DNA of 64,000 nucleotides, taken from Lunularia cruciata (Eukaryota > Streptophyta > Marchantiopsida > Lunulariales > Lunulariaceae). Below, piece after piece: positions 1-64,000 of the stretch. The stretch is taken from positions 66,168,333-66,232,332 of the forward strand of contig OX419756.1 of assembly GCA_948567375.1 (NCBI GenBank). Direction: 5' to 3'. The translations under genes and the position numbers were made by a program. Under the pieces are notes generated by a model. That model saw nothing but the letters and a program-made list of their open reading frames with translations, did no database searches and was not told the DNA's origin. How positions within the stretch are numbered: the first letter of the stretch is position 1; the number at the start of each line of letters is the position of its first letter.

Positions 1-404
1 CCACTGGACACAATGTGTGTATCACTAGTTGACTTAATTGTGAGGTGCAAAATTCTACTACTTTGATATGATCAGTAAGCTCAAGGAAAGTTAAATACAA
101 ATCTCTCCTGCAAATTGCGTTGTACTATAATCGCTCTCAACCCACCCTTGTTGGCAACCTGTAGAGCAACCGCTCCTTCACGGGTGATGAGAGGGCATTA
201 ATTATACGTCATCGTGGTTTCTCATTGTACTCGCAGCTAGTCAATAAGACGAAAAGTTTGACGTTCAAGTTTTTGCGAAAAGTTTCAGACGATGTAGAGT
301 TGCATTATGCAAGTGTATGAAAGTTTGTGAAACTTAGACAATATTTCCATCCTGGTTACGTTCGCACTGTGGGGATCGCCATGGGTTCACCTGTTCTTTC
401 GGGT

Positions 405-740
405 GTGGCTGGTGCTGGGTGTCGCTCGAGTGTGCCAGGATGGGGTTGTTGGGTGCCGTTGTTGATAAAAGCTTTGAATTTGGAAGTCTACGTGACCAAG
501 AATTATTTGATTTCCAGAGTTAGAGATTCAAATTGTTGGTACTAAGTATTCAAAGTCTAGAGTGAGAGATATATTAGTTGTTAAAATTATTATATTTTTA
601 TATGAAATATTTAAATTTTGGGTTAAAGATGCATTAGTCATGAGAGAAATATTCCATTTCTCGTGTGAAACATCGGGAGTTAGTTGACAGTGACAATTTT
701 TGAATTTCAAGATGATGATGTGACTAATGGGGTCTGTTGA
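405..740 (+). repeat. Left copy of a dispersed inverted repeat
   Basis: This stretch is recognisably homologous, by eye, to the reverse complement of about 25085-25410. Shared blocks include the stretch around 'gtgccaggatggggttgttg', the stretch around 'ggaagtctacgtgaccaaga' and the stretch around 'cgggagttagttg'. Identity is high in blocks, with small indels. No coding potential is evident; the short open frames here are AT-rich noise. The family is not recognised. Confidence 0.7.
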
Positions 741-840
741 AAACTGGGATAATCCCATTGATGGGATTTGCTCTATTGTTTGTGAAAATGGACAATGACC
801 TTATCGCTTTGATGTTCTCTTTGTGATAAAGAAGGTGAAT

Positions 841-1929
841 ACTGTCATCTTGGAGCGGTATCCATGTTTAGAGGGAGAAGTGTCTCTTACATGTATACAT
901 TTTGGACAAGGGTAAAGCAAAGACACATTTGCTCCTTTGCAAGGAAGTAGATTGAGTAAATTTGAAATTCAGGAGAGAAAAGGTGAAAAATTGCAGGAGT
1001 CTCAATAGAGAAGAGAGAGGAAAGCATAGAGATAAAAAAAATTGGCAAATATTGCAAATTATGAGAAGGTGTGGGATATGTACACCTTGGAGTATTTTCA
1101 CGAGTAAGAATAGCTCATCAAATTCCACACTATTGTAAATTACATAACTTCTATCAAGTAGGGGGTGGTTAGACAAAAGTCAGGTCAGAAAATTGGTGGA
1201 ATAAATTTGAGATATGGATCTTGATGCACTTGGATTAAAAGTGTGCCTTGGAATGCAATATTATGTCCAAATGTGATTATTTCTACATGCTCCATTGACT
1301 TTTTTGTGATAATTTTATTCAATTTGAGTAGACCTAGAGTCTATGGGAGCAGATTTCCCTCCCCAACCCACATGCAAATCCCACAACCTATCAACTCCCT
1401 AACATGTCTGTAGGGCAGACAGATCTTAGGGATTTGACATATTCCGTGCAGTGAACCCTCGCTTGTATCTTTTTGATGTAGCAAACCCCTAACAAACCCT
1501 TGAGCAACTCCCCATCAAACTCCATCTACAAGACAAAACCGTCAACAAACCACTTCACATATCTAATTTGGCAAATGAACCATTTCTAGGTATCCCATCT
1601 TGATTGAGCAAACTCCTATCCTATGCTAGTAACCCCTAATTCATATGGATTTGTCAACAAGCAACACCCCACCCCCAATCTGAATAAAACCCTGTTCTAT
1701 ACAACCACATCTCTTGCCTCCATGAGAAAACCCTTGTTTGAACAAACCCCATACTTTTGATCACTTGAAGCAGAGGGCCAAATTCATACCCCAAGCACAA
1801 ATAGATTGATTCTGAGAGTTCTATGACTAGTTTTTAGATCTATCATAAGGAGTTAGATAGTAGACAAAATTTTAGTTATGATGAAATCAAGAAATGCAAT
1901 GTGTGAGCAATTTAGATATGATTTGATCA
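841..1929. other. Gene-free AT-rich DNA, nothing recognised
   Basis: No convincing gene, RNA or mobile-element domain was seen on either strand. Around 1440-1760 the sequence is rich in short 'aaacccc'-like words, but no regular tandem unit is apparent. The open frames present look like chance low-complexity frames. Confidence 0.5.
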
Positions 1930-2345
1930 ATTGAAGTTGGAATATTAGAAATCAAGGTTGTAAAAGATTAAGAAGAGAAGTAAGAGAATGGAAGATTGGA
2001 GTGAAAGATCACATTAGGACTCTTGAAATGAGAGAAACTCCAAATGCCTAGCATGAGCTTGGGCTTTAATATTTATGGGGAACAAACAAGGTTCTTGGGA
2101 AGCTTCTCAAGACGTTTCTTAAAAAATGTCTTCTTAGAGTGCAAGTTAAGCTAATTGAGGAGCTTCTCAAGAAGTTTCCTTCTAGAATCCATCTACTTGG
2201 CATGCAAGCTAAGCTAGCTGAGAATTTTCCCAAGAAGCTTCCTCTTAGAAGTAGTCTACTTGGTGTACACATTACACAATACTTGGAAAGTACCAAGAAG
2301 CTTCTTTGATACTTCTAGAACATTCTTATAATTCTTGGTTAATTT
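1930..2345. repeat. LTR-like repeat fragment with internal reiterations
   Basis: The segment is homologous to the reverse complement of about 33990-34420. Both contain three to four imperfect repeats of roughly 60-75 bp built around 'gaagcttctcaagaag' and 'agctaagctagct'-like words, followed by a block containing 'gcatttggag'. The composition resembles plant copia-type LTRs, but no PBS, polypurine tract or coding domain lies beside it, so the class is inferred. Confidence 0.45.
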
Positions 2346-4059
2346 TACATATTTTCTATTTTTTTTAGTCTCAACTGATTTGTCTATAAACTCCATATTG
2401 TTAGACCTTTGGAGTTGTACCTTAAGGGAAAGGTAGTACGTATCTTTGTAATAAAAGTTTTTAGAATGAAAGAGAGTTCAGAGTGAAATCAACATAACCT
2501 TCAAGATAAATATGAAAGCTATTTGTAGTGAAAGTGATTTTTAGTTTTCCCTTTTCCATAGTGTGTCATAGGGTAACACTACAATCTTTTTGGAGTGGTT
2601 TCTGCCCAAGAGGTTCACAAGAAATAGAAATGATTTGTAGCTTAGTGATTTCTCTGCACTTTTGGTCACTTGGATATTTAAAAGAACAACCTGTTCTTAC
2701 CAACTTTACTAGTATTAGTGCAACAATAAATTACCATAATTCAATATTTACAATTATATATCATGTGCTTCAAAAATTAAAAATAATCTTAAAATCATAT
2801 ATTGATAAGGTTTACTCAATCTAGATATCTAATCAAGAGGATTGAAAATATACATTCAAATAAGTAGATTACCATATTTGATATATTGCAATGGTGGAAT
2901 TAATAATGAATATTAAAATTTGTTGTAAAAGACATAGAAATCACTAACTAGGAAATGTAAGTAGTCAAATGAACATTGGTTTAATATTTTTATTTAATTA
3001 GAAATAACATTAGAGTTATGTAATAAAACTTTAGAATGAGTGAATATGGGATGAAGATTGATGTACAAATAATATTTAATCAAGCATGGAAAAAAATCAT
3101 CAGTGGATATCAATAAAGATAAAATAAAAATAATTTTAGGTCAATAATATTAAAAATATTTATATTTTCATGAATATATAAACTATGGAAAAGGGAAAAC
3201 TATTTCCATATATTTTCACTGCTAATATAAATAAATATAAATGTTTCAATATTATAATCCAAAATTTAAAGTAATACTAGAATCAATATAAGGCAACACT
3301 AAACAAATTGTCATTTGACATGTCAATATACAAAACAGTCTCCTAATTTGATATGTTAAAAAAAAGTCCCAAAATTGAAATATGCATCTTGTGTAAAAAT
3401 GATTGATTGTTATTCCTGCTATCCATGCAACTTAACACAAAAAGAGAGCGCTTTCTCTGATAGCCTTTGGAGATTGACCAAAACAAAGGTTCATGTTATA
3501 CAACATTGGAAGATTGTATACACAAGGTAATTTGAGAAGATAAATGTTGTAATCAAAGTCAAAATATTTTTTTTATTGTCACTCCAAAACACCAATGGTT
3601 TTCTAGAGTGGCACCAAGGCAGAACATCACTACATCTAGCATTTTACTTAAGAATGGTTAGATATCTTGTTTATTGCAAATATAGTCCCAACGTTGAGAA
3701 TTTTAATCTTCTCCATAAATTAATAAAGAAGAAGGTGTATGGATATCGCAAATAGATCATTAGTGGAATTTACCAAAAATGAGTGATCTTCTTTAGTTTA
3801 GTACATCTTGTGAGATATAACCCATAAATGTTTCAAATTACAAGATTCTAATAAAAAAAGATCAGTTTCTACATTATATAAAGATTGTGCAAAGCTAAAA
3901 GTTGAACAAGACCAGATTATCCTTAGCATAGATAAGCACAAATCATCTATATTCTATTCAATATTGTGATAAATGATGCTTGTGTATCTAATGTTTGTAT
4001 TTTTTTCATTATTGAGTATCTAAATAATTAGATTTGTACCTATAATATTTGAAATATTA
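2346..4059. other. Gene-free AT-rich DNA, nothing recognised
   Basis: Very AT-rich sequence with only short open frames of biased composition. No domain, RNA gene or clear repeat pair was identified. Confidence 0.5.
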
Positions 4060-4560
4060 CTTTACTTTAGTCATACTAAGTTATGCATGGTTAATAAGCA
4101 TTTAAAATTTTCACCTAGTTTTCTGACTAAATATGCAAATAATTATTGCTTCTTGCATAAGTTGTAAACTATAAGCTTTGTGTGTGTTATAAAAATTTGA
4201 AGAAAGAGCCAAGTAGGATAAGCACCTGAGCAAATGTTTCACAGAGGTTAAAAATGACTAAGAAATAAAATAATCTATATGAAAAAATGGTTCCACTTAT
4301 ATGAACAAATGACTAAGAAATAAAATAATTCATCCTACCTGCCTTGATACTTTTCATAAAGTCTTCATGTCATTCAAAACCAAAATTCATTGTATTAGAT
4401 GAACATAGAAGTATGAATTTTTGGTTGAAAATTTATCTCCTATAACTAAGAGTATCCACTATATCACTTTCGACCCATAATTATTCAGATTTGAGATGAA
4501 AGACAGAAAAGAATATTTATTTTTTTGAGTTTTGTTGCCACAAGATAAACCAAAAGAAAC
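4060..4560 (-). repeat. 3' tail of old family-E gypsy copy, shared with 48780-49320
   Basis: Read on the minus strand, this AT-rich stretch matches 48780-49320 on the plus strand, including the stretch around 'catctaatacaatga' and the block around 'agcttatagtttacaacttatg'. In both places it lies downstream of the same degraded gag, so it is probably part of the same mobile unit. A local near-duplication around 'gactaagaaataaaataat' is seen at about 4255-4330. It has no coding potential. Confidence 0.5.
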
Positions 4561-5004
4561 TTCCTCAAAAGGACTGGCAAAGAGAGGATGAGAATAAGCG
4601 ATGGGCTGGTTTGTTCAAAGGCATACTCTAAATCAAGTGGTTGGACAAGAGAAATAAATTTTGGATGCTCTATAGTACATCAGAGGTTTGCAAGATGGTA
4701 TATCATATCTATTTGATGTTAAGTTAATGTGATGCATTCTATCTCACAAAATATTGAGTGGATATATATTAGTAAAACAGGAGATCCTATTACCAACCTT
4801 GTTTTTTCTCCTTAAAGTGAAATTAGTTTACCATAAATATGTTCAACATTTAGGCAATCATAATTGAAATTCTTAAAGATTAAATTTGTGTATGTAGAGA
4901 GAAAAACATTTACATTTGCATAAATAGAGAGAAATTTTTTTTACACTAGTACCTAAGCATAAATTCACAAAGCTTTATATTCTACTAAAATCACTATGGA
5001 GTGT
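4561..5004. other. Unassigned AT-rich spacer
   Basis: It lies between the degraded RT remnant and the shared tail. No clear homology to other parts of the window and no coding domain was seen. Confidence 0.4.
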
Positions 5005-5760
5005 AAATGGTCAATGCATAAGTCTTGTTGTAAAATGAGAAGACAAGCCTCCTATAGTACCCAACCATCCCCAAGAATTGGTGTAACTTTGTCAAGTTTG
5101 AAGGAATGGAAGCTTTGAGATTTTCCTCACCTTTTCAAGGTCCCTTGCTATTCCATCCTTGGAAATGATAAGCCCCAAAAGTAGTCCTTCTTCACAGCCA
5201 AAGATGCACTTCTTTGGGTTGAGTAATGCATTTGCCTCATCCAAATGTTGCAAGACCTTGATCAAGTGCTCGACCTCAAAGTGCTTCTCCTTGCTCCAAT
5301 AGACACAAAAGTCATTTATAAAATCTCTCACAAGTTTTCAAATGAAAGGTTTAGACACCTTGGTCATGAATTGTTGAAATGTATCTAGAGCATTAAAAAG
5401 CCCAAAAGGTATGACCTTGAAAGTATAAGTTCCCCAAAGTGTGGTGAATTATTGATGCTATGGTGCAATCTTGATTTGGTTATAGTCACTTTAACCATGT
5501 TCAAAATTGTACCTCTCATGACTTGCAACTTCCTCCTAGATCTCATCAATGAATTGCAAGGGGTATTATTCCTTCTTGGTATTAACATTGAGCTTCTTGT
5601 AATCAACACGTACTCAAATCTTGCCATTTTTCTTTTTCACAATCACAATTAGAGACACCCATTCTGAATTCTCCACTTCAAAAATACACTGAGCATCCTT
5701 GAGATTATCAATCTCCTCAGCTGTTCTCAACTATGGCCTCCCGAGAAGAATTTTTATCAT
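5005..5760 (-). pseudogene. Ty3/gypsy reverse transcriptase remnant (family E, old copy G1)
   Basis: The minus strand encodes a broken RT matching the intact family-E copy at 60100-61290. The best block (5092-5331) contains the thumb-side motif 'RDFINDFCVYWSKE' and 'PKKCIFGCEEGLLLG', nearly identical to E1 with scattered substitutions; the catalytic Asp-Asp has become Asn-Asp. Upstream, 5400-5740 aligns at DNA level with the palm region of E1 but is broken by frameshifts. Such RTs copy element RNA into cDNA; this copy cannot make an active enzyme. Confidence 0.85.
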
Positions 5761-5835
5761 CTACAAAACATGCTCTCTCTTCTCTTGTGCCAAAAGCTCC
5801 AAGTTAAGACCTTTGGAGTTTGAGCATTCTCCCTT

Positions 5836-6867
5836 TTAATACTTGCTCTTGATCACATCTTTGGATACTACTCCTTTACCTTGATTTTTTATAGGAGACA
5901 CTAGGGCTTCACCACCTTCCCCTTTTTCTCTATTTTCCTCCTCAACCCTTTTCTCCATGGTATGTGCAATTTGGGCAATTATTTTGGATGTGACCTCTAA
6001 CTTCACAACCAAAATAGTTTTTAAAATTGAAAATGCTAGTTGGTTTGCCTCTTCTATATGGATAGTTTCCATAACCCCTAGACTCTCTCTCAAAATTTTG
6101 GTCCATCTCTCTCTTCTCCCATAGTTGCACTACATTGATCTTGACATCTACAAGTTGTTCCATGATAGTTTGAATGGGATCTTTTAGTAGAGGTGCAAGA
6201 ATAGAATCAAGTCCTACTTGTGGTGGCACCCTTGCCACCAAAGGATCAAAAGCCCTACCATAATTTTAGTTTTGTGGAGGATAACCTCCTTCACCACCAA
6301 ATCATTCTCATCTCCTTCCAAATTCTCTTCCATACAAATTGCAATATTGGTAGCTTTCACCTTGGAAGAAGGTTTCTCGTATCTCACCTTGCTTGTGAGA
6401 GGGTTGAAAATTTTTGCTTTTAATTGTCCCACAAAATTCTTTTTGAGCATGGTTCCTATCTAACTCATTGTAGTCTCCACATCATCCCCACTCGTCCTCA
6501 ACTCTATGCAAAACTTGAACTCTAACTTCTCTACTCTTATTCACTATGTACAAACTCTCACTTAATTTCCACCTCCTTGCTTGAGGAAGCTAATCTCATC
6601 ATCAATCTCTCATAACTCTCATCCATACAAAAGTTCTCAATGAGTATTTTAGTCAAACTCTCCCAAGACTCCTCTTGCACATCTTTATTTTTTTTGGTAT
6701 TCTGACTCATACCATATAAGAGCTACATCCTCAAAGAAATCTGGTACCAATGAGACCCATTCATTCTTCCTCCTCTCATTTTCTCTTATGCAAGCTCTCT
6801 TGAAGTTTCTCACAAAATTCTCCATATACCATCCATTCTTGCCAAAGAAAATTGAAATTTCTCTCAT
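5836..6867 (-). pseudogene. Ty3/gypsy gag remnant (family E, old copy G1)
   Basis: Minus-strand fragments spell a plant gypsy capsid (gag). There is a block with 'WYMENFVRNFKRACIRENE' and 'VPDFFEDVALIWYES' (6685-6867), a middle segment around 6214-6450, and a zinc-knuckle region near 6000. In the knuckle the pattern CX2CX4HX4C appears with the first Cys replaced by Tyr ('YFGCEVRGHIQNNC'). The same Tyr is present in the inverted homologue at 48420. Stops and frameshifts separate the pieces. Gag would form the cytoplasmic virus-like particle. Confidence 0.8.
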
Positions 6868-8437
6868 CTTAATCCCTCATTACCTTTCCTTCCTCTATAT
6901 ATAGTTATTTCTTCCTCTATATATATCTCTCACCTTATAAATAATAAATTACAAACAAGCTTAACACCATTCTAGAGTAGTCAACCATAGGCAACACACA
7001 AGGTTCAAGTTGCTCTAAGATTTCCTCTACATGATCAAATCCCACGATGCATACTAGTCAAACTCTCATGGATAGTTTATCCATTAGTTGAAAGATTATC
7101 TCCATGACTAATCTTGAGAACCGGTTCATGAAGCTGTTAGTTTCTCCATAGTTGGAAGATTCTCTAAGACTCTCTCCAAGATTTTTCACCAAATTCTCCA
7201 AAAGTGTTGTTACTTTACTATACTCATGTCCTTTTGGAAGTCCTTCCATTCCTCACATAACGTCTTGGTCTTAGATCTCTTCCTTTCCAATCTTGGCAAA
7301 GAAGGTCCAGCATGCAATCCCAAGTCAAGTAAGCCTCTCCTTTCCGTTGATCTCTTACTCTCAAAGGTCAATAAACATGAACTTGCCTTCTGTCTCTTTT
7401 ATCCACATAAAAAGCACTTAAAACCACTCTTTCCTCCAAGTGTTGTAGGTTTTTGGACCCTCTCTATCCTCTCTTCAAATTCTATTCTCAAATCTCCATT
7501 TCAAATCAGCCCCTAGAATCACCTTAAACCCTTGTGGGACCTTGCAAAATATCAAACTCCACTCTTGATGGCCCCCATGCTCCTGCTCTCAAGATGAGTC
7601 TAAACACTCAAACATACTTTTGGTTGTTCTTGCACATGAGAACTCAACTCCCTACAATTATCTCTTCTTCACAATCTCAGTTAATCCTCCCAACTAGTAA
7701 TTCCAAATTCTATGAATTGTTGCATAAAAGACACCCACACTCTAGGGAGTCCTCCCCTCCAAAGTTTCAGTCATTTTCATTTAGCCATTTGGCCAGCAAA
7801 TTTCACTATTTATCACACATATTCCCAGATTTGGTCTAAAACCATGCCCCCTTTTTCAGAAATTTATAACTTATTGTGCAAGAATGATCTCTCCCCAATT
7901 TTTAAGCCAAAAGATGAAAAAAATTTATACATAATTTTTTTGGAAATTTTAAGAACAATCTAGTGCAAAATGAGGAAATAACAAAACTATATACAAATTT
8001 CCAAGGATTGTGCAATTTATGGGAATAGTTTACTCTACTACCTTCTAAAACTTATAGCTTAATGTGTGTACCTGCCCTTATAATACTTTAAGTGCTCCAA
8101 TTGAAAGGTTGTTCAAGCTTTCTACTAAGAAAATTTTAGATCCAGATATCAAACTTTAAGTTTTATCCAAAATCACCAAAATCCCTAAATTCTATAATCC
8201 ACCTCACAAAATCTCTTCAAATCTTCTCATGTATATAGTACGTATAAAATCACCTTAAAACATCATAATGAACTATAGGGTATGAAAATGGATCCAAGTT
8301 CTCCTATATAAATTTAGCCTTCTTCTCCCCTAATTTCCTCTCCAAGTAAGCTCTCATAGCCTCCTTTTGTCTAATATACAATAAAACATGGAACATTATC
8401 TTACCTTCTAAAGAGGAGTTGGTAATGGAACCAAAAA
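6868..8437 (-). other. Leader and gag N-terminal region of G1, no intact gene
   Basis: This stretch lies between the 5' LTR remnant and recognisable gag on the minus strand. Its 6950-7065 part matches 47405-47540 on the opposite strand, which supports membership in the element. The remainder is degraded internal sequence without an identifiable domain. A minus-strand 'tggttccattacca', beginning a few bases inside the LTR boundary, could be the primer-binding site, since it starts TGG, but I cannot assign a tRNA. Confidence 0.4.
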
Positions 8438-8940
8438 TGCTAACCATTCTATCTATCACTCAAGATAAACCTCTAATGGCTATTAGGTTAACTCACATGG
8501 ACTAAGAAGGCAAAGAATCACAACTTATCTCACTTCTCCACAGTTAGAACTCCAAGGCATTTCAGACTCAAGACATTGCTCACTAGAGAACTCAATGAGA
8601 GAAAAGTAATTGCAAATGAGGGGAAAATGAATATCTCCTCACTCCTAGCTTATACACTTGTGGAAAATTTATAGACCAAATTTACTAATTATTGACGTAA
8701 CTCAAGTTATTAGGCTTAAAGTCAAATACAGTCTAAAGGAATTTCCAAACACATGGGAATAATCCCATGAGTAGGTGATCTAATCCTCACCTACCAACTA
8801 AATCAAGGATTTCTTCATAGGAGCTATCTTTGGACTAGAGAAAAAATCCACCCCAAAAAGGCTTGTGAATGTAAGAGTTTTCAAATCTTTCCTCAAAGTC
8901 AAATATCTAGGAATAATACCAAGTCAATACACTAGGAAAA
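8438..8940 (-). repeat. Diverged, truncated family-E LTR (5' LTR of G1)
   Basis: It aligns with the young family-E LTRs at 43415, 53746 and 61454. Shared landmarks are the stretch near 'cctctaatggctatta', 'catggactaagaaggcaa', 'caagacattgctcactagag' and 'aataccaagtcaa'. Divergence is much higher than among the young copies. The outer end (minus-strand 5' end, near 8940) is missing beyond 'accaagtcaatacactagg'. Gag and RT lie downstream on the same strand, so this is the 5' LTR. Confidence 0.75.
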
Positions 8941-8959
8941 AAAAGGAAAAAAATGTCAA

Positions 8960-10090
8960 TACTAGTACAACTTCCATTGGGATAGTCATCTTAAGATTTA
9001 TTGTATGTGACTTATATATTGTACCTTTATCTTACCATAGGTTAAAATATCATCCAAAGAACACCACAATATATAGATCCATTAGCCCATTTAGCACTCG
9101 ATGTATGCTTTGGTAGTTTTTATTAGTACCCTTGAAAACTGCCGGAGCATAGTGAACCCAAAAGGTAAATTTTCTATACAAAATCTCTATATAATGTGTA
9201 AAAGATAATCTTTTGCACATCTTCTCTACCAATTGGAACCTTCCAATAACCATTTCAGAGGTCCAACTTGGAGAAATATTGTGCTTTACTCAATTGATCC
9301 TACAGGTCATCAATTCAAGGCAAAGGATATGTTTTCTTCATTTTTTATTTATTAAGACCATAATAGTCAATAAAAAATTTAATTCCTCCATCCTTCCTTG
9401 TTACACAGAGTATTGGTGCTCCCCAGGAGGATGTATTGTATTTTATTGTATGAAATTATTCTCCAATAACTCAATCAATGTTGTTGAAAGTCTTGTAACT
9501 CCTTTGGTAAAAGCCTATGGATTGATCTACAAACTAGAGTACTACTTGGTAATAATTAAATCTTCAAAGGCCTAATTTGATTGAAAGGTAACCTCCTTGG
9601 AAGATAATCTAGAACACATTTGTTAACTCTTGAACTATTTGATCAACCATTAACTTTTGATCTTCATCATAATCTCCTTGCGCTATAGGTTTGATCCATA
9701 TTGCAAAAGTAAGAATATCTTCTTCCAAAGCTTACTATATAGTTGTTATACTAACAAACTTCCTTACTTGGGATGGATTGTTCTTAGGTGTCTTACTCAA
9801 AGGTGCAAAAGAACATAATTGGTAATTTTTACCTTGGTGTTGTACTTGAATTTGTTGTTGAGTCCAACCAAATTGAACCTTATGATGTTCAAGCCAAGGA
9901 AGATCCAAATTGATATTGTAGTGTAAGGAGGTGATTATAAATCTCATGCACTCAAAATACTTCTTCCTAATCTTGAATGCAATAGGTTGTGGGATTGAAA
10001 ATGCAAAACTTGTTCTACCATCTACCATCATCAATTTGTTGCATAAAATTGGTTTTATAAGAATATTTAATTCTTTAACCAATTAAAAGG
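8960..10090 (-). pseudogene. Ty3/gypsy protease and reverse transcriptase remnant (element H)
   Basis: Minus strand. At 9735-10082 there is the C-terminal part of a retropepsin-like segment ('LCNKLMMVDGR', then 'NINLDLPWLEHHKVQFGW'), typical of gypsy polyproteins. At 9240-9420 a broken RT palm is readable (Gly-Ala-Pro, Lys-Asp-Gly-Gly, Ile-Asp-Tyr, 'YPLP', 'FSKLDL'), followed at 9050-9253 by 'APAVF' and 'LYIVVFF' just before the catalytic Asp pair. Stops and frameshifts are frequent. It differs from families A, D and E, so it is a separate gypsy lineage. Confidence 0.75.
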
Positions 10091-10139
10091 ACATAAAATT
10101 CTCAAAACTCTCAAAATCTACAAAATTCTACAACTATGA

Positions 10140-11103
10140 TCTAATATTATACCTTGCAAGTGAATCAAATTTGCATAGGTTGAGCTTTTAATCCCATTGG
10201 AACAAGTTAGGTTCCTTGTAAGTGATTCAGTATCTCCTACTAGGATTCTTTGTTTCTATATTCATTGAGCTCCATAAACTCCATTTGGGTAACTTGTTGG
10301 GGTTGTACATTCTAGATTGAATGTTCAACAATGTGAAGTCACACTTGGTGAGAGATTTGGTTAGGCCAACATCCACCTATGTCTATAGTTGCATAAGATA
10401 TTATTCATTCAAGAAGTGTCAAAAAATCTCAATTGACTAATGACACTACAATATTTATAAACACTTGTACTTGTCTTCCATTATCTAGTTTTGGAATGTG
10501 TAGTGCCAATTAATCCCATATCTAACACTAGATTGTATGGTACCAATTGATACATATCACCTTACAAAGTTTTGCAAGTGTGATCCATTCTTGTAGCTTC
10601 CTATTGTGTACATTCCCACAAGAGCCATTCTCGCAATAAAATCTTAGAGTCCCATAGTAGAATCCCATACAAGCCATTCCTACAACCATCCTTATAACTT
10701 CCATAGCCGATCCCGCAAGTCCCAAAGCAAATCCCATGGGCGTAGCTCCTATAAGACACATTTGAACTTCAGGTGGATGTAAGATACATTCTTGAACTTC
10801 AGGTGGATGTAACTTTTTTCTAAAACTTAATTTTCTATGATCTTGGTATTTATGAAAACCCCTTGAGAAGCTGCTTCCAATGAGATAAAGTATGTCTCAT
10901 TTAGATTTGTACTCATAAAGAAATCAATCACGACACAAATAGCTTTTTTTATGTACTCCCATAAATAGAATCTTGTAATTTGAATATCTATCTCATAGTT
11001 ACTTTTCTACACTTCCATAGAAGATTTATGTTGTATTGAGTCTTCAATGTTCTTGTAGGATACTTTAGAGCATTTTTGTAATTAATTGGATTCCACACTT
11101 TAT
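10140..11103 (-). repeat. 3' LTR of a minus-strand copia element (K')
   Basis: The reverse complement matches the plus-strand copia LTR at 35453-36274 over most of its length, including the stretches near 'gatagatatt', 'gggagctac', 'ggaagttgcaagaatggatc' and 'atcaattggtacca'. On the minus strand it follows RNase H-like coding sequence and a polypurine tract. It therefore ends the element at its lower coordinate. The lower boundary is imprecise; the last 200 bases match only weakly. Confidence 0.65.
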
Positions 11104-13138
11104 AATCTCCCACCTGGACTCTAACATTACTTGTCACCTAATGTATATGAATTTTTCAATCAATGAACTTTGAAGTCTAACTGAAATTATGCATTGCTTG
11201 AGCTTCTCAATTGTGATTACCTTGGTAAAGATATCTACAAGATTGCTTACTCCAACAATGTTTACCAAAGTTAGTACTCCATCTACCAATTCATCAATGA
11301 ATAATACCTCAATTGAACATGCTTTATCCTAACATGAACATAGGATTCTTTATAAGATTGATAGCACTTTGGCTATCACTATGGAAAATATTGTGCGTTT
11401 GTTTCTTGCCTAGCTCTACCATACATTTTTTCAACCAGATCATCTCCTTGCTAGCCTATGAGATGGCTATGTACTCAACTTTGTGGTAGAAAGAGCAACA
11501 CTCTTTTGCAATCAAGATATCCACCTAATGGTAATATCACCCAAGCTAAACACATACCATGTAGTGCTCTTTTTCTATCAAAGTAACCTCCCAAATTTGC
11601 ATCAATGAATCCCTCTAGAATAGCATATGTTTGCTCTAAGAAAAGTGCCTTATCAAAGGTCCTTTCAAGTAGCATAATAGCCATTTTATTGCTTCTTGGG
11701 TTTAACATGAATCTATTTGTGATGCCCACTGCATGAGCAATGTCTAGCCTTGTGCATACCATTGCATCAAATTGCCAATTGTTAATGCATAAGGTTCTCC
11801 TCTCATGTACTCTCTATCGACATCAATTCTTGGTGATTGCTCCTTAGCGAGTTTGAAGTGACTTCCCATCCCAAGGGAGTGGTTCAGATTGTAGCATTTT
11901 ATAAATCAATTTTTTTTATCAACTTCTTGATATATTTCTCTTGAGATAACTTCAAAGTACTTGCAAATTTTTATTTGCTAATCCTCATTCTAAGTATATA
12001 TTGTGAAGGACCAAAGTCTTTTATTTCAAATACATCTGCCAACTGGCACTTTAGCTAGTTGAGTCCCTCATGTTGGATCCAACAATCAATATATCATCAA
12101 TATTTAATAGCAAGATGATGTATAAATCAACAAACGAATTCATGTAGCCATAATTCATATGGTGTAATCATTCTTGGTCATATAGCCATCAAATCTCAAG
12201 TACCACTATAGAGGATCTTGTTTCAAACCATCGAAACTCTTTTTCAATTTGCAGAAAATGTCCCCTTTCTTAGTGATTTGAAACCCTTCCTCAAGCTTTG
12301 TCATGTAGACATTGCACTCAAGGACTCCATGGAGAAATGTTTATTTATATCTTACTACTCTAGATGCAAATCCTTTGTAGTCACAAGACCTAGGACTAAT
12401 CTAATGGTAGTCATCTTAACTATGGGAGAGAAAATCTCATTATAGTCTACAACTTTGGTTTACAAAGGTATGGATTGGCCTTGTTAAAAACCTTTTCCCA
12501 TAAGTCTGGCATTGTACCACTTGCTTCCATCATGCTCTTCTTGGACTTTGTACACCCAATTTTATCGCAATTTTTTCTTTCCCTCTAGTAGCTTGGTCAA
12601 TGACCAAGTCTCATTCTTCTCTAAGGATGACATCTCTTTCTTCATTGCATGCTCCCATTACAATGAGTCCTCCTTTTGCATTGCCCTAGAGTAGCACTGA
12701 ACTTCACAATTTTTTTGTCTGGAGTAAGTAATACATGGATGAGGAATACCTCTCTATTGGTTGCTACAATCTTGTATATCTCAAATCAATTATAGGTGTG
12801 ATTGGATTTTGTATGATATCTCTAGTTTATACTAAATTTATATTTCCTACAACATCATTCTCTAAAATATCTTCTAACAATACTGCTTCTTGATGTTCTT
12901 CTTGTTCTTTTGTAACCTCAAAACATGATCCAAGCTTATCTTGTACATAATATTGTCATGGAAAATGACATCTCTACTTTTGAGCACTTTTCCATCATCT
13001 TCACTCAAAAGACAATAACTCATGTTTTTTGCTTCATATCCAATGAAGAAATACTTTTTGATTTTAATCAAGCTTGTCCCTATCCCTATCTTGAATCTTT
13101 GCATATGGGACATAACAAAGGGTTCTCAGTGCAAGAGA
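11104..13138 (-). pseudogene. Ty1/copia integrase C-terminus, RT and RNase H remnant (K')
   Basis: Read on the minus strand, in order: integrase C-terminal region ('KKYFFIGYEAKNMSYCLL' and 'SRDVIFHDN', 12874-13113); RT with the Asp-Asp motif in a degraded 'LLLNIDDILIVGSNM' context (about 12080-12140); the RT/RNase H junction 'MVCTRLDIAHAVG' (11700-11762); and RNase H to about 11130. A polypurine tract (minus-strand 'ggtgggag', about 11107-11115) abuts the 3' LTR. Domain order (IN before RT) is diagnostic of copia. Many stops and frameshifts. The 5' half is absent, cut at about 13138 where the neighbouring repeat begins. Confidence 0.8.
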
Positions 13139-13691
13139 TTCACCTTATCTTGAGCTTTGTAGTGGAAGTTACAACCATTTAAAGGCACCTTTGAGATAGT
13201 AACTTTGGAGATGACATCATGACATCTTTGGCCTAGAACAAACTTATATGTAGGAATTACTTTTGGGTTGACACTTTTCATACTCCAACAGTTGAAATTT
13301 TGGCAAGTTGAAGCTGACCTGAAGTGGGTATATGTCCACTTGTGGTAGGCTTGAACAATTCCTTATTTGGAATTTGGAATGCTTGAGGAGGATTACTGTA
13401 TGAGAGGATGGGAGGAGAAATTGGGAAATTGGCAAGGATTGAGGGATCAAGAGTGCTTAGCCTATCAATTGATGGAGATTGAAGGAGAGGGATTGGAGAC
13501 CTCAAAATATCTTAATTGATCAAATGGGGATTTTTTAAGAAAAGGATTTCAAGATTTAAGGATAGAGGGTTTGAGGAGCAAGAAATTCAACCATTGATTG
13601 GATGGGATGATTGGAGAGAGTGGGTTTTTTTACAAATGGTTTTAATTGATAGAGTAAGGAATCAAATGTCAGTTTTGACAAGAAGGGTTCT
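13139..13691 (+). repeat. Left half of insertion 'I' within an A-family derivative (A2), split by element A
   Basis: This segment continues at 23611 after removal of element A. The joined segment matches, in inverted orientation, about 31766-32700. Shared blocks include the stretch near 'ggcctagaaca', 'ggaattggcaaggattgagg' and 'gacaagaagggttct'. No coding domain is recognised in 'I'; open frames here are low-complexity. It ends with TTCT, the target duplication of element A. Confidence 0.7.
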
Positions 13692-14142
13692 TGTCACGCC
13701 ATTTGTAGTTCCGCATCTAGTTGCTCGGACACTGGAGTTCCAGTGATAGTAGTTAGAGTTATTTCAGTAGTATCTCAGAGACTACTTTTCGACGGTCAGA
13801 TTTGGTGTTCGGGGTACTGACTTCACGGTGGGGCCCACCATCACTTTGCACCATTTGCACCGTTGAGTGTGCCGTCAGCGGGACCGTTAGGGTTTCAAGG
13901 CTAGCTTGAGTCCAGGGGTATAGTTTCGAAGGTGAGCTCCAGAGAGCTCACTTCTCTGATGTTGAGCCTTCGAGTTCCTGGCTATGGTGGACAGAGGCCG
14001 GCGAGCATCACCTGGATTCTCTATGCTTGAGTGGGTGTGGCTCGACTGTAATCAGTGCCAAGTTGTTGGCAGTTTATAGAGTGACAGATCAAGTACTGAT
14101 CTGAGTTGAGTTGAGATGAGAGTGTTAAGCAATCTGATTACA
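13692..14142 (+). repeat. 5' LTR of element A, lacking the first ~107 bp
   Basis: It matches 23055-23503 at roughly 97 percent by eye, most differences being C/T or G/A. It starts 'tgtcacgcc' and ends 'ctgattaca', just before the PBS-like site. The segment found at the start of the 3' LTR (22948-23052, beginning 'tgtggcacttt') is missing here. The element therefore begins part-way into its LTR. Confidence 0.85.
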
Positions 14143-14151
14143 TCAGAGAAG
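14138..14151 (+). promoter_or_regulatory. Primer-binding-site-like sequence of element A
   Basis: 'ttacatcagagaag' resembles the initiator-Met tRNA primer site common in plant LTR elements (TGGTATCAGAGC...), matching at about 11 of 15 aligned positions. It sits right at the 5' LTR end, which is where a PBS belongs. The leading TGG is not conserved, so the assignment is tentative. Confidence 0.45.
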
Positions 14152-15592
14152 TGAAGTCAGGGGGAAATCGGGTGCAGGAACGTTGAGTGTTGGTGATATC
14201 TCCAAGCTCGGTGGATCGTGGTAGCTCGATTCAGGTTCTGTGTTTCCCTAGTGTGCAGAAGCTCGTGTAGTTGATGCAAATTTGGCAATTAGGCGGACGG
14301 TGTGCGGAAGCGCTGGCCAAATTTCGAGCAAAGAAGGAGCAATTTTTGAGCAGTGTTGTGATTTTGAGCTCAGGAGATGAAGGCAGGACCAATTTGCTGC
14401 GAGTTGGGCTCAGAAGGTGAAATTGAAGGTGGAGTTGGAAAGCTCTTCTCATGAAATTGTGATTTGGAAAAACCCGTTTTGTCAATTTGGCTCGAGTGGA
14501 AAGTTAGCGGGGGATTTGGCGGACATCCATCTTTAGTTTTTACATCAGATTTTCCGTCAGATTTACGTCAGATTTTGGGCCAGAATTGGAGGAGTTTTGC
14601 TGTTTGGCCAGATTTGGAGAAGTTTCGCTAGTTTGGAGGAGTTTCGCAGATTTGGAGAAGTTTTGCCAATTTTGGAGGAGGTTCAAAGTGGCAACAAGAA
14701 AGGACTCATTTGGCTGAATTTTGGCGTTTCAAGGCATAGGGCTGTGGGCTATGAGAGGCTACAAAGGCCTAGAAGGGCCAGCAAGCCAGCTTGTTGGCGT
14801 GAGGCTAGCTAGTTTAGTGTAGATCTTGGTCATTGGTTGGCAAAATCTGCCTTTCTTGCTAGATTGTGCGCAACAGGGTTTGACCCCTAGATCTCTTGTT
14901 CCTAGACTGGTGCCCTAGCCAACTGGTCCACCCTCACTTGTTGTCATAGTGACTGTGCCACTGTTATCTATACACATGTAGCTTTGGCTAAGAGAGGCAG
15001 TTTGATCCCATTCTTGGTGATCCTGGTAGCTTAGGACTTAGATACGAACTACTCTTCAAATGCCAAATGGTGGCACAGTCAGTCCCGTGTTGTGTTATGA
15101 GATGGAGGGTTTTTGTTTAGATTTCTTGTGATTGGATCCCCTCCATTCTCTACTTCCTGTTTGTGCACCACGTTTGTGTGAGGTGCCTTGACTTTTGAGC
15201 GTTGGTGCTCTGGTGTACTCTCGGTGGTGAGGCTGGAGTGATGACCAATCAGACTACCTTTGTTTCTCTCCGGTGAGGCAGGAAGTGATGACCTGCAGAC
15301 CGTGAGAGTGCGTGTTATGATGGCAAGTTACAGGTTGCCCTTCCCCTAGTGTAGTTATCTCGGTAGAGTTACATTAGTGGGTGGTGTTTAGTTGGTGTTG
15401 GCACGTGGTGGTGTTGGCACTTGGTGGGGTACTTGCGGTTGCGACTTGCGGTTGCAGTTGGTGGTTCGGGTTTACTGTTGCAGTTACGTGGTCACGACGG
15501 AGTTCTTTGGAGATTCCAAAGGAGTTAGCCCTGCAGTACGTAGTGGGTTTACTTGGAGTGGTGCTCGGTATTAGCCTGTATCTCAGGTCCCA
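14152..15592 (+). other. Untranslated leader of element A
   Basis: About 1.4 kb without a long reading frame separates the PBS from gag. It holds short tandem-like repeats around 'ggagaagtttcgc' and 'ggaggagtttcgc' (14590-14680) and a minus-strand tRNA-like segment (14868-14938). The downstream part (15091-15592) is shared with element B (41016-41420). B lacks about 110 bases there between 'cacgacggag' and 'gagattgact'. Confidence 0.6.
14868..14938 (-). other. tRNA-like segment (possible SINE head) in the leader of A
   Basis: On the minus strand, 'tggaccagttgg' (14919-14930) fits an RNA polymerase III A box and 'ggggtcaaaccc' (14876-14887) fits a B box. They are about 30 bases apart, as in a tRNA. 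The flanks could form a rough acceptor and T-arm, but the anticodon stem is poor. It may be a tRNA-derived SINE inserted antisense, or a decayed tRNA copy. No tail or target duplication was confirmed. Confidence 0.4.
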
Positions 15593-17661
15593 GTGAGGGA
15601 GGAGATTGACTCTGAGTTGGAGTTCGACACAAGAGCTGATTCAGTTGAGAGTGCACTTGGTGTGTCCGCACCGTTGTTGTGGGACATGGACGAGATTTAT
15701 GGGGCCTCCAAAGGCCCTAGGCGTTACTCTGGTACAATGGGTACCATTGAGTTGGATGACTTCATCCAGGAGTTTGATAGTTTGTGTGATCTGCAACAGA
15801 TGCGGAACCCGAATTTGTTCACACCCTTCATGGCATGGAAGGGGTTGTTTTAGCACTTGGAGGGTCCGCCGATGGACGATTACCATGAGTTCAAGAGAGC
15901 TCATTTGGAGGAGATTGAGTTGTGGAGACAATATGGGTCTCCACACTATGTCTCCATCACTTCAGGCTCGGTGGCCAGGAGTAGATCGGCTGTACCCACG
16001 AGTTCTAGCTCGAGTAGTGTGGGTGGAGCTAGTGGAGGTGCACTAGCTAGAGATAGTGCTACTACGAGTGGAGGTACCGCTGCAGGAGGTGGTGTGGTAC
16101 CGGTGTTTAACCCCATGGTTGAGTTCTTCCTATGTTTGAGGCAGAACTACCAGGGAGTGCGGACTGACAAGCTAAGGAGCTTGCAGGAGTTCCAACGGAA
16201 GGCTGGAGAGAGCCTACGTGAGGCATATACTCGCATGAGGCGGCTGATCAGTTTCACTCAGGGAGTTACTGAGGCCCAGGCAATCCAGTTTTGGTATGGG
16301 ATACTTGACAGGGAGTTGCGACGTAGAGTTCGTGATGCTACGTTGTTGCAGGCTACTTTGCCCACTTTGGCAGTAGTCTTTGGTTTGGCTGAGCGTATTG
16401 AGCTCAACATGGTGGAGGAGAGAGTGGTGACAGTTGGATTTGGTAGAGAGACCTCATCCATGTGACTTCTTCTAGAGTGCAGCAGAGTGCACCACGCCCA
16501 GTTGGTTTTCAAGGATAGGGTGGACAGCCCAGATCCTATGGAGCGAGTGGAGGGCCTAGTGGAGTTAGACCCTTACCCTCATTTTTGGGTCAGCAGCAGC
16601 CAGTGAGTGGTGGTGTTGCTTGTTGGACTTGTGGTGGACCTCACCATAGGAGAGAGTGTACTCAGGGCAGCGGACCTGATACCTCTGGTGCATCACAACC
16701 AGCACAGAGGCAGTGTGAGCATTGCCACAGATTTGGTCACACTAGTGACCGGTGTTTTGACCTACACCCGGAGTTACGGAGTGGTAGGGCTGCTATGGTA
16801 GGTAGTAGAGGAGCTCCAGTTCATGGAGGACGAGGTGGTAGAGGTGGTGGTAGAGGATCTACACCTAGTAGGGGTGCAGTACCTGCCCTTACTTCTGACA
16901 CAGCTATGGCTACTCGGATTGAGCAGTTGGAGCAGAGATTGGCTAGTATGGCTATTGCTCAGAGGAGATCAGATTCGGGTGCTGAGGCTTCCACCTCATA
17001 TGCTGGTGATAGAGATGCTTTGGACTTCATGTGCGGAGCAGCACAGGTGGATGCATCTGCAGCAGTGACTAGGAGTGCAGTACGTGCTCCAGAGCCTAGA
17101 GGAGTATCAGTGGAGTTGGACCCACAGAGAGGAGAGGATGGGACACAGGTCAGACTTCCCCAGTCTTTCACGCTATCTGAGGCATTGCAGACAACATCCA
17201 TGGTTCCTAGACGTCCTAGTGCAGGTGTGGTAGGTGGTGATGGAGTACCTGATGGAGTACCTGCTAGTCAGCCACCTGCTACTACACAGACTGAGTCTAG
17301 CATGATGTTGGGGGCGGCTCAGTTGATTATGCGGCATCCTTTATTTTCAGCCAGTGACATGTTTACATTGGGAGTTGACCTAGCCCCAGTGTTCCGGTTG
17401 GCTACCACATTGTGTGAGAGTAGGGATGGTGCAGTTCCTACTACTAGAGCAGAGGTGGTTGGTAGTGGAGATGACTTGGTTGAGGAGCATGGGATCCGTT
17501 CAGCGACCAATGGTTTATGGCAGGCAACAGCGGCTAGATTGGAGGAGTTGCCAGCTAGACCGGCCTTTGAGAGAGCGCGGTTTACACCTGGTGTTGTCCT
17601 ATTGGATAACCAGAGGGGGATCTTTTGCTTAGTGGGACCTTCAGGGAAGGTCTATATACCA
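15593..17661 (+). pseudogene. Gag polyprotein of element A (capsid and two zinc knuckles)
   Basis: Broken capsid-nucleocapsid gene. 15593-16465 (frame 2) includes the capsid segment with 'LRSLQEFQRKAGESLREAY' and 'RMRRLISFTQGVTEAQAIQF', with one internal TAG at 15851-15853. A small deletion near 16458, relative to element B, shifts the frame. Frame 1 (16585-17661) then carries two zinc knuckles, 'CWTCGGPHHRREC' and 'CEHCHRFGHTSDRC' (the second a perfect CX2CX4HX4C), followed by a Gly/Arg-rich tract. The start codon is uncertain: the open frame begins at GTG and the first ATG is at 15686. Gag should build the particle and bind element RNA. Confidence 0.85.
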
Positions 17662-17664
17662 TAG

Positions 17665-18180
17665 AGAGTCTTGTTAGACTCTGGTGCGCAGCCCCTTATG
17701 TTGGGGAAGGTTGCAGTTGTTGGTCTGGAGTTACGGAAGACCGATGTGGAGAGGTGTCCATTTCAGATCCAGACATCTCTAGGTGGTGGTTCGACACAAT
17801 ACATCACACGTGGGGAGCTTGTTGTCCAAGTTCAGCCTGGTCATCCGACTGATAGCTCGGTGGTGAGAGCTCAGGCTATTGCGACGATAGATAGCTGAGT
17901 GCTAGTTGGGGGAGCAGTGTTATACCCTATGGGTTTCAGCATTGACTATTAGGAGGAGACAACCTCTTATAGACCTGGTTGGCAGTCTGGTGAGGGACAA
18001 GTATGTCGCCTACCAGTACGCTTCAGTAGTGGCAGTCTTGGCTCACTACAGTCCGGGACCATGGCAACATTAGTTTTAGCTTTCAGCGGTGCAGTTACTT
18101 GGCCTGGTGACTTGTTGGAAGGGAACGCCCGTGCAGAGGATACTCCAGTACCAGAGGAGATCACTCGGCTATGGAGTACG
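17665..18180 (+). pseudogene. Retropepsin-like aspartic protease of element A
   Basis: It continues frame 1 directly from gag after a TAG at 17662-17664. The active-site motif 'VLLDSGAQPLML' has its catalytic Asp at 17677-17679. Downstream 'VGLEL', 'CPFQIQTSLGG' and 'VLVGGAVLYPMGF' are typical of gypsy proteases. TGA at about 17896 and TAG near 17950 interrupt it. Element B carries an uninterrupted version at 46810-47404, so the breaks here are copy-specific decay. The enzyme would process the polyprotein. Confidence 0.85.
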
Positions 18181-18339
18181 AGTGGGATTGTTCCATCCAC
18201 CTTGGATGTTCCATTGTGGAGTTCAGAGGAGGCATTGTAGCAGCATGCAAATCAGTTGGTGCAGTAGGCTTGGAGTGGAGCCTTCGTACCATCAGGGGAT
18301 GAGTGTGAGGATGAGCCTCCAGAGGCGATTGCTTTGACA
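18181..18339 (+). other. Linker between protease and methyltransferase of A
   Basis: An acidic, low-complexity coding stretch in frame 1 with two TAG codons (about 18238 and 18265). No domain is recognised; it joins the protease to the methyltransferase in the same frame. Confidence 0.5.
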
Positions 18340-19340
18340 CCTCTGGATACCACACTCATTGCTTGGCAGTATCCAGTAGAGGGGATATGTCTATTGGAGT
18401 TGTTTGGTGGGATCAGCACCGGACTAGTTGCGGTGTTACAGGCGGGTATCCGAGTACAGAGGTACTTGTATGTAGAGAGAGATGAGACTACTAGGCAAGT
18501 CTCTCTACATCATGTGGCACACTTGGCCTATCGGTATCCGGAGTTATTACCGATGTCAGCAGTTAGAGGTTACCAGAAGGCCTTACCAGGAGACATTTCC
18601 TTACTGGGGGCGCATGACCTAGAGAGACATGGGCCTATTCACTTGGTGATTTTTGGATGGCCATGTTAGGGACATACACGTGCGGGCCACGGTTTGGGTC
18701 TTCAGGATCCTCGTTCTGGTGTGTTTTGGGAGATGTTACGGATACTACGACATCTCCAGGTTCATCAGTCTATTTCTCCAGCTTACCTTTTGGAGAACGT
18801 TCCTTTGATGGGGATTCCCGCACTAGGGTGGTGGCGAGTACACATCAGGTCCATTCTTGGATGGGACCTGCTGTATTGTTAGATGCAGCCAAAGTGGGAT
18901 CACGGGCTCATCGTCTTCGTCTTTGGTGGACAAACCTTTTACCCAGAGAGGTTCTACAGCGTAGTTATGATGGGATTCAACGACTAGACCACATTCTTGT
19001 TGATGATATCTTGGATGCTGGACGTCAGTCTCAGACAGTGGTAGTGGCTGATAGGTCACCTATGGCAGTGGTGAACCTAGTTGGACAGCCTAGAGCTGCA
19101 TTTCCCACACTCATGAGTTTCCCAGGCTCTCATGCTTTTTGAGAGGGAGGACCTGGACTTGTTTGGGACTCACAATTACAGCAGTTGGTGGAGCCCAATG
19201 CTGATGAGAGAGAGTGGGCAATGGGTTTTTGCACCGATATTACCGCTGTTCCAGCAGTGTCAGAGGCATCCAGGCATCAGGTGTTAGGTCAGGCTATGGA
19301 CCTGAACTGTTTGACCTTGATTGTGAGCCTTGGTTTGGCC
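18340..19340 (+). pseudogene. C5 DNA (cytosine) methyltransferase domain inside the element A polyprotein
   Basis: Such domains transfer a methyl group from S-adenosylmethionine to cytosine C5. Motifs seen in canonical order: I 'LELFGGISTGLVAVLQAG' (about 18394-18447, cofactor binding); IV 'FGWPC' with the catalytic Cys at 18664-18666; 'GLQDPRSGVFWEMLRILR' (18694-18747); VI 'ENV' (18793-18801); VIII 'DAAKVGSRAHRLRLWW' (Ala-His-Arg at 18906-18914); IX-like 'FPTLMSFPGSHAF' near 19100; X-like 'VLGQAMDLN' near 19281-19307. The 'GISTGL' and 'DAAKVGSRAHR' stretches resemble the DNMT3 group more than MET1 or CMT, and the order is not permuted as in DRM. Breaks in this copy: TAG at 18667-18669 just after the catalytic Cys, a one-base loss in the G run at about 18811, and TGA at about 19140. 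Host gene capture is inferred. Confidence 0.88.
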
Positions 19341-19775
19341 GAGCAGCGTAGGATGCGCTTGATAGGCATCACCACTCAGACACTTGTGAGCCCTGTGCCT
19401 ATCGAGACGATTCAGGCACATGTTGGGGGCGATGGACCGAGTGGACATGGTATTCTTGGGACACATCCAATAGCTACTAGGGAGAGTGGTCTACTTGGAG
19501 TCCATCCAGGTGAGCGTGGGCTACTTGGATTACACCCTTGGTCCACATGGGATGCAGCCAGAGGACGTATGGAGCTTGCAGCCAGAGTGGAGGGAGTTTT
19601 TCACACAGAGGTTGGGACCTCTAGTGGTCAGGAGCATGACACCATTGCTCCCAAGGGCCCAGTGTAGCAGCCAGTTAGTACGTCTTCCACTCCTACTACA
19701 GTTACAGAGGATACTTGGGAGCCAGATCTTGGACCCAAGCTTATTGGAGAGGAAAGACGGAGGGTTTGGAGGTTC
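19341..19775 (+). other. Linker between methyltransferase and RT of A
   Basis: Coding frame 3 continues from the methyltransferase, with a TAG at 19665-19667, into RT. Around 19400-19540 there are repeated 'LG-H-P' motifs ('GILGTHP', 'LLGVHPG', 'LLGLHPW'), a degenerate heptad-scale repeat of unknown role. No known domain is recognised. Confidence 0.5.
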
Positions 19776-20774
19776 TTGAGGAGTCACACGAGTTGTTTTG
19801 CCTTCAGTATGAAGGATTTGGGTGCTCTGAAGGGACCTGGTATACAAATTGAGCTGACTAGTGACACACCAGTTTTCCGACGTCCTTATCAATATAGTGA
19901 GATGGAGAGGACATTGATTCAGAGCCGGAGTATTGACCTTTTTGAGGCTGGTTTGGTGGAGATTTCACATGGAGAGTATGCATCAGCAACAATGATGCCA
20001 GCCAAGAAGGATATGCATGGCAACTATACAGATAGGCGGATGTGTGGAGATTACCGTCCTATCAACCGACAGACCAGGGCTGATCGGTATGCCATGCCTA
20101 CACCGGAGGAGATTTTTGATGCGATTGGGCATGCAAAGGTCTTCAGTACTTTGGATCTTCGAGCGGGATATCATCAGTTGCCGATCAAGGAGGATAAGTC
20201 CAAGACAACATTTTGGGCTATTGATCCTCATGGCAAGGATGTGTTATATCAATGGAAGTTCTTACCATTTGGGTTGAAGAATGCTCCCGCTGAGTTCCAG
20301 AGGGTCATGGATAGGATCCTAGTTGGATTGGATTTTGCTCGGTGCTATATTGATGACATTTTGGTTTATAGCACTACTGTGGAGGAGCATGAGAGACAGT
20401 TGTTGGAGGTGTTTGAGAGGTTGAGATCTCATGGACTCAAATTACATCCTGGGAAGTGTAGGTTCTTCCATGAGCAGGTTGAGTATTTGGGTCACACTAT
20501 CTACCCCGGAGGACTTGGTGTTCAGCAGACCAAGGTGGAGGCTATTGCACGTATTCCTCGGCCTACGGATGTGAGCAGAGTGCGAGCATTCCTTGGGTTG
20601 GCAAACTTCTATCACCGCTATATTAGAGGATTTAGTGCCATTGCCAAGGCCTTGACGAAGCTGACCAAGCTTACACAAGAGTGGTGTTGGGGAGATGAGC
20701 AGGAGAGAGCTTTTGTAGAGCTCAAGGAGAGGTTGACATCTGCTCCTATTTTGAGGAGACCAATCAAGGGATGA
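19776..20774 (+). CDS. Reverse transcriptase of element A
   Basis: Open for 332 codons as part of the polyprotein; it does not start at its own ATG. RT signatures in order are 'FSTLDLRAGYHQLPIKED', 'FGLKNAPAEFQRVMD' and 'CYIDDILVYS', with the catalytic Asp-Asp at 20352-20357, then 'YLGHTIYPGG' and 'FLGLANFYHRYI' of the thumb and connection. It is intact until TGA at 20772-20774, likely a former CGA codon. It would synthesise element cDNA in the particle. Confidence 0.92.
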   Translation: MRSHTSCFAFSMKDLGALKGPGIQIELTSDTPVFRRPYQYSEMERTLIQSRSIDLFEAGLVEISHGEYASATMMPAKKDMHGNYTDRRMCGDYRPINRQTRADRYAMPTPEEIFDAIGHAKVFSTLDLRAGYHQLPIKEDKSKTTFWAIDPHGKDVLYQWKFLPFGLKNAPAEFQRVMDRILVGLDFARCYIDDILVYSTTVEEHERQLLEVFERLRSHGLKLHPGKCRFFHEQVEYLGHTIYPGGLGVQQTKVEAIARIPRPTDVSRVRAFLGLANFYHRYIRGFSAIAKALTKLTKLTQEWCWGDEQERAFVELKERLTSAPILRRPIKG

Positions 20775-21215
20775 CCATTTCAGGTTCACACTGATTGGAG
20801 TATGTTGGGGCTTGGAGCGGTGCTCACCTAGCATGATGATGAGGAGAAGGAGTTTGTGGTGGCCTATGCTAGTCGCTCCAACAATTCAGCGGAGGCGAAG
20901 TATAGTTCATATGAGGGAGAGTGCTTGGCAGCAATTTGGGCAGTAGCACATTTGCGATGTTACCTATTTGGTAACCCCTTCACTCTCATCATTGATCATC
21001 AGCCGCTGAAGTGGTTGATGGAGTCTGACAAGCTTTCAGGGAAGCTTGCACGATGGGCTCTGATTTTACAGGAGTATGATTTCACGGTTGTTCACAGACC
21101 TGGAGTGGTGAACCGTGATGCAGATGGGTTGAGTAGAAACCCATGTCCCAGCCAGCAGGATCAGACCGGAGCACGTTGGCATGGTGAGACAGATGAGGAG
21201 ATGGTGCCAGGTTGA
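20775..21215 (+). pseudogene. RNase H of element A
   Basis: It continues frame 3 from RT. Catalytic residues are readable: Asp in 'VHTDWSMLGLGAVL', Glu in 'YEGECLAAIWAVAHLR', Asp in 'LIIDHQPLKWLM' and Asp in 'VNRDADGLSR'. TAG at 20829-20831 and TGA at 21213-21215 interrupt it. It would degrade the RNA strand of the RNA/cDNA hybrid. Confidence 0.88.
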
Positions 21216-21230
21216 CATGCATCGGCCTTT

Positions 21231-22637
21231 TTGTGTATATTTGCAGAAACTTTGGTGGTATCTCTCTTAGCGCATACAGGAGGAGTTATTAAGGTCACAG
21301 ATCTAGAGAGTGAAGATATTGGTATAGTTCAGCGAGACATTAATGATGATGTCTTAGTGATGGACTATCTTCGCACTGGTGTTGTGGGTGGCACAGTTGG
21401 GGCCAAGGAGAGAGACCGTGTTCTTCAGCGAGCCAGACGGTTCAGATTGGAAGGTAGACACCTTTTGCGTGTATGGGAGGATGGTAGAGTGCGAGTAGTA
21501 CCACTTCTATCACAGAGACCACAGTTGGTCCGTCATGCTCATGAGGAGCTAGGACATTTTGGAGTAAAGCGTACATATAGCTTACTCCAGAGTCATTATT
21601 GGTGGCGCGGTATGCAGACTGAGGTACAGCAGTTTGTTGCTAGATGTGTGGTTTGTGACCGAGTTAGAGCATCATTCAATGCTCCTACGCCACAGTTACA
21701 CCCATTACCTATCATGGGATTGGGTTACCGTTGGAGTTTGGACTTCGCCGGACCTTTACCGCTGACTGTGAGACATCATCGGTATGTTTTGGTGATGGTG
21801 GAGCACTTCTCCAAGTGGATTGAGTTGGTGGCACTTCCTGACAAGTCTAGTGAAGGGACAGCTTACTCGTTCTTGGATCGAGTTCTTAGTCATTTTGGTG
21901 CACCAGCTGAGGTTTTGACTGATCAGGGTACAGAGTTCTTGGGAGAGTTTCAGGTCTTGTGTGACAAGGCTTTGATTGATCATCGTACTACATCCCGAGA
22001 TCACCCTAAGGCAGATGGCTTAGCAGAGAGAGTGGTTCAGACGGTGAAGAGAGGATTGCGAAAGTATGGTTTGCAGAGGGGCCACTTAGGAGATTGGGAT
22101 CTCCAATTACCTTGGTTGGCCATGGGCTATTGGTTCAGCCGGCAAGCCTCCTTAGCATCCTTCTCTCCATACTTTCTACTCTATGGACAAGATCCAGATT
22201 TACCTGCAGCCATTCGTCGAGATGCTACTGTAGTTTTGGACTTGGATGACCCCAATGTATGGATGAGCGCATGTTCTCAGCGGGCAGAGATCTTTCGGAG
22301 AGTGATGCCGATGGCCTTTGAGAACTTGGCGATTGCTCAGCATAGAGATACTTTACGCTATGCTACCATTCGAGGAGGAGGTTATAGACCCTTGATCCAT
22401 CGATTTCATCCAGGCGACTATGTATATCTACAACAGACAGCACCGACGACACTTGATGTTTCTACAGGCCGCACTATCTTGAGAGTGCGCGAGGTTTTGC
22501 CATTTGGAGTCCTTGTGTTAAAAGGACGTGATGGTGTTGTTTGGAAGGATCATGTGCGCAATTGTGCACCATGCCACCTTCCAAACATTGATGGTACTAT
22601 GGACCCAAGCTTGGCACTTGTACATGCAGGCTTGAGG
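21231..22637 (+). CDS. Integrase of element A
   Basis: An uninterrupted frame that continues into the PHD finger and ends at 22778. The N-terminal HHCC zinc-binding domain is 'HEELGHFGVKRTYSLLQSHY' followed by 'CVVCD' (about 21540-21660). The core carries the DDE triad: Asp in 'WSLDFAG' (near 21740), Asp in 'VLTDQGTEF' (near 21920) and Glu in 'DGLAERVVQTVK' (near 22025). The C-terminal part, 'HPGDYVYLQQTAPTTLD' and 'ILRVREVLPFGVLVLKGRDG', fits the GPY/F-type region. All catalytic residues look intact. It would insert the cDNA into host chromatin. Confidence 0.92.
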
Positions 22638-22778
22638 TGTATGTTATGTGGCTCTTCTGGTGGAGCTGCTACTATGTTAGTGTGTGATAGCTGTTCGAGA
22701 GGATGGCATATGGCATGTATGACTCCTCCCCTCACGGTGGTTCCTCAGGGACAGTGGTTATGTCCTAGATGTACTTGA
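22638..22778 (+). CDS. PHD zinc finger at the C-terminus of the A integrase
   Basis: The last 46 residues form a C4HC3 PHD finger: 'CMLC', then 'LVCDSCSRGWHMACMTPP' (Cys-X2-Cys, His-X2-Cys) and 'QGQWLCPRC', ending with TGA-side stop at 22776-22778. All eight zinc ligands are present. PHD fingers commonly bind histone H3 tails. The position after the integrase is where chromoviruses such as element D carry a chromodomain, so a role in chromatin targeting is inferred. The ligand cannot be told from sequence alone. Confidence 0.9.
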   Translation, partial: CMLCGSSGGAATMLVCDSCSRGWHMACMTPPLTVVPQGQWLCPRCT

Positions 22779-22930
22779 CCTATAGCTAGTTCATTCTCTA
22801 TATGGTATAGATTGCAGACAGGCAACTAACAATGGGGCTCCATAGCATCCGGCCTCCTGATCTTTGCCCATTAGAGGGTATACCATATACTTAGAGTAGA
22901 TGGCTATCTGGAGTTAGAGGGACCTAACCG
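22779..22930 (+). other. 3' untranslated internal region of element A
   Basis: A short non-coding stretch between the polyprotein stop and the polypurine tract. Confidence 0.6.
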
Positions 22931-22947
22931 CCAGCTAGGGGGGCGAT
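22931..22947 (+). promoter_or_regulatory. Polypurine tract of element A
   Basis: 'ccagctaggggggcgat' lies immediately before the 'tgtggcac' start of the 3' LTR. A G-rich tract touching the LTR is the expected plus-strand primer site. This placement supports 22948 as the true LTR start. Confidence 0.7.
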
Positions 22948-23503
22948 TGTGGCACTTTAGAGTCTATGTATGACTTATGTGTGAGTTGTGCTTTTATAGT
23001 GTATGATGTTGACAGCGATGTATGTTGTGTAGCGATGTATATATGCACGACAGCTGTCATGCCATTTGTAGTTCCGCATCTAGTTGCTTGGACACTGGAG
23101 TTCCAGTGATAGTAGTTAGAGTTATTTCAGTAGTATCTCAGAGACTACTTTCCAACGGTCAGATTTGGTGTTAGGGGTACTGACTTCACGGTGGGGCCCA
23201 CCATCACTTTGCACCGTTTGCACCGTCGAGTGTGCCGTCAGCAGGACCGTTAGGGTTTCAGGGCTAGCTCAAGTCCAGGGGTATAGTTTCAAAGGTGAGC
23301 TCCAAAGAGCTCACTTCTCTGATGTTGAGCCTTCGAGTTCCTGGCTATGGTGGACAGAGGCCGGCGAGCATCACCTGGATTCTCTATGCTTGAGTGGGTG
23401 TGGCTCGACTGTAATCAGTGCCCAGTTGTTGGCAGTTTATAGAGTGACAGATCAAGTACTGATCTGAGTTGAGTTGAGATGAGAGTGTTAAGCAATCTGA
23501 TTA
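22948..23503 (+). repeat. 3' LTR of element A (full length)
   Basis: It begins 'tgtggcacttt' right after the polypurine tract and ends 'aatctgatta'. Its first ~105 bases (to 'gcacgaca' at 23052) are absent from the 5' LTR; after 'gc' the rest (23055-23503) matches the 5' LTR. The internal junction forms the perfect palindrome 'gacagctgtc' at 23049-23058. The final 'ca' seen at 14141-14142 is missing here. Confidence 0.8.
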
Positions 23504-23610
23504 ATTGTGGCACTTTAGAGTCTATGTATGACTTATGTGTGAGTTGTGCTTTTATAGTGTATGATGTTGACAGCGATGTATGTTGTGTAGCGATGTATAT
23601 ACGCACGACA
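23504..23610 (+). repeat. Extra copy of the first 107 bp of the A LTR
   Basis: It is identical to 22946-23052 except for about one base and ends 'gcacgaca', directly followed by the TTCT target duplication. The outer ends of the inserted DNA are thus 'tgtc' and 'gaca', both internal to the LTR. Confidence 0.85.
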
Positions 23611-24030
23611 TTCTTGATAAACATGAAAAAATTAAGCTTTCCAGAGTTATAATTCAATTAACATGGATTGAAAGAGAGGTTGGAGAATTCTATGAGTTCT
23701 TTTGATTGGGGTTGACCTGAAGAAAGTTTGTTAAAAGTTATTGATAATGAAGGAGTTTTTTAAGATCAATATAAGTGAGTTAAGAGACATTATACTTCAA
23801 AAAATTGTGAAGAAATTTATACTTTATAAATATATCAAGTTTAATAAATTTCTCAGATTTCTTGAAGGTTAAACTCCAATACATTCCAAAAATTGTCTTT
23901 GGAATGAATGAAGGAGTGAAAAGTAATTAAATAAAATAAGCAATTGTAGCCAAACTGATGCATTGTCTATTCAACAAGAATTCTAGTTTTCTGTTATTTG
24001 GAAACTAAACTACATGAAAATATATTCCTT
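23611..24030 (+). repeat. Right half of insertion 'I' in A2
   Basis: It resumes the sequence interrupted at 13691 and aligns with the reverse complement of about 31770-32190, including 'gattgaaagagag' and the stretch near 'gaatgaatgaagga'. It has no coding domain. Confidence 0.7.
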
Positions 24031-24860
24031 GACCTATAAAGGTGCAAGCATTCCTTCATTGGTGAAATTTTATTAGCAATATGTGAGAAGATTTAGTGAA
24101 ATTGCAAATGCTTTGACAAAGTTATATAGGAGTGGTGTTTGAGAGATGAGTATGAGAAAGCTTTATTAGAGCTTAAGGAGAAGCTAACATTCTCTCCTAT
24201 TTTTAGAAGACCAATCAAAGGATGCACGTTCCAAATTCAACTGATTGGAGTACCTTGGAGCTTGGAACAATGCTCACCCAATAGGATAATGAGGAGAAGG
24301 AGTTTGTGGTAGCCTACGCTAGTTGCTCCAACAATTCATTGAATGCTAGGAATAGTTCATACGAGGGATATTGTTTGGCAACAAGGTGAGAAGTAGAAAT
24401 TTTTTGATATTACTTGATTGTGAACCCTTTCACTCTCATCATTGATGATCAACCATTAAAGTAGTTGATAGAATCTAACAAGTTTTCAAGGAAGCTTAAC
24501 AATAGGCTCTAATTTGATAAGAATATGATTTCACAACCATTCATAGACTTGGAGTGGTGAACTATGAAATAGATGAATTAAGTAGAAAACTATGAACCAT
24601 CCAATATGATCAAACATGAGCATGTTGGCCTGGTGAGACGGATGAGGAGATGGTGCCAAGTTTGCATGCATTTGCCTTTTATATATATTGACTGTGCTTT
24701 TCATATCGTTTATTTCAAAGTAATGATTAGTGGCTTGGCAATCAGACTAATGTATAGTAGTTTGTTGCTAAATCTATGGTTTTTGACCAAGTAAGAGCAT
24801 CATTCAAGGCTAGTATGCCACAATTACACCCACTACCTACCATGGGGTTGGGTTATTGTG
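24031..24860 (+). pseudogene. Degraded A-family RNase H and integrase remnant (A2)
   Basis: At DNA level it matches element A from about 20580 to 21240 and again from about 21615 to 21730. Shared blocks include 'gaggagaaggagtttgtggt' and 'agagcatcattcaa'. Roughly 370 bases between those parts are missing. Frames are destroyed by many substitutions and indels. The same truncation after 'ggttgggttattgtg' occurs in the inverted relative at 30660. Confidence 0.8.
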
Positions 24861-25084
24861 TGAATCCACCTTCACAATACTCTGCCTTGTGCGGCTTGAT
24901 GGGGTCTTCCCATCTGTCCTGTTTTCTACACGGTTACACCTTCATCCTTCACAATATAAGTACATATTCTTTTGTCCACTTTTCAAAAGATAATGAGAGA
25001 TCAATAGAATCATACAGGTCACACAACCATCCAAAAGAATCAAAAGGTCATTTTCACACAACATAGCAAATCACACTTTGTCAC
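24861..25084 (+). repeat. Tail of A2 shared with its inverted relative
   Basis: The sequence following the A-family part ('aatccaccttcacaatact' and later 'cttttgtccacttttcaaaag') matches the reverse complement of about 30560-30680. About 60 extra bases around 24880-24945, flanked by similar 'ccttcacaat' words, are present only here. Confidence 0.6.
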
Positions 25085-25410
25085 AACAAATCTCATTTAT
25101 CACATCAACATCTTGAAATTCAAAATTGTCACTGCCGATGACAACTAACTCCCGATATTTCACACGAGAGATGGAATATTTCTTGGATGACTAATGCAAC
25201 TTTAACCAAAAATTGAATATTTCATACAAGAAATCTAATATAATTTTAACAACTAATGTATCTCCCAACCGTAGACTTTGAATACTTAATAGCGACAATT
25301 TGAATCTCTAACCCTGAAAATCGAATAATTCTTGGTCACGTAGACTTCCAAATTAAAACACTTTACGCAACAATGTCACCCAACAACCCTATCCTGGCAC
25401 AGTCGAGAGA
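25085..25410 (-). repeat. Right copy of the dispersed inverted repeat
   Basis: The reverse complement of this segment matches 405-740. Which copy is ancestral is unknown. Confidence 0.7.
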
Positions 25411-26238
25411 CATATGAGCACAGGATACTACGAGTAGGTTTCTGCATCTAGACGCTGTAAGAAGTACAATTGGGGAACGTAATATCTCTTGAAGGATCTC
25501 ATGCAATTGTTGCTTTATTTTCTCTTTAATATCTCATAAGGTCAACCCATCCAGATCTCTTAAAGGAAAGGAAAGATAATTCGGACATAGTAAACTTTAT
25601 CCAATTCCGAAAGACATCACACATAAGCGGTTTCCACTGACAAAACCGAAGTGTTCCCCGGTGTACCGAGGAGCAGCATTTTGAGCAAACTTATTTCAAC
25701 GAATAGTTACACATGCTGCGACCTGTGAACACAGGATTCTACCCAATAGCTTTCTGCGGCTACCTATCTTGGCTCATCCTAGAGTCATGTGCTTAGCGCT
25801 TATTTCATTTCGAGTTTCAGTGTACTCTTAAGCACTGAGGGCATTGCTACCTCAGTTCATCCACGCGGTTGGTGCCAGTGTTAGTCGGCGAGACGAAACT
25901 CATAAGAAGGCAAATCTACAGACGGATCCAAGCTCTTGTAGCCACCATCACAGCACTCAAACGAAAACTTAAATTCGGACTTGTAAACTTTACATCTGTA
26001 AAGCAACCGCGAGAGCAGGAAGCTCTTCTAAGAAAGTCAACCAATGTGCGGATGAGTTAAGCAATAAGGCGTCCGCATCAGTAAATGTACAAATATGAGA
26101 CGGCTGATGATCATCCCCGGTGTGCAGTAGGTACCATTGCAGAATTGTCAGCAGAGTCTCTGAAGTCTCAGCTTGACAGACCCAATACCCATTACGGACG
26201 ATCACCCGCTATGAGAACTGGGAGCCCTGGCAGAATGA
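25411..26238. other. Unique sequence downstream of the proline-rich gene
   Basis: Less AT-rich than its neighbours and without matches elsewhere in the window. It probably includes the 3' flank of the minus-strand gene at 26239-26676. No convincing coding region or poly(A) signal could be assigned. Confidence 0.4.
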
Positions 26239-26676
26239 TCATGAGATTCCGGAGACCAAGCAGGAGACGCTTGTGTGTAGGAGGAGGGGAATGTGTAGCT
26301 CTGGGAGAAGGAGGTGGATGGGGGGGAGTGGGACGGAAGGGATAGAAGGTAGACGGAAAGGAGGTAGAGTCGGAAACTGAACGATATTGGGTAGCGGGGG
26401 CAGTGTGGGGGAAACAGGATTGGACCTGGAAGATGGGGAAGGGTGCGCAGAAGGCGGATTCGATCCAGGAAAGGTATTGGGTAGGGGGGGCAGTGTGGGT
26501 AAACGGGGTAGATGGAAATCAGGATCGGAACTGTGCGAGGCTGGTGGTGGTACTGATGGATTATCCGCCATGAGAACGCGGGATGCGATTGCTGTAGGCA
26601 ACAGCATTCCTCCGATGCACACGCAACATACCAAAACCATGAACGAGCCAGTAGTGAAGTGATTCATCTTCCCCAT
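26239..26676 (-). CDS. Putative secreted proline-rich protein
   Basis: A 145-residue frame when started at the ATG at 26674-26676, which has a good plant context ('caacatgg'); an in-frame upstream ATG at 26724 would put charged residues ahead of the signal. The N-terminus 'MGKMNHF' followed by a hydrophobic stretch ending 'PTAIAS' fits a signal peptide with cleavage near residue 30. The rest is rich in Pro and Leu with repeats such as 'LPTLPPLPN' and 'SPTLPPLPN' and scattered Ser/His, resembling small plant cell-wall proline-rich proteins. The C-terminus turns leucine-rich and may be frameshifted relative to a family member. A TATA-like element lies about 95-105 bases upstream. The gene is not recognised; expression is unproven. 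Confidence 0.55.
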   Translation of the reverse strand: MGKMNHFTTGSFMVLVCCVCIGGMLLPTAIASRVLMADNPSVPPPASHSSDPDFHLPRLPTLPPLPNTFPGSNPPSAHPSPSSRSNPVSPTLPPLPNIVQFPTLPPFRLPSIPSVPLPPIHLLLPELHIPLLLHTSVSCLVSGIS

Positions 26677-26709
26677 GTTGGCAATAGTCCCGATTTCTGC
26701 AAGTCCTGC

Positions 26710-26910
26710 GTCTACAATCGTCACTCAAAGTATGATGAAGGACATACTGGTTGCTAACGGCGATCATGCAGCAGTATATGTAGCTTCGAAGCAGCACTAC
26801 CATTCCCTTACCAGTCGGCGTGCTTGCGAGACTTTCAATGTTTTTTGGAACTAAATCATGTCTATGATTGCTAGACTCCAAGCAGGAATGTGCATCTCAT
26901 TTACCTTGAA
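26710..26910 (-). promoter_or_regulatory. Core promoter and 5' UTR of the proline-rich gene
   Basis: On the minus strand 'gcttcgaagctacatatactgc' is split here as 'gcttcgaagc' followed by the TATA-like 'tacatatactg' (about 26772-26782). The start codon lies about 100 bases downstream. The whole block is duplicated at 27823-28020, where the TATA element is a better match ('tctatatactg'). Conservation of this block supports a promoter function. Confidence 0.5.
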
Positions 26911-27099
26911 AGTCCTGAACACTAAAATTCGAATTCGGTTGTGTTATTCTTTCGGAACATTCCTTCGATTCATTCTTCTCTTACCGAAATCTAGAGCGCA
27001 AGTGGGTGCTTTCGACTTGTAAGGAGTGTACGGACATCACCATGTACTGTAGAGAGATTCTGGATTCTGCTAATACTGTGCTCAGATATTAAAGGAAGT

Positions 27100-27822
27100 T
27101 GTGTGATAAAAGACCGAAGCTAAAAGCCCATTAGAGGACTGTTATGGACAGCCCGAAGAAGACAAGTGAATATACGAAATCTATGAATGGGTGATTTTAT
27201 TTTGTTTTGGTTTTATTCAAGTTTGGTCTAATTGTTATCTGGAATGGAAGTCATAATAATTCTATTAAACGATAGGGTGTAATTAATTTCTTTTAGTATT
27301 TAAATACTTATTCAGTATGATGTGTCCCGATCTTTTTTTATCAATTTTATTTGTGTTCCTTAGTTTTAAGATTACGGAAATGAGACATTAGGACTTATGC
27401 TGCTTTTATTCTTTTGGACGACTAACATTTTCGAATGTGAAATATAATATAAATGAGTTCTGGTTTCATATAGAATAAAGAAGAGAACATCTGATTGTGA
27501 GGATCACATAAGAGCTCAAGGGACTGGACCTGGAGTGTCCAGAGCGGAATAGACAGGTCCTAGAGTGGACCAAGCAACAGGGCATGATAGGCTACAGAAT
27601 GGACGAGACCATAGAGCTCAAAGCTGGGGAACAGGATTGCAGAATTACTAGCTGCAGTTAGGAAACAACAAAGCCCACATAAGATTCTATAGCAATGTAA
27701 TTAGATGAATTTATGCATTTCAATGGTTGATGGATACAATCAACTTTGGTACTTGATTTCGAGATGATTTTGCGATGAATGTGTTAAGGGCGTTGATATT
27801 AACTAGTATGATATCCCGTAGG
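27100..27822. other. Intervening AT-rich sequence, no gene seen
   Basis: It lies between the two copies of the promoter-like block. A purine-rich stretch with repeated 'gagctcaa' and 'gactggacc'-like words occurs at 27500-27650. No coding domain was found. Confidence 0.4.
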
Positions 27823-28020
27823 CCTCGGAACAATCGTCACGCAAAGTATGGTAAGGGGATAGTGGTTGCTAGCTTTGACCACGCAGTATATAGAGCTTCG
27901 AAGCAGCACTACCGGTTAGGCGTGCTTGAGAGACTTTGCATATTTTGGGATCTTAATCATGATTTCTGTGGTTGTTGGGTGAGACAGACGGGACAGGAAT
28001 GTGCGTGTCATCTACCTTAA
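27823..28020 (-). repeat. Duplicated promoter fragment of the proline-rich gene
   Basis: A direct repeat of 26710-26910, sharing 'agcttcgaagcagcactacc', 'tggttgcta' and the ends of the block. On the minus strand it has 'gcttcgaagc' then 'tctatatactgcg', a strong TATA box (about 27883-27893). No proline-rich reading frame follows, so it is either a promoter relic of a lost tandem gene or a duplicated regulatory fragment. The plus-strand 81-codon frame across it is a by-product. Confidence 0.6.
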
Positions 28021-30559
28021 ATAAATTCTTAAACAATCTATAAAACAAAGTAATAATTGATTTACTTTGAAGCGAATACGTTGCACTGATCCTGCCTCCT
28101 TCTACTCACTCACTCTATGTATGAAGCTCTCTTACCTTGGTACATAGATTGATAAACCGACTAGGTGATGGATTTGTATGAAGTGATACATGTGGATTTC
28201 TTCCTCCTCCTAAGCTCTTCTTTTTATAATCTCCAAAATTACCATATCAAATAATTCAATAAAATCTTTACTTTTTAGTTATAACTTTTAGATAAAAGAA
28301 TCTTAACTCATAGGCTTCCAAATGGATTTCGGTCTCACATGCTTTTTAAGATTGAAGTATTATCACTTATGTTTCAAATCTTATACTTGGTTCTATTAAG
28401 GGGTCTATCTCTTATCTCTTTCATATTATAATTATGATTACTTTTCTCCTTCCCTAAAATATAATTTTATCAAAATAATTTGATAGAAACTTCTTCTTTG
28501 CTCACTTGTAACAAATGGAATCAAAGAACATAATACAATCTACTTGGTTAAAATATAGCCTGTTTTACTTTTGCAATTGCTTGTCATAACTCCTCTTTTG
28601 TTGGACTTGAGCCTTCTGAATTTGGATTAAGAGTATAGCTCTAGCTTCCTACAATTCCATACACCGTTTCTAGTTAGACTTCTTGGCCTTTCTTATAGCT
28701 TCTTCTTTGCACCAATCTAAAAGATCCAAGTGGATGGTAGTTTGGACTCCAATTCACATGTCTCCTAAATAAAGAATATCATACTACACAATTTATAGAA
28801 CTCATGTGATTGAGTTCTATTATGGGTAGGGTTGAGTCCAAATTCTGGGACTTTCTATTGTAAGATTGCTAAATATTGAGAAATAGACTCAAGGGTGCAA
28901 GGAAAATTAAGCTAACACATGTGCAAATATAGAAAAAATTGGATTATGTGTGTATAATTTAGCCATAAGATCCTTGACAGCTATCTCAATCTAAACTTAA
29001 GAAAGATGGTGATTCTTGATGTTAGAACCTATCTTATTATGTTGCTTCCTTTGAAAGATGCAACCTAAGAGGATCATGATAAATTGGAGATGAATTTCTC
29101 AGTATCAATTATCAAAGATATATTATATCTCATGATTAATCTAGTTTAATAAATCTCATTAATATTGAGGATAAATGTAAACTGGTGGTATGATGTTATA
29201 TATTATAAAAATAATCACTAAATAGTGTGAAAAAAATGCAAGAAATAGTTATGAAGAAGCATATCTTTGATTTAATTATCTTTTATATCTATTTGATTCT
29301 TTGATTGGATGAATATCTAATAAAGTTTAATCTAGAATTTCTATGCTATTCATGATTTTTTTTAAATGTCCCTTTTTCATTCATTTTGTATAAGTAAGTC
29401 CTAAGAAGCCATGTAGATAGATAGGATGCATTTAAGCATCTATGAGTTTTTTGCAAGAATGTGGATAATCCAAATATCTATAATCATGGTTATTCTAAGG
29501 GTTTGTATTGTCACTCTTTTGGAATACCATATATGTTCTTTTGGAGGAAAGGGTACCATTTAGAAGGATAGGTATCATTCTGAAGAAAGGAAAGATTATC
29601 TTTAGCCAAAGAGAATATTGAATATTGTATTTTCTTGGGATGCAAGGACTACCACCATAAGAATTGTCTTATGCAAATATTATAATTGTTCAAAGAATCT
29701 TACTTGAGAATGTTGATGGAAGATTGATTTAATGACAGTGCAAAGCAGAGGTGTGACTTCAAATTAGTGATGGGTTGAATGAGAGAAAACACCAATTTAT
29801 TTTTGCAGTATCTTGGAGGGAGTTGAATTAAGAGCTTGTATTTAATTGAGAGAGTTTGTGATCTTGGCAATATGAAAACCTCCAAAGTAGTAGACTTTAT
29901 TTCTCACAATGGAAAGAGGGGTAGTTAGACAAAAGGAACGGAGGTCCCTCAACTTGAGGAATCAAATATTAGCCCTTGGGTGATGGAAACTCAAAGAGTG
30001 AAATAAGAGAAATTGCATCTAAAATTTGTTATGGAATTGGCTCTAGAATTTGAACTATGAAGCATTTGATCCTTGGCAAACTTCATCCCAATCCTTGATA
30101 GTTGGTATCCCAAGCCCTAATCATGGATGAAATCACATCGAAGGTAAGTGTTGGGGGAGGATGCAAGGTTGAAAGATGGCATCACATCTACTTTAAAAAA
30201 GTTCCTAAACAATTGAAATATGGTAGTATTATTCTCACAAAATATTTCTTTTGATTTTCTTCTTCTTACCAAAATCTAGAGCTCAATTTTTGACTTTCAA
30301 CTTGTAATCACTAGGTTGTTTTGGGCCTAGATGTCCATATAAAATTTTACTTTCATGAACATTAAGGTCATCATTTTTAAGAAATCAAAGAAATCATGAT
30401 CATAGGATGATAATTATTATCACAAAGATCAAACCTAAGAGGAAAACAATCACAAGAATCACAATCATGATGATCATTTTGTTGTGATCTATGGTTGTGG
30501 GAGGAGCCATGGTATTTTCCATATATCAACTTTTCATCCTCTTGTGTTCCATCCACCTT
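28021..30559. other. Gene-free AT-rich DNA, nothing recognised
   Basis: No mobile-element domain, RNA or host gene could be identified. Open frames are short. The composition resembles the 0-4 kb and 34 kb regions. Confidence 0.5.
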
Positions 30560-31765
30560 CTACGCCAATGACAAATGGCACAGTCTTGTGTTCTAGCTTT
30601 AACAACTTTCTTGATCTCTCATTACTCTATGAAATTGGACAAAAACAATATATACTAATATTGTGAAGGTGGATTGCCACAATAACCCAACCCCATAGTA
30701 GGTAATGGGTGTAATTGTGGCATAACAGCCTTAAATGATGCTTTTACTTGGTCACAAACCACAAATTTAGCAACAAAGTACTATACATTATTTTGCATGT
30801 TGTGCCACCAATCATGAATATGAATAAGCTATATGTTCTCTTGACTCCAAAATGTCTTAGCTCCTCATGAGCATGCCATACAAGATGTAATATGTACACC
30901 ACAAAAAAAAATACTGTCCGACAAGGCCCCACGACTGTCTGACAAGGCCCCTAGGGAAACTGTCAGACAAAAAAAGGCCAAAAACCTATGCTTTAAAAAA
31001 AAACTGATTTACCTAAAATTGTTTTTTTTCCTGCGGTACAAAAACTTAATGTGGAGATGGAAGGTACTACTTGTGCACCATTATCCTTTGATACCCAAAG
31101 AGGATATACACTCCAATTCTAAACTACTTTGCTTGTTTTAGAACACTTTTCCTTGGCACTAAATGTGCTACCTACCTATAATACCAATACAAAGATAGTC
31201 CACCATCATGAATATCTTGTTGACTTGTACCAATATCTCTATGCTTTGGATCAAAGACCTCAATAACTCTTCTTGTTTTTATTGAGAGAGATACAACCAA
31301 AACCCTAGTCAATATACACAAAAAGGCAAATGCATGTCAACCTAGCAAAATCTCCTTATTTATCTCACCAGGCCAACATGCTCATGTTTGATCATATTAG
31401 ATGGTTCATGGGTTTCTACTCAACCATATGAATTATTCTTGGCCTCTGTTGAATTTTTTGGAGCAACTAGCATAGGCTACCACACGCTCCTTCTCCTTAT
31501 TATGCTATTTGGTCAGCATTGGTCCAAGCTCCAATGTACTCCAATCAATTAAACTTGGAGTGGGCATCCTTTGATTGATCTTCTAAGGATAAGAGAGCAT
31601 GTTAAATTCTCCTTGAGCTCCACAAAAGCTTTCTCCTACTCAACTCTCCAACACCACTCCTATATAAGCCTTTTCAAGGCCTTTGCAATTGCAAAAAACC
31701 TTCTCAATCCTCATTCAAAAGTTCACCAATGTAAGGAATGCTTGCACTTTACTCAAATTTGTAGG
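30560..31765 (-). pseudogene. Degraded A-family RNase H and integrase remnant (A3)
   Basis: Minus strand, homologous to element A (RNase H through the integrase zinc-binding region) and to A2. Recognisable integrase words include 'WHAHEELRHFGVKRTYSL' (about 30840-30890) and 'NLWFVTK' in place of the Cys-X2-Cys segment. It ends at the same point as A2 ('ggttgggttattgtg' on the minus strand). An unrelated ~110-bp insertion lies at about 30897-31010. Multiple stops and indels make it non-functional. Confidence 0.8.
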
Positions 31766-33287
31766 TAAAGAAATATATTTTCATGGAGTTTAGTTTCCAG
31801 CTACTAGAAGACCAAAATCCTTGCTGAATAGACATCAGTTTGGTTACAATTGCTAATTTGATCTCATTACTTCTCAATCCTTCATTCATTCCAAAGACAA
31901 TGTTAGTAATGTATTAGAAATTCAAGAAATCCTTGAGTTCAAGAAATTTATTAAACTCAAGATATTTAGAAAGTAAAACTTTTTTCACAATTGTATCAAG
32001 TATAATGTCTCTTCACAAAATTTATGTTTATCTTGAAAAAATCCTTCTTGATTATCAATAACTTCATACAAGCCTTCTTCATGTCAATCCCAGTCAAACG
32101 AACTCGTTGAATCCTCCAATCTCTCTTTCAATCTGTTTCAATTTAACTAGAACTCTTGAAACCCTCAATTCTTCCTCTATCTAGCAAGAACCCTTCTTGT
32201 CAAAACCCTCTTGCAATTCCTTACTCTATCAATTCATTAAAACCATTTGTGCAAAAACCCAATCTCTCCAATCACCATCCAACCAATGTTTAAACTTCTT
32301 GCTCCTCAAATCCTCTTTCCTTAAACCTTGAAATCCTTTTCTTAATCAATCCCTATTTGATCATTTAAAAAATGTTGAACTCTCCAATCCTTCTCCTTCA
32401 ATCTCCATCAATTGATAAGCTTAACACTCTTGATCCCTCAATCCTTGCCAATTCCCCAATTTCACCTCCCAGCTCTTATGTAATAATAGTCCTTAAGCAC
32501 TCCAATCCAAAATAAGGAATTGTTCAAACCTACTACAAGTGGACATGTAAACACCTGAAGTGAGCCCCAACTTTCCAAAAGTCCAGCTGTTTTTGTGTGA
32601 CATGTAGGTATGTTCTAGGCCAAATGTGTCATGGTGTCATGACAAAAGTTACTAACCCAAAGGTGCCTTCAAATGGTTGTAATTTTCACTACAGAGCTCC
32701 AAATGCTACGTCTTTGGTGTCAATGGAGCCCTTGAGAAGACACTTCCAACAAAATAAAGCATTCTCAATTTGGACCTATAAACATGGATATGTCAACAAA
32801 AAAATGTGCATTTTGGTGTTTCTTACCCAAAGGTGTTTTAGAAGTAGGAAGGGAGATTCGGAGTAGAAAAGAAGGTTAGTTGTAGGAAAGAAGTTGGATT
32901 TGGATCCAAAGTATGCGTTCTAGGCCAAGGTGTTGTGATATCATCCCAACAATGTCCAACCTAAATTCCACCATAGAGCTCTAAATGCCAAGGTTTTTGT
33001 GTCTATGAGAAGCTCTTGAGAGGACACTTTCAATGAGATAAAGTACACCGCATTTGGACTTGTATTTATGGAGATATCTACCACAAAGATTGGCACCACT
33101 TTATAGGTTTGCATCACCACAAAGGTCTATGCAAAAATACTCCTTTAAGAAGAACTCTTCTAGGCCAAAGGTGAATTTCAGCTCAAAGGTATCACCACAA
33201 TTTGGACTGGAGAAATTTAGAAAAACCATATGAAAGCCTGATGAAATTGGTTTTACAATGATTAAGTGGTCCACTTCACAACAATAT
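31766..33287 (-). repeat. Insertion 'I' in A3, about 1.5 kb
   Basis: It interrupts the A-family sequence between the positions equivalent to about 20543 and 20572 of element A. It includes two diverged tandem blocks (32610-32880 and 32920-33100) with the shared words 'agagctc', 'aaatgc' and 'gagataaag', and the uninterrupted target of element A at 32187-32190. A related block, 'cttgagaag...gagataaagtatgtctcat', is also seen in the copia LTR near 10860-10900, so part of 'I' may be LTR-derived. No coding domain. Confidence 0.6.
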
Positions 33288-33950
33288 GCTATAATCTCCA
33301 CCTTGGTCCATTGAACACCAAGTCATTTATGATAGATAGTATGACTTAAATACTCAACCTACTCTTGGAAGAATCTTCACTTCATATGATGTAATTTGAG
33401 TCCATGAGAGCTCAATCTCCCAAACACCTCCAAAAAGTACATCTTATGCTCTTCCATGGGAGCAATATAGACCAATATGTCATCAATATAACATTTAGCA
33501 AAACTCAATCTTGCTTAAAAAATTGTAACTCTTTGGAACTCAACAAAATTATTCTTCAACCCACATAATAAGAATTGCCATTGATATAGTACATCCTTCT
33601 TCTGAAGATCAATAACCCAAAATATTGTCTTTGAATTGTTTTCCTTCTTGATTTGCAATTGATGCTATTCTACTTCAAGATCCAAGGTACTAAAGACCCT
33701 TTCATGCCCAAGTGCATCAAAAATATCTTTTGGTGTAGGCACAACAAATCAATCAATCCTAGTCTAGTAATCTACATACATTTGCCTATCTATGTAGTTG
33801 CAATGCATATTTTTCTTGGCTGGTATCATTATGGCTGAAGCATACTCTTTATGTGATATCTCTATCAAACTAACCTTAGAAAAGTCTTGACTCCTACTTT
33901 GAATCAATGCTGCTCCATTTTATAATGTAGATTTGGCACATGAGTTAGCA
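33288..33950 (-). pseudogene. Degraded A-family reverse transcriptase remnant (A3)
   Basis: The minus strand matches element A from about 19890 to 20545, covering the N-terminal RT and palm. Around 33470-33490 it reads 'atattgatgacatattggt', the Ile-Asp-Asp-Ile core. Numerous frameshifts and stops. It is cut off upstream of RT at about 33950, so it carries no methyltransferase part. Confidence 0.8.
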
Positions 33951-33989
33951 AAGACTAACCAGTTAGTATAATAGGCCAAATATAATTAG

Positions 33990-34420
33990 CAATTCTAAGA
34001 ATGCTCTAGAAGCATCTAGGAATACTCTTGGTTAAATGTTCTAGAAGCACTTTGGAAGGTTCTTAGTGGGAAGCTTCTATGTACCTTCCAAGGATCAAGT
34101 AACTTGCACATCAAGTTAACGGCTAGCTTAGTTTGTATGCCAAGTAGGTTGTTTTGAGTAGGAGACTTCCTTGGTAGCTTTTGTGGGAGCTTAGCTTGCA
34201 CTCCAAGAAGGCAACTTTGAGAGAGAAGCATCCTTGGAAGCTTCTCAAGAGCCATGTGTTGCTCCCTTACAAATACCAAAGTCCAAGCCCATGTTAGGCA
34301 TTTGGAGTTCTATGCAATTGAGAATTTCAATGTGACTTGACCTTCCATTCTTTTATTTCTCTCCTTGATCTTTATTAGAGCAAGAATAGGATAGATGGAA
34401 TCTATGGACCATCATATTAA
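33990..34420. repeat. LTR-like repeat fragment, inverted relative of 1930-2345
   Basis: It matches the reverse complement of 1930-2345, with internal 60-75-base reiterations around 'agcttagcttgcactccaag' and 'ggaagcttctcaagag'. It directly abuts the end of the A3 remnant. No coding potential. Confidence 0.5.
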
Positions 34421-35452
34421 TTTCTCCCAAACCATTGAGATTTTTGTACCCGTGTGCTACCAAAGCTCCATTTCTAGCAATTCATCACATCTTAGCTAAG
34501 ATTTTTTGAAAATAATCACCTTGTCCAATGAATCATTAATCCTTCCAATTGTAGCTTATAGAGAGCATTAAATGTGCTGCATCTATATGTTAACCAAGAT
34601 AGTTGATAGAATAATAATCATGACAATAATGCACAAAGTTATCATTGACCTACATCAACAAATTGAGCATCTTAGTTGATGGTTGGAAAAGAGAGATTAT
34701 GATGGGAAACAATAAGGGCAACTAGAGAAAGAAGAATTTTGAGAAGGAGAAGATTTTTTCCAATTCGCATCATGAAAAGGTCTTTGAAGGCAAGAATCTA
34801 CTATGTGCAATAAAGAACTTTGTGTTTGATTGTGAATGTTAATTTGAAGTCAAAAATCTCCTCTGATACAAATACAAATCCTCTTTGCTTCAAGTGAACT
34901 AGATGGAAAGGAAAAAACTATGGTGGCAATTCCTGGTGGAGCAAACTCAATGCTAATTTTTTGGTCAAAATTTAACATGGAGAGACTTTAATAGTGCAAT
35001 CATCGGGTAATTCCAAGCCATGAGATATGCATATGTTGCACAAGATCTATTTGTAGAATTGATAGATCAATACAATGATAATTTATGTTTATCAATTCAA
35101 TGAGGATTCACGTTTCTCAATTCTAAAATACCAATGATGTTGATTTCAAACATACAAGAAGGTGAAGCTTTGGATTGGTTTGTGAGAGTTTTAGAATTGT
35201 GCACCAGATTGGAAATAATCATACACAAACCCTAACATCTCAAAGAACCCATGCAGATGGCTAAGCACAACAACTCCTTTGTTACTATGAATTGGTCTTG
35301 ACCTAGACCTCCACAAAACCTATAAACACACCAAGCATGGGTGGACAAGCAGACACCAATGGAGATTGATGTCATACAATAGAGACAACTTGGCATGGCA
35401 AACCAAGAATGGTTGTGGTAAAATGGTGGTTGCTTTAATTCTTGCCAAATTG
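34421..35452 (+). pseudogene. Possible gag remnant, heavily degraded
   Basis: Fragments in plus-strand frames resemble retroelement gag: an 'EGEALDWFVRVLELC'-like stretch near 35160-35200 and 'KQTPMEIDVIQ' near 35355-35385, the latter typical of the segment just before a zinc knuckle. No continuous frame or clear knuckle is visible. The first 450 bases hold nothing recognisable. Confidence 0.35.
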
Positions 35453-36274
35453 TGTTAAGTTTGGCATTTGATTTATTGTGGAAATGCTGTACAAAACAAA
35501 TATCCTACATGAATGTTGAAGATTCAACACAAGACAAATTTTCTATATGAGTGTAGAAGTGTAAGTATGAGATAGATATTAAAATTATGGGATTCTATTT
35601 ATGAAAGTGCACAAAAGATAATTCACATCATAACTGATTTCTTTGTGAATTCAAATGCAAATGAGATATGCCTTATCTTGTCACAAGCATCCTTTCAAGG
35701 ACCTTCCATAGACATCAAGATCATAGAAAAATGCTCTAGAAATAAAATTGACATCCACTAGAAGTTTGGGACAAATGTGTCTTATGGGATTGTGGGAGCT
35801 ACATGATTGCATGTAGGATCAACTATGGGACTTGTGGCAATGGCTCTTGTGGGGTTCTAGTATGGGACTACAAGATTCCATTATGAAAATAGCTCTTGTG
35901 GGAATGTACCCTATAGGAAGTTGCAAGAATGGATCTCACTTGCAAAACTTTATGAGGTAACATGTATCAATTGGTACCAAACAATCTAGTATTAGATGCA
36001 AGATGAATTAGCACCACACATTCCAAAACTAGATAAGAGGTGACAAGTGCAATTGTATATACATATCTTAGTCTTGGTGTTTAGTTAAGACTTTTCACAC
36101 TCCTTGAAAGAATGAAATCTTATGCATTTATGGTCATAGGCAATGTTGGCCAAATGACATTAAATTGGTGCAGCTTTATGCATGCTTCTCCTTACTAGAT
36201 TGATGAATGACTTTTTGCTCATAGAATAGCCAAAATTTTATTTTGTTCTTCTCTCAATCTAATTTGATTTCTCA
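35453..36274 (+). repeat. 5' LTR of copia element K
   Basis: It starts 'tgttaagtttgg' and ends 'tttctca' four bases before a clear primer-binding site. It is homologous to the reverse complement of 10140-11103. It contains the stretches near 'gggagctac' and 'aagaatggatctcacttgc'. The LTR is about 822 bp, with TG...CA ends. Confidence 0.8.
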
Positions 36275-36278
36275 ATAG

Positions 36279-36290
36279 TGGTATTAGAGC
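36279..36290 (+). promoter_or_regulatory. Primer-binding site of copia element K
   Basis: 'tggtattagagc' differs at one position from the standard initiator-Met tRNA primer site (TGGTATCAGAGC). It lies four bases after the LTR end. Confidence 0.85.
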
Positions 36291-36329
36291 CTTGGTTTTG
36301 GTGAGCAAGGAGAACAATAGTAGAAGATG

Positions 36330-37238
36330 GGAAAGTCAAAGTTGATTTATTCAATGGTAAAATTTTGAAAGATTCAAATTGATGATATAAGAAGAAGTTG
36401 CTACCTCTTAAGGTAGAAAAGCCAAAAATAGTGGAAAAATTGAGTGGGAGCTTCTAGATTGATAAGCCTTAGGTGTGGTCAGATTGACATTGGTAAGAAA
36501 TGCTGCATACAACATTGTCCATGAGAAGACCACTCATGTGTTAATTAAGGCATTATCAAATATGTATACCAAACCTTTAGCCTTAAACAAAGTATAATTG
36601 ACTTGTTAATTAATCAACACAAGGATGAAAGAAGGTGCATCAATCAAGATCACATGAATGCTTTCAATTCAATCATTTCAATACTGCAATCTATGAAGAT
36701 TAATTTTGGATAATTAATTTTATGCATTTTTTCTACTATCATCATTAGATGATAGTTAGGGAGAAACAACCACGATAATGAATAATTTATTAGGATCAAG
36801 TGATCTCAAGTTTGAAAGTATACGAGAATTGATTCTCAATAAAGATTTTTATAGACATACTCTTCATAATTGTTAAGTGTGGGACTATTTGTTGAGGGCA
36901 CAAGAAAATAGCCTCAATGAGGTGAAATTTATGAAGAGAAGTGAATCAATAGGCTGAAAGCAAGTACATCAAGAAATCATGTGTTGCAATTGCAATAAGC
37001 TTGGTCACTTGAAGAATCAATGTAAAAGTCCAAAGAAGGAGGAGAATGTAGTGAAAAACATAATAGAACAAGATGCACTTGTTTATTATGTAGAGTATCA
37101 TGTAAGATCTTGGATTAAAGATTTTGGTGCATCATTTCTCTCTATCCCATGTAAAGATTTGATGCACAACTTTTTTGTAAGAAACCTTGGAAAGATGAAC
37201 CCCTATTTATAAACAAAGAAGGTAATATGAAGTTAAAG
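36330..37238 (+). pseudogene. Copia gag and protease start (element K), cut by C1
   Basis: The plus strand holds a broken copia gag: near 36340 a 'KVDLFNG' start, near 36400 'LLPLKVEKPK', then a perfect zinc knuckle 'CCNCNKLGHLKNQC' (CX2CX4HX4C, 36982-37023). The protease start follows as 'SWIKDFGASFLSIPCKDLM', where the usual Asp-Ser-Gly reads Asp-Phe-Gly. Several stops precede the knuckle. The frame ends at 37238 where the 3.8-kb unit C1 begins; the rest of this copia is not found on the other side of C1. Confidence 0.85.
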
Positions 37239-37652
37239 TGTGGTGCACACATTTTTTGTTTTTTTTCAAAATAAAGGAGAATAAGTGTATAGAGAAGTCA
37301 GATTGCGCCTGTATGGCCAAAGAAAGCGAAGAAAAGAGTCTTCGGGATGAAACCCAAAGTAAAGTGACTTTGGATCATAAGGCAAAGTACTCGGAAATGC
37401 TCTATCAGCATACAACCTGAAGTAAAGTTTCTTTGTATTGGGAGGAGCTCAACCCGAGGCGAAGACAATCTAACAACCTTTTTTCGGGGCGAGAAGTTCA
37501 AGAAGGGGCCATTTAAAAATTGGCGTCCCATATGCGTGAAGGTTTATTGATAATGACAGGTGCATGCCGGAGGTGTGATTTCTCGGTAGAAACTCAAAGT
37601 GACGAAAGACAAAGAAGCACAACTCTATAAAAATTGAACCTGCAACGACAAA

Positions 37653-40221
37653 ATGTCGAGTAATTTTCCTTCGCCATTGAGAAGTCATCTTGCAGGTGAT
37701 TGGGAAAAGGGGAATAGAGTTGGGATCGTGTCAGTGCACAAAGGAGAAGTCGTGAGAGTGAAATCGAGAGAAAGTGAGAAGGTAGAAGAGATGGGAGGAG
37801 GAAAGAAGAACTCCGAATTCGCAGTGAGAAATCATGCGATTCGGAGGTTAGACGTGATAGCAAGGATCAAAGTCTTGAGCCGACTTCGGATCACGTTTCT
37901 GGCATGGAACTAGAATGTAAGTTTCCCAGGATTCATGATAGAAATCATTGAGAGTAAGTGTCTCAATGGACCCGAGGAAGAAGGGAAGAGAGGAAATCCG
38001 GCTCGCTAGACAGAGTCGGATTGGAGACTCATACTCGAGAAGGAGGCAAGCTTGGAGCAGGGAGCCACGTTCTTGGGGAAAGGAGAGATAGCTTAGGAAA
38101 CTTAGGAGGTGAGAGACGCTTTCTCGTCGAAGAGAACAAAGAATGGGTATAAGGTTGAGAGTTAGAAGGATCCAGTGAAGAGAGGGATTGTGAGTGCTCT
38201 CATGGCAATCTTGAAGCCGGAGAGAACAACTTATGTGATGAAGCACCAAGCAGTGTTCTTCCAGAAGTTGTTTGCAGGAGAACCAATAAATTGGGCGAGG
38301 TGTCTCCACGGAAGGACAAGACAGATGGTGTGGAACTTGTGGGATAAGTTGCCGCCACACTACATTGTGTCGTTTCCAGCATATTTTTACCTCGGGTTGA
38401 ATTTGCTCAACTCGGCGGAGCAAAATAGAATGGTGTCTCACTTCCATCTCGACTTGAGAAGAGAAGTCGACGTGGAGGAACAACAATACATTCTCCAAAT
38501 CCAAAGCACGGATGAATACTACATGAAGACAGGTAAGAGCGTGGAGATAGAAGCAATCACTCCAAAATCAAAGAAGAGGAGTTGGCAAGGAGAAGCCAAA
38601 GACAGTAAGAAACCTCGGAAGATGCAGAGAAGTAACCCGAGGCGAAGTATGATGGTGATTGAGTCTGAAGATGAAGACTCAGAAGGAGAGGCCGAGCTCA
38701 AAATGGAAGACTCGGAACATGAGGAGGAACTTGAGCTGACACTGCAAAGTGGAGATACGAGCAGTGATAGTGAAGAAGGTGGAGAGATGACATTGGTGCT
38801 GGCGGCTGACAAATACAAAGAAGAAGTGCAAGCCAAGTTGGAGGCCGAAGACAACACATAGTTGGAAGACAAAGTAACTGTGCCCGATGAAAAGAAGATC
38901 GCAATACAGCAAGGAATTCGCTTGAGACGCAAGGCAAAGTGTGAAGCGGGGCCAAGTAAAGTGAAGGAAGAGGTAGGAGAAAGCTTGGGAAGTGAAGCAT
39001 CAATCCCGATACGAAGACTGCAGCGGAGAAGGCGAGTATCGGGTGAAAAAGAGGTAAGGATGGAGATTTCTCTGCAGGAAGAAGTAGGTGTGAGGAATGG
39101 AGTAGAGTACCTGTAGGAAATTGTGTGCCCATTGCTGATGAAGTTGGAGCACAAGAAGAAGGAAATGCAGTTGACTTGTCCAGAAGTGAAGACTGTTTTG
39201 CAGGTCTTATCGAGATTAGAAGAAGAGAACTCGGAGTTGAAGAGAAGTATAACCCGAGGTAAGGAGGAGAGAGAAGTACTGCGAGCAGAGGCAGTAGAGA
39301 GAACTCAGGTACCTGAAGAGAGAAGTGAGCTATCGAGAGGAACTTGTGAGGAAGAGTGACATAGCCAGGGAGAGACAAGTAGCTGAATACGAGATCTTGA
39401 AGCAGCAATTTGCTGATTCAAGAGTAGAAATTATCCATGCTATGGCGAGGGTAGCAAAGAAAGAGCAGGAGCTTGATAGAGTGATGGAGAGTATGGAAGA
39501 GAAGAAGCAACTCTGGCAAAGAGAGTTGGCTGCACGATATAGAAAAGAAGAGAGATTACGAGAGTTACTTCGTACTCAAGAGGAGAGAGTGGAACAGAAG
39601 GAGAAGGAGAAGGAGACGGTGACAGCCGAGTTCAAAGCAGAGTTGGCAATGTACAGAGAGGACTGGCTTGCAGATCAAGAGCAAGAAAGGAAGATGCGAT
39701 TGGAGCCATTGAAGGAGATTGTCCTCAGGATGAACGCAATGTTAAGTACAGAGGCCAATGTTCCAATTGAAGAAGCAAGACTGCACGAGTTGAAGTTGTT
39801 GGTGCAGGAGACAAGGCAAAGACAAGCAAAAGACACCAAGATGAATGCTTTGTTGATCAAATTACGAACTCGTGTAGATAGGAAGATATTAGAAGTAGAA
39901 GACAATATTTCAATTAGACTAGACTTAGTGAAAATCGAGATAGAGAAGCTTCGGAAGGACGTTAGAGCAAAACCCAAAGTAGATAACATAGGAGTACAAA
40001 TGTCTTTGGAGTTACCATTGGAGACATTAGAGAAGGGTGGGTTGGGAGATAATGAGTTAGATAGATTACCCACTAGTGCAATTTCAGATCAGGAAAGAGA
40101 ATTGCTGGAATTGGTAGAAGAAGTAGAAGATTTGAAACCTGAGGAAAAAGTGATAGGAAGTAAGATTACTTCGGGTTCCGGTTTGAAAGCCGATGACAAA
40201 GTAGACATCAGATCGGAGTAG
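37653..40221 (+). pseudogene. Family-C coiled-coil protein, about 855 codons (C1 copy)
   Basis: One long gene in a single frame to about 39315, then a frameshift to the frame that ends at 40221. Interruptions: stops near 37911, 38010, 38095, 38104, 38164, 38860 and 39115. The N-terminal third has a conserved globular part, with 'RNHAIRRLDVIARIKVLSRL' and 'LFAGEPINWARCLHGRTRQM', that vaguely resembles plant transposon-associated N-terminal domains. Next come an acidic Ser/Glu-rich linker (38650-38860) and a long Glu/Arg/Lys-rich coiled coil (39120-39900). No protease, RT or integrase is present. Function unknown; it could be a highly diverged gag-like or accessory protein. Confidence 0.7.
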
Positions 40222-41015
40222 TAAAAGTTTTGAGATTTGAAGGGGCAGATATGAAGAGTTGCATTGTCATTTCGGATCTGTGGTTAGAAAAGATGTTGTA
40301 GAACGGTGTAGTTATTAGAACTATCAATTTGTTCACTATTTAAGAGTGGCATTTGCAGAGAATTGTTGTTCAGTGTTCATAATTCTTGAGAATAGATAAA
40401 GCAAAGTGCTGTGAAGTAGTGCTTGTTGCTTGAGCTTGATTCTGAGTATCAACTTTGCAATTGTGTTTATGAGTGTTTGGAGAAATTTGAAGTGCAAGTC
40501 AGTATGCTTGTTGGATGTTGGATTCTATAGCCTTGATCTTCATTCTATGTGTTGGATCTTGAGTGAAGTGCAATCGAAGCAATGCCTTGACAGATCTGAG
40601 AGGAATTGTAGTGTTGGTAGTATTCTGCATTTGTGAGTGCAATGCAAGGTTGATGTGAAGCAATTTCGATTGAGGAAGTTGTGCCTTTAGTGGAAAGGTG
40701 GAACACAATTCCAAGGCGAAGTCATTTTGCAGTGAAGTGCCATTTTTGGGAGAGCCTGAATCATCACAATCAAGATTGTTTGGAAAGATTTGAGGGATTT
40801 GTAATTAAGGAGTGTGAATTCGTGACAAGACTGCGAGTCAGTGCTTGTTATTCTCTTCTGGGTGTGGTTTCTACCTGAGAGACTAAAGAAGAACTCAAGA
40901 AGAACTACATTGTTACTGTTTGACTTTGTATTTGGACATTTCTGACTCGTATCTTTGTGGGAACGAACTTTACTTACCTGATTACCGTAAAAGTGATATT
41001 TGCCGGGTTGTCACA
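40222..41015 (+). other. 3' region of C1 with LTR-like features
   Basis: Non-coding. A TATA-like 'cactatttaagagtgg' (about 40335) is followed by a transcribed-region-like segment. The last ~75 bases match, on the opposite strand, the LTR end of chromovirus D (49323-49400). This U3-R-U5-like order is what the end of an LTR would show. Confidence 0.5.
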
Positions 41016-41419
41016 TGTGTTATGAGATGGAGGGTTTTCATTTAGATTTCTTGTGATTGGACCTTCTCCATTCTTTGCTTCTTGTTTGTGCACCATGTTT
41101 GTGTGAGGTGCCTTGAGTTTTGAGCGTTGGTGCTCTGGTGTGCTCTCAATAGTGAGGCTGGAGTGATGACTAGTCAAACTATCTTGTTTCTCTCCGGTGA
41201 GGCAAGAAGTGATGACCTACAGACCGTGAGAGTGCATGTTATGATGGCAAGTTACAGGTTGCACTTTCCCCTAGTGTAGTTATCTCAGTTAGAGTTACAT
41301 TAGTGGGTAGTGCTTAGTTGGTATTAGCACTTGGTGGTGTTGGCACTTGGTGGGGTACTTGCGGTTGCGACTTGCAGTTGCGATTGGTGTTGGTTTGCTG
41401 TTGTGGTTACTTTGTCACG

Positions 41420-43334
41420 ACGGAGATTGACTCTAAGTTGGAGTTTGACATAGGAGCTGATTCAATTGAGAGTGCACTTGGTGTGTCCGCACCATTATTG
41501 TGGATGAGATTTATGGATGATACATGGATGAGATTTATGGGGCCTCCAAAGGCCCTAAGCGTTACTCTGGTACAATGGGTACTATTGAGTTGGATGACTT
41601 CACCTAGGAGTTTGATAGTTGGTGTGATCTGCAGCAGATGCGGACCCGACTTTGTTTACACCCTTCATGGCATGGAAGGGGTTGTTTCAACATCTGGAGG
41701 GTCCATCAATGGATGACTACCATGAGTTTAAGAGAGCTCATTTGGAGGAGATCAAGTTGTGGAGACAATATTGCTCTCCAAACTATGTCTCTATCACTTA
41801 GGCTTGGTGGCCAAGAGTAGATTGGCTGTACCTACAAGTTCTAGCTCGAGTAGTGTTGGTGGAGCTAGTGGAGGTGCACTAGCAGGAGGTAGTGCTACTA
41901 CAAGTGGAGGTACCACTGTAGGAGATGGTGTGGTGCCAGGGTTTAATCCCATGGTGGAGTTCTTCTAGTGTTTGAGGTAGAACTACCATGGAGTGCAGAC
42001 TGACAAGCTAAGGAGCTTGCAAGAGTTCCAATGGAAGGCTGGAGAGAGCCTACGCAAGGCATACACTCGCATGAGGCGGCTGATCAGTTTCACTCATGGA
42101 GTTAGTGAAGCCCAAGCAGTCCAGTTTTGGTATGGGATATTGGATAGGGAGTTGCAATGTAGATTTTGTGATGCTACATTGTAACAGGCTACTTTGCCTA
42201 CTTTGGAAGTGGTCTTTGGTTTGGCTGAGCGTATTGAGCTCAACATGGTGGAGGAGAGAGTGGTGACATTTGGATTTGGTACGGAGACCTCATCCACGAC
42301 TGTGACTTCTTCTAGAGTGCAACAAAGTGCACCATGCCTAGTTGGTTTTCAAGGACAAGGTGGACAGCCCATATCCTATGGAGCAAGTGGAGGGCCTAGT
42401 GGAGTTAGACCCTTTCCTTCATTTGCAGGTCAACAACAACCAATGAATGGTGGTGTTGCTTGTTGGACTTGTGGTGGACCTCACCATCAAAGAGAGTGTA
42501 CTTAGGGCAATGGACCTAATACCTTGAGTGCATCACAACCAGCACATAGGCAATGTGAGCATTGCCACGGATTTGGTCACACTAGTGATCAGTGTTTTGA
42601 CCTACAACTGGAATTACAAAGTGGTAGGGCTGATATGGTAGGTAGTAGAGGAGCTCCAGTTCATGGAAGACGAGGTGGTGGTAGAGGACCTACACCTAGT
42701 AAAGGTGCAGTACCTGCCCTTACTTTTGATACAACTATGGCTACTTGGATTGAGCAGTTGGAGCAGAGATTGGCTAGTATGGCTATTGCTCAAAGGAGAT
42801 CAGATTTGGGTGATGAGGCTTCCACCTCATATGCTGGTGACAAAGATGTGTTGGATTTCATGTGCGAAGCAACACAGGTGGATGCATCTGCAATAGTGAC
42901 TAGGAGTGCAATACGTGCTCCAAAGCCTAGAGGAGCATTAGTGGAGTTGGACCCACCGAGAGGAGAGGTTGGGAGACAGGTCAGACTTCCCTAGTCTTTC
43001 ATGCTATCTGAGGCATTGCAGACGACATCCATGGTTCCTAAACGTCCCAATGTAGGTGTGGTAGGTGGTGATGGAGTACATGGACTACTTGCTAGTTAAC
43101 CACCTACTACTACACAGACTAAGTCTAGCATGATGTTGGGGGCGGCTCACCTGTTTATGCGGCATCCTTTGTTTTTGGCCAATGACATGTTTACATTGGG
43201 AGTTGACCCAACCCCAATGTCCCGGTTGGTTGCCACACTTTATGAGAGTAGAGATGATGTGGTTCCTATTGCCAGAGCAGAGGTAGTTGGAAGTGGAGCT
43301 GACTTGGTTGAGGAGCATGGGATCCGTTCAACAA
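41420..43334 (+). pseudogene. Gag of element B (A family)
   Basis: It matches A gag, with the capsid block 'LRSLQEFQWKAGESLRKAY' and knuckles 'CWTCGGPHHQREC' and 'CEHCHGFGHTSDQC' (second knuckle CX2CX4HX4C). Stops occur at about 41607, 41801, 41968, 42184, 42506, 42994 and 43098. B keeps the five bases that A lost near 16458, so the two copies decayed independently. It ends where F begins. Confidence 0.85.
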
Positions 43335-43414
43335 TGTCAAGGAATTTGTTTGGCCTCAAGAGTGCACAGGCACCTGGCCGTTTGTGCTTAGTTTGTCCTT
43401 GGCCTTCACAGTAC

Positions 43415-44105
43415 TGAGAGCCGGCCTGTCTCTCACTCAGGATGAACCTCTGATGGCTATTATGGTAGCACACCATGGACTAAAAAGGCAAGGAACCCCA
43501 ACTCCATCATACTCCTCCAAGGCTAACACTCCAAGACTCAAGACATTGCTCACTAGAGAACTCAATGAGAGAGAGATAGTTGCAAATGAAAGGATGATGA
43601 GTACCTCCTCACCCCTTGCTTATATACTTGTGAAATAGTTCCGTACCAAAGTTGCTAATTACCATAGTAACTCAAGTTACTAGACTAAAAGTCAAGTAAA
43701 GTCAAAAAGTAGAAAGGAATATCCATTCACATGGGCATATTCCCCTAAGCATGTGGTCTTATCTTGACCCAACCACTAGTCAAAGATTCCATCACATGGG
43801 CTATCCTTGGACTAAAGAAATATCCAAAACAAAATGGCTTGCGGGCCCAAGAGTTCTCAACTCTTTCCTCAAAGCCAAACACCTAGGAATAATACCAAGT
43901 CAACACACTAAAATCCAAAATAGTGGTGCTCATCTTTTCTACTTCCTCTAAAGTAAGGTCCCCTCTATCTTAGCTATGACTAACTTTAGCTAACCATGAC
44001 TAATATAGAACCATCCTTTATCTCTATATAAATAATATCTCTTAAGTACTTGTAATACGAAGTTAAATATCACAATATCACACACATGCACATATGGGTG
44101 TTATA
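43415..44105 (-). repeat. Solo family-E LTR (E3) nested in F
   Basis: About 691 bp, almost identical to the LTRs at 53746-54437 and 61454-62132. Flanking GTAC (43411-43414 and 44106-44109), or AGTAC if one terminal base is trimmed, is the target duplication. No family-E internal sequence is attached, so it is a recombined solo LTR. Ends are mutated: 'tgagag' instead of 'tgtgag', and 'gttata' instead of 'gttaca'. Confidence 0.88.
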
Positions 44106-44637
44106 GTACTTGGCTAGCTCATGTGGTTTCAACTATGGTTTTGGGACTTGATGGTTCCTAGGAGAGGCTGGAATTTTTATGAACAACAACTAGTATTCTA
44201 TTCAGCTCAACGAAGCCAGGCTACTGATCAAACCTTTCATATAGACGGACTGAGAGCTCCTAAAATGGAGCTTCCACAATGCTAATCACAAGTCAGCACA
44301 CCATCATCTTAGCTCTACTAGATCTACAAATTTTTTTTCTTGTCCAACCTTCTCTCTCTTGCAAGGTCCTTCATTCTCTTGCAAAGAAACCCATTTTCTG
44401 CCCTGCACTATCAAGGCCGCGCTTTCATGCAAAAATTTCTCTCCTCTACCTTGCACTCCTTCAAGGCATACTCCCTGCCATTTGTTCATCTGGCCACTGT
44501 CATGCTCAATAGCACTTTTGAAAGTTTTCTCTCTCCTTCTATCACAGACCAAGGCCAAGCAACCTTTGAAAATCTGTCTTCAATAGTTCACTCCTGTCCA
44601 GATCAAGCCCTAGAGACTCTCGCTCCTTCACTCTGAA

Positions 44638-44732
44638 CAGTCTCTCATTCACTTTGTCCAATCTCTCATTTGCTCTGTCTAGTCTCTCATATGCTCTGTC
44701 CAGTCTCTCATTCACTCTACCCAGTCTCCCCT
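44638..44732 (+). repeat. Short tandem repeat in F, ~21-24-bp unit
   Basis: Four to five copies of a unit like 'tctctcattcactctgtcca' in a row. On the minus strand they encode a repeating 'RLDRANE'-type peptide in a chance frame. Confidence 0.8.
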
Positions 44733-45159
44733 TCATGAGAATTCTTCACTGTTACATTTTCAACAGCACATCCTCTACATTCAAAATTCATTCCATGTCC
44801 ACTTCTTCACAACAAACATTCTTCATTCAAAATTTGCTCTCCTATCAACATTCTCACAATAAACATCCTTCCACATTCAAATCATTCCCTGTCCAGCTAG
44901 AGCAACCCTAACACAAATCTACCCATGTCACTAGCTACTGCTCAGGGAAGCCAACTTTCAAAATCTCTCCTATCTTGTGCAAGGCAAAGTCAGACCCTTA
45001 AATTTCTTCTCCTGCTCCCGCCTTAGTTCAATCCTTCTTGCAGATTTTCAACTCCTTCTCTTCTCCACTGTTCCAAATCAATGACCAAGCAAAACTCAAA
45101 AATATCTTGCTCTTGCAACAGCCATATGCCTCTACTCTCAAAATTTCCCCTCCTCCTAT

Positions 45160-46140
45160 CACAGCCCTAATGCATCTCTAAAATTTCCTCTAGCCTTGCA
45201 ACACTCTCACTCAACCTTTGAATTTCTTCTCCTGGCCCTGTCACAGCTCTACGGCATCTCAAAAATTCCTCATCCCTCAAGACTCTCACTCAACTTTTGA
45301 AAATCATCTCTCCCTTCTTGTCACAACCCTAAGGCATTTCAAAAATTCATCCCTGGCCCTGCAAGATTCTCACTCAACTCCTGAAATTTTTTCTCCTATT
45401 ACAGCCCTAAGGCATTTTGAAAATTCCTCTCTGGCCCTGCATCACTCTCACTCAACTCCCAAAAACTTTCTTCTCCTGTCACAGCCCTAAGGCATTCAAA
45501 AATTCATCTGGCCCTGCATGACTCTCACTCAACTCTCAAAAAATTTCTTCTCCTATCACAGCCCTAAGGCATTTCAAAAATTCCTTGCTGGCCCTACAAG
45601 ATTCTCTCTCAACTCTTGAAAACTTTCTTCTCTTGTCACAGCCCTAAGGCATTTCAAAAATTCCTCTCTGGCCCTCCAAGACTCTCACTAAACTCCCAAA
45701 AACTTTCTTCTCCTATCACAGCCCTAAGGCATTTTGAAAATTCATCTCTGTCCCTACAAGATTCTCACTCAACTCCCAAAAACTTTCTTCTCCTGTCACA
45801 GCCCTAAGGCATTTTGAAAATTCATCTTTGGCCCTGCAAGATTCTCACTCAACTCCCAAAAACTTTCTTCTCCTGTCACAGCCCTAAGGCATTTTGAAAA
45901 GTCCTCTCTGGCCTTGCATGACTCTCACTCAACTCCCAAAAACTTTCTTCTCCTATCACAACCCTAAGGTATTTCAGAAAATCCTCTCTGGCCCTACATG
46001 ACTCTCACTCAACTTCCAAAAACTTTCTTCTCATGTCACAACCCTAAGGAATTTTGAAAATTCCCCTCTGGCCCTGCAAGACTCTCACTCAACTCCCGAA
46101 TTTCATCTCCCAGCCATGTCACAGCCCTCAGGCATCTCAA
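45160..46140 (+). repeat. Minisatellite in F, ~80-bp unit, about 12 copies
   Basis: The unit contains 'ccctaaggcatttcaaaaat', 'tcctctctggccctgcaaga', 'ctctcactcaactcccaaaa' and 'actttcttctcctgtcacag', with copies differing by substitutions and small indels. Open frames through it simply follow the repeat. Confidence 0.9.
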
Positions 46141-46352
46141 AAAATCCCTCAGGCCCTCTTTCTCCCAAAAAGTTCCCCCCTTCCTTCTCAAACCCTGCTC
46201 TTCCTCTCAATCCTCTCTCTCTCACATTGATCCTCCAAAAAAACCCATGTCCCTTCCAAAATTCAAACCTTTTTCCAAGCCAACCTATTTTTTGGTATCT
46301 CTCTCTTCCTGTCCCAAAAACCCTTCATCCATATCCCAAATCCTCTTTGCTG

Positions 46353-46550
46353 TCCAGCACTTTCCTTTTTCTCACAACTCTTTTTTGCACTCTTTTTTGT
46401 TTCCAGCAACTTCCTTTTTTCTCACAACTCTCTTTCAAACTCTTTTCTGTCAAGCACTTTCCTTTTTCTCACAACTCTTTTTTGCACTCTTTTTTTTTCC
46501 AGCAACTTCCCTTTTTCTCACAACTCTCTTTCAAACTCTTTTCTGTCTAG
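46353..46550 (+). repeat. Two-copy tandem repeat in F, ~93-bp unit
   Basis: Two adjacent copies of a pyrimidine-rich unit with 'cactttcctttttctcacaa' and 'ctctctttcaaactcttttc'. Confidence 0.8.
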
Positions 46551-46774
46551 CAACAAAACCCTCAATACTTCTTCCCAAAATTTCACTTCCTATTGGTCCT
46601 CTCCTTTCTTGAAGAAAAATCCTTCCTTCCTTAACAAAAGAGAAAATCCTTGAGCCTACAAGAACACAAAACAACTACCAGTTTCACCATAGCATAAACT
46701 CTTGAGTTCTCTAACATGAAAAATTCACACCAAATGGCACCAATACTATGTGTAGTTTATTTTCCCGACAACAA

Positions 46775-47404
46775 CAACCAGTGGTTCATGGCAGGCAGCA
46801 GCGGCTAGATTGGAGGAGTTGCTAGCTAGACCGGCCTTTGAGAGAGCACGGTTCACACCTGGTGTTGTCCTATTGGATAACCAGAGGGGAATTTTCCGTT
46901 TGGTGGGACCTTCAAGGAATGTCTATACACCACAGAGAGTCTTGTTAGACTCTGGTGTGCAGCCCCTTATGTTGGAGAAGGTTGTAGTTGTCGGCCTGGA
47001 GTTACAAAAGACCAATGTGGAGAGGTGTCCATTTCAGATCCAGACATCTCTAGGTGGTGGTTTGACACAGTGTATCACACATGGGGAGCTTGTTGTCCAG
47101 GTTCAGACGGGTCATCCGACTGATATCTTGGTGGTGAGAGCTCAGGCTATAGCTGAGTCATATGATGTGCTAGTTGGAGGAGCAATGTTATACCCCATGG
47201 GCTTCAGCATTGACTATTGGGAGGAGACAGCCTCCTATAGACCTGGTTGGCAGTCTGATGAGGGATGGGTATGTCGCCTACTAGTACGCTTCAGTAGTGG
47301 CAGTCTTGGCTCAATACAGTTCGAGACCATGGCAGCATCAGTTTTAGCTTTTGATGGTGCAGTTACTTGGCATGGTGACTTGTTGGAGGGAAACGCCCAT
47401 GAGA
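46775..47404 (+). CDS. Protease of element B, uninterrupted
   Basis: The open frame runs through 46810-47404 and reads into unrelated sequence to 47433. It contains the active-site 'VLLDSGVQPLML', 'CPFQIQTSLGG', 'VLVGGAMLYPMGFSIDYW' and 'ETMAASVLAFDGAVTWHGD'. This is the best-preserved protease of the A family here and shows that the stops in A are secondary. It is separated from its gag by F. Confidence 0.85.
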
Positions 47405-48779
47405 AGTTGACTAATATGCATCTTGGGATTTGATCATGTGGTGGAAATCCTAGAGCAACTTGAATCTTTTGTGTTGCCTATGGTTGACTACTCTAAAATG
47501 ATGTTAGTCATGTTTGTACTTAATTAGATATAAGGTGAGAGACAAAAAGAACATACATACATGTAGAGGAAGGAAAGGTAGTGAGGGATTCAGATGGGAA
47601 GACTTCTAGTTTTTTTTGGCAAGAATGGAGAGGATGTTGAGGCTTTTGTGAGATAATTCAAGTGTGCTTGCATAGGAAACAATGAGAGAAGGAAGAATGA
47701 GTCGGCACCATGAGTACCGGATTTCTTTGATGATGTTGCTCTTATATGGTATGAATTAGAATACCAAAAAAATTAATAGATGGGCAAGAGGAGTCTTGGG
47801 AGAGTTTGATTATACCACTCATTGAGAAAAAAAATTGGATAAACTTTATGAGAGATTGATGAGTGAAATTACTTTCCTCAAGCAAGGATATGGAGATAAA
47901 GTGAGAATTTATGCAAAAAGAGTGGAGAAGTTAGAATCCAAGTTATGCATAGTGTTGAGGAAGAGTGTAGAGACTACCAAGAGTGAGATAAAAGCCATGC
48001 TTACCAAGAATTTTATGTGAGGTTTGGAACTAAAAATTCAAAGCAAGGTGAGATATGAGCAACCTTCTTCCAAGGTGGAAGCTATCAATATTGCAATTCA
48101 AATGGAGGAAAATTTAGAAGGAGATGAGAGTGATGTGGTGGTGAAGGAGGTTGTACATCCTCCACAAGTCTACAAGTATGGTAGGGCTTTTGATCCTTTG
48201 GTAGCAAGTGTGCCAACACAAGTAAGAGGTGCTCTTATTCTTGCATCTCCATCAAAAGATCCCCTTCAAACTATCATGGAGTAACTTGCAAATCTCAAGA
48301 TTAATGTTATGCAACTTTCAGAGAAGAAAGAAGTAGACCAAAATGTTGAGTTAGGCCTAGGGGTTATGGAACTATTCATATAGAAGAGGCCAACCAACTA
48401 GTAATCTCAATGATAAAATTATTTTGGTTGTGGAGGTAGAGGTCACATCCAAAAGAATTGCCCAAATTGCACTTACAATGGAGAAAGGTGTTATGAGGAG
48501 GCAAATAGAGAGAAAAAGGGAGGTGGTGAAGCTCTAGTGCCTCCTATGCAAAAATGGAGGCAAGGGGATAGTATCCATTGATGTGATGGAGAGAAGGTAT
48601 AAAAAAGATAATTCTCACATTCCAAGGGTCTCAACTTGGAGTTTTTGGCACAAGAGAAGAAGAGAACATGTTTTGCATATGTTATACATTCTTCTCATGA
48701 ATTTACTCCTAGTAAGGATATTCCAATGCCCCCAAGGAGAACTTGCACTACTAGTTCAACATCATCAACAAAGATTCCA
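47405..48779 (+). pseudogene. Old family-E gag remnant on the plus strand (G2)
   Basis: Inverted homologue of 5780-7065. Gag pieces at 47835-48284 include 'MDKLYERLMSEITFLKQGY' and 'VRYEQPSSKVEAINIAIQM'. Near 48420 a zinc knuckle reads 'YFGCGGRGHIQKNC', with Tyr again in place of the first Cys, as in G1. Stops and frameshifts throughout. RT, present in G1, is missing here. Confidence 0.78.
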
Positions 48780-49322
48780 AGGAAGAAGTTGGGGATAGAT
48801 GGTGGATACTCTTAGTTATAAGAACTAAATATTAAACCAAACATCCATACTTTTATGTTCATCTAATACAATGACTTTTGGTTTTGGATGATATGAAGAC
48901 TTTAAAGAAAGTATCAAAGAAGGGAGAGTGAATTTTATTTTATTTTCTTAGTCATTTGTTGATATAAGAGGATAATTGATCAATTTGATTTGAACAAAAA
49001 CAACATGCACTCCAATTTAGACAAATTTTGTCAAAAAATTTTGGGATAAAGATTGGAGTTTTTGGCTTTTACAATTTTCTCAATTATTGTTTTTGTATTA
49101 TTTTTAACCTCTATAAAACATTTCCTCATGTGCTTATCCAGCTTAGCTCTTTCTTCAAATTTTTATAACACACACAAAGCTTATAGTTTACAACTTATGT
49201 AAGAAGAGATAATTATTTGTATATTTAGTCATACAACTAGATGAAAAATTTGATTTGTTATTAAGCATGCATAACCTTAGTATGACTAAGGCAAAATATT
49301 TCTAACATTCTAATATTCTAAC
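48780..49322 (+). repeat. AT-rich tail of G2, shared with G1
   Basis: Matches the reverse complement of 4060-4560. No coding domain. It ends where chromovirus D begins. Confidence 0.6.
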
Positions 49323-49738
49323 TATGACAACCCGGAAAATATCACTTTTGCGGTAATCGGGTAAGTAAAGTTTGTTCCCGCAGAGATACGATTCATCCGT
49401 TTAGGCCTCTGAAATTGCCTTCAAAGATTTCAGGAATATTTCGGCTCCAACTCTATTAGTAGAAGTCCCCTTTTGGTGATATCTCTTTCTGATCTATTCA
49501 GACCATCCTATGTAACATCCTTCCAGATGCTACCAACCCAATTCTAACCTTCAAATCATATGTCTAGCTATTGGTTCTAAGGTTTTCAAATCTATTTTGG
49601 TTTTCTGCTCTATTAGTGAAAGTACCCTTTTGGTGATACTTCTATCTGATCTATTTTAACCATCATGTATAACATCATTCCAGATGTTACCAAACCAAAT
49701 TTCACATCCAGATCATATGGCTAGCTCTTGGTATTATA
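49323..49738 (-). repeat. 3' LTR of chromovirus D
   Basis: Minus strand: follows the polypurine tract 'aaaaggagggagg' (plus 49741-49755), starts 'tataatacc' and ends 'ccgggttgtcata'; both ends look like TG/CA with a transition. Internally it holds an imperfect ~150-bp tandem duplication (49450-49600 and 49601-49745), recognised by 'cttttggtgata' and 'cagatg-taccaa'. The outer ~75 bases match the ends of C1, C2 and the fragment at 61399. Confidence 0.7.
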
Positions 49739-49770
49739 AACCTCCCTCCTTTTAAGACACAACGTCCTCG

Positions 49771-49950
49771 TTGTGCAATTGTTGCTCAAATGCTAGCACC
49801 AACACCGGTGCATGTGTCAAATTGGCAGCAGGTTCCTAGGTTGCTTCATAGAGGGGGTAACCTTTCCACTAGACAAGATAATCCACCCATGGATGACGAG
49901 TACCACGCATTCATTTTTGGAGAATACACTCCACTTCATATTCCTCGTTT
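49771..49950 (-). pseudogene. Degenerate chromodomain of element D
   Basis: Minus strand, in the frame following the integrase: 'EEYEVECILQ', then a stop, 'MRGTRHPWVDYLV', a stop, 'WKGYPLYEAT', a stop, then 'EPAANL'. This is the chromodomain pattern (Tyr-Glu-Val-Glu, Tyr-Leu-Val-x-Trp-Lys-Gly-Tyr, Thr-Trp-Glu-Pro), with the arginine and tryptophan positions turned into stops. Chromodomains of chromoviruses bind methylated histones and guide integration. Confidence 0.75.
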
Positions 49951-51294
49951 CCATCAACGAGTGTCAGACAAGGTCAAATGTCTTGTGTGGAATGATCCAA
50001 GCCTGACCGGGAAGCATATCTGCATAGTAGGGAAACATGGAACATTGGATGGATCTTCATGTGTGGTGGTAGCTCAAGGTGATAGGCCACAGTGCCGACT
50101 CGATGGAGAATTGAGAAAGGCCTAATAAAATGAGGTCTGAGCTTACAAGGTCCCACTAATGTGAGGTTGGTTGTCGATAGCCACACCTAATCCTCACCAT
50201 TGAACTCCATGTGCCTACAGTGTGCATCATCATACTGTTTCTGGTGATTTTCTGCAATCTATAATTTGTGCTTAGCGTTCTCCACCCCTTGTTGGATTCT
50301 AGAAACAAATGTGTTGACTGCATCGACCTTGGTAGCCACCGGATGGATCTTCACCAAGCTGGAAGGTGTGAAGGATGCTCACCATACATGAGGAAGAACG
50401 GAGTGACCTAAGTAGATGCATTCACTAAATTGTTGTAAGCAAATTCTACCAACGAGAGTAGGGTGTCCCACCTCTCTTGCTCTTCTAAGGTGAAGCCGCG
50501 TAACATGTCTTCAATAGTGCGATTAGCTTGCTCTGTTTGTCCATCTGTTTGTAGGTGGTAAGTTGTGGACATGGCCAACTTGGTTTTGAAAAAACCAAAG
50601 AGGGTGCACCAAAACAAATTGGTGAATTGAGTACCCCTATCGGTGATGAGTCTCAAGACAAGCCATGGTGAGAGAAGACTGCATCTAAGTATAATTGAGC
50701 AAGTTGTGGAGCGATCACCTCCTTGGTGGTAGGGCGTACATGAATTATTTTGTTGAGCCGGTCCACAAAGACCACGATGGAGTCAAATCCTGATGTGGTC
50801 TTGGGTAATTCACAAACGAGATCCATACACACATGTTTCCAACGTTGTGTAGGAGTGAGGAGAGGTTGTAGGAGCCCTGCAGGAGCTTGATTAGAAGCTT
50901 TGTTCTGTTGAAAATGTAAGCAACTACGCACGTAGTCCATCACATCATTGCTCATCTTGGGCCAATAGTAATGGAGCTGGATTGCATCCAAGGTCTTGTC
51001 CACTCCAACATGACTTGTGATGGTCGAATCATGACATTTTGCTAGAATGGTGGTGCGCAATTCTGGGACATTTGGAATCCATAATCTACTATCACGAAAG
51101 GTGAGTCCTTGGGTGTTGGTGACGCCTTTAGATGATTGCCATTCTACAATCTGTGGATCAATTTTTGTAGCCACCAAAATCTCTAGCCAGAATTTAGGGT
51201 TAATCTGAACCTCTGCCACCAAGTTGTTTGCCATTGGCATGTGGGTAAATGCATCTGCAAGTTGCTTCTTACCTTCAACATAGGTGATTGTCAT
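49951..51294 (-). pseudogene. Integrase of element D
   Basis: Minus strand. Zinc-binding part 'KTLDAIQLHYYWPKM' with 'CLHFQ' in place of the usual Cys-X2-Cys end. Catalytic core 'HVCMDLVCELPKT' (first Asp), 'RLITDRGTQFTN' (second Asp) and 'DGQTEQANRTIEDMLR' (Glu). A frame break lies at about 50650. The GPY/F region follows: '[20 protein letters not shown]' and '[10 protein letters not shown]' (49990-50130). Confidence 0.85.
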
Positions 51295-52450
51295 GTTGAA
51301 GCGTTATTGCCACTCTGCCTATCAAATCTAGTGATGAGATAGATCCTTTTGCGTCTTGAGGTAGACTAGGGGTTTGTGGTCTATCTCTACCACAAATGCC
51401 TTCTTGCCCGGATAGTGCTTCCAATGCTTGGTTGCCATGACGATGGCCAACTCTTCTTGTTCTGTGGTGTGGTAGTTGCGCTCTGCTGGTAACAACTTTT
51501 GAGAGAAATATGCAATGGGATGCCATCCATCATGCCACTCTTGTTGTAGGACTGCTTCGATTGCTATGCTTGATGCATCTGTAGCCAACTTGATTGGACG
51601 TTTTGGGTCATACCATTTCAAGATTGGTGCATGTAGCAAGGCGGCTTTCAATTCTTGAAAGGCCAACTCTTGTGCGGTTCCCCATGTCCACTTCCTCCCC
51701 TTGCCAAGTAGTGATGTTAAAGGTTGTGCAACCTTGGAGAAGTCCTTGACAAATTGATGATAGAATCTCATCAAACCCAAGAAGCTCTTGAGTTGAGTCT
51801 GATCTTCTGGTGCATTCCATTTTTGAATGACCTCTATTTTATCTGTCAATACTTGAATACCCTCCGCACTTACTCTATGCCCCAACTAGTCTACTTTAGA
51901 CTTGCCAAACTCACAATTTGAGATTTTGCCATACAATTGATTCTATCTTAGAATTTTCAGGACTTCTTGTAGATGTTGTTTGTGTTCTGTCATTATGCTA
52001 TTGTATACTAAGATGTCATCCAGGAAGACGATGATAGACTTATCCAAATATGGACAAAATATGTCATTCATTAGACTCATGAAAGTGGCAGGTGCGTTGG
52101 TGCGACCAAAAGGCATCATGAGATACTCAAAGTGGCCATACCTGGTTCAAAAGGCAGTCTTGTACACATCCTCCTCTGCAATTTGGATTTGATTGTAACC
52201 ACTCCGCAAATCTAGTTTGGCGTAGTGTCTTGCTCCATTGAGTTGATTGAATAGATCATCCATGCGAGGTAAGGGGTATTTGTTCTTCACTGTTTGCTGA
52301 TTGAGACCTTGATAGTCAATGCACATGTGCATTGTACCGTCTTTCTTCGTCACAAACAAGACCGGAGCTCCATATGGTGATACGTTGGGTTGGATGAACC
52401 CTTTCTGCAGCATATCCTCAATTTGATTCTTGCACTCTCCAACTCATGAA
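51295..52450 (-). pseudogene. Reverse transcriptase and RNase H of element D
   Basis: Minus strand. RT blocks: '[20 protein letters not shown]' and '[15 protein letters not shown]' (52147-52413), 'LMMPFG' (about 52100), and '[12 protein letters not shown]' near 52010-52040. Connection and RNase H follow: 'FLGLMRFYHQFVKDFS', 'LATDASSIAIEAVLQQ', 'EQEELAIVMATKHWKHY' and 'VVEIDHKPLVYL' (51328-51885). Stops occur near 51885 and 52147 and at the RNase H end. Confidence 0.87.
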
Positions 52451-53221
52451 GTGATAGGCAATATGGTGCCTTACAAGGAGGTGTCTTCTCCGGGAGTGTC
52501 TCAATTTTATGATCTACTCTCCTTTTTGGTGGTAATCCTGAGGGTAGATCATCAGAAAGACATCTTGAAACTCATTTACAACATCTTTCAATTTCTCAAG
52601 AATTTGTCCCTCAAGTTGTGCACTCTGGACTTCTCTTATTAGACCCATGAAACACCTATCAGTCTTACAAATAGTTGTTGTTCCTATGACATAGAGAGGC
52701 AATTCTTGCCTATATGATTTTTCTTTAACCCCAATGATCGACCATTGGTGGGTTCTCACTACTTTCTTCCTCCAATCTACCATAGGGTTGTAATGCTCCA
52801 TCCATGGCTTGCCTAAGATTGTATCATAACGAGCTAATTGTATCACTCGACACTCAATTGCTTCTTGATATTTTCCTACAGAGAGCATTACCCGCCTAGG
52901 TAATGATTCAATCCTCTCTGTTTGTCCGTTAGGTAACTCTACTTCTTCCCTCTCATCTTTGTCTAGACCCATTCCCAATCTTATTGCAATAGAGCAAGAC
53001 ATGAAATTCTCAGTGGCTCCTGGATCTATTAACACTCTCACTTGATTGCCTTCTAGGAACCCATTCACTACAATCAATTGTGAGGTTGCCTTTGGTACCT
53101 TTGTGCGCTCGTCTTCTTCCTTCCCTTGCTTTTTTGCCTCCTTATTGAGCCAATAAGGCCACGAGGTACATTTATTGGCAATCTTCATTTTCCAAAGTGA
53201 TTTCCACCTCTTCCTCTTCAA
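52451..53221 (-). pseudogene. Aspartic protease region of element D
   Basis: Minus strand, open from 53221 to 52514 (235 codons). The active-site motif reads 'VLIDPGATENFMS', with Pro in place of the usual Ser or Thr after Asp. Downstream 'ECRVIQLARYDTILGKPWME' fits the second half of retropepsins. The Asp-Pro-Gly change suggests an inactive enzyme. Confidence 0.8.
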
Positions 53222-53745
53222 TGCATCTCTCTATGTTGTTCAAAGATTGCCTATATGAAGTTTGAGGCCCTTTGGGAAGTCGAGCATGATAGTTGGTAGA
53301 TATATGCCCAAGACGACCACAATTGTAACAATGGTGTTGTTCTCCTCGAGTTCCTTCTCCTCGTGGGACTCCATCTCTCTGTTCTTCTACCCGTCCCCGT
53401 TCTCCTTGAAGCAGTCATGCTCCTCGGTATCAAAACCAAAGGTTGCCTAGTTCCATTGGTACTGGTCCACCCATGGGTGGCATTTCTGCCCAATAATGTT
53501 GAGGTGGAACTACTCCTTCACCTCCACCTAATGCTCTTGCTATTCTTTGCACACAAGCAATGGATTCAAATATCATGCGAGGATTTTGTACCATGACTTC
53601 TTGGCAAACCCGCTCCTTCAACCCTTGTTTGAAATTGTTGAGAGCCTCTGTTGGACTCATGTCGGTTATTGCGACTTGTAGATCCAAAAATGCATCCACA
53701 TACTCTTGTATGTTGTTCTTCTATTTCAATCCCCATAATCGGATC
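53222..53745 (-). pseudogene. Gag C-terminal part of element D
   Basis: Minus strand. A capsid block 'VDAFLDLQVAITDMSPTEAL' and 'NFKQGLKERVCQEVMVQNP' leads to a knuckle 'CYNCGRLGHISTNY', where the last Cys of CX2CX4HX4C has become Tyr. The N-terminus is cut at 53745 by the LTR of E1. Confidence 0.82.
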
Positions 53746-54437
53746 TGTGAGCCGGCCTGTCTCTCACTCAGGATGAACCTCTGATGGCTATTATGGTAGC
53801 GCACCATGGACTAAGAAGGCAAGGAACCCCAACTCCATCATACTCCTCCAAGGCTAACACTCCAAGACTCAAGACATTGCTCACTAGAGAACTCAATGAG
53901 AGAGAGATAGTTGCAAATGAAAGGATGATGAGTACCTCCTCACCCCTTGTTTATATACTTGTGAAATAGTTACGTACCAAAGTTACTAATTACCGTAGTA
54001 ACTCAAGTTACTAGACTAAAAGTCAAGTAAAGTCAAAAAGTAGAAAGGAATATCCATTCACATGGGCATATTCCCCTAAGCATGTGGTCTTATCTTGACC
54101 CAACAACTAAGTCAAGGATTCCTTCACATGGGCTATCCTTGGACTAAAGAAGAATCCAAAACAAAAAGGCTTGCGGGCCCAAGAGTTCTCAACTCTTTCC
54201 TCAAAGCCAAACACCTAGGAATAATACCAAGTCAACACACTAAAATCCAAAATAGTGGTGCTCATCTTTTCTACTTCCTCTAAAGTAAGGTCCCCTCTAT
54301 CTTAGCTATGACTAACTTTAGCTAACCATGACTAATATAGAACCATCCTTTATCTCTAGATAAATAATATCTCTTAAGTACTTGTAATACCAAGCTAAAT
54401 ATCACAATACCACACACATGCACAAATGGGTGTTACA
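53746..54437 (-). repeat. 3' LTR of E1
   Basis: 692 bp, TG...CA. On the minus strand it starts 'tgtaacacccatttg' right after the polypurine tract and ends 'ggccggctcaca'. Nearly identical to 61454-62132 and 43415-44105. A TATA-like 'tatttat' (minus strand 'attatttat', near 54360) and the terminal structure fit a young LTR. Confidence 0.92.
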
Positions 54438-54450
54438 TTTACCCCCAGAC
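54438..54450 (-). promoter_or_regulatory. Polypurine tract of E1
   Basis: Minus strand 'gtctgggggtaaa', touching the LTR start. The same tract lies at 62133-62145 in E2. Confidence 0.85.
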
Positions 54451-55191
54451 TAAGTTTTCACTTTGTCCTCAAAGTGAAGGTCTCTCTACCTTCTATGGTA
54501 CATCTTCAACTTATCATGGTTGATTCTATCAAAGTGTCTTCCTCCCAACTCCTTGAGATCATAGGTGTAATTGCCCCATACCTTCTCCACTATGAAAGGT
54601 CCAAAGTACTTAGGCAAAAACTTCTTTTGCACTCTCTTGAATCAAATGGAATCAAACAACATTACCCAATCACCTTCTTTGAAAGTCTCCACCTTCTTCT
54701 TGCCTTGCCTCTTGTCATAGCTCTCCTTTTGTTTCCTTTGGTCTTGCTCCACTTGAACCATAGCAACTGCTCTTGCCTCTTCCAACTCCATGAGTTGATC
54801 CTTCCTTGACTTCTCTACATCACCTCCTTGTGCTTTCTTCAATCTCCTATGAATGCTTTGGAAGGTAGGAAGATCAAAGTGAATAGGTAAGGTAGACTCA
54901 ATACCATACACCAATTGAAATGGAGAATATCCAATGGAAGTCTTCATGGTTGTCCTATACTCCGATAAAACTGCATGAATCCTCTTGTCCCAATGATGTT
55001 TACCCCCCTCCATTTCTGCATCTTTGGCCAACATCATGCACAAGGTCTGATTGGTTCTCTCTACCAAGCCATTGGAATTTGGCTTATAGGATGTAGTTAC
55101 TCTATGTGTGATAGAGAAATGTCGTAGCATGGCTGTAGTAATGCTTCCTATAAACTCTCCTCCTCTATCAGAAACCAACTCCAAAGGGCAT
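54451..55191 (-). pseudogene. Integrase C-terminal half of E1
   Basis: Minus strand: 'LELVSDRGGEF' (second catalytic Asp), 'NPNSNGLVERTNQTL'-like segment with the catalytic Glu (text reads 'NSNGLVERTNQTL'), 'STLPIHFDLPTFQ' and 'FKEGDWVMLFDSI', then TGA at about 54642. After the stop the same frame continues 'FLPKYFGPFIVEKVWGNY', the GPY/F region. E2 has the same TGA. Its N-terminal half lies beyond C2. Confidence 0.87.
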
Positions 55192-55604
55192 TGTGGTGCC
55201 CACATTTTTTGTTTTTTTCAAAATAAAGGAGAAGAAGTGTATAGAGAGGTCGGATTGCGCCTGTATGGTCGAAGAAGGCAAAGAAAATTGGCTTTGGGAT
55301 GAAACCCGAAGTAAAGTGACTTTGGGTCATAAGGCGAAGTACTCGGAAATGCCCTATCAGCATACAATACGAAGTAAATTGTCTTTGGATCGGGGGGAGC
55401 TCAACCCGAGGCAAAGACAGTCTAACAACCTTTCGTTGGGGCGAGAAATTCAAGAAGGGGCCATTTCAAAACTGGCAGCTCATACGCGCGAAGGTTGATT
55501 GACAATGACAGGTGCATGCTGGAGGTGTGATTTCTCGGTAGAAACTCAAAGCGACGGAAGACAAAGAAGTGCAACTCTATAAAAATTGACACTTCAACGA
55601 CAAA

Positions 55605-58182
55605 ATGTCTAGTAATTTTCCTTCGCCGTTGAGGAGTCGTCTTGTAGGTGATCGGGGAAAGGGAAATAAAGTTGTACTTGGGTTAGTGCGCAAGGGAGAA
55701 GTCGCAAGAGAGAAATCAAGAGACAGTAAGAAAGTAGAAGAGATGGGAGGAGGGAAGAAAAACTCTGAATTCGCAGTGAGAAATCATGCAATTCGGAGAT
55801 TAGATGTAGTAGCGAGGATCAAAGTCTTGAGCCGACTTCGGATCATCTTTCTGGCATAGAACTGGAACGTAAGTTTTCTAGGATTCATGACAGAAATCAT
55901 CGAGAGTAAGTGTCTTGATGGTCCCGAGGAAGAAGGGAAGAGAGGAAATCTGGCTTGCTGGACAGAGTTGGATTGGAGACTCATACTCGAGAAGGAGGCG
56001 GGTTTGGAGCAAGGAGCCACGTTCTTGGGGAAAGGAGAGATAGCCCAAGAAACGCAGGAGGTGAGAGATGCCTTCTCGTCAAAGAGAACGAAGAATGGAT
56101 ACAAAGTTGAGAGCTACAAAGACCCTGTGAGGAGAGGAATTGTGAGTGCACTAATGGCCATCCTGAAGCCGGAGGGAACCACTTATGTGATGAAACACCA
56201 AGCGGTGTTCTTTCACAAGCTATTTGCAGGAGAACCGATCAATTGGGCAAGGTGTTTTCACGGGAGAACGAGGCAGATGGAGTGGAATCTGCGGGATAAG
56301 TTGCCTCCACACTACATCGTACCATTTGCAGCACATTTCTACCTTGGGTTGAATTTGCTGAATTTGGCAGAGCGCAATAGAATGGTGTCTCATTTCCATC
56401 CTGACTTGAGAAAAGAAGTTGGCACGGAGGAGCAGCAATACATTCTGCAAATCCGGAGCACGGACGACTACTACGCGAAGATAGGGAAAAACGTGGAGGT
56501 TGTGGTAAGTACCCCAACAAAGAAGAGAACTCGACACGCAGAAGCCGAAGAAAACAAGAAACCTCGGAAGATGCAGAAAAATAACCCGAGGCGGGGATGG
56601 TGGTGATTGAGTCAGAAGATGAAGACTCAGAAGGCGAAGCTGAGCTCAAGACGAAGGACTCGGAACATGAGGAGGAACCTGAGCTGACACTGCAGAGTGG
56701 AGATACTAGCAATGACAGTGAAGACGGTAGAGAAATGACCTCGGCACCAACGGCTGAAGAATACAAAGAAGAAGTGCAAGCCGAAGTAGAAGCCAAAGAC
56801 AATGCGGCGCTGGAAGACAAAGTACCGGTGCTCGAGGAGAAGAAGATCACACTACGGTGAGGAGTTTGCTCGAGACGTAAGGCAAAGTGTGAGGCGGGGC
56901 CAAGTAAAGTGAAGGAAGAGGCAGAAGATAGCAAGAGTAGTGAGGCATCAATCCCGATACAAAGACTTCAGAGAAGAAGGCACATATCAGGAGAACATGA
57001 GGAGAAACAAGAAATTACTCCGTGGGAGGAAGAAGTTGCCACTCCAGTGAGGGAGTAGAGTACATGCGAGAGGTAGTATGCCCGTTGTTGGTGAAGTTGG
57101 AGAAGAACAAGAAGGAGATGCAGTCGACTTGTCCAGAAGTAAAGATTGTTTTGCAGGTGGTAGCAAGATTAGAAGAGGAGAACTCGGAGTTGAAGAGGAG
57201 TATAACCCAAGGTGAGACGGAGAGAGAAGTACTACAAGCGGAAGCAGTAGAGAGAAGTCAAGTAATCAAAGACCTAAAGAGAGAAGTGAGCTATCGAGAG
57301 GATCTTGCGAGGAAGAGTGACATCGCAAGGGAGAGACAGGTAGCGGAGCATGAAATCTTGAAGCAGCAGTTTGCTGATTCAAGAGTAGAGCTTATCCATG
57401 CTATGGCGAGGGTAGCATCAAAGGAACAAGAGCTTGATCGATTGATGGAGAGTATGGAGGAGAAGAAGCAACTCTGGCAAAGAGAGTTGTCTGTGCGGTA
57501 TAGAGAAGAAGAGAGATTACAAGAGTTACTTCGTAATCAGGAAGAGAAAGTTGTACAGAAGGAGAAAGAGAAGGAAGCGGTGAAGGCCGAGTTCAAGGAA
57601 GAGTTGGCAATGTATAGAGAGGAATGGTTTGCAGATTGGGAACAAGAACGAAAGACAAGATTGGAGCCATTGAAGGAGATAGTCCTCAGAGTGAATGCAA
57701 CGTTAAGTACAGAAGCCAGCGTTCAAATTGAAGAAGCGCGACTGCACGAGTTGAAGTTGTTGGTGCAAGAGACGAGGTGAAGACAAGCAAAGGACACGGA
57801 GATGAATGCCTTGTTAATCAAACTAAGAACTCGTGTAGATAGAAAGGTGTTAGAAGTAGAGGATAACATCTCAATTAGATTAGACTTAGTGAAAATAGAG
57901 TTAGAAAAAGCTTCGGCAAGATGTTAAGGCAAAACCCGAAGTAGATAACATAGGAATTCAAATGTCTTTGGAGTTGCCCTCATAGACATTAGAGAAGAGT
58001 GGGTCGAAGGATGAAGAGTTAGATAGATTACCCACTAGTGCAATTTCAGATCAGGAAAGAGAATTGCTAGATCTAGTCGAAGAAGTAGGAGATGTGAAAC
58101 CCGAGGAAAATGTAGTAGGAAGTAAGATTACTTCGGGTTCGGGTTTGAAAGCCGAGAAAGAAGTAGACATCGGATCGGATTA
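55605..58182 (+). pseudogene. Family-C coiled-coil protein (C2 copy)
   Basis: Collinear with the C1 gene. Open blocks: 55605-55859, 55887-56606, 56597-56860 and 57061-57780, then a shifted block to about 58182. The first two share a frame and are separated by a single TAG at 55857-55859. Changes near 56597, 56862, 57055 and 57778 break the frame. Conserved parts: 'RNHAIRRLDVVARIKVLSRL', 'LFAGEPINWARCFHGRTRQM', an acidic Ser/Glu linker, and a long coiled coil with 'LRREVSYRE'-like heptads (here 'LKREVSYREDLARKSDIARE'). C1 and C2 have different stops at most sites, so a common intact ancestor is inferred. Confidence 0.72.
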
Positions 58183-58976
58183 GTAACCGATTTGAGATTT
58201 GAAGGGGCAAATATGAAGAGGTGCATTGTCATTTTGGATCTGTAGGTTAGAACAATTGTGGTCGAACGGTATAGTTGTTAGAACTGTCGATTGCTTCACT
58301 ATTTAAGAGTGGCATTTGCAGGAAATTGTTGTTCAGTGCTCATTATTTCTGAGAATAGATAAAGCAAAGTGCTATGAAGTAGTGCTCGTCGCTTGAGCTT
58401 GATTCTGAGTATCAGCTTTGCAATTGTGTTTGTGAGTGTTTGGAGAAATTCAAAGTGCAAGTCAGTGTGTTTGTTGGATGTTGGATTCCACAGCCTTGAT
58501 CTTCATTCTGTGTGTTTGATCCTGAGTGAAGTGCAATCAAAGCAAAGCCTTGACAGATCTGAGAGGAATTGTAGTGTTGGTAGTATTCTACATTCGTGAG
58601 TGCAGTGCAAAGTTGATGTGAAGCAATTTTGATTAAGGAAGTTGTGCCTTCAATGGAGGGGTGGAACACAATTCTGAGGCGAAGTCATTTTGCAGTGAAG
58701 TGCCGTTTTTTGGAGAGCCTGAATCATCACAATCAAGATTGTTTGGAAAGCATTGAAGGATTTGTGATTAAGGAGTGTTAATTTGTGACAAGATTGCGAG
58801 TCAGTGCTTGTTACTCTCTTCTGGGTGTGGTTTCTACCTGAGAGACTAAAGAAGAACTCAAGAAGAACTGAAATTGTTACTTTGATTCGTATTTGACCAT
58901 TTCTGACTCGTATCTCTGCGGGAACAAACTTTACTTACACGATTACCGCAAAAGTGATATTTGCCGGGTTGTCACA
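58183..58976 (+). other. 3' region of C2 with LTR-like features
   Basis: Non-coding. TATA-like 'cactatttaag' near 58298-58308, then a segment resembling a transcribed LTR region. The final ~75 bases are shared with the D LTR end and with the fragment at 61399. Confidence 0.5.
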
Positions 58977-60522
58977 GGCATCCAAACCTAGTGATAATGC
59001 GTTCATAAAGAAATTTACCCACTTCATCTTCATCCTTGTCCCTCAATGGTCTAGCCTCAACCCACTTGGTAAGGTAATCAATAACTACCACAATGTACCG
59101 ATTGTTCCTTGGGGTTCTATTGAGAGGACCTACAAAATCAATTTCCCACTTCTCAAAAGGTCCTAGTAATGGAATTGATCTAAGTGGTGGAGTGGATGTA
59201 GACTTTCTAGCAAAAGCTTGACAAACATGACAAGTTTTGCAATAATCAAGACAATCCTTGAAAATCCCTCTCCAATGGTAACCTGCATCTAGAATCTTGA
59301 AAGCAGTCACCTTTCCTGCAAAGTGTCCTCCACATACTAAACCTTCATGAAACTCCTTTATGAGTAGGATAGACTCTTCCTTACCCACTGCTCTTCGAAG
59401 TAGACCATCTGCTCCTTGGTGAAAAAGAATATCCTCCACCATTGTGTAAGGTCTAGATCTTGCTGCAAGGGCCTTCCTCTCCCTAGCATGCATCCCTTCT
59501 GGATAGTTACCTTTTGTCACAAAATCCACAATCTCCTTGTACTCCATTGGAACCTCTTGAGTGACTGAGATTGTCATGAGCTCCTCATCTGGGAAGGAAT
59601 CATCCACTGGCTCATCTCCATCATGATCATAAGCTCTAGATAACAAATCAGCATTTGCATGTTTCTTTCTTGGCCTATCCTCAATGGTGTAGTCATACTC
59701 AGACAAGAGTATAATCCACCTTGCTAGTCTTCCTTCAACATTAGGCTTGTTGAAGATGTACTTCAAAGCCTTGTGATCCGTGACAATGGTGGCTTTCCCT
59801 CCAATCAAGTAGTGTCTAAACTTCTTGAGACCAAAGATCACTACCAACACTTCTCTCTCCGTGACAGAGTAGTTCTTCTCTGCTGAAACCATCTGCCTAC
59901 TAGCATAAGCTATTGGATGATCATGCCCATCTTGGTCTAATTGACTAAGAGTGCATCCTATAGCTACATAAGAAGCATCAGTGTAGAGGATGAAAGGTTT
60001 ACTCCAATCAAGTTTAGCAAGAATTGGAGCTACAACAAGGGATTGCTTGAGCTCCTCAAAAGCTTTGAGAGCCTCCTTGTCTTCCAAAATCACCATGTAA
60101 TCTACACCCTTCTTCATGTAGATGGTCAATGCATAAGCCTTGTTGGAAAATGAGAAGATGAACCTCCTATAGTATCCAACCATCCCCAAGAATTGGTGTA
60201 ACTTTGTCAAGCTTGAAGGGAATGGAAGGTCTGAGATTTTCCTCACCTTCTTAGGATCAACTGCTATTCCATCTTTGGAGATGATGTGCCCCAAAAGTAG
60301 ACCTTCTTCACATCCAAAAATGCACTTCTCTGGGTTGAGTGATGCATTTGCCTCATCCAAGCGTTGCAAGACTTTGATTAGGTGCTCAAAGTGCTCCTCT
60401 TTGCTCCCATAGACACAAAAGTCATCAATGAAGTCTCTCACAAATTTCCCAATGAAAGGTTCAAATACCTTGTTCATGAACCGTTGGAATGTGGCTGGAG
60501 CATTGCAAAGCCCAAAAGGCAT
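58977..60522 (-). CDS. RT C-terminus, RNase H and integrase N-terminal half of E1
   Basis: Minus strand, about 515 codons uninterrupted. 'FGLCNAPATFQRFMNKVFEP' and 'RDFIDDFCVYGSKE' (RT catalytic Asp pair), 'PFILYTDASYVAIGCTLSQ', 'VTEREVLVVIFGLKKFRHY', 'TIVTDHKALKYIF' and 'HANADLLSRA' (RNase H), then integrase 'HEGLVCGGHFAGKV' with 'CKTCHVCQ' and core 'WEIDFVGPLN'. It ends abruptly at 'IITRFGC', where C2 was inserted; the remainder of the core is at 54451-55191. Confidence 0.92.
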
Positions 60523-61293
60523 GACCTTGAAACTTTAAGTTCCTCAAGGTGTGGTGAATGTGGTGAGTTGTTGATGCTCTGGTGCAATCTTGATTTGGTT
60601 GTATCCACTATAACCATCTCCAAAACTATACCTCTCATGACATGCAACCTCCTCCAAGATCTCATCAATGAACGGCAATGGGTAGTAGTCCTTCTTGGTA
60701 ACAACATTGAGCTTCTTGTAATCCACACATACCCAAAGCTTGCCATTCTTTTTCTTCACAATGACAATTGGAGATACCCATTCTGAATTCTCCACCTCAA
60801 AGATAAATCCAGCCTCCTTGAGCTTATCAATCTCCTCCTTCACAACCAAAGATATTGGTGGGCTAATGCAATGTTGCTTTTGGCGGATTGGTCTTGCATG
60901 TGACTCCACCTCTATCTTGTGCTCCTCCAAGGTGACTTCCTTCAAATCCTTGTAACTAAAAGCAAACACATGGATGAACTTGCGGAAAATATCCTCAAAT
61001 CTCACCTTCTCCTCCTTGGTAACATTTGGGCCATACTTGAGGGTAGCTAACCTTCTCTCTACCTCCTCAAGTGTCAATGGTGATTTGTCTGGGTCCTTCA
61101 AAACCTCTGGCTTAGGTGCAAAATCTATAGCACACAAGGGATACACATCTGAATCAGATTCAGATTCATCCTCCTCCGTGGAAGTCTCTTCCTCCATGCT
61201 TGTGTCCACACCTGAAGCTCCTTCTTCAGAATCTGATTCCCAATAATCAGAAGATGGTGTATCTGAATGTGAAGTGTTGGTGGTGTTAGTCAC
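60523..61293 (-). CDS. RT N-terminal part of E1
   Basis: Minus strand, open from ATG at 61293. An acidic Ser/Glu-rich stretch (residues ~10-50) leads into RT: 'VSPIVIVKKKNGKLWVCVDY', 'KKDYYPLPFIDEILEEV' and 'YSGYNQIKIAPEHQ'. Two in-frame stops (about 60541 and 60532, where Trp and Tyr codons are expected) separate it from the rest of RT in the same frame. It would be part of the pol polyprotein. Confidence 0.87.
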
Positions 61294-61398
61294 AAGAACT
61301 GTGCCTCAATGGTTTGATGGCCCAATCCTCAAGTACCCTTTGTGCCATCAATCAGTTGTGCGTGTTGCTCTCAACCATGGCCTCCCAAGAAGTAAGTC

Positions 61399-61453
61399 TG
61401 TGACAACCCGGCAAATATCACTTTTGCGGTAATTGGGTAAGTAAAGTTTGTTC
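61399..61453 (-). repeat. 55-bp LTR-end fragment of the C/D type
   Basis: 'tgtgacaacccggcaaatat' onward, matching the reverse complement of the ends of C1 and C2 and the D LTR end. It begins exactly with the terminal TG and is cut after 55 bases by the E2 LTR. The rest of this element probably lies beyond the window. Confidence 0.85.
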
Positions 61454-62132
61454 TGTGAGCTGGCCTGTCTCTCAATCAGGATGAACCTCTGATGGCTATT
61501 ATGGTAGCGCACCATGGACTAAGAAGGCAAGGAACCCCAACTCCATCATACTCCTCCAAGGCTAACACTCCAAGACTCAAGACATTGCTCACTAGAGAAC
61601 TCAATGAGAGAGAGATAGTTGCAAATGAAAGGATGATGAGTACCTCCTCACCCCTTGTTTATATACTTGTGAAATAGTTACGTACCAAAGTTACTTATTA
61701 CCGTAGTAACTCAAGTTACTAGACTAAAAGTCAAGTAAAGTCAAAAAGTAGAAAGGAATATCCATTCACATGGGCATATTCCCCTTATCTTGACCCAACC
61801 ACTAAAGCAAGGATTCCTTCACATGGGCTATCCTTGGACTAAAGAAGAATCCGAAACAAAAAGGCTTGCGGGCCCAAGAGTTCTCAACTCTTTCCCCAAA
61901 GCCAAACACCTAGGAATAATACCAAGTCAACACACTAAAATCCAAAATAGTGGTGCTCATCTTTTCTACTTCCTCTAAAGTAAGGTCCCCTCTATCTTAG
62001 CTATGACTAACTTTAGCTAACCATGACTAATATAGAACCATCTTTTATCTCTATATAAATAATATCTCTTAAGTACTTGTAATACCAAGCTAAATATCAC
62101 AATACCACACACATGCACAAATGGGTGTTACA
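61454..62132 (-). repeat. 3' LTR of E2
   Basis: 679 bp, TG...CA, nearly identical to the E1 LTR. The main difference is the absence of about 12 bases near 61785 ('aagcatgtggtc' in E1). Confidence 0.92.
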
Positions 62133-62336
62133 TTTACCCCCAGACTAAGTTTTCACTTTGTCCTCAAAGTGAAGGTCTCTCTACCTTCTATGGTACATCT
62201 TCAACTTATCATGGTTAATCCTATCAAAGTATCTTCCTCCCAACTCCTTGAGATCATAGGTGTAATTGCCCCACACCTTCTCCACTATGAAAGGTCCAAA
62301 GTACTTAGGCAAAAACTTCTTTTGCACTCTCTTGAA

Positions 62337-63998
62337 TCAAATGGAATCAAACAACATTACCCAATCACCTTCTTTGAAAGGCTCCACCTTCTTCTTGTCT
62401 TGCCTCTTATCATAGCTCTCCTTTTTTTTCCTTTGGGCTTGCTCCACTCGAACCATAGCAACTGCTCTTGCCTCTTCCAACTCCATGAGTTGATCCTTCC
62501 TTGACTTCTCTACATCACCTCCTTGTGCTTTCTTCAATCTCCTATGAATGCTTTGGAAGGTAGGAAGATCAAAGTGAATAGGTAAGGTAGACTCAATACC
62601 ATACACCAATTGAAATGGAGAATATCCAATGGAAGTTTTCATGGTTGTCCTATACTCCCACAAAACTGCATGAATCCTCTTGTCCCAATGATGTTTAGCC
62701 CCCTCCATTTCTGCATCTTTGGCCAACATCATGCACAAGGTCTGATTGGTTCTCTCTGCCAAGCCATTGGAATTTGGCTTATAGGATGTAGTTACTCTAT
62801 GTGTGATAGAGAAATGTCGTAGCATGGCTGTAGTAATGCTTCCTGTAAACTCTCCTCCTCTATCAGAAACCAAATCCAAAGGGCATCCAAACCTAGTGAT
62901 AATGCGTTCATAAAGAAATCTACCCACTTCATCTTCATTCTTGTCCCTCAATGGTCTAGCCTCAACCCACTTGGTAAGGTAATCAATAACTACCACAATG
63001 TACCGATTGTTCCTTGGGGTTCTATTGAGAGGACCTACAAAATCAATTTCCCACTTCTCAAAAGGTCCTAGTAATGGAATTGATCTAAGTGGTGGAGTGG
63101 ATGTAGACTTTCTAGCAAAAGCTTGACAAACATGACAAGTTTTGCAATAATCAAGACAATCCTTGAAAATCCCTCTCCAATGGTAACCTGCATCTAGAAT
63201 CTTGAAAGCAGTCACCTTTCCTGCAAAGTGTCCTCCACATACTAAACCTTCATGAAACTCCTTTATGAGTAGGATAGACTCTTCCTTACCCACTGCTCTT
63301 CGAAGTAGACCATCTGCTCCTTGGTGAAAAAGAATATCCTCCACCATTGTGTAAGGTCTAGATCTTGCTGCAAGGGCCTTCCTCTCCCTAGCATGCATCC
63401 CTTCTGGATAGTTACCTTTTGTCACAAAATCCACAATCTCCTTGTACTCCATTGGAACCTCTTGAGTGACTGAGATTGTCATGAGCTCCTCATCCGGGAA
63501 GGAATCATTCACTGGCTCATCTCCATCATGATCATAGGCTCTAGATAATAAATCAGCATTTGCATGTTTCTTTCCTGGCCTATCTTCAATGGTGTAGTCA
63601 TACTCAGACAAGAGTATCATCCACCTTGCTAGTCTTCCTTCAACATTAGGCTTGTTGAAGATGTACTTCAAAGCCTTGTGATCCGTGACAATGGTGGCTT
63701 TCCCTCCAATCAAGTAGTGTCTAAACTTCTTGAGACCAAAGATCACTGCCAACCCTTCTCTCTCCGTGACAAAGTAGTTCTTCTCTGCTGAAACCATCTG
63801 CCGACTAGCATAAGCTATTGGATGATCATGCCCATCTAGGTCTAATTGACTAAGAGTGCATCCTATAGCTACATTAGAAGCATCAGTGTAGAGGATGAAA
63901 GGTTTACTCCAATCAGGTTTAGCAAGAATAGGAGCTACAACAAGGGATTTCTTGAGCTCCTCAAAAGCTTTGAGAGCCTCCTTGTCTTCCAAAATCAC
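62337..63998 (-). CDS. RNase H and integrase of E2 (partial at window edge)
   Basis: Minus strand, 553 codons without interruption, entering from beyond 64000. RNase H: 'PFILYTDASNVAIGCTLSQ', 'TEREGLAVIFGLKKFRHY' and 'HANADLLSRA'. Integrase: 'HEGLVCGGHFAGKV', 'CKTCHVCQ', 'WEIDFVGPLN' (Asp), 'LDLVSDRGGEF' (Asp) and 'NSNGLAERTNQTL' (Glu), all intact, then 'FKEGDWVMLFDSI' and TGA. The same stop in E1 suggests an inherited C-terminal end or an old shared mutation. The GPY/F sequence continues in frame after the TGA. Confidence 0.93.
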   Translation of the reverse strand: MILEDKEALKAFEELKKSLVVAPILAKPDWSKPFILYTDASNVAIGCTLSQLDLDGHDHPIAYASRQMVSAEKNYFVTEREGLAVIFGLKKFRHYLIGGKATIVTDHKALKYIFNKPNVEGRLARWMILLSEYDYTIEDRPGKKHANADLLSRAYDHDGDEPVNDSFPDEELMTISVTQEVPMEYKEIVDFVTKGNYPEGMHARERKALAARSRPYTMVEDILFHQGADGLLRRAVGKEESILLIKEFHEGLVCGGHFAGKVTAFKILDAGYHWRGIFKDCLDYCKTCHVCQAFARKSTSTPPLRSIPLLGPFEKWEIDFVGPLNRTPRNNRYIVVVIDYLTKWVEARPLRDKNEDEVGRFLYERIITRFGCPLDLVSDRGGEFTGSITTAMLRHFSITHRVTTSYKPNSNGLAERTNQTLCMMLAKDAEMEGAKHHWDKRIHAVLWEYRTTMKTSIGYSPFQLVYGIESTLPIHFDLPTFQSIHRRLKKAQGGDVEKSRKDQLMELEEARAVAMVRVEQAQRKKKESYDKRQDKKKVEPFKEGDWVMLFDSI

Positions 63999-64000
63999 CA

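What the first reader, a model, noticed from the sequence alone, without database searches (positions are those of the whole stretch)
18340..19340. A DNA cytosine methyltransferase is encoded inside a plant Ty3/gypsy polyprotein
Between protease and RT, and collinear with them, lies a C5-methyltransferase with motif I, the Pro-Cys of motif IV, Glu-Asn-Val, the 'AHR' of motif VIII and motif IX/X-like segments, in canonical order. Plant DRM enzymes have rearranged motifs, and the text around motifs I and VIII looks closest to the DNMT3 group. DNMT-bearing retrotransposons are known from charophytes and dinoflagellates; a land-plant gypsy family with one would extend this. The element could methylate its own DNA or that of its host. 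This copy is broken by a stop after the catalytic Cys and a one-base loss at ~18811.
Basis: partly seen in the sequence, partly recalled or inferred. Interest (0 to 1): 0.95.

Follow-up and report, generated by a model that had tools for sequence, protein, structure and literature searches.

The report
Plant retrotransposon carrying DNA methyltransferase
A jumping gene that is very common in this plant genome carries its own version of the enzyme that cells use to mark and silence DNA, an arrangement known so far from a few algae, which makes it a way to study how genomes and their parasites fight over DNA marks.

Summary
Window 18376-19340 encodes a DNMT3-type cytosine methyltransferase, in canonical motif order, inside a 9.9-kb Ty3/gypsy-type element (13692-23610) ordered gag-PR-DNMT | TAG | RT-RNaseH-IN-PHD. 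It is not a private insertion: the unnamed 566-Mb genome gave 150 close DNMT matches (the cap) and 4730 RT-motif places; of 20 sampled RT copies 19 have the DNMT beside them and the 20th is truncated. Named relatives: Marchantia, Calypogeia, Sphagnum and three green algae, plus many unnamed metagenome proteins. Likeliest role (inferred): the DNMT, made at Gag level, methylates the element's own cDNA. Activity is untested, most copies in the RT-based sample are decayed, and selection on the DNMT within the genome was weak or undetectable; the case for function rests on deep conservation. Nearest known: KnitGypsy-Dnmt3 (2018), whose sequence I could not compare.

The parts
13692..23610 (+). whole element
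   Evidence: repeat map and an unoccupied paralogue on the minus strand at about 32260-32101
13688..13691 (.). target-site duplication TTCT, left
23611..23614 (.). target-site duplication TTCT, right
13692..14140 (+). repeat A1
   Evidence: 96.9% identical to A2 over 449 bp
15686..17664 (+). gag region with two zinc knuckles (read by eye); broken in this copy
   Evidence: profile hits 15686-16459 and 16462-18000 (the profile is built from relatives); reading
17665..17960 (+). aspartic protease (DSGAQ); outer limits approximate
   Evidence: DSGAQ in relatives
18376..19340 (+). DNMT3-type C5-cytosine methyltransferase, broken by a stop after the catalytic Cys, a second stop and a frame change near 18810
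19665..19673 (+). boundary stop TAG-CAG-CCA (UAG-CAR-YYA); the RT frame continues in the same frame
19863..20759 (+). reverse transcriptase
   Evidence: PF00078 1.5e-31
20832..21212 (+). RNase H
   Evidence: PF17917 1.1e-26
21462..22610 (+). DDE integrase
   Evidence: PF17921 and PF00665
22638..22772 (+). PHD finger at the C-terminus of the integrase
   Evidence: PF00628 9.4e-11
22937..22943 (+). polypurine-like tract before B1
   Evidence: read from sequence; role inferred
22946..23054 (+). repeat B1; its end and the start of A2 form GACAGCTGTC (23049-23058)
23055..23503 (+). repeat A2
23504..23610 (+). repeat B2
   Evidence: 99.1% identical to B1 over 107 bp
41016..47424 (+). second, partial copy of the family, split by other sequence (about 43331-46776); ends before the DNMT

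Best explanation
It is one dead copy of a large Ty3/gypsy-type family that carries a DNMT3-type cytosine methyltransferase as a standing part of its polyprotein (shown). The element would make Gag-protease-DNMT as its main product, because a UAG in a readthrough context follows the DNMT; occasional readthrough would add RT-RNaseH-integrase-PHD (organisation shown, readthrough inferred). The DNMT would thus be packaged at Gag level and methylate the newly made DNA copy, mainly at CG, before or at integration, so that the new insert looks like the host's own methylated DNA; the PHD finger on the integrase would read histone H3 at the target (inferred). Likelihood: identity and family about 0.97; readthrough about 0.85; cDNA self-methylation as the main role about 0.4.
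For: Identity. Catalytic Cys in 150 of 154 relatives covering the site, motif VI Glu in 149 of 153 (near-duplicates counted). DNMT and RT diverge together: r=0.82 over 190 pairs from 20 elements, 0 of 2000 permutations as high, mean identity 0.41 for both. 19 of 20 RT copies sampled carry the DNMT. TAG-CAR-YYA stands at the boundary in the window, in L029 (DNMT 50% identical), in 19 of 20 similarity-picked and 16 of 20 RT-picked copies (one copy is in both samples); in the 12 copies with an open DNMT frame, RT follows in the same frame. PHD in 23 of 23 relatives with at least 70 residues after the integrase. Precedent: two SymbioDIRS-Dnmt3 domains methylated CG de novo in yeast (PMC5890265).
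Against: No activity, expression or methylation data for this family. The KnitGypsy-Dnmt3 domain showed no activity in yeast, called inconclusive there. The element is not poorer in CpG (o/e 0.43-0.61) than its surroundings (0.15-0.65), and L029 is 0.82. Selection on the DNMT inside the genome is weaker than on RT among close copies (DNMT dN/dS 0.35 against 0.43 and 0.86 in shifted frames; RT 0.28 against 0.59 and 0.83) and not visible for either among RT-sampled copies, of which 1 of 19 has an unbroken DNMT. In the clade's other branch the DNMT lies inside Pol, and P0037 has no stop between DNMT and RT, so Gag-level supply is not general.
Confidence: 0.5

Rival explanations
1. Self-restraint: the DNMT methylates genomic copies (or host DNA) to silence the family and limit harm to the host.
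For: Copies decay in methylation contexts: 63 of 71 stops in the DNMT of 19 RT-sampled copies read as CAG>TAG (39), CGA>TGA (17) or TGG>TAG (7) against one open copy; the window's A repeats differ by 14 of 449, 12 of them transitions, 7 of the 12 at CG.
Against: Host CG and CHG methylases explain the same marks. The family still reached thousands of places.
Confidence: 0.2
2. Protection: methylation shields the cDNA from a nuclease, sensor or deaminase that recognises foreign unmethylated DNA.
For: Discussed for other DNMT-retrotransposons in PMC5890265; fits Gag-level supply.
Against: No such sensor is shown here; the paper itself notes that retrotransposons without a DNMT also succeed.
Confidence: 0.2
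3. The domain is a non-catalytic structural or nucleic-acid-binding part, methylates RNA, or is cargo whose function is fading in this lineage.
For: The Pro of Pro-Cys is Glu in 17 of 24 rows that I put in the RT-DNMT-IN group; the algal gypsy domain was inactive in yeast; weak within-genome selection.
Against: Catalytic Cys, Glu-Asn and the motif VIII Arg are nearly invariant; in Marchantia rows Pro is kept in 13 of 13 and Cys in 12 of 13.
Confidence: 0.2
4. A host gene fragment captured once, in this copy only, without function.
For: This copy is broken.
Against:: shared across copies, species and phyla.
Confidence: 0.01

Closest known systems
KnitGypsy-Dnmt3 of the charophyte Klebsormidium nitens (de Mendoza et al. 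2018, PMC5890265; parts 1-4 of 7 and term passages seen)
   Same: Ty3/gypsy domains, unrearranged DNMT3-type DNMT in the Pol polyprotein, repeats arranged as in DIRS elements; the window's repeats are A-coding-B-A-B.
   Different: Its sequence did not turn up in my searches, so common descent is untested; the main text has no mention of PHD (0 occurrences). Here: bryophyte relatives, thousands of RT places in one genome, DNMT upstream of a readthrough-type stop, relatives in liverworts, Sphagnum and green algae.
SymbioDIRS-Dnmt3 and SymbioLINE-Dnmt of Symbiodinium (same paper)
   Same: Retrotransposon-borne DNMT; the DIRS form uses a DNMT3.
   Different: Tyrosine recombinase or LINE machinery instead of a DDE integrase.
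DNMT3A/3B
   Same: Best solved relatives of the domain. Animal DNMT3 has PWWP and ADD domains; ADD is PHD-like (recalled).
   Different: Here a PHD sits on the integrase, not beside the DNMT; the Pfam scans of the window pieces and seven relatives listed no PWWP or ADD.
Chromodomain gypsy elements (chromoviruses; recalled, search listing only)
   Same: A chromatin-reader module after the integrase.

Membership tests
Ty3/gypsy retrotransposon | order PR-RT-RNaseH-IN with a DDE integrase | tested here: met
Ty3/gypsy retrotransposon | two plain LTRs flanking the body | tested here: not met
   A-coding-B-A-B in the window and in 9 of 10 further copies whose ends were fetched; the 10th showed neither repeat in the stretches taken
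Ty3/gypsy retrotransposon | short target duplication as made by a DDE integrase | tested here: met
   4 bp: TTCT in the window, exact in 8 of 9 other copies with both ends, AAGA/AGGA in the ninth
DNMT3 methyltransferases | best profile match DNMT3, canonical motif order | tested here: met
DNMT3 methyltransferases | groups with DNMT3 in a tree | tested here: inconclusive
   57 rows: 23 retro domains plus one partial PDB DNMT3A form a clade apart from 32 phage/bacterial rows and one DNMT1-named protein (support 0.86); the retro clade alone 0.53; no plant DNMT3 or DRM sequence available, window not in this tree
DRM methyltransferases | rearranged motif order | tested here: not met
   motif I precedes IV, VI, VIII, X
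KnitGypsy-Dnmt3 | gypsy domains + DNMT3 in the polyprotein + DIRS-like repeats | tested here: met
   against the description
KnitGypsy-Dnmt3 | common descent by sequence | not testable with these tools
   no Klebsormidium protein is named among the hits (33 and 59 scored only about 8000 candidates each); no protein searches left
DIRS retrotransposons | tyrosine recombinase (and no target duplication, recalled) | tested here: not met
   DDE integrase and 4-bp duplication
Active C5 methyltransferase | methyl transfer to cytosine | not testable with these tools

The most novel reading that the evidence does not exclude
In liverworts it makes the DNMT at Gag level through a leaky UAG, methylates its own cDNA for entry into host chromatin, and by that route multiplied to thousands of copies and helped enlarge the host genome.
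Probability: 0.15. Interest if true: 0.92.

Novelty: new variant of a known kind. Interest (0 to 1): 0.75.

Why it matters
[quoted passage not shown] nitens lineage. Here such elements occur in liverworts and Sphagnum, are abundant in one genome, and have green-algal relatives, which points to an older and wider clade. Marchantia is reported to have five DNA methyltransferases in three classes (MET, CMT and, from the gene names in the passages seen, DRM; PMC5784723), so element-borne enzymes may be the only DNMT3-type ones there (inference, not searched). With open-framed copies in land-plant genomes, the open question why a transposon would carry a silencing enzyme becomes testable.

Tried and rejected
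Private insertion: rejected. Chance motif string: rejected. DRM, DNMT1 or bacterial enzymes as nearest: rejected by profile ranking; the tree is only weakly informative. Ordinary two-LTR structure: rejected. RNA structure after the stop: z +1.5 in the window, -3.8 in L029 by simple shuffles, no shared signal. B1-A2 spacer dinucleotides (GC 4, AC 3, GT 1, AT 1 of 9 copies; GC in the window and L029) are taken as decay of GC.

Within-genome selection. Sample 1: 20 copies picked by hand from the 150 (two of them for carrying a stop) plus the window. DNMT dN/dS 0.35 against 0.43 and 0.86 in shifted frames, RT 0.28 against 0.59 and 0.83; 11 open copies: DNMT 0.32 against 0.40 and 0.80, RT 0.26 against 0.74 and 0.71. 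Sample 2: 19 RT-sampled copies. DNMT 0.44 against 0.43 and 0.68, RT 0.44 against 0.41 and 0.72, private changes flat over codon positions. So selection on the DNMT within this genome is weak in sample 1, weaker than on RT, and invisible in sample 2 for both; I rest on deep conservation.

Limits. DNMT copies were not counted genome-wide (the pattern did not complete), so the count is the capped 150, the window's own copy included. The 20 RT places were every fifth of the 100 listed, all on contig C1 and all exact matches, so 19 of 20 need not hold for the 4730. Host: 565.77 Mb is close to the 565.6 Mbp quoted for Lunularia cruciata (PMC12885004, passages), whose larger genome is put down to Ty3/Gypsy bursts (PMC9985172, passages); this is inference.

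Full report
What is there. The element spans 13692-23610. Its two ends and the 4-bp target duplication TTCT are fixed by an unoccupied paralogue on the minus strand near 32260-32101. Reading order is gag with two zinc knuckles, protease DSGAQ, DNMT, a stop, RT, RNase H, integrase, PHD finger. The DNMT lies in two frames, 18376-18810 and 18810-19340; with a profile free of window sequence the next best match in the window has E 6.8.

Is it a methyltransferase. Alone, the broken fragments are weak: no Pfam hit at E<=1, and DNMT3A at 0.0036 in the PDB for the first piece. With relatives the case is firm. One search found 15 proteins, 14 named Marchantia polymorpha and one unnamed, at 52-73% identity (E 3.6e-70 to 2.2e-38). 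One search found 116, five with an organism name (four C. eustigma, one bacterial MAG) and one named DNMT1 at the threshold. Searches scored only the roughly 8000 candidates sharing most words, so missing host DNMT3s or Klebsormidium proteins mean little. Five of seven relatives scanned pass the PF00145 cut-off; P0038 and P0062 do not. A profile of nine domains ranks DNMT3A/3B first (1.4e-26), then 4onj (1.5e-14, a DRM by recall), named DRM2 (2.7e-10), HaeIII, HhaI and DNMT2 (about 1e-9 to 1e-8), DNMT1 at 0.04. Of relatives covering each site, the catalytic Cys is kept in 150 of 154, motif VI Glu in 149 of 153, motif VIII Arg in 144 of 149 (near-duplicates included).

Is it part of the family. 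The window lies in an unnamed 565.8-Mb genome. The first DNMT piece gave 150 scored matches (the window's own included; 9393 first-look candidates), all 95-100% identical; by my count 8 of the 150 have a stop inside the piece. The RT motif occurs 4730 times and the start of repeat A 3527 times at up to 3 mismatches, reversed-pattern controls 0. Of 20 RT places (every fifth of 100 listed; all on C1, all exact), 19 have the DNMT beside them over at least 310 of 322 profile positions; the 20th is a copy whose homology begins at the equivalent of 19680. Of 20 copies picked by hand, 12 have the DNMT frame open to the boundary stop. Of the 19 RT-sampled copies, 1 has neither stop nor net frame change in the DNMT, and that copy is also in the hand-picked set. 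So open copies exist, but decay is the rule.

How it is organised. The boundary stop is TAG-CAG-CCA in the window and TAG-CAA-TCA in L029, a relative sitting in a cyanobacterial MAG record, with RT following in the same frame in both. It is the only TAG-CAR-YYA on the plus strand of each. The six letters have about a 0.2% chance after a given stop. It stands in 19 of 20 similarity-picked and 16 of 20 RT-sampled copies. CAR YYA after UAG is the tobamovirus readthrough consensus, with 32% readthrough measured for the TMV site in plants (PMC2754532, passages). P0037 reads from DNMT into RT without a stop, so the stop is not universal.

Repeats. Downstream of the coding part the order is B1-A2-B2, while only A1 stands at the left. 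The same plan appears in 9 of 10 other copies whose ends I fetched, with exact 4-bp duplications in 8 of those 9. B1 and A2 meet in GACAGCTGTC, found once in the window and once in L029, in its non-coding part. The window's element begins TGTC and ends GACA; the 9 copies begin TGTC, and 8 end GACA, one AACA. De Mendoza et al. give DIRS-like repeats for KnitGypsy-Dnmt3 in a figure legend.

The wider clade. Among 41 relatives with DNMT and RT or integrase found on one protein, the DNMT precedes RT in 7 and follows it in 20; in 14 no RT was found and the integrase follows the DNMT directly, which fits the second order except for P0008, a Marchantia gene model. In an RT tree of 20 elements the six DNMT-before-RT members group at support 0.995; the DNMT tree keeps five of them together (0.987) and leaves P0065 unresolved. 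DNMT and RT identities correlate at r=0.82 (0 of 2000 permutations as high) with equal means. This fits one old acquisition followed by a move of the domain; two captures are not excluded. PHD fingers are present in 23 of 23 relatives long enough to show one. The window's PHD is nearest in the PDB to those of CHD4, KMT2D, KMT2C, PHF12, KAT6A, DPF2/3 and KDM5; several of these read the H3 tail with unmodified K4 (recalled).

Decay. In the 19 RT-sampled copies, 63 of 71 stops inside the DNMT read as CAG>TAG (39), CGA>TGA (17) or TGG>TAG (7) relative to one open copy; the first is a CHG and the second a CG context. The A repeats of eight copies differ by 1.3-3.6%, 79 of 89 differences being transitions; the window's by 14 of 449, 12 transitions, 7 of them at CG. 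This suggests that copies were methylated at CG and CHG; host enzymes suffice to explain it.

Selection. Among close copies the DNMT's true frame has lower dN/dS than the shifted frames, but narrowly against one of them, and less clearly than RT; among RT-sampled copies neither domain shows a difference from the +1 frame. The argument for function is therefore deep conservation shared with RT.

What is known. Only PMC5890265 in the held library uses any of six terms for such elements. Nine further searches listed, by title and start of abstract, no paper on DNMT-bearing retrotransposons in liverworts or mosses; four listings were cut (20 of 26, 20 of 56, 15 of 39, 15 of 55), and preprints and most subscription papers are not held. 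PMC12344493 (section 5 and passages) repeats the streptophyte and dinoflagellate cases. PMC6453930, PMC9033089, PMC12885004, PMC9985172 and PMC5784723 were seen as term passages only, and those passages say nothing of it.

Verdict. Known in kind (a DNMT3-bearing gypsy element with the same repeat plan is published from one alga), new in host group, scale and organisation. Function is inferred.

Noticed in passing
22638-22772: PHD finger after the integrase, present in 23 of 23 long-enough relatives; possible histone-H3 reader for target choice.
   Followed up: partly
relatives P0039-P0062, P0066, P0067 (proteins): The Pro of the catalytic Pro-Cys is Glu in 17 of 24 rows that I put in the RT-DNMT-IN group (six of them placed by DNMT-IN order alone); unusual for C5 methyltransferases (recalled).
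   Followed up: no
L029 1-9285: A 9.3-kb contig with 127-nt identical ends, filed under a Synechococcales MAG, is a eukaryote-type DNMT retroelement with long open frames: a likely contaminant in that record.
   Followed up: yes
10361-13691 and 23615-25412; 30659-36154 (minus): The element sits inside a second gypsy-like family (RT about 62% identical) with no detectable DNMT in its decayed window copies; whether it ever had one is open.
   Followed up: partly
45153-46157: About 12 copies of an 80-bp tandem unit inside the sequence that splits the second copy of the family.
   Followed up: no
L063-L081 (3' ends of nine genomic copies): The two bases between GACA and TGTC at the B1-A2 junction vary: GC, AC, GT, AT.
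   Followed up: partly
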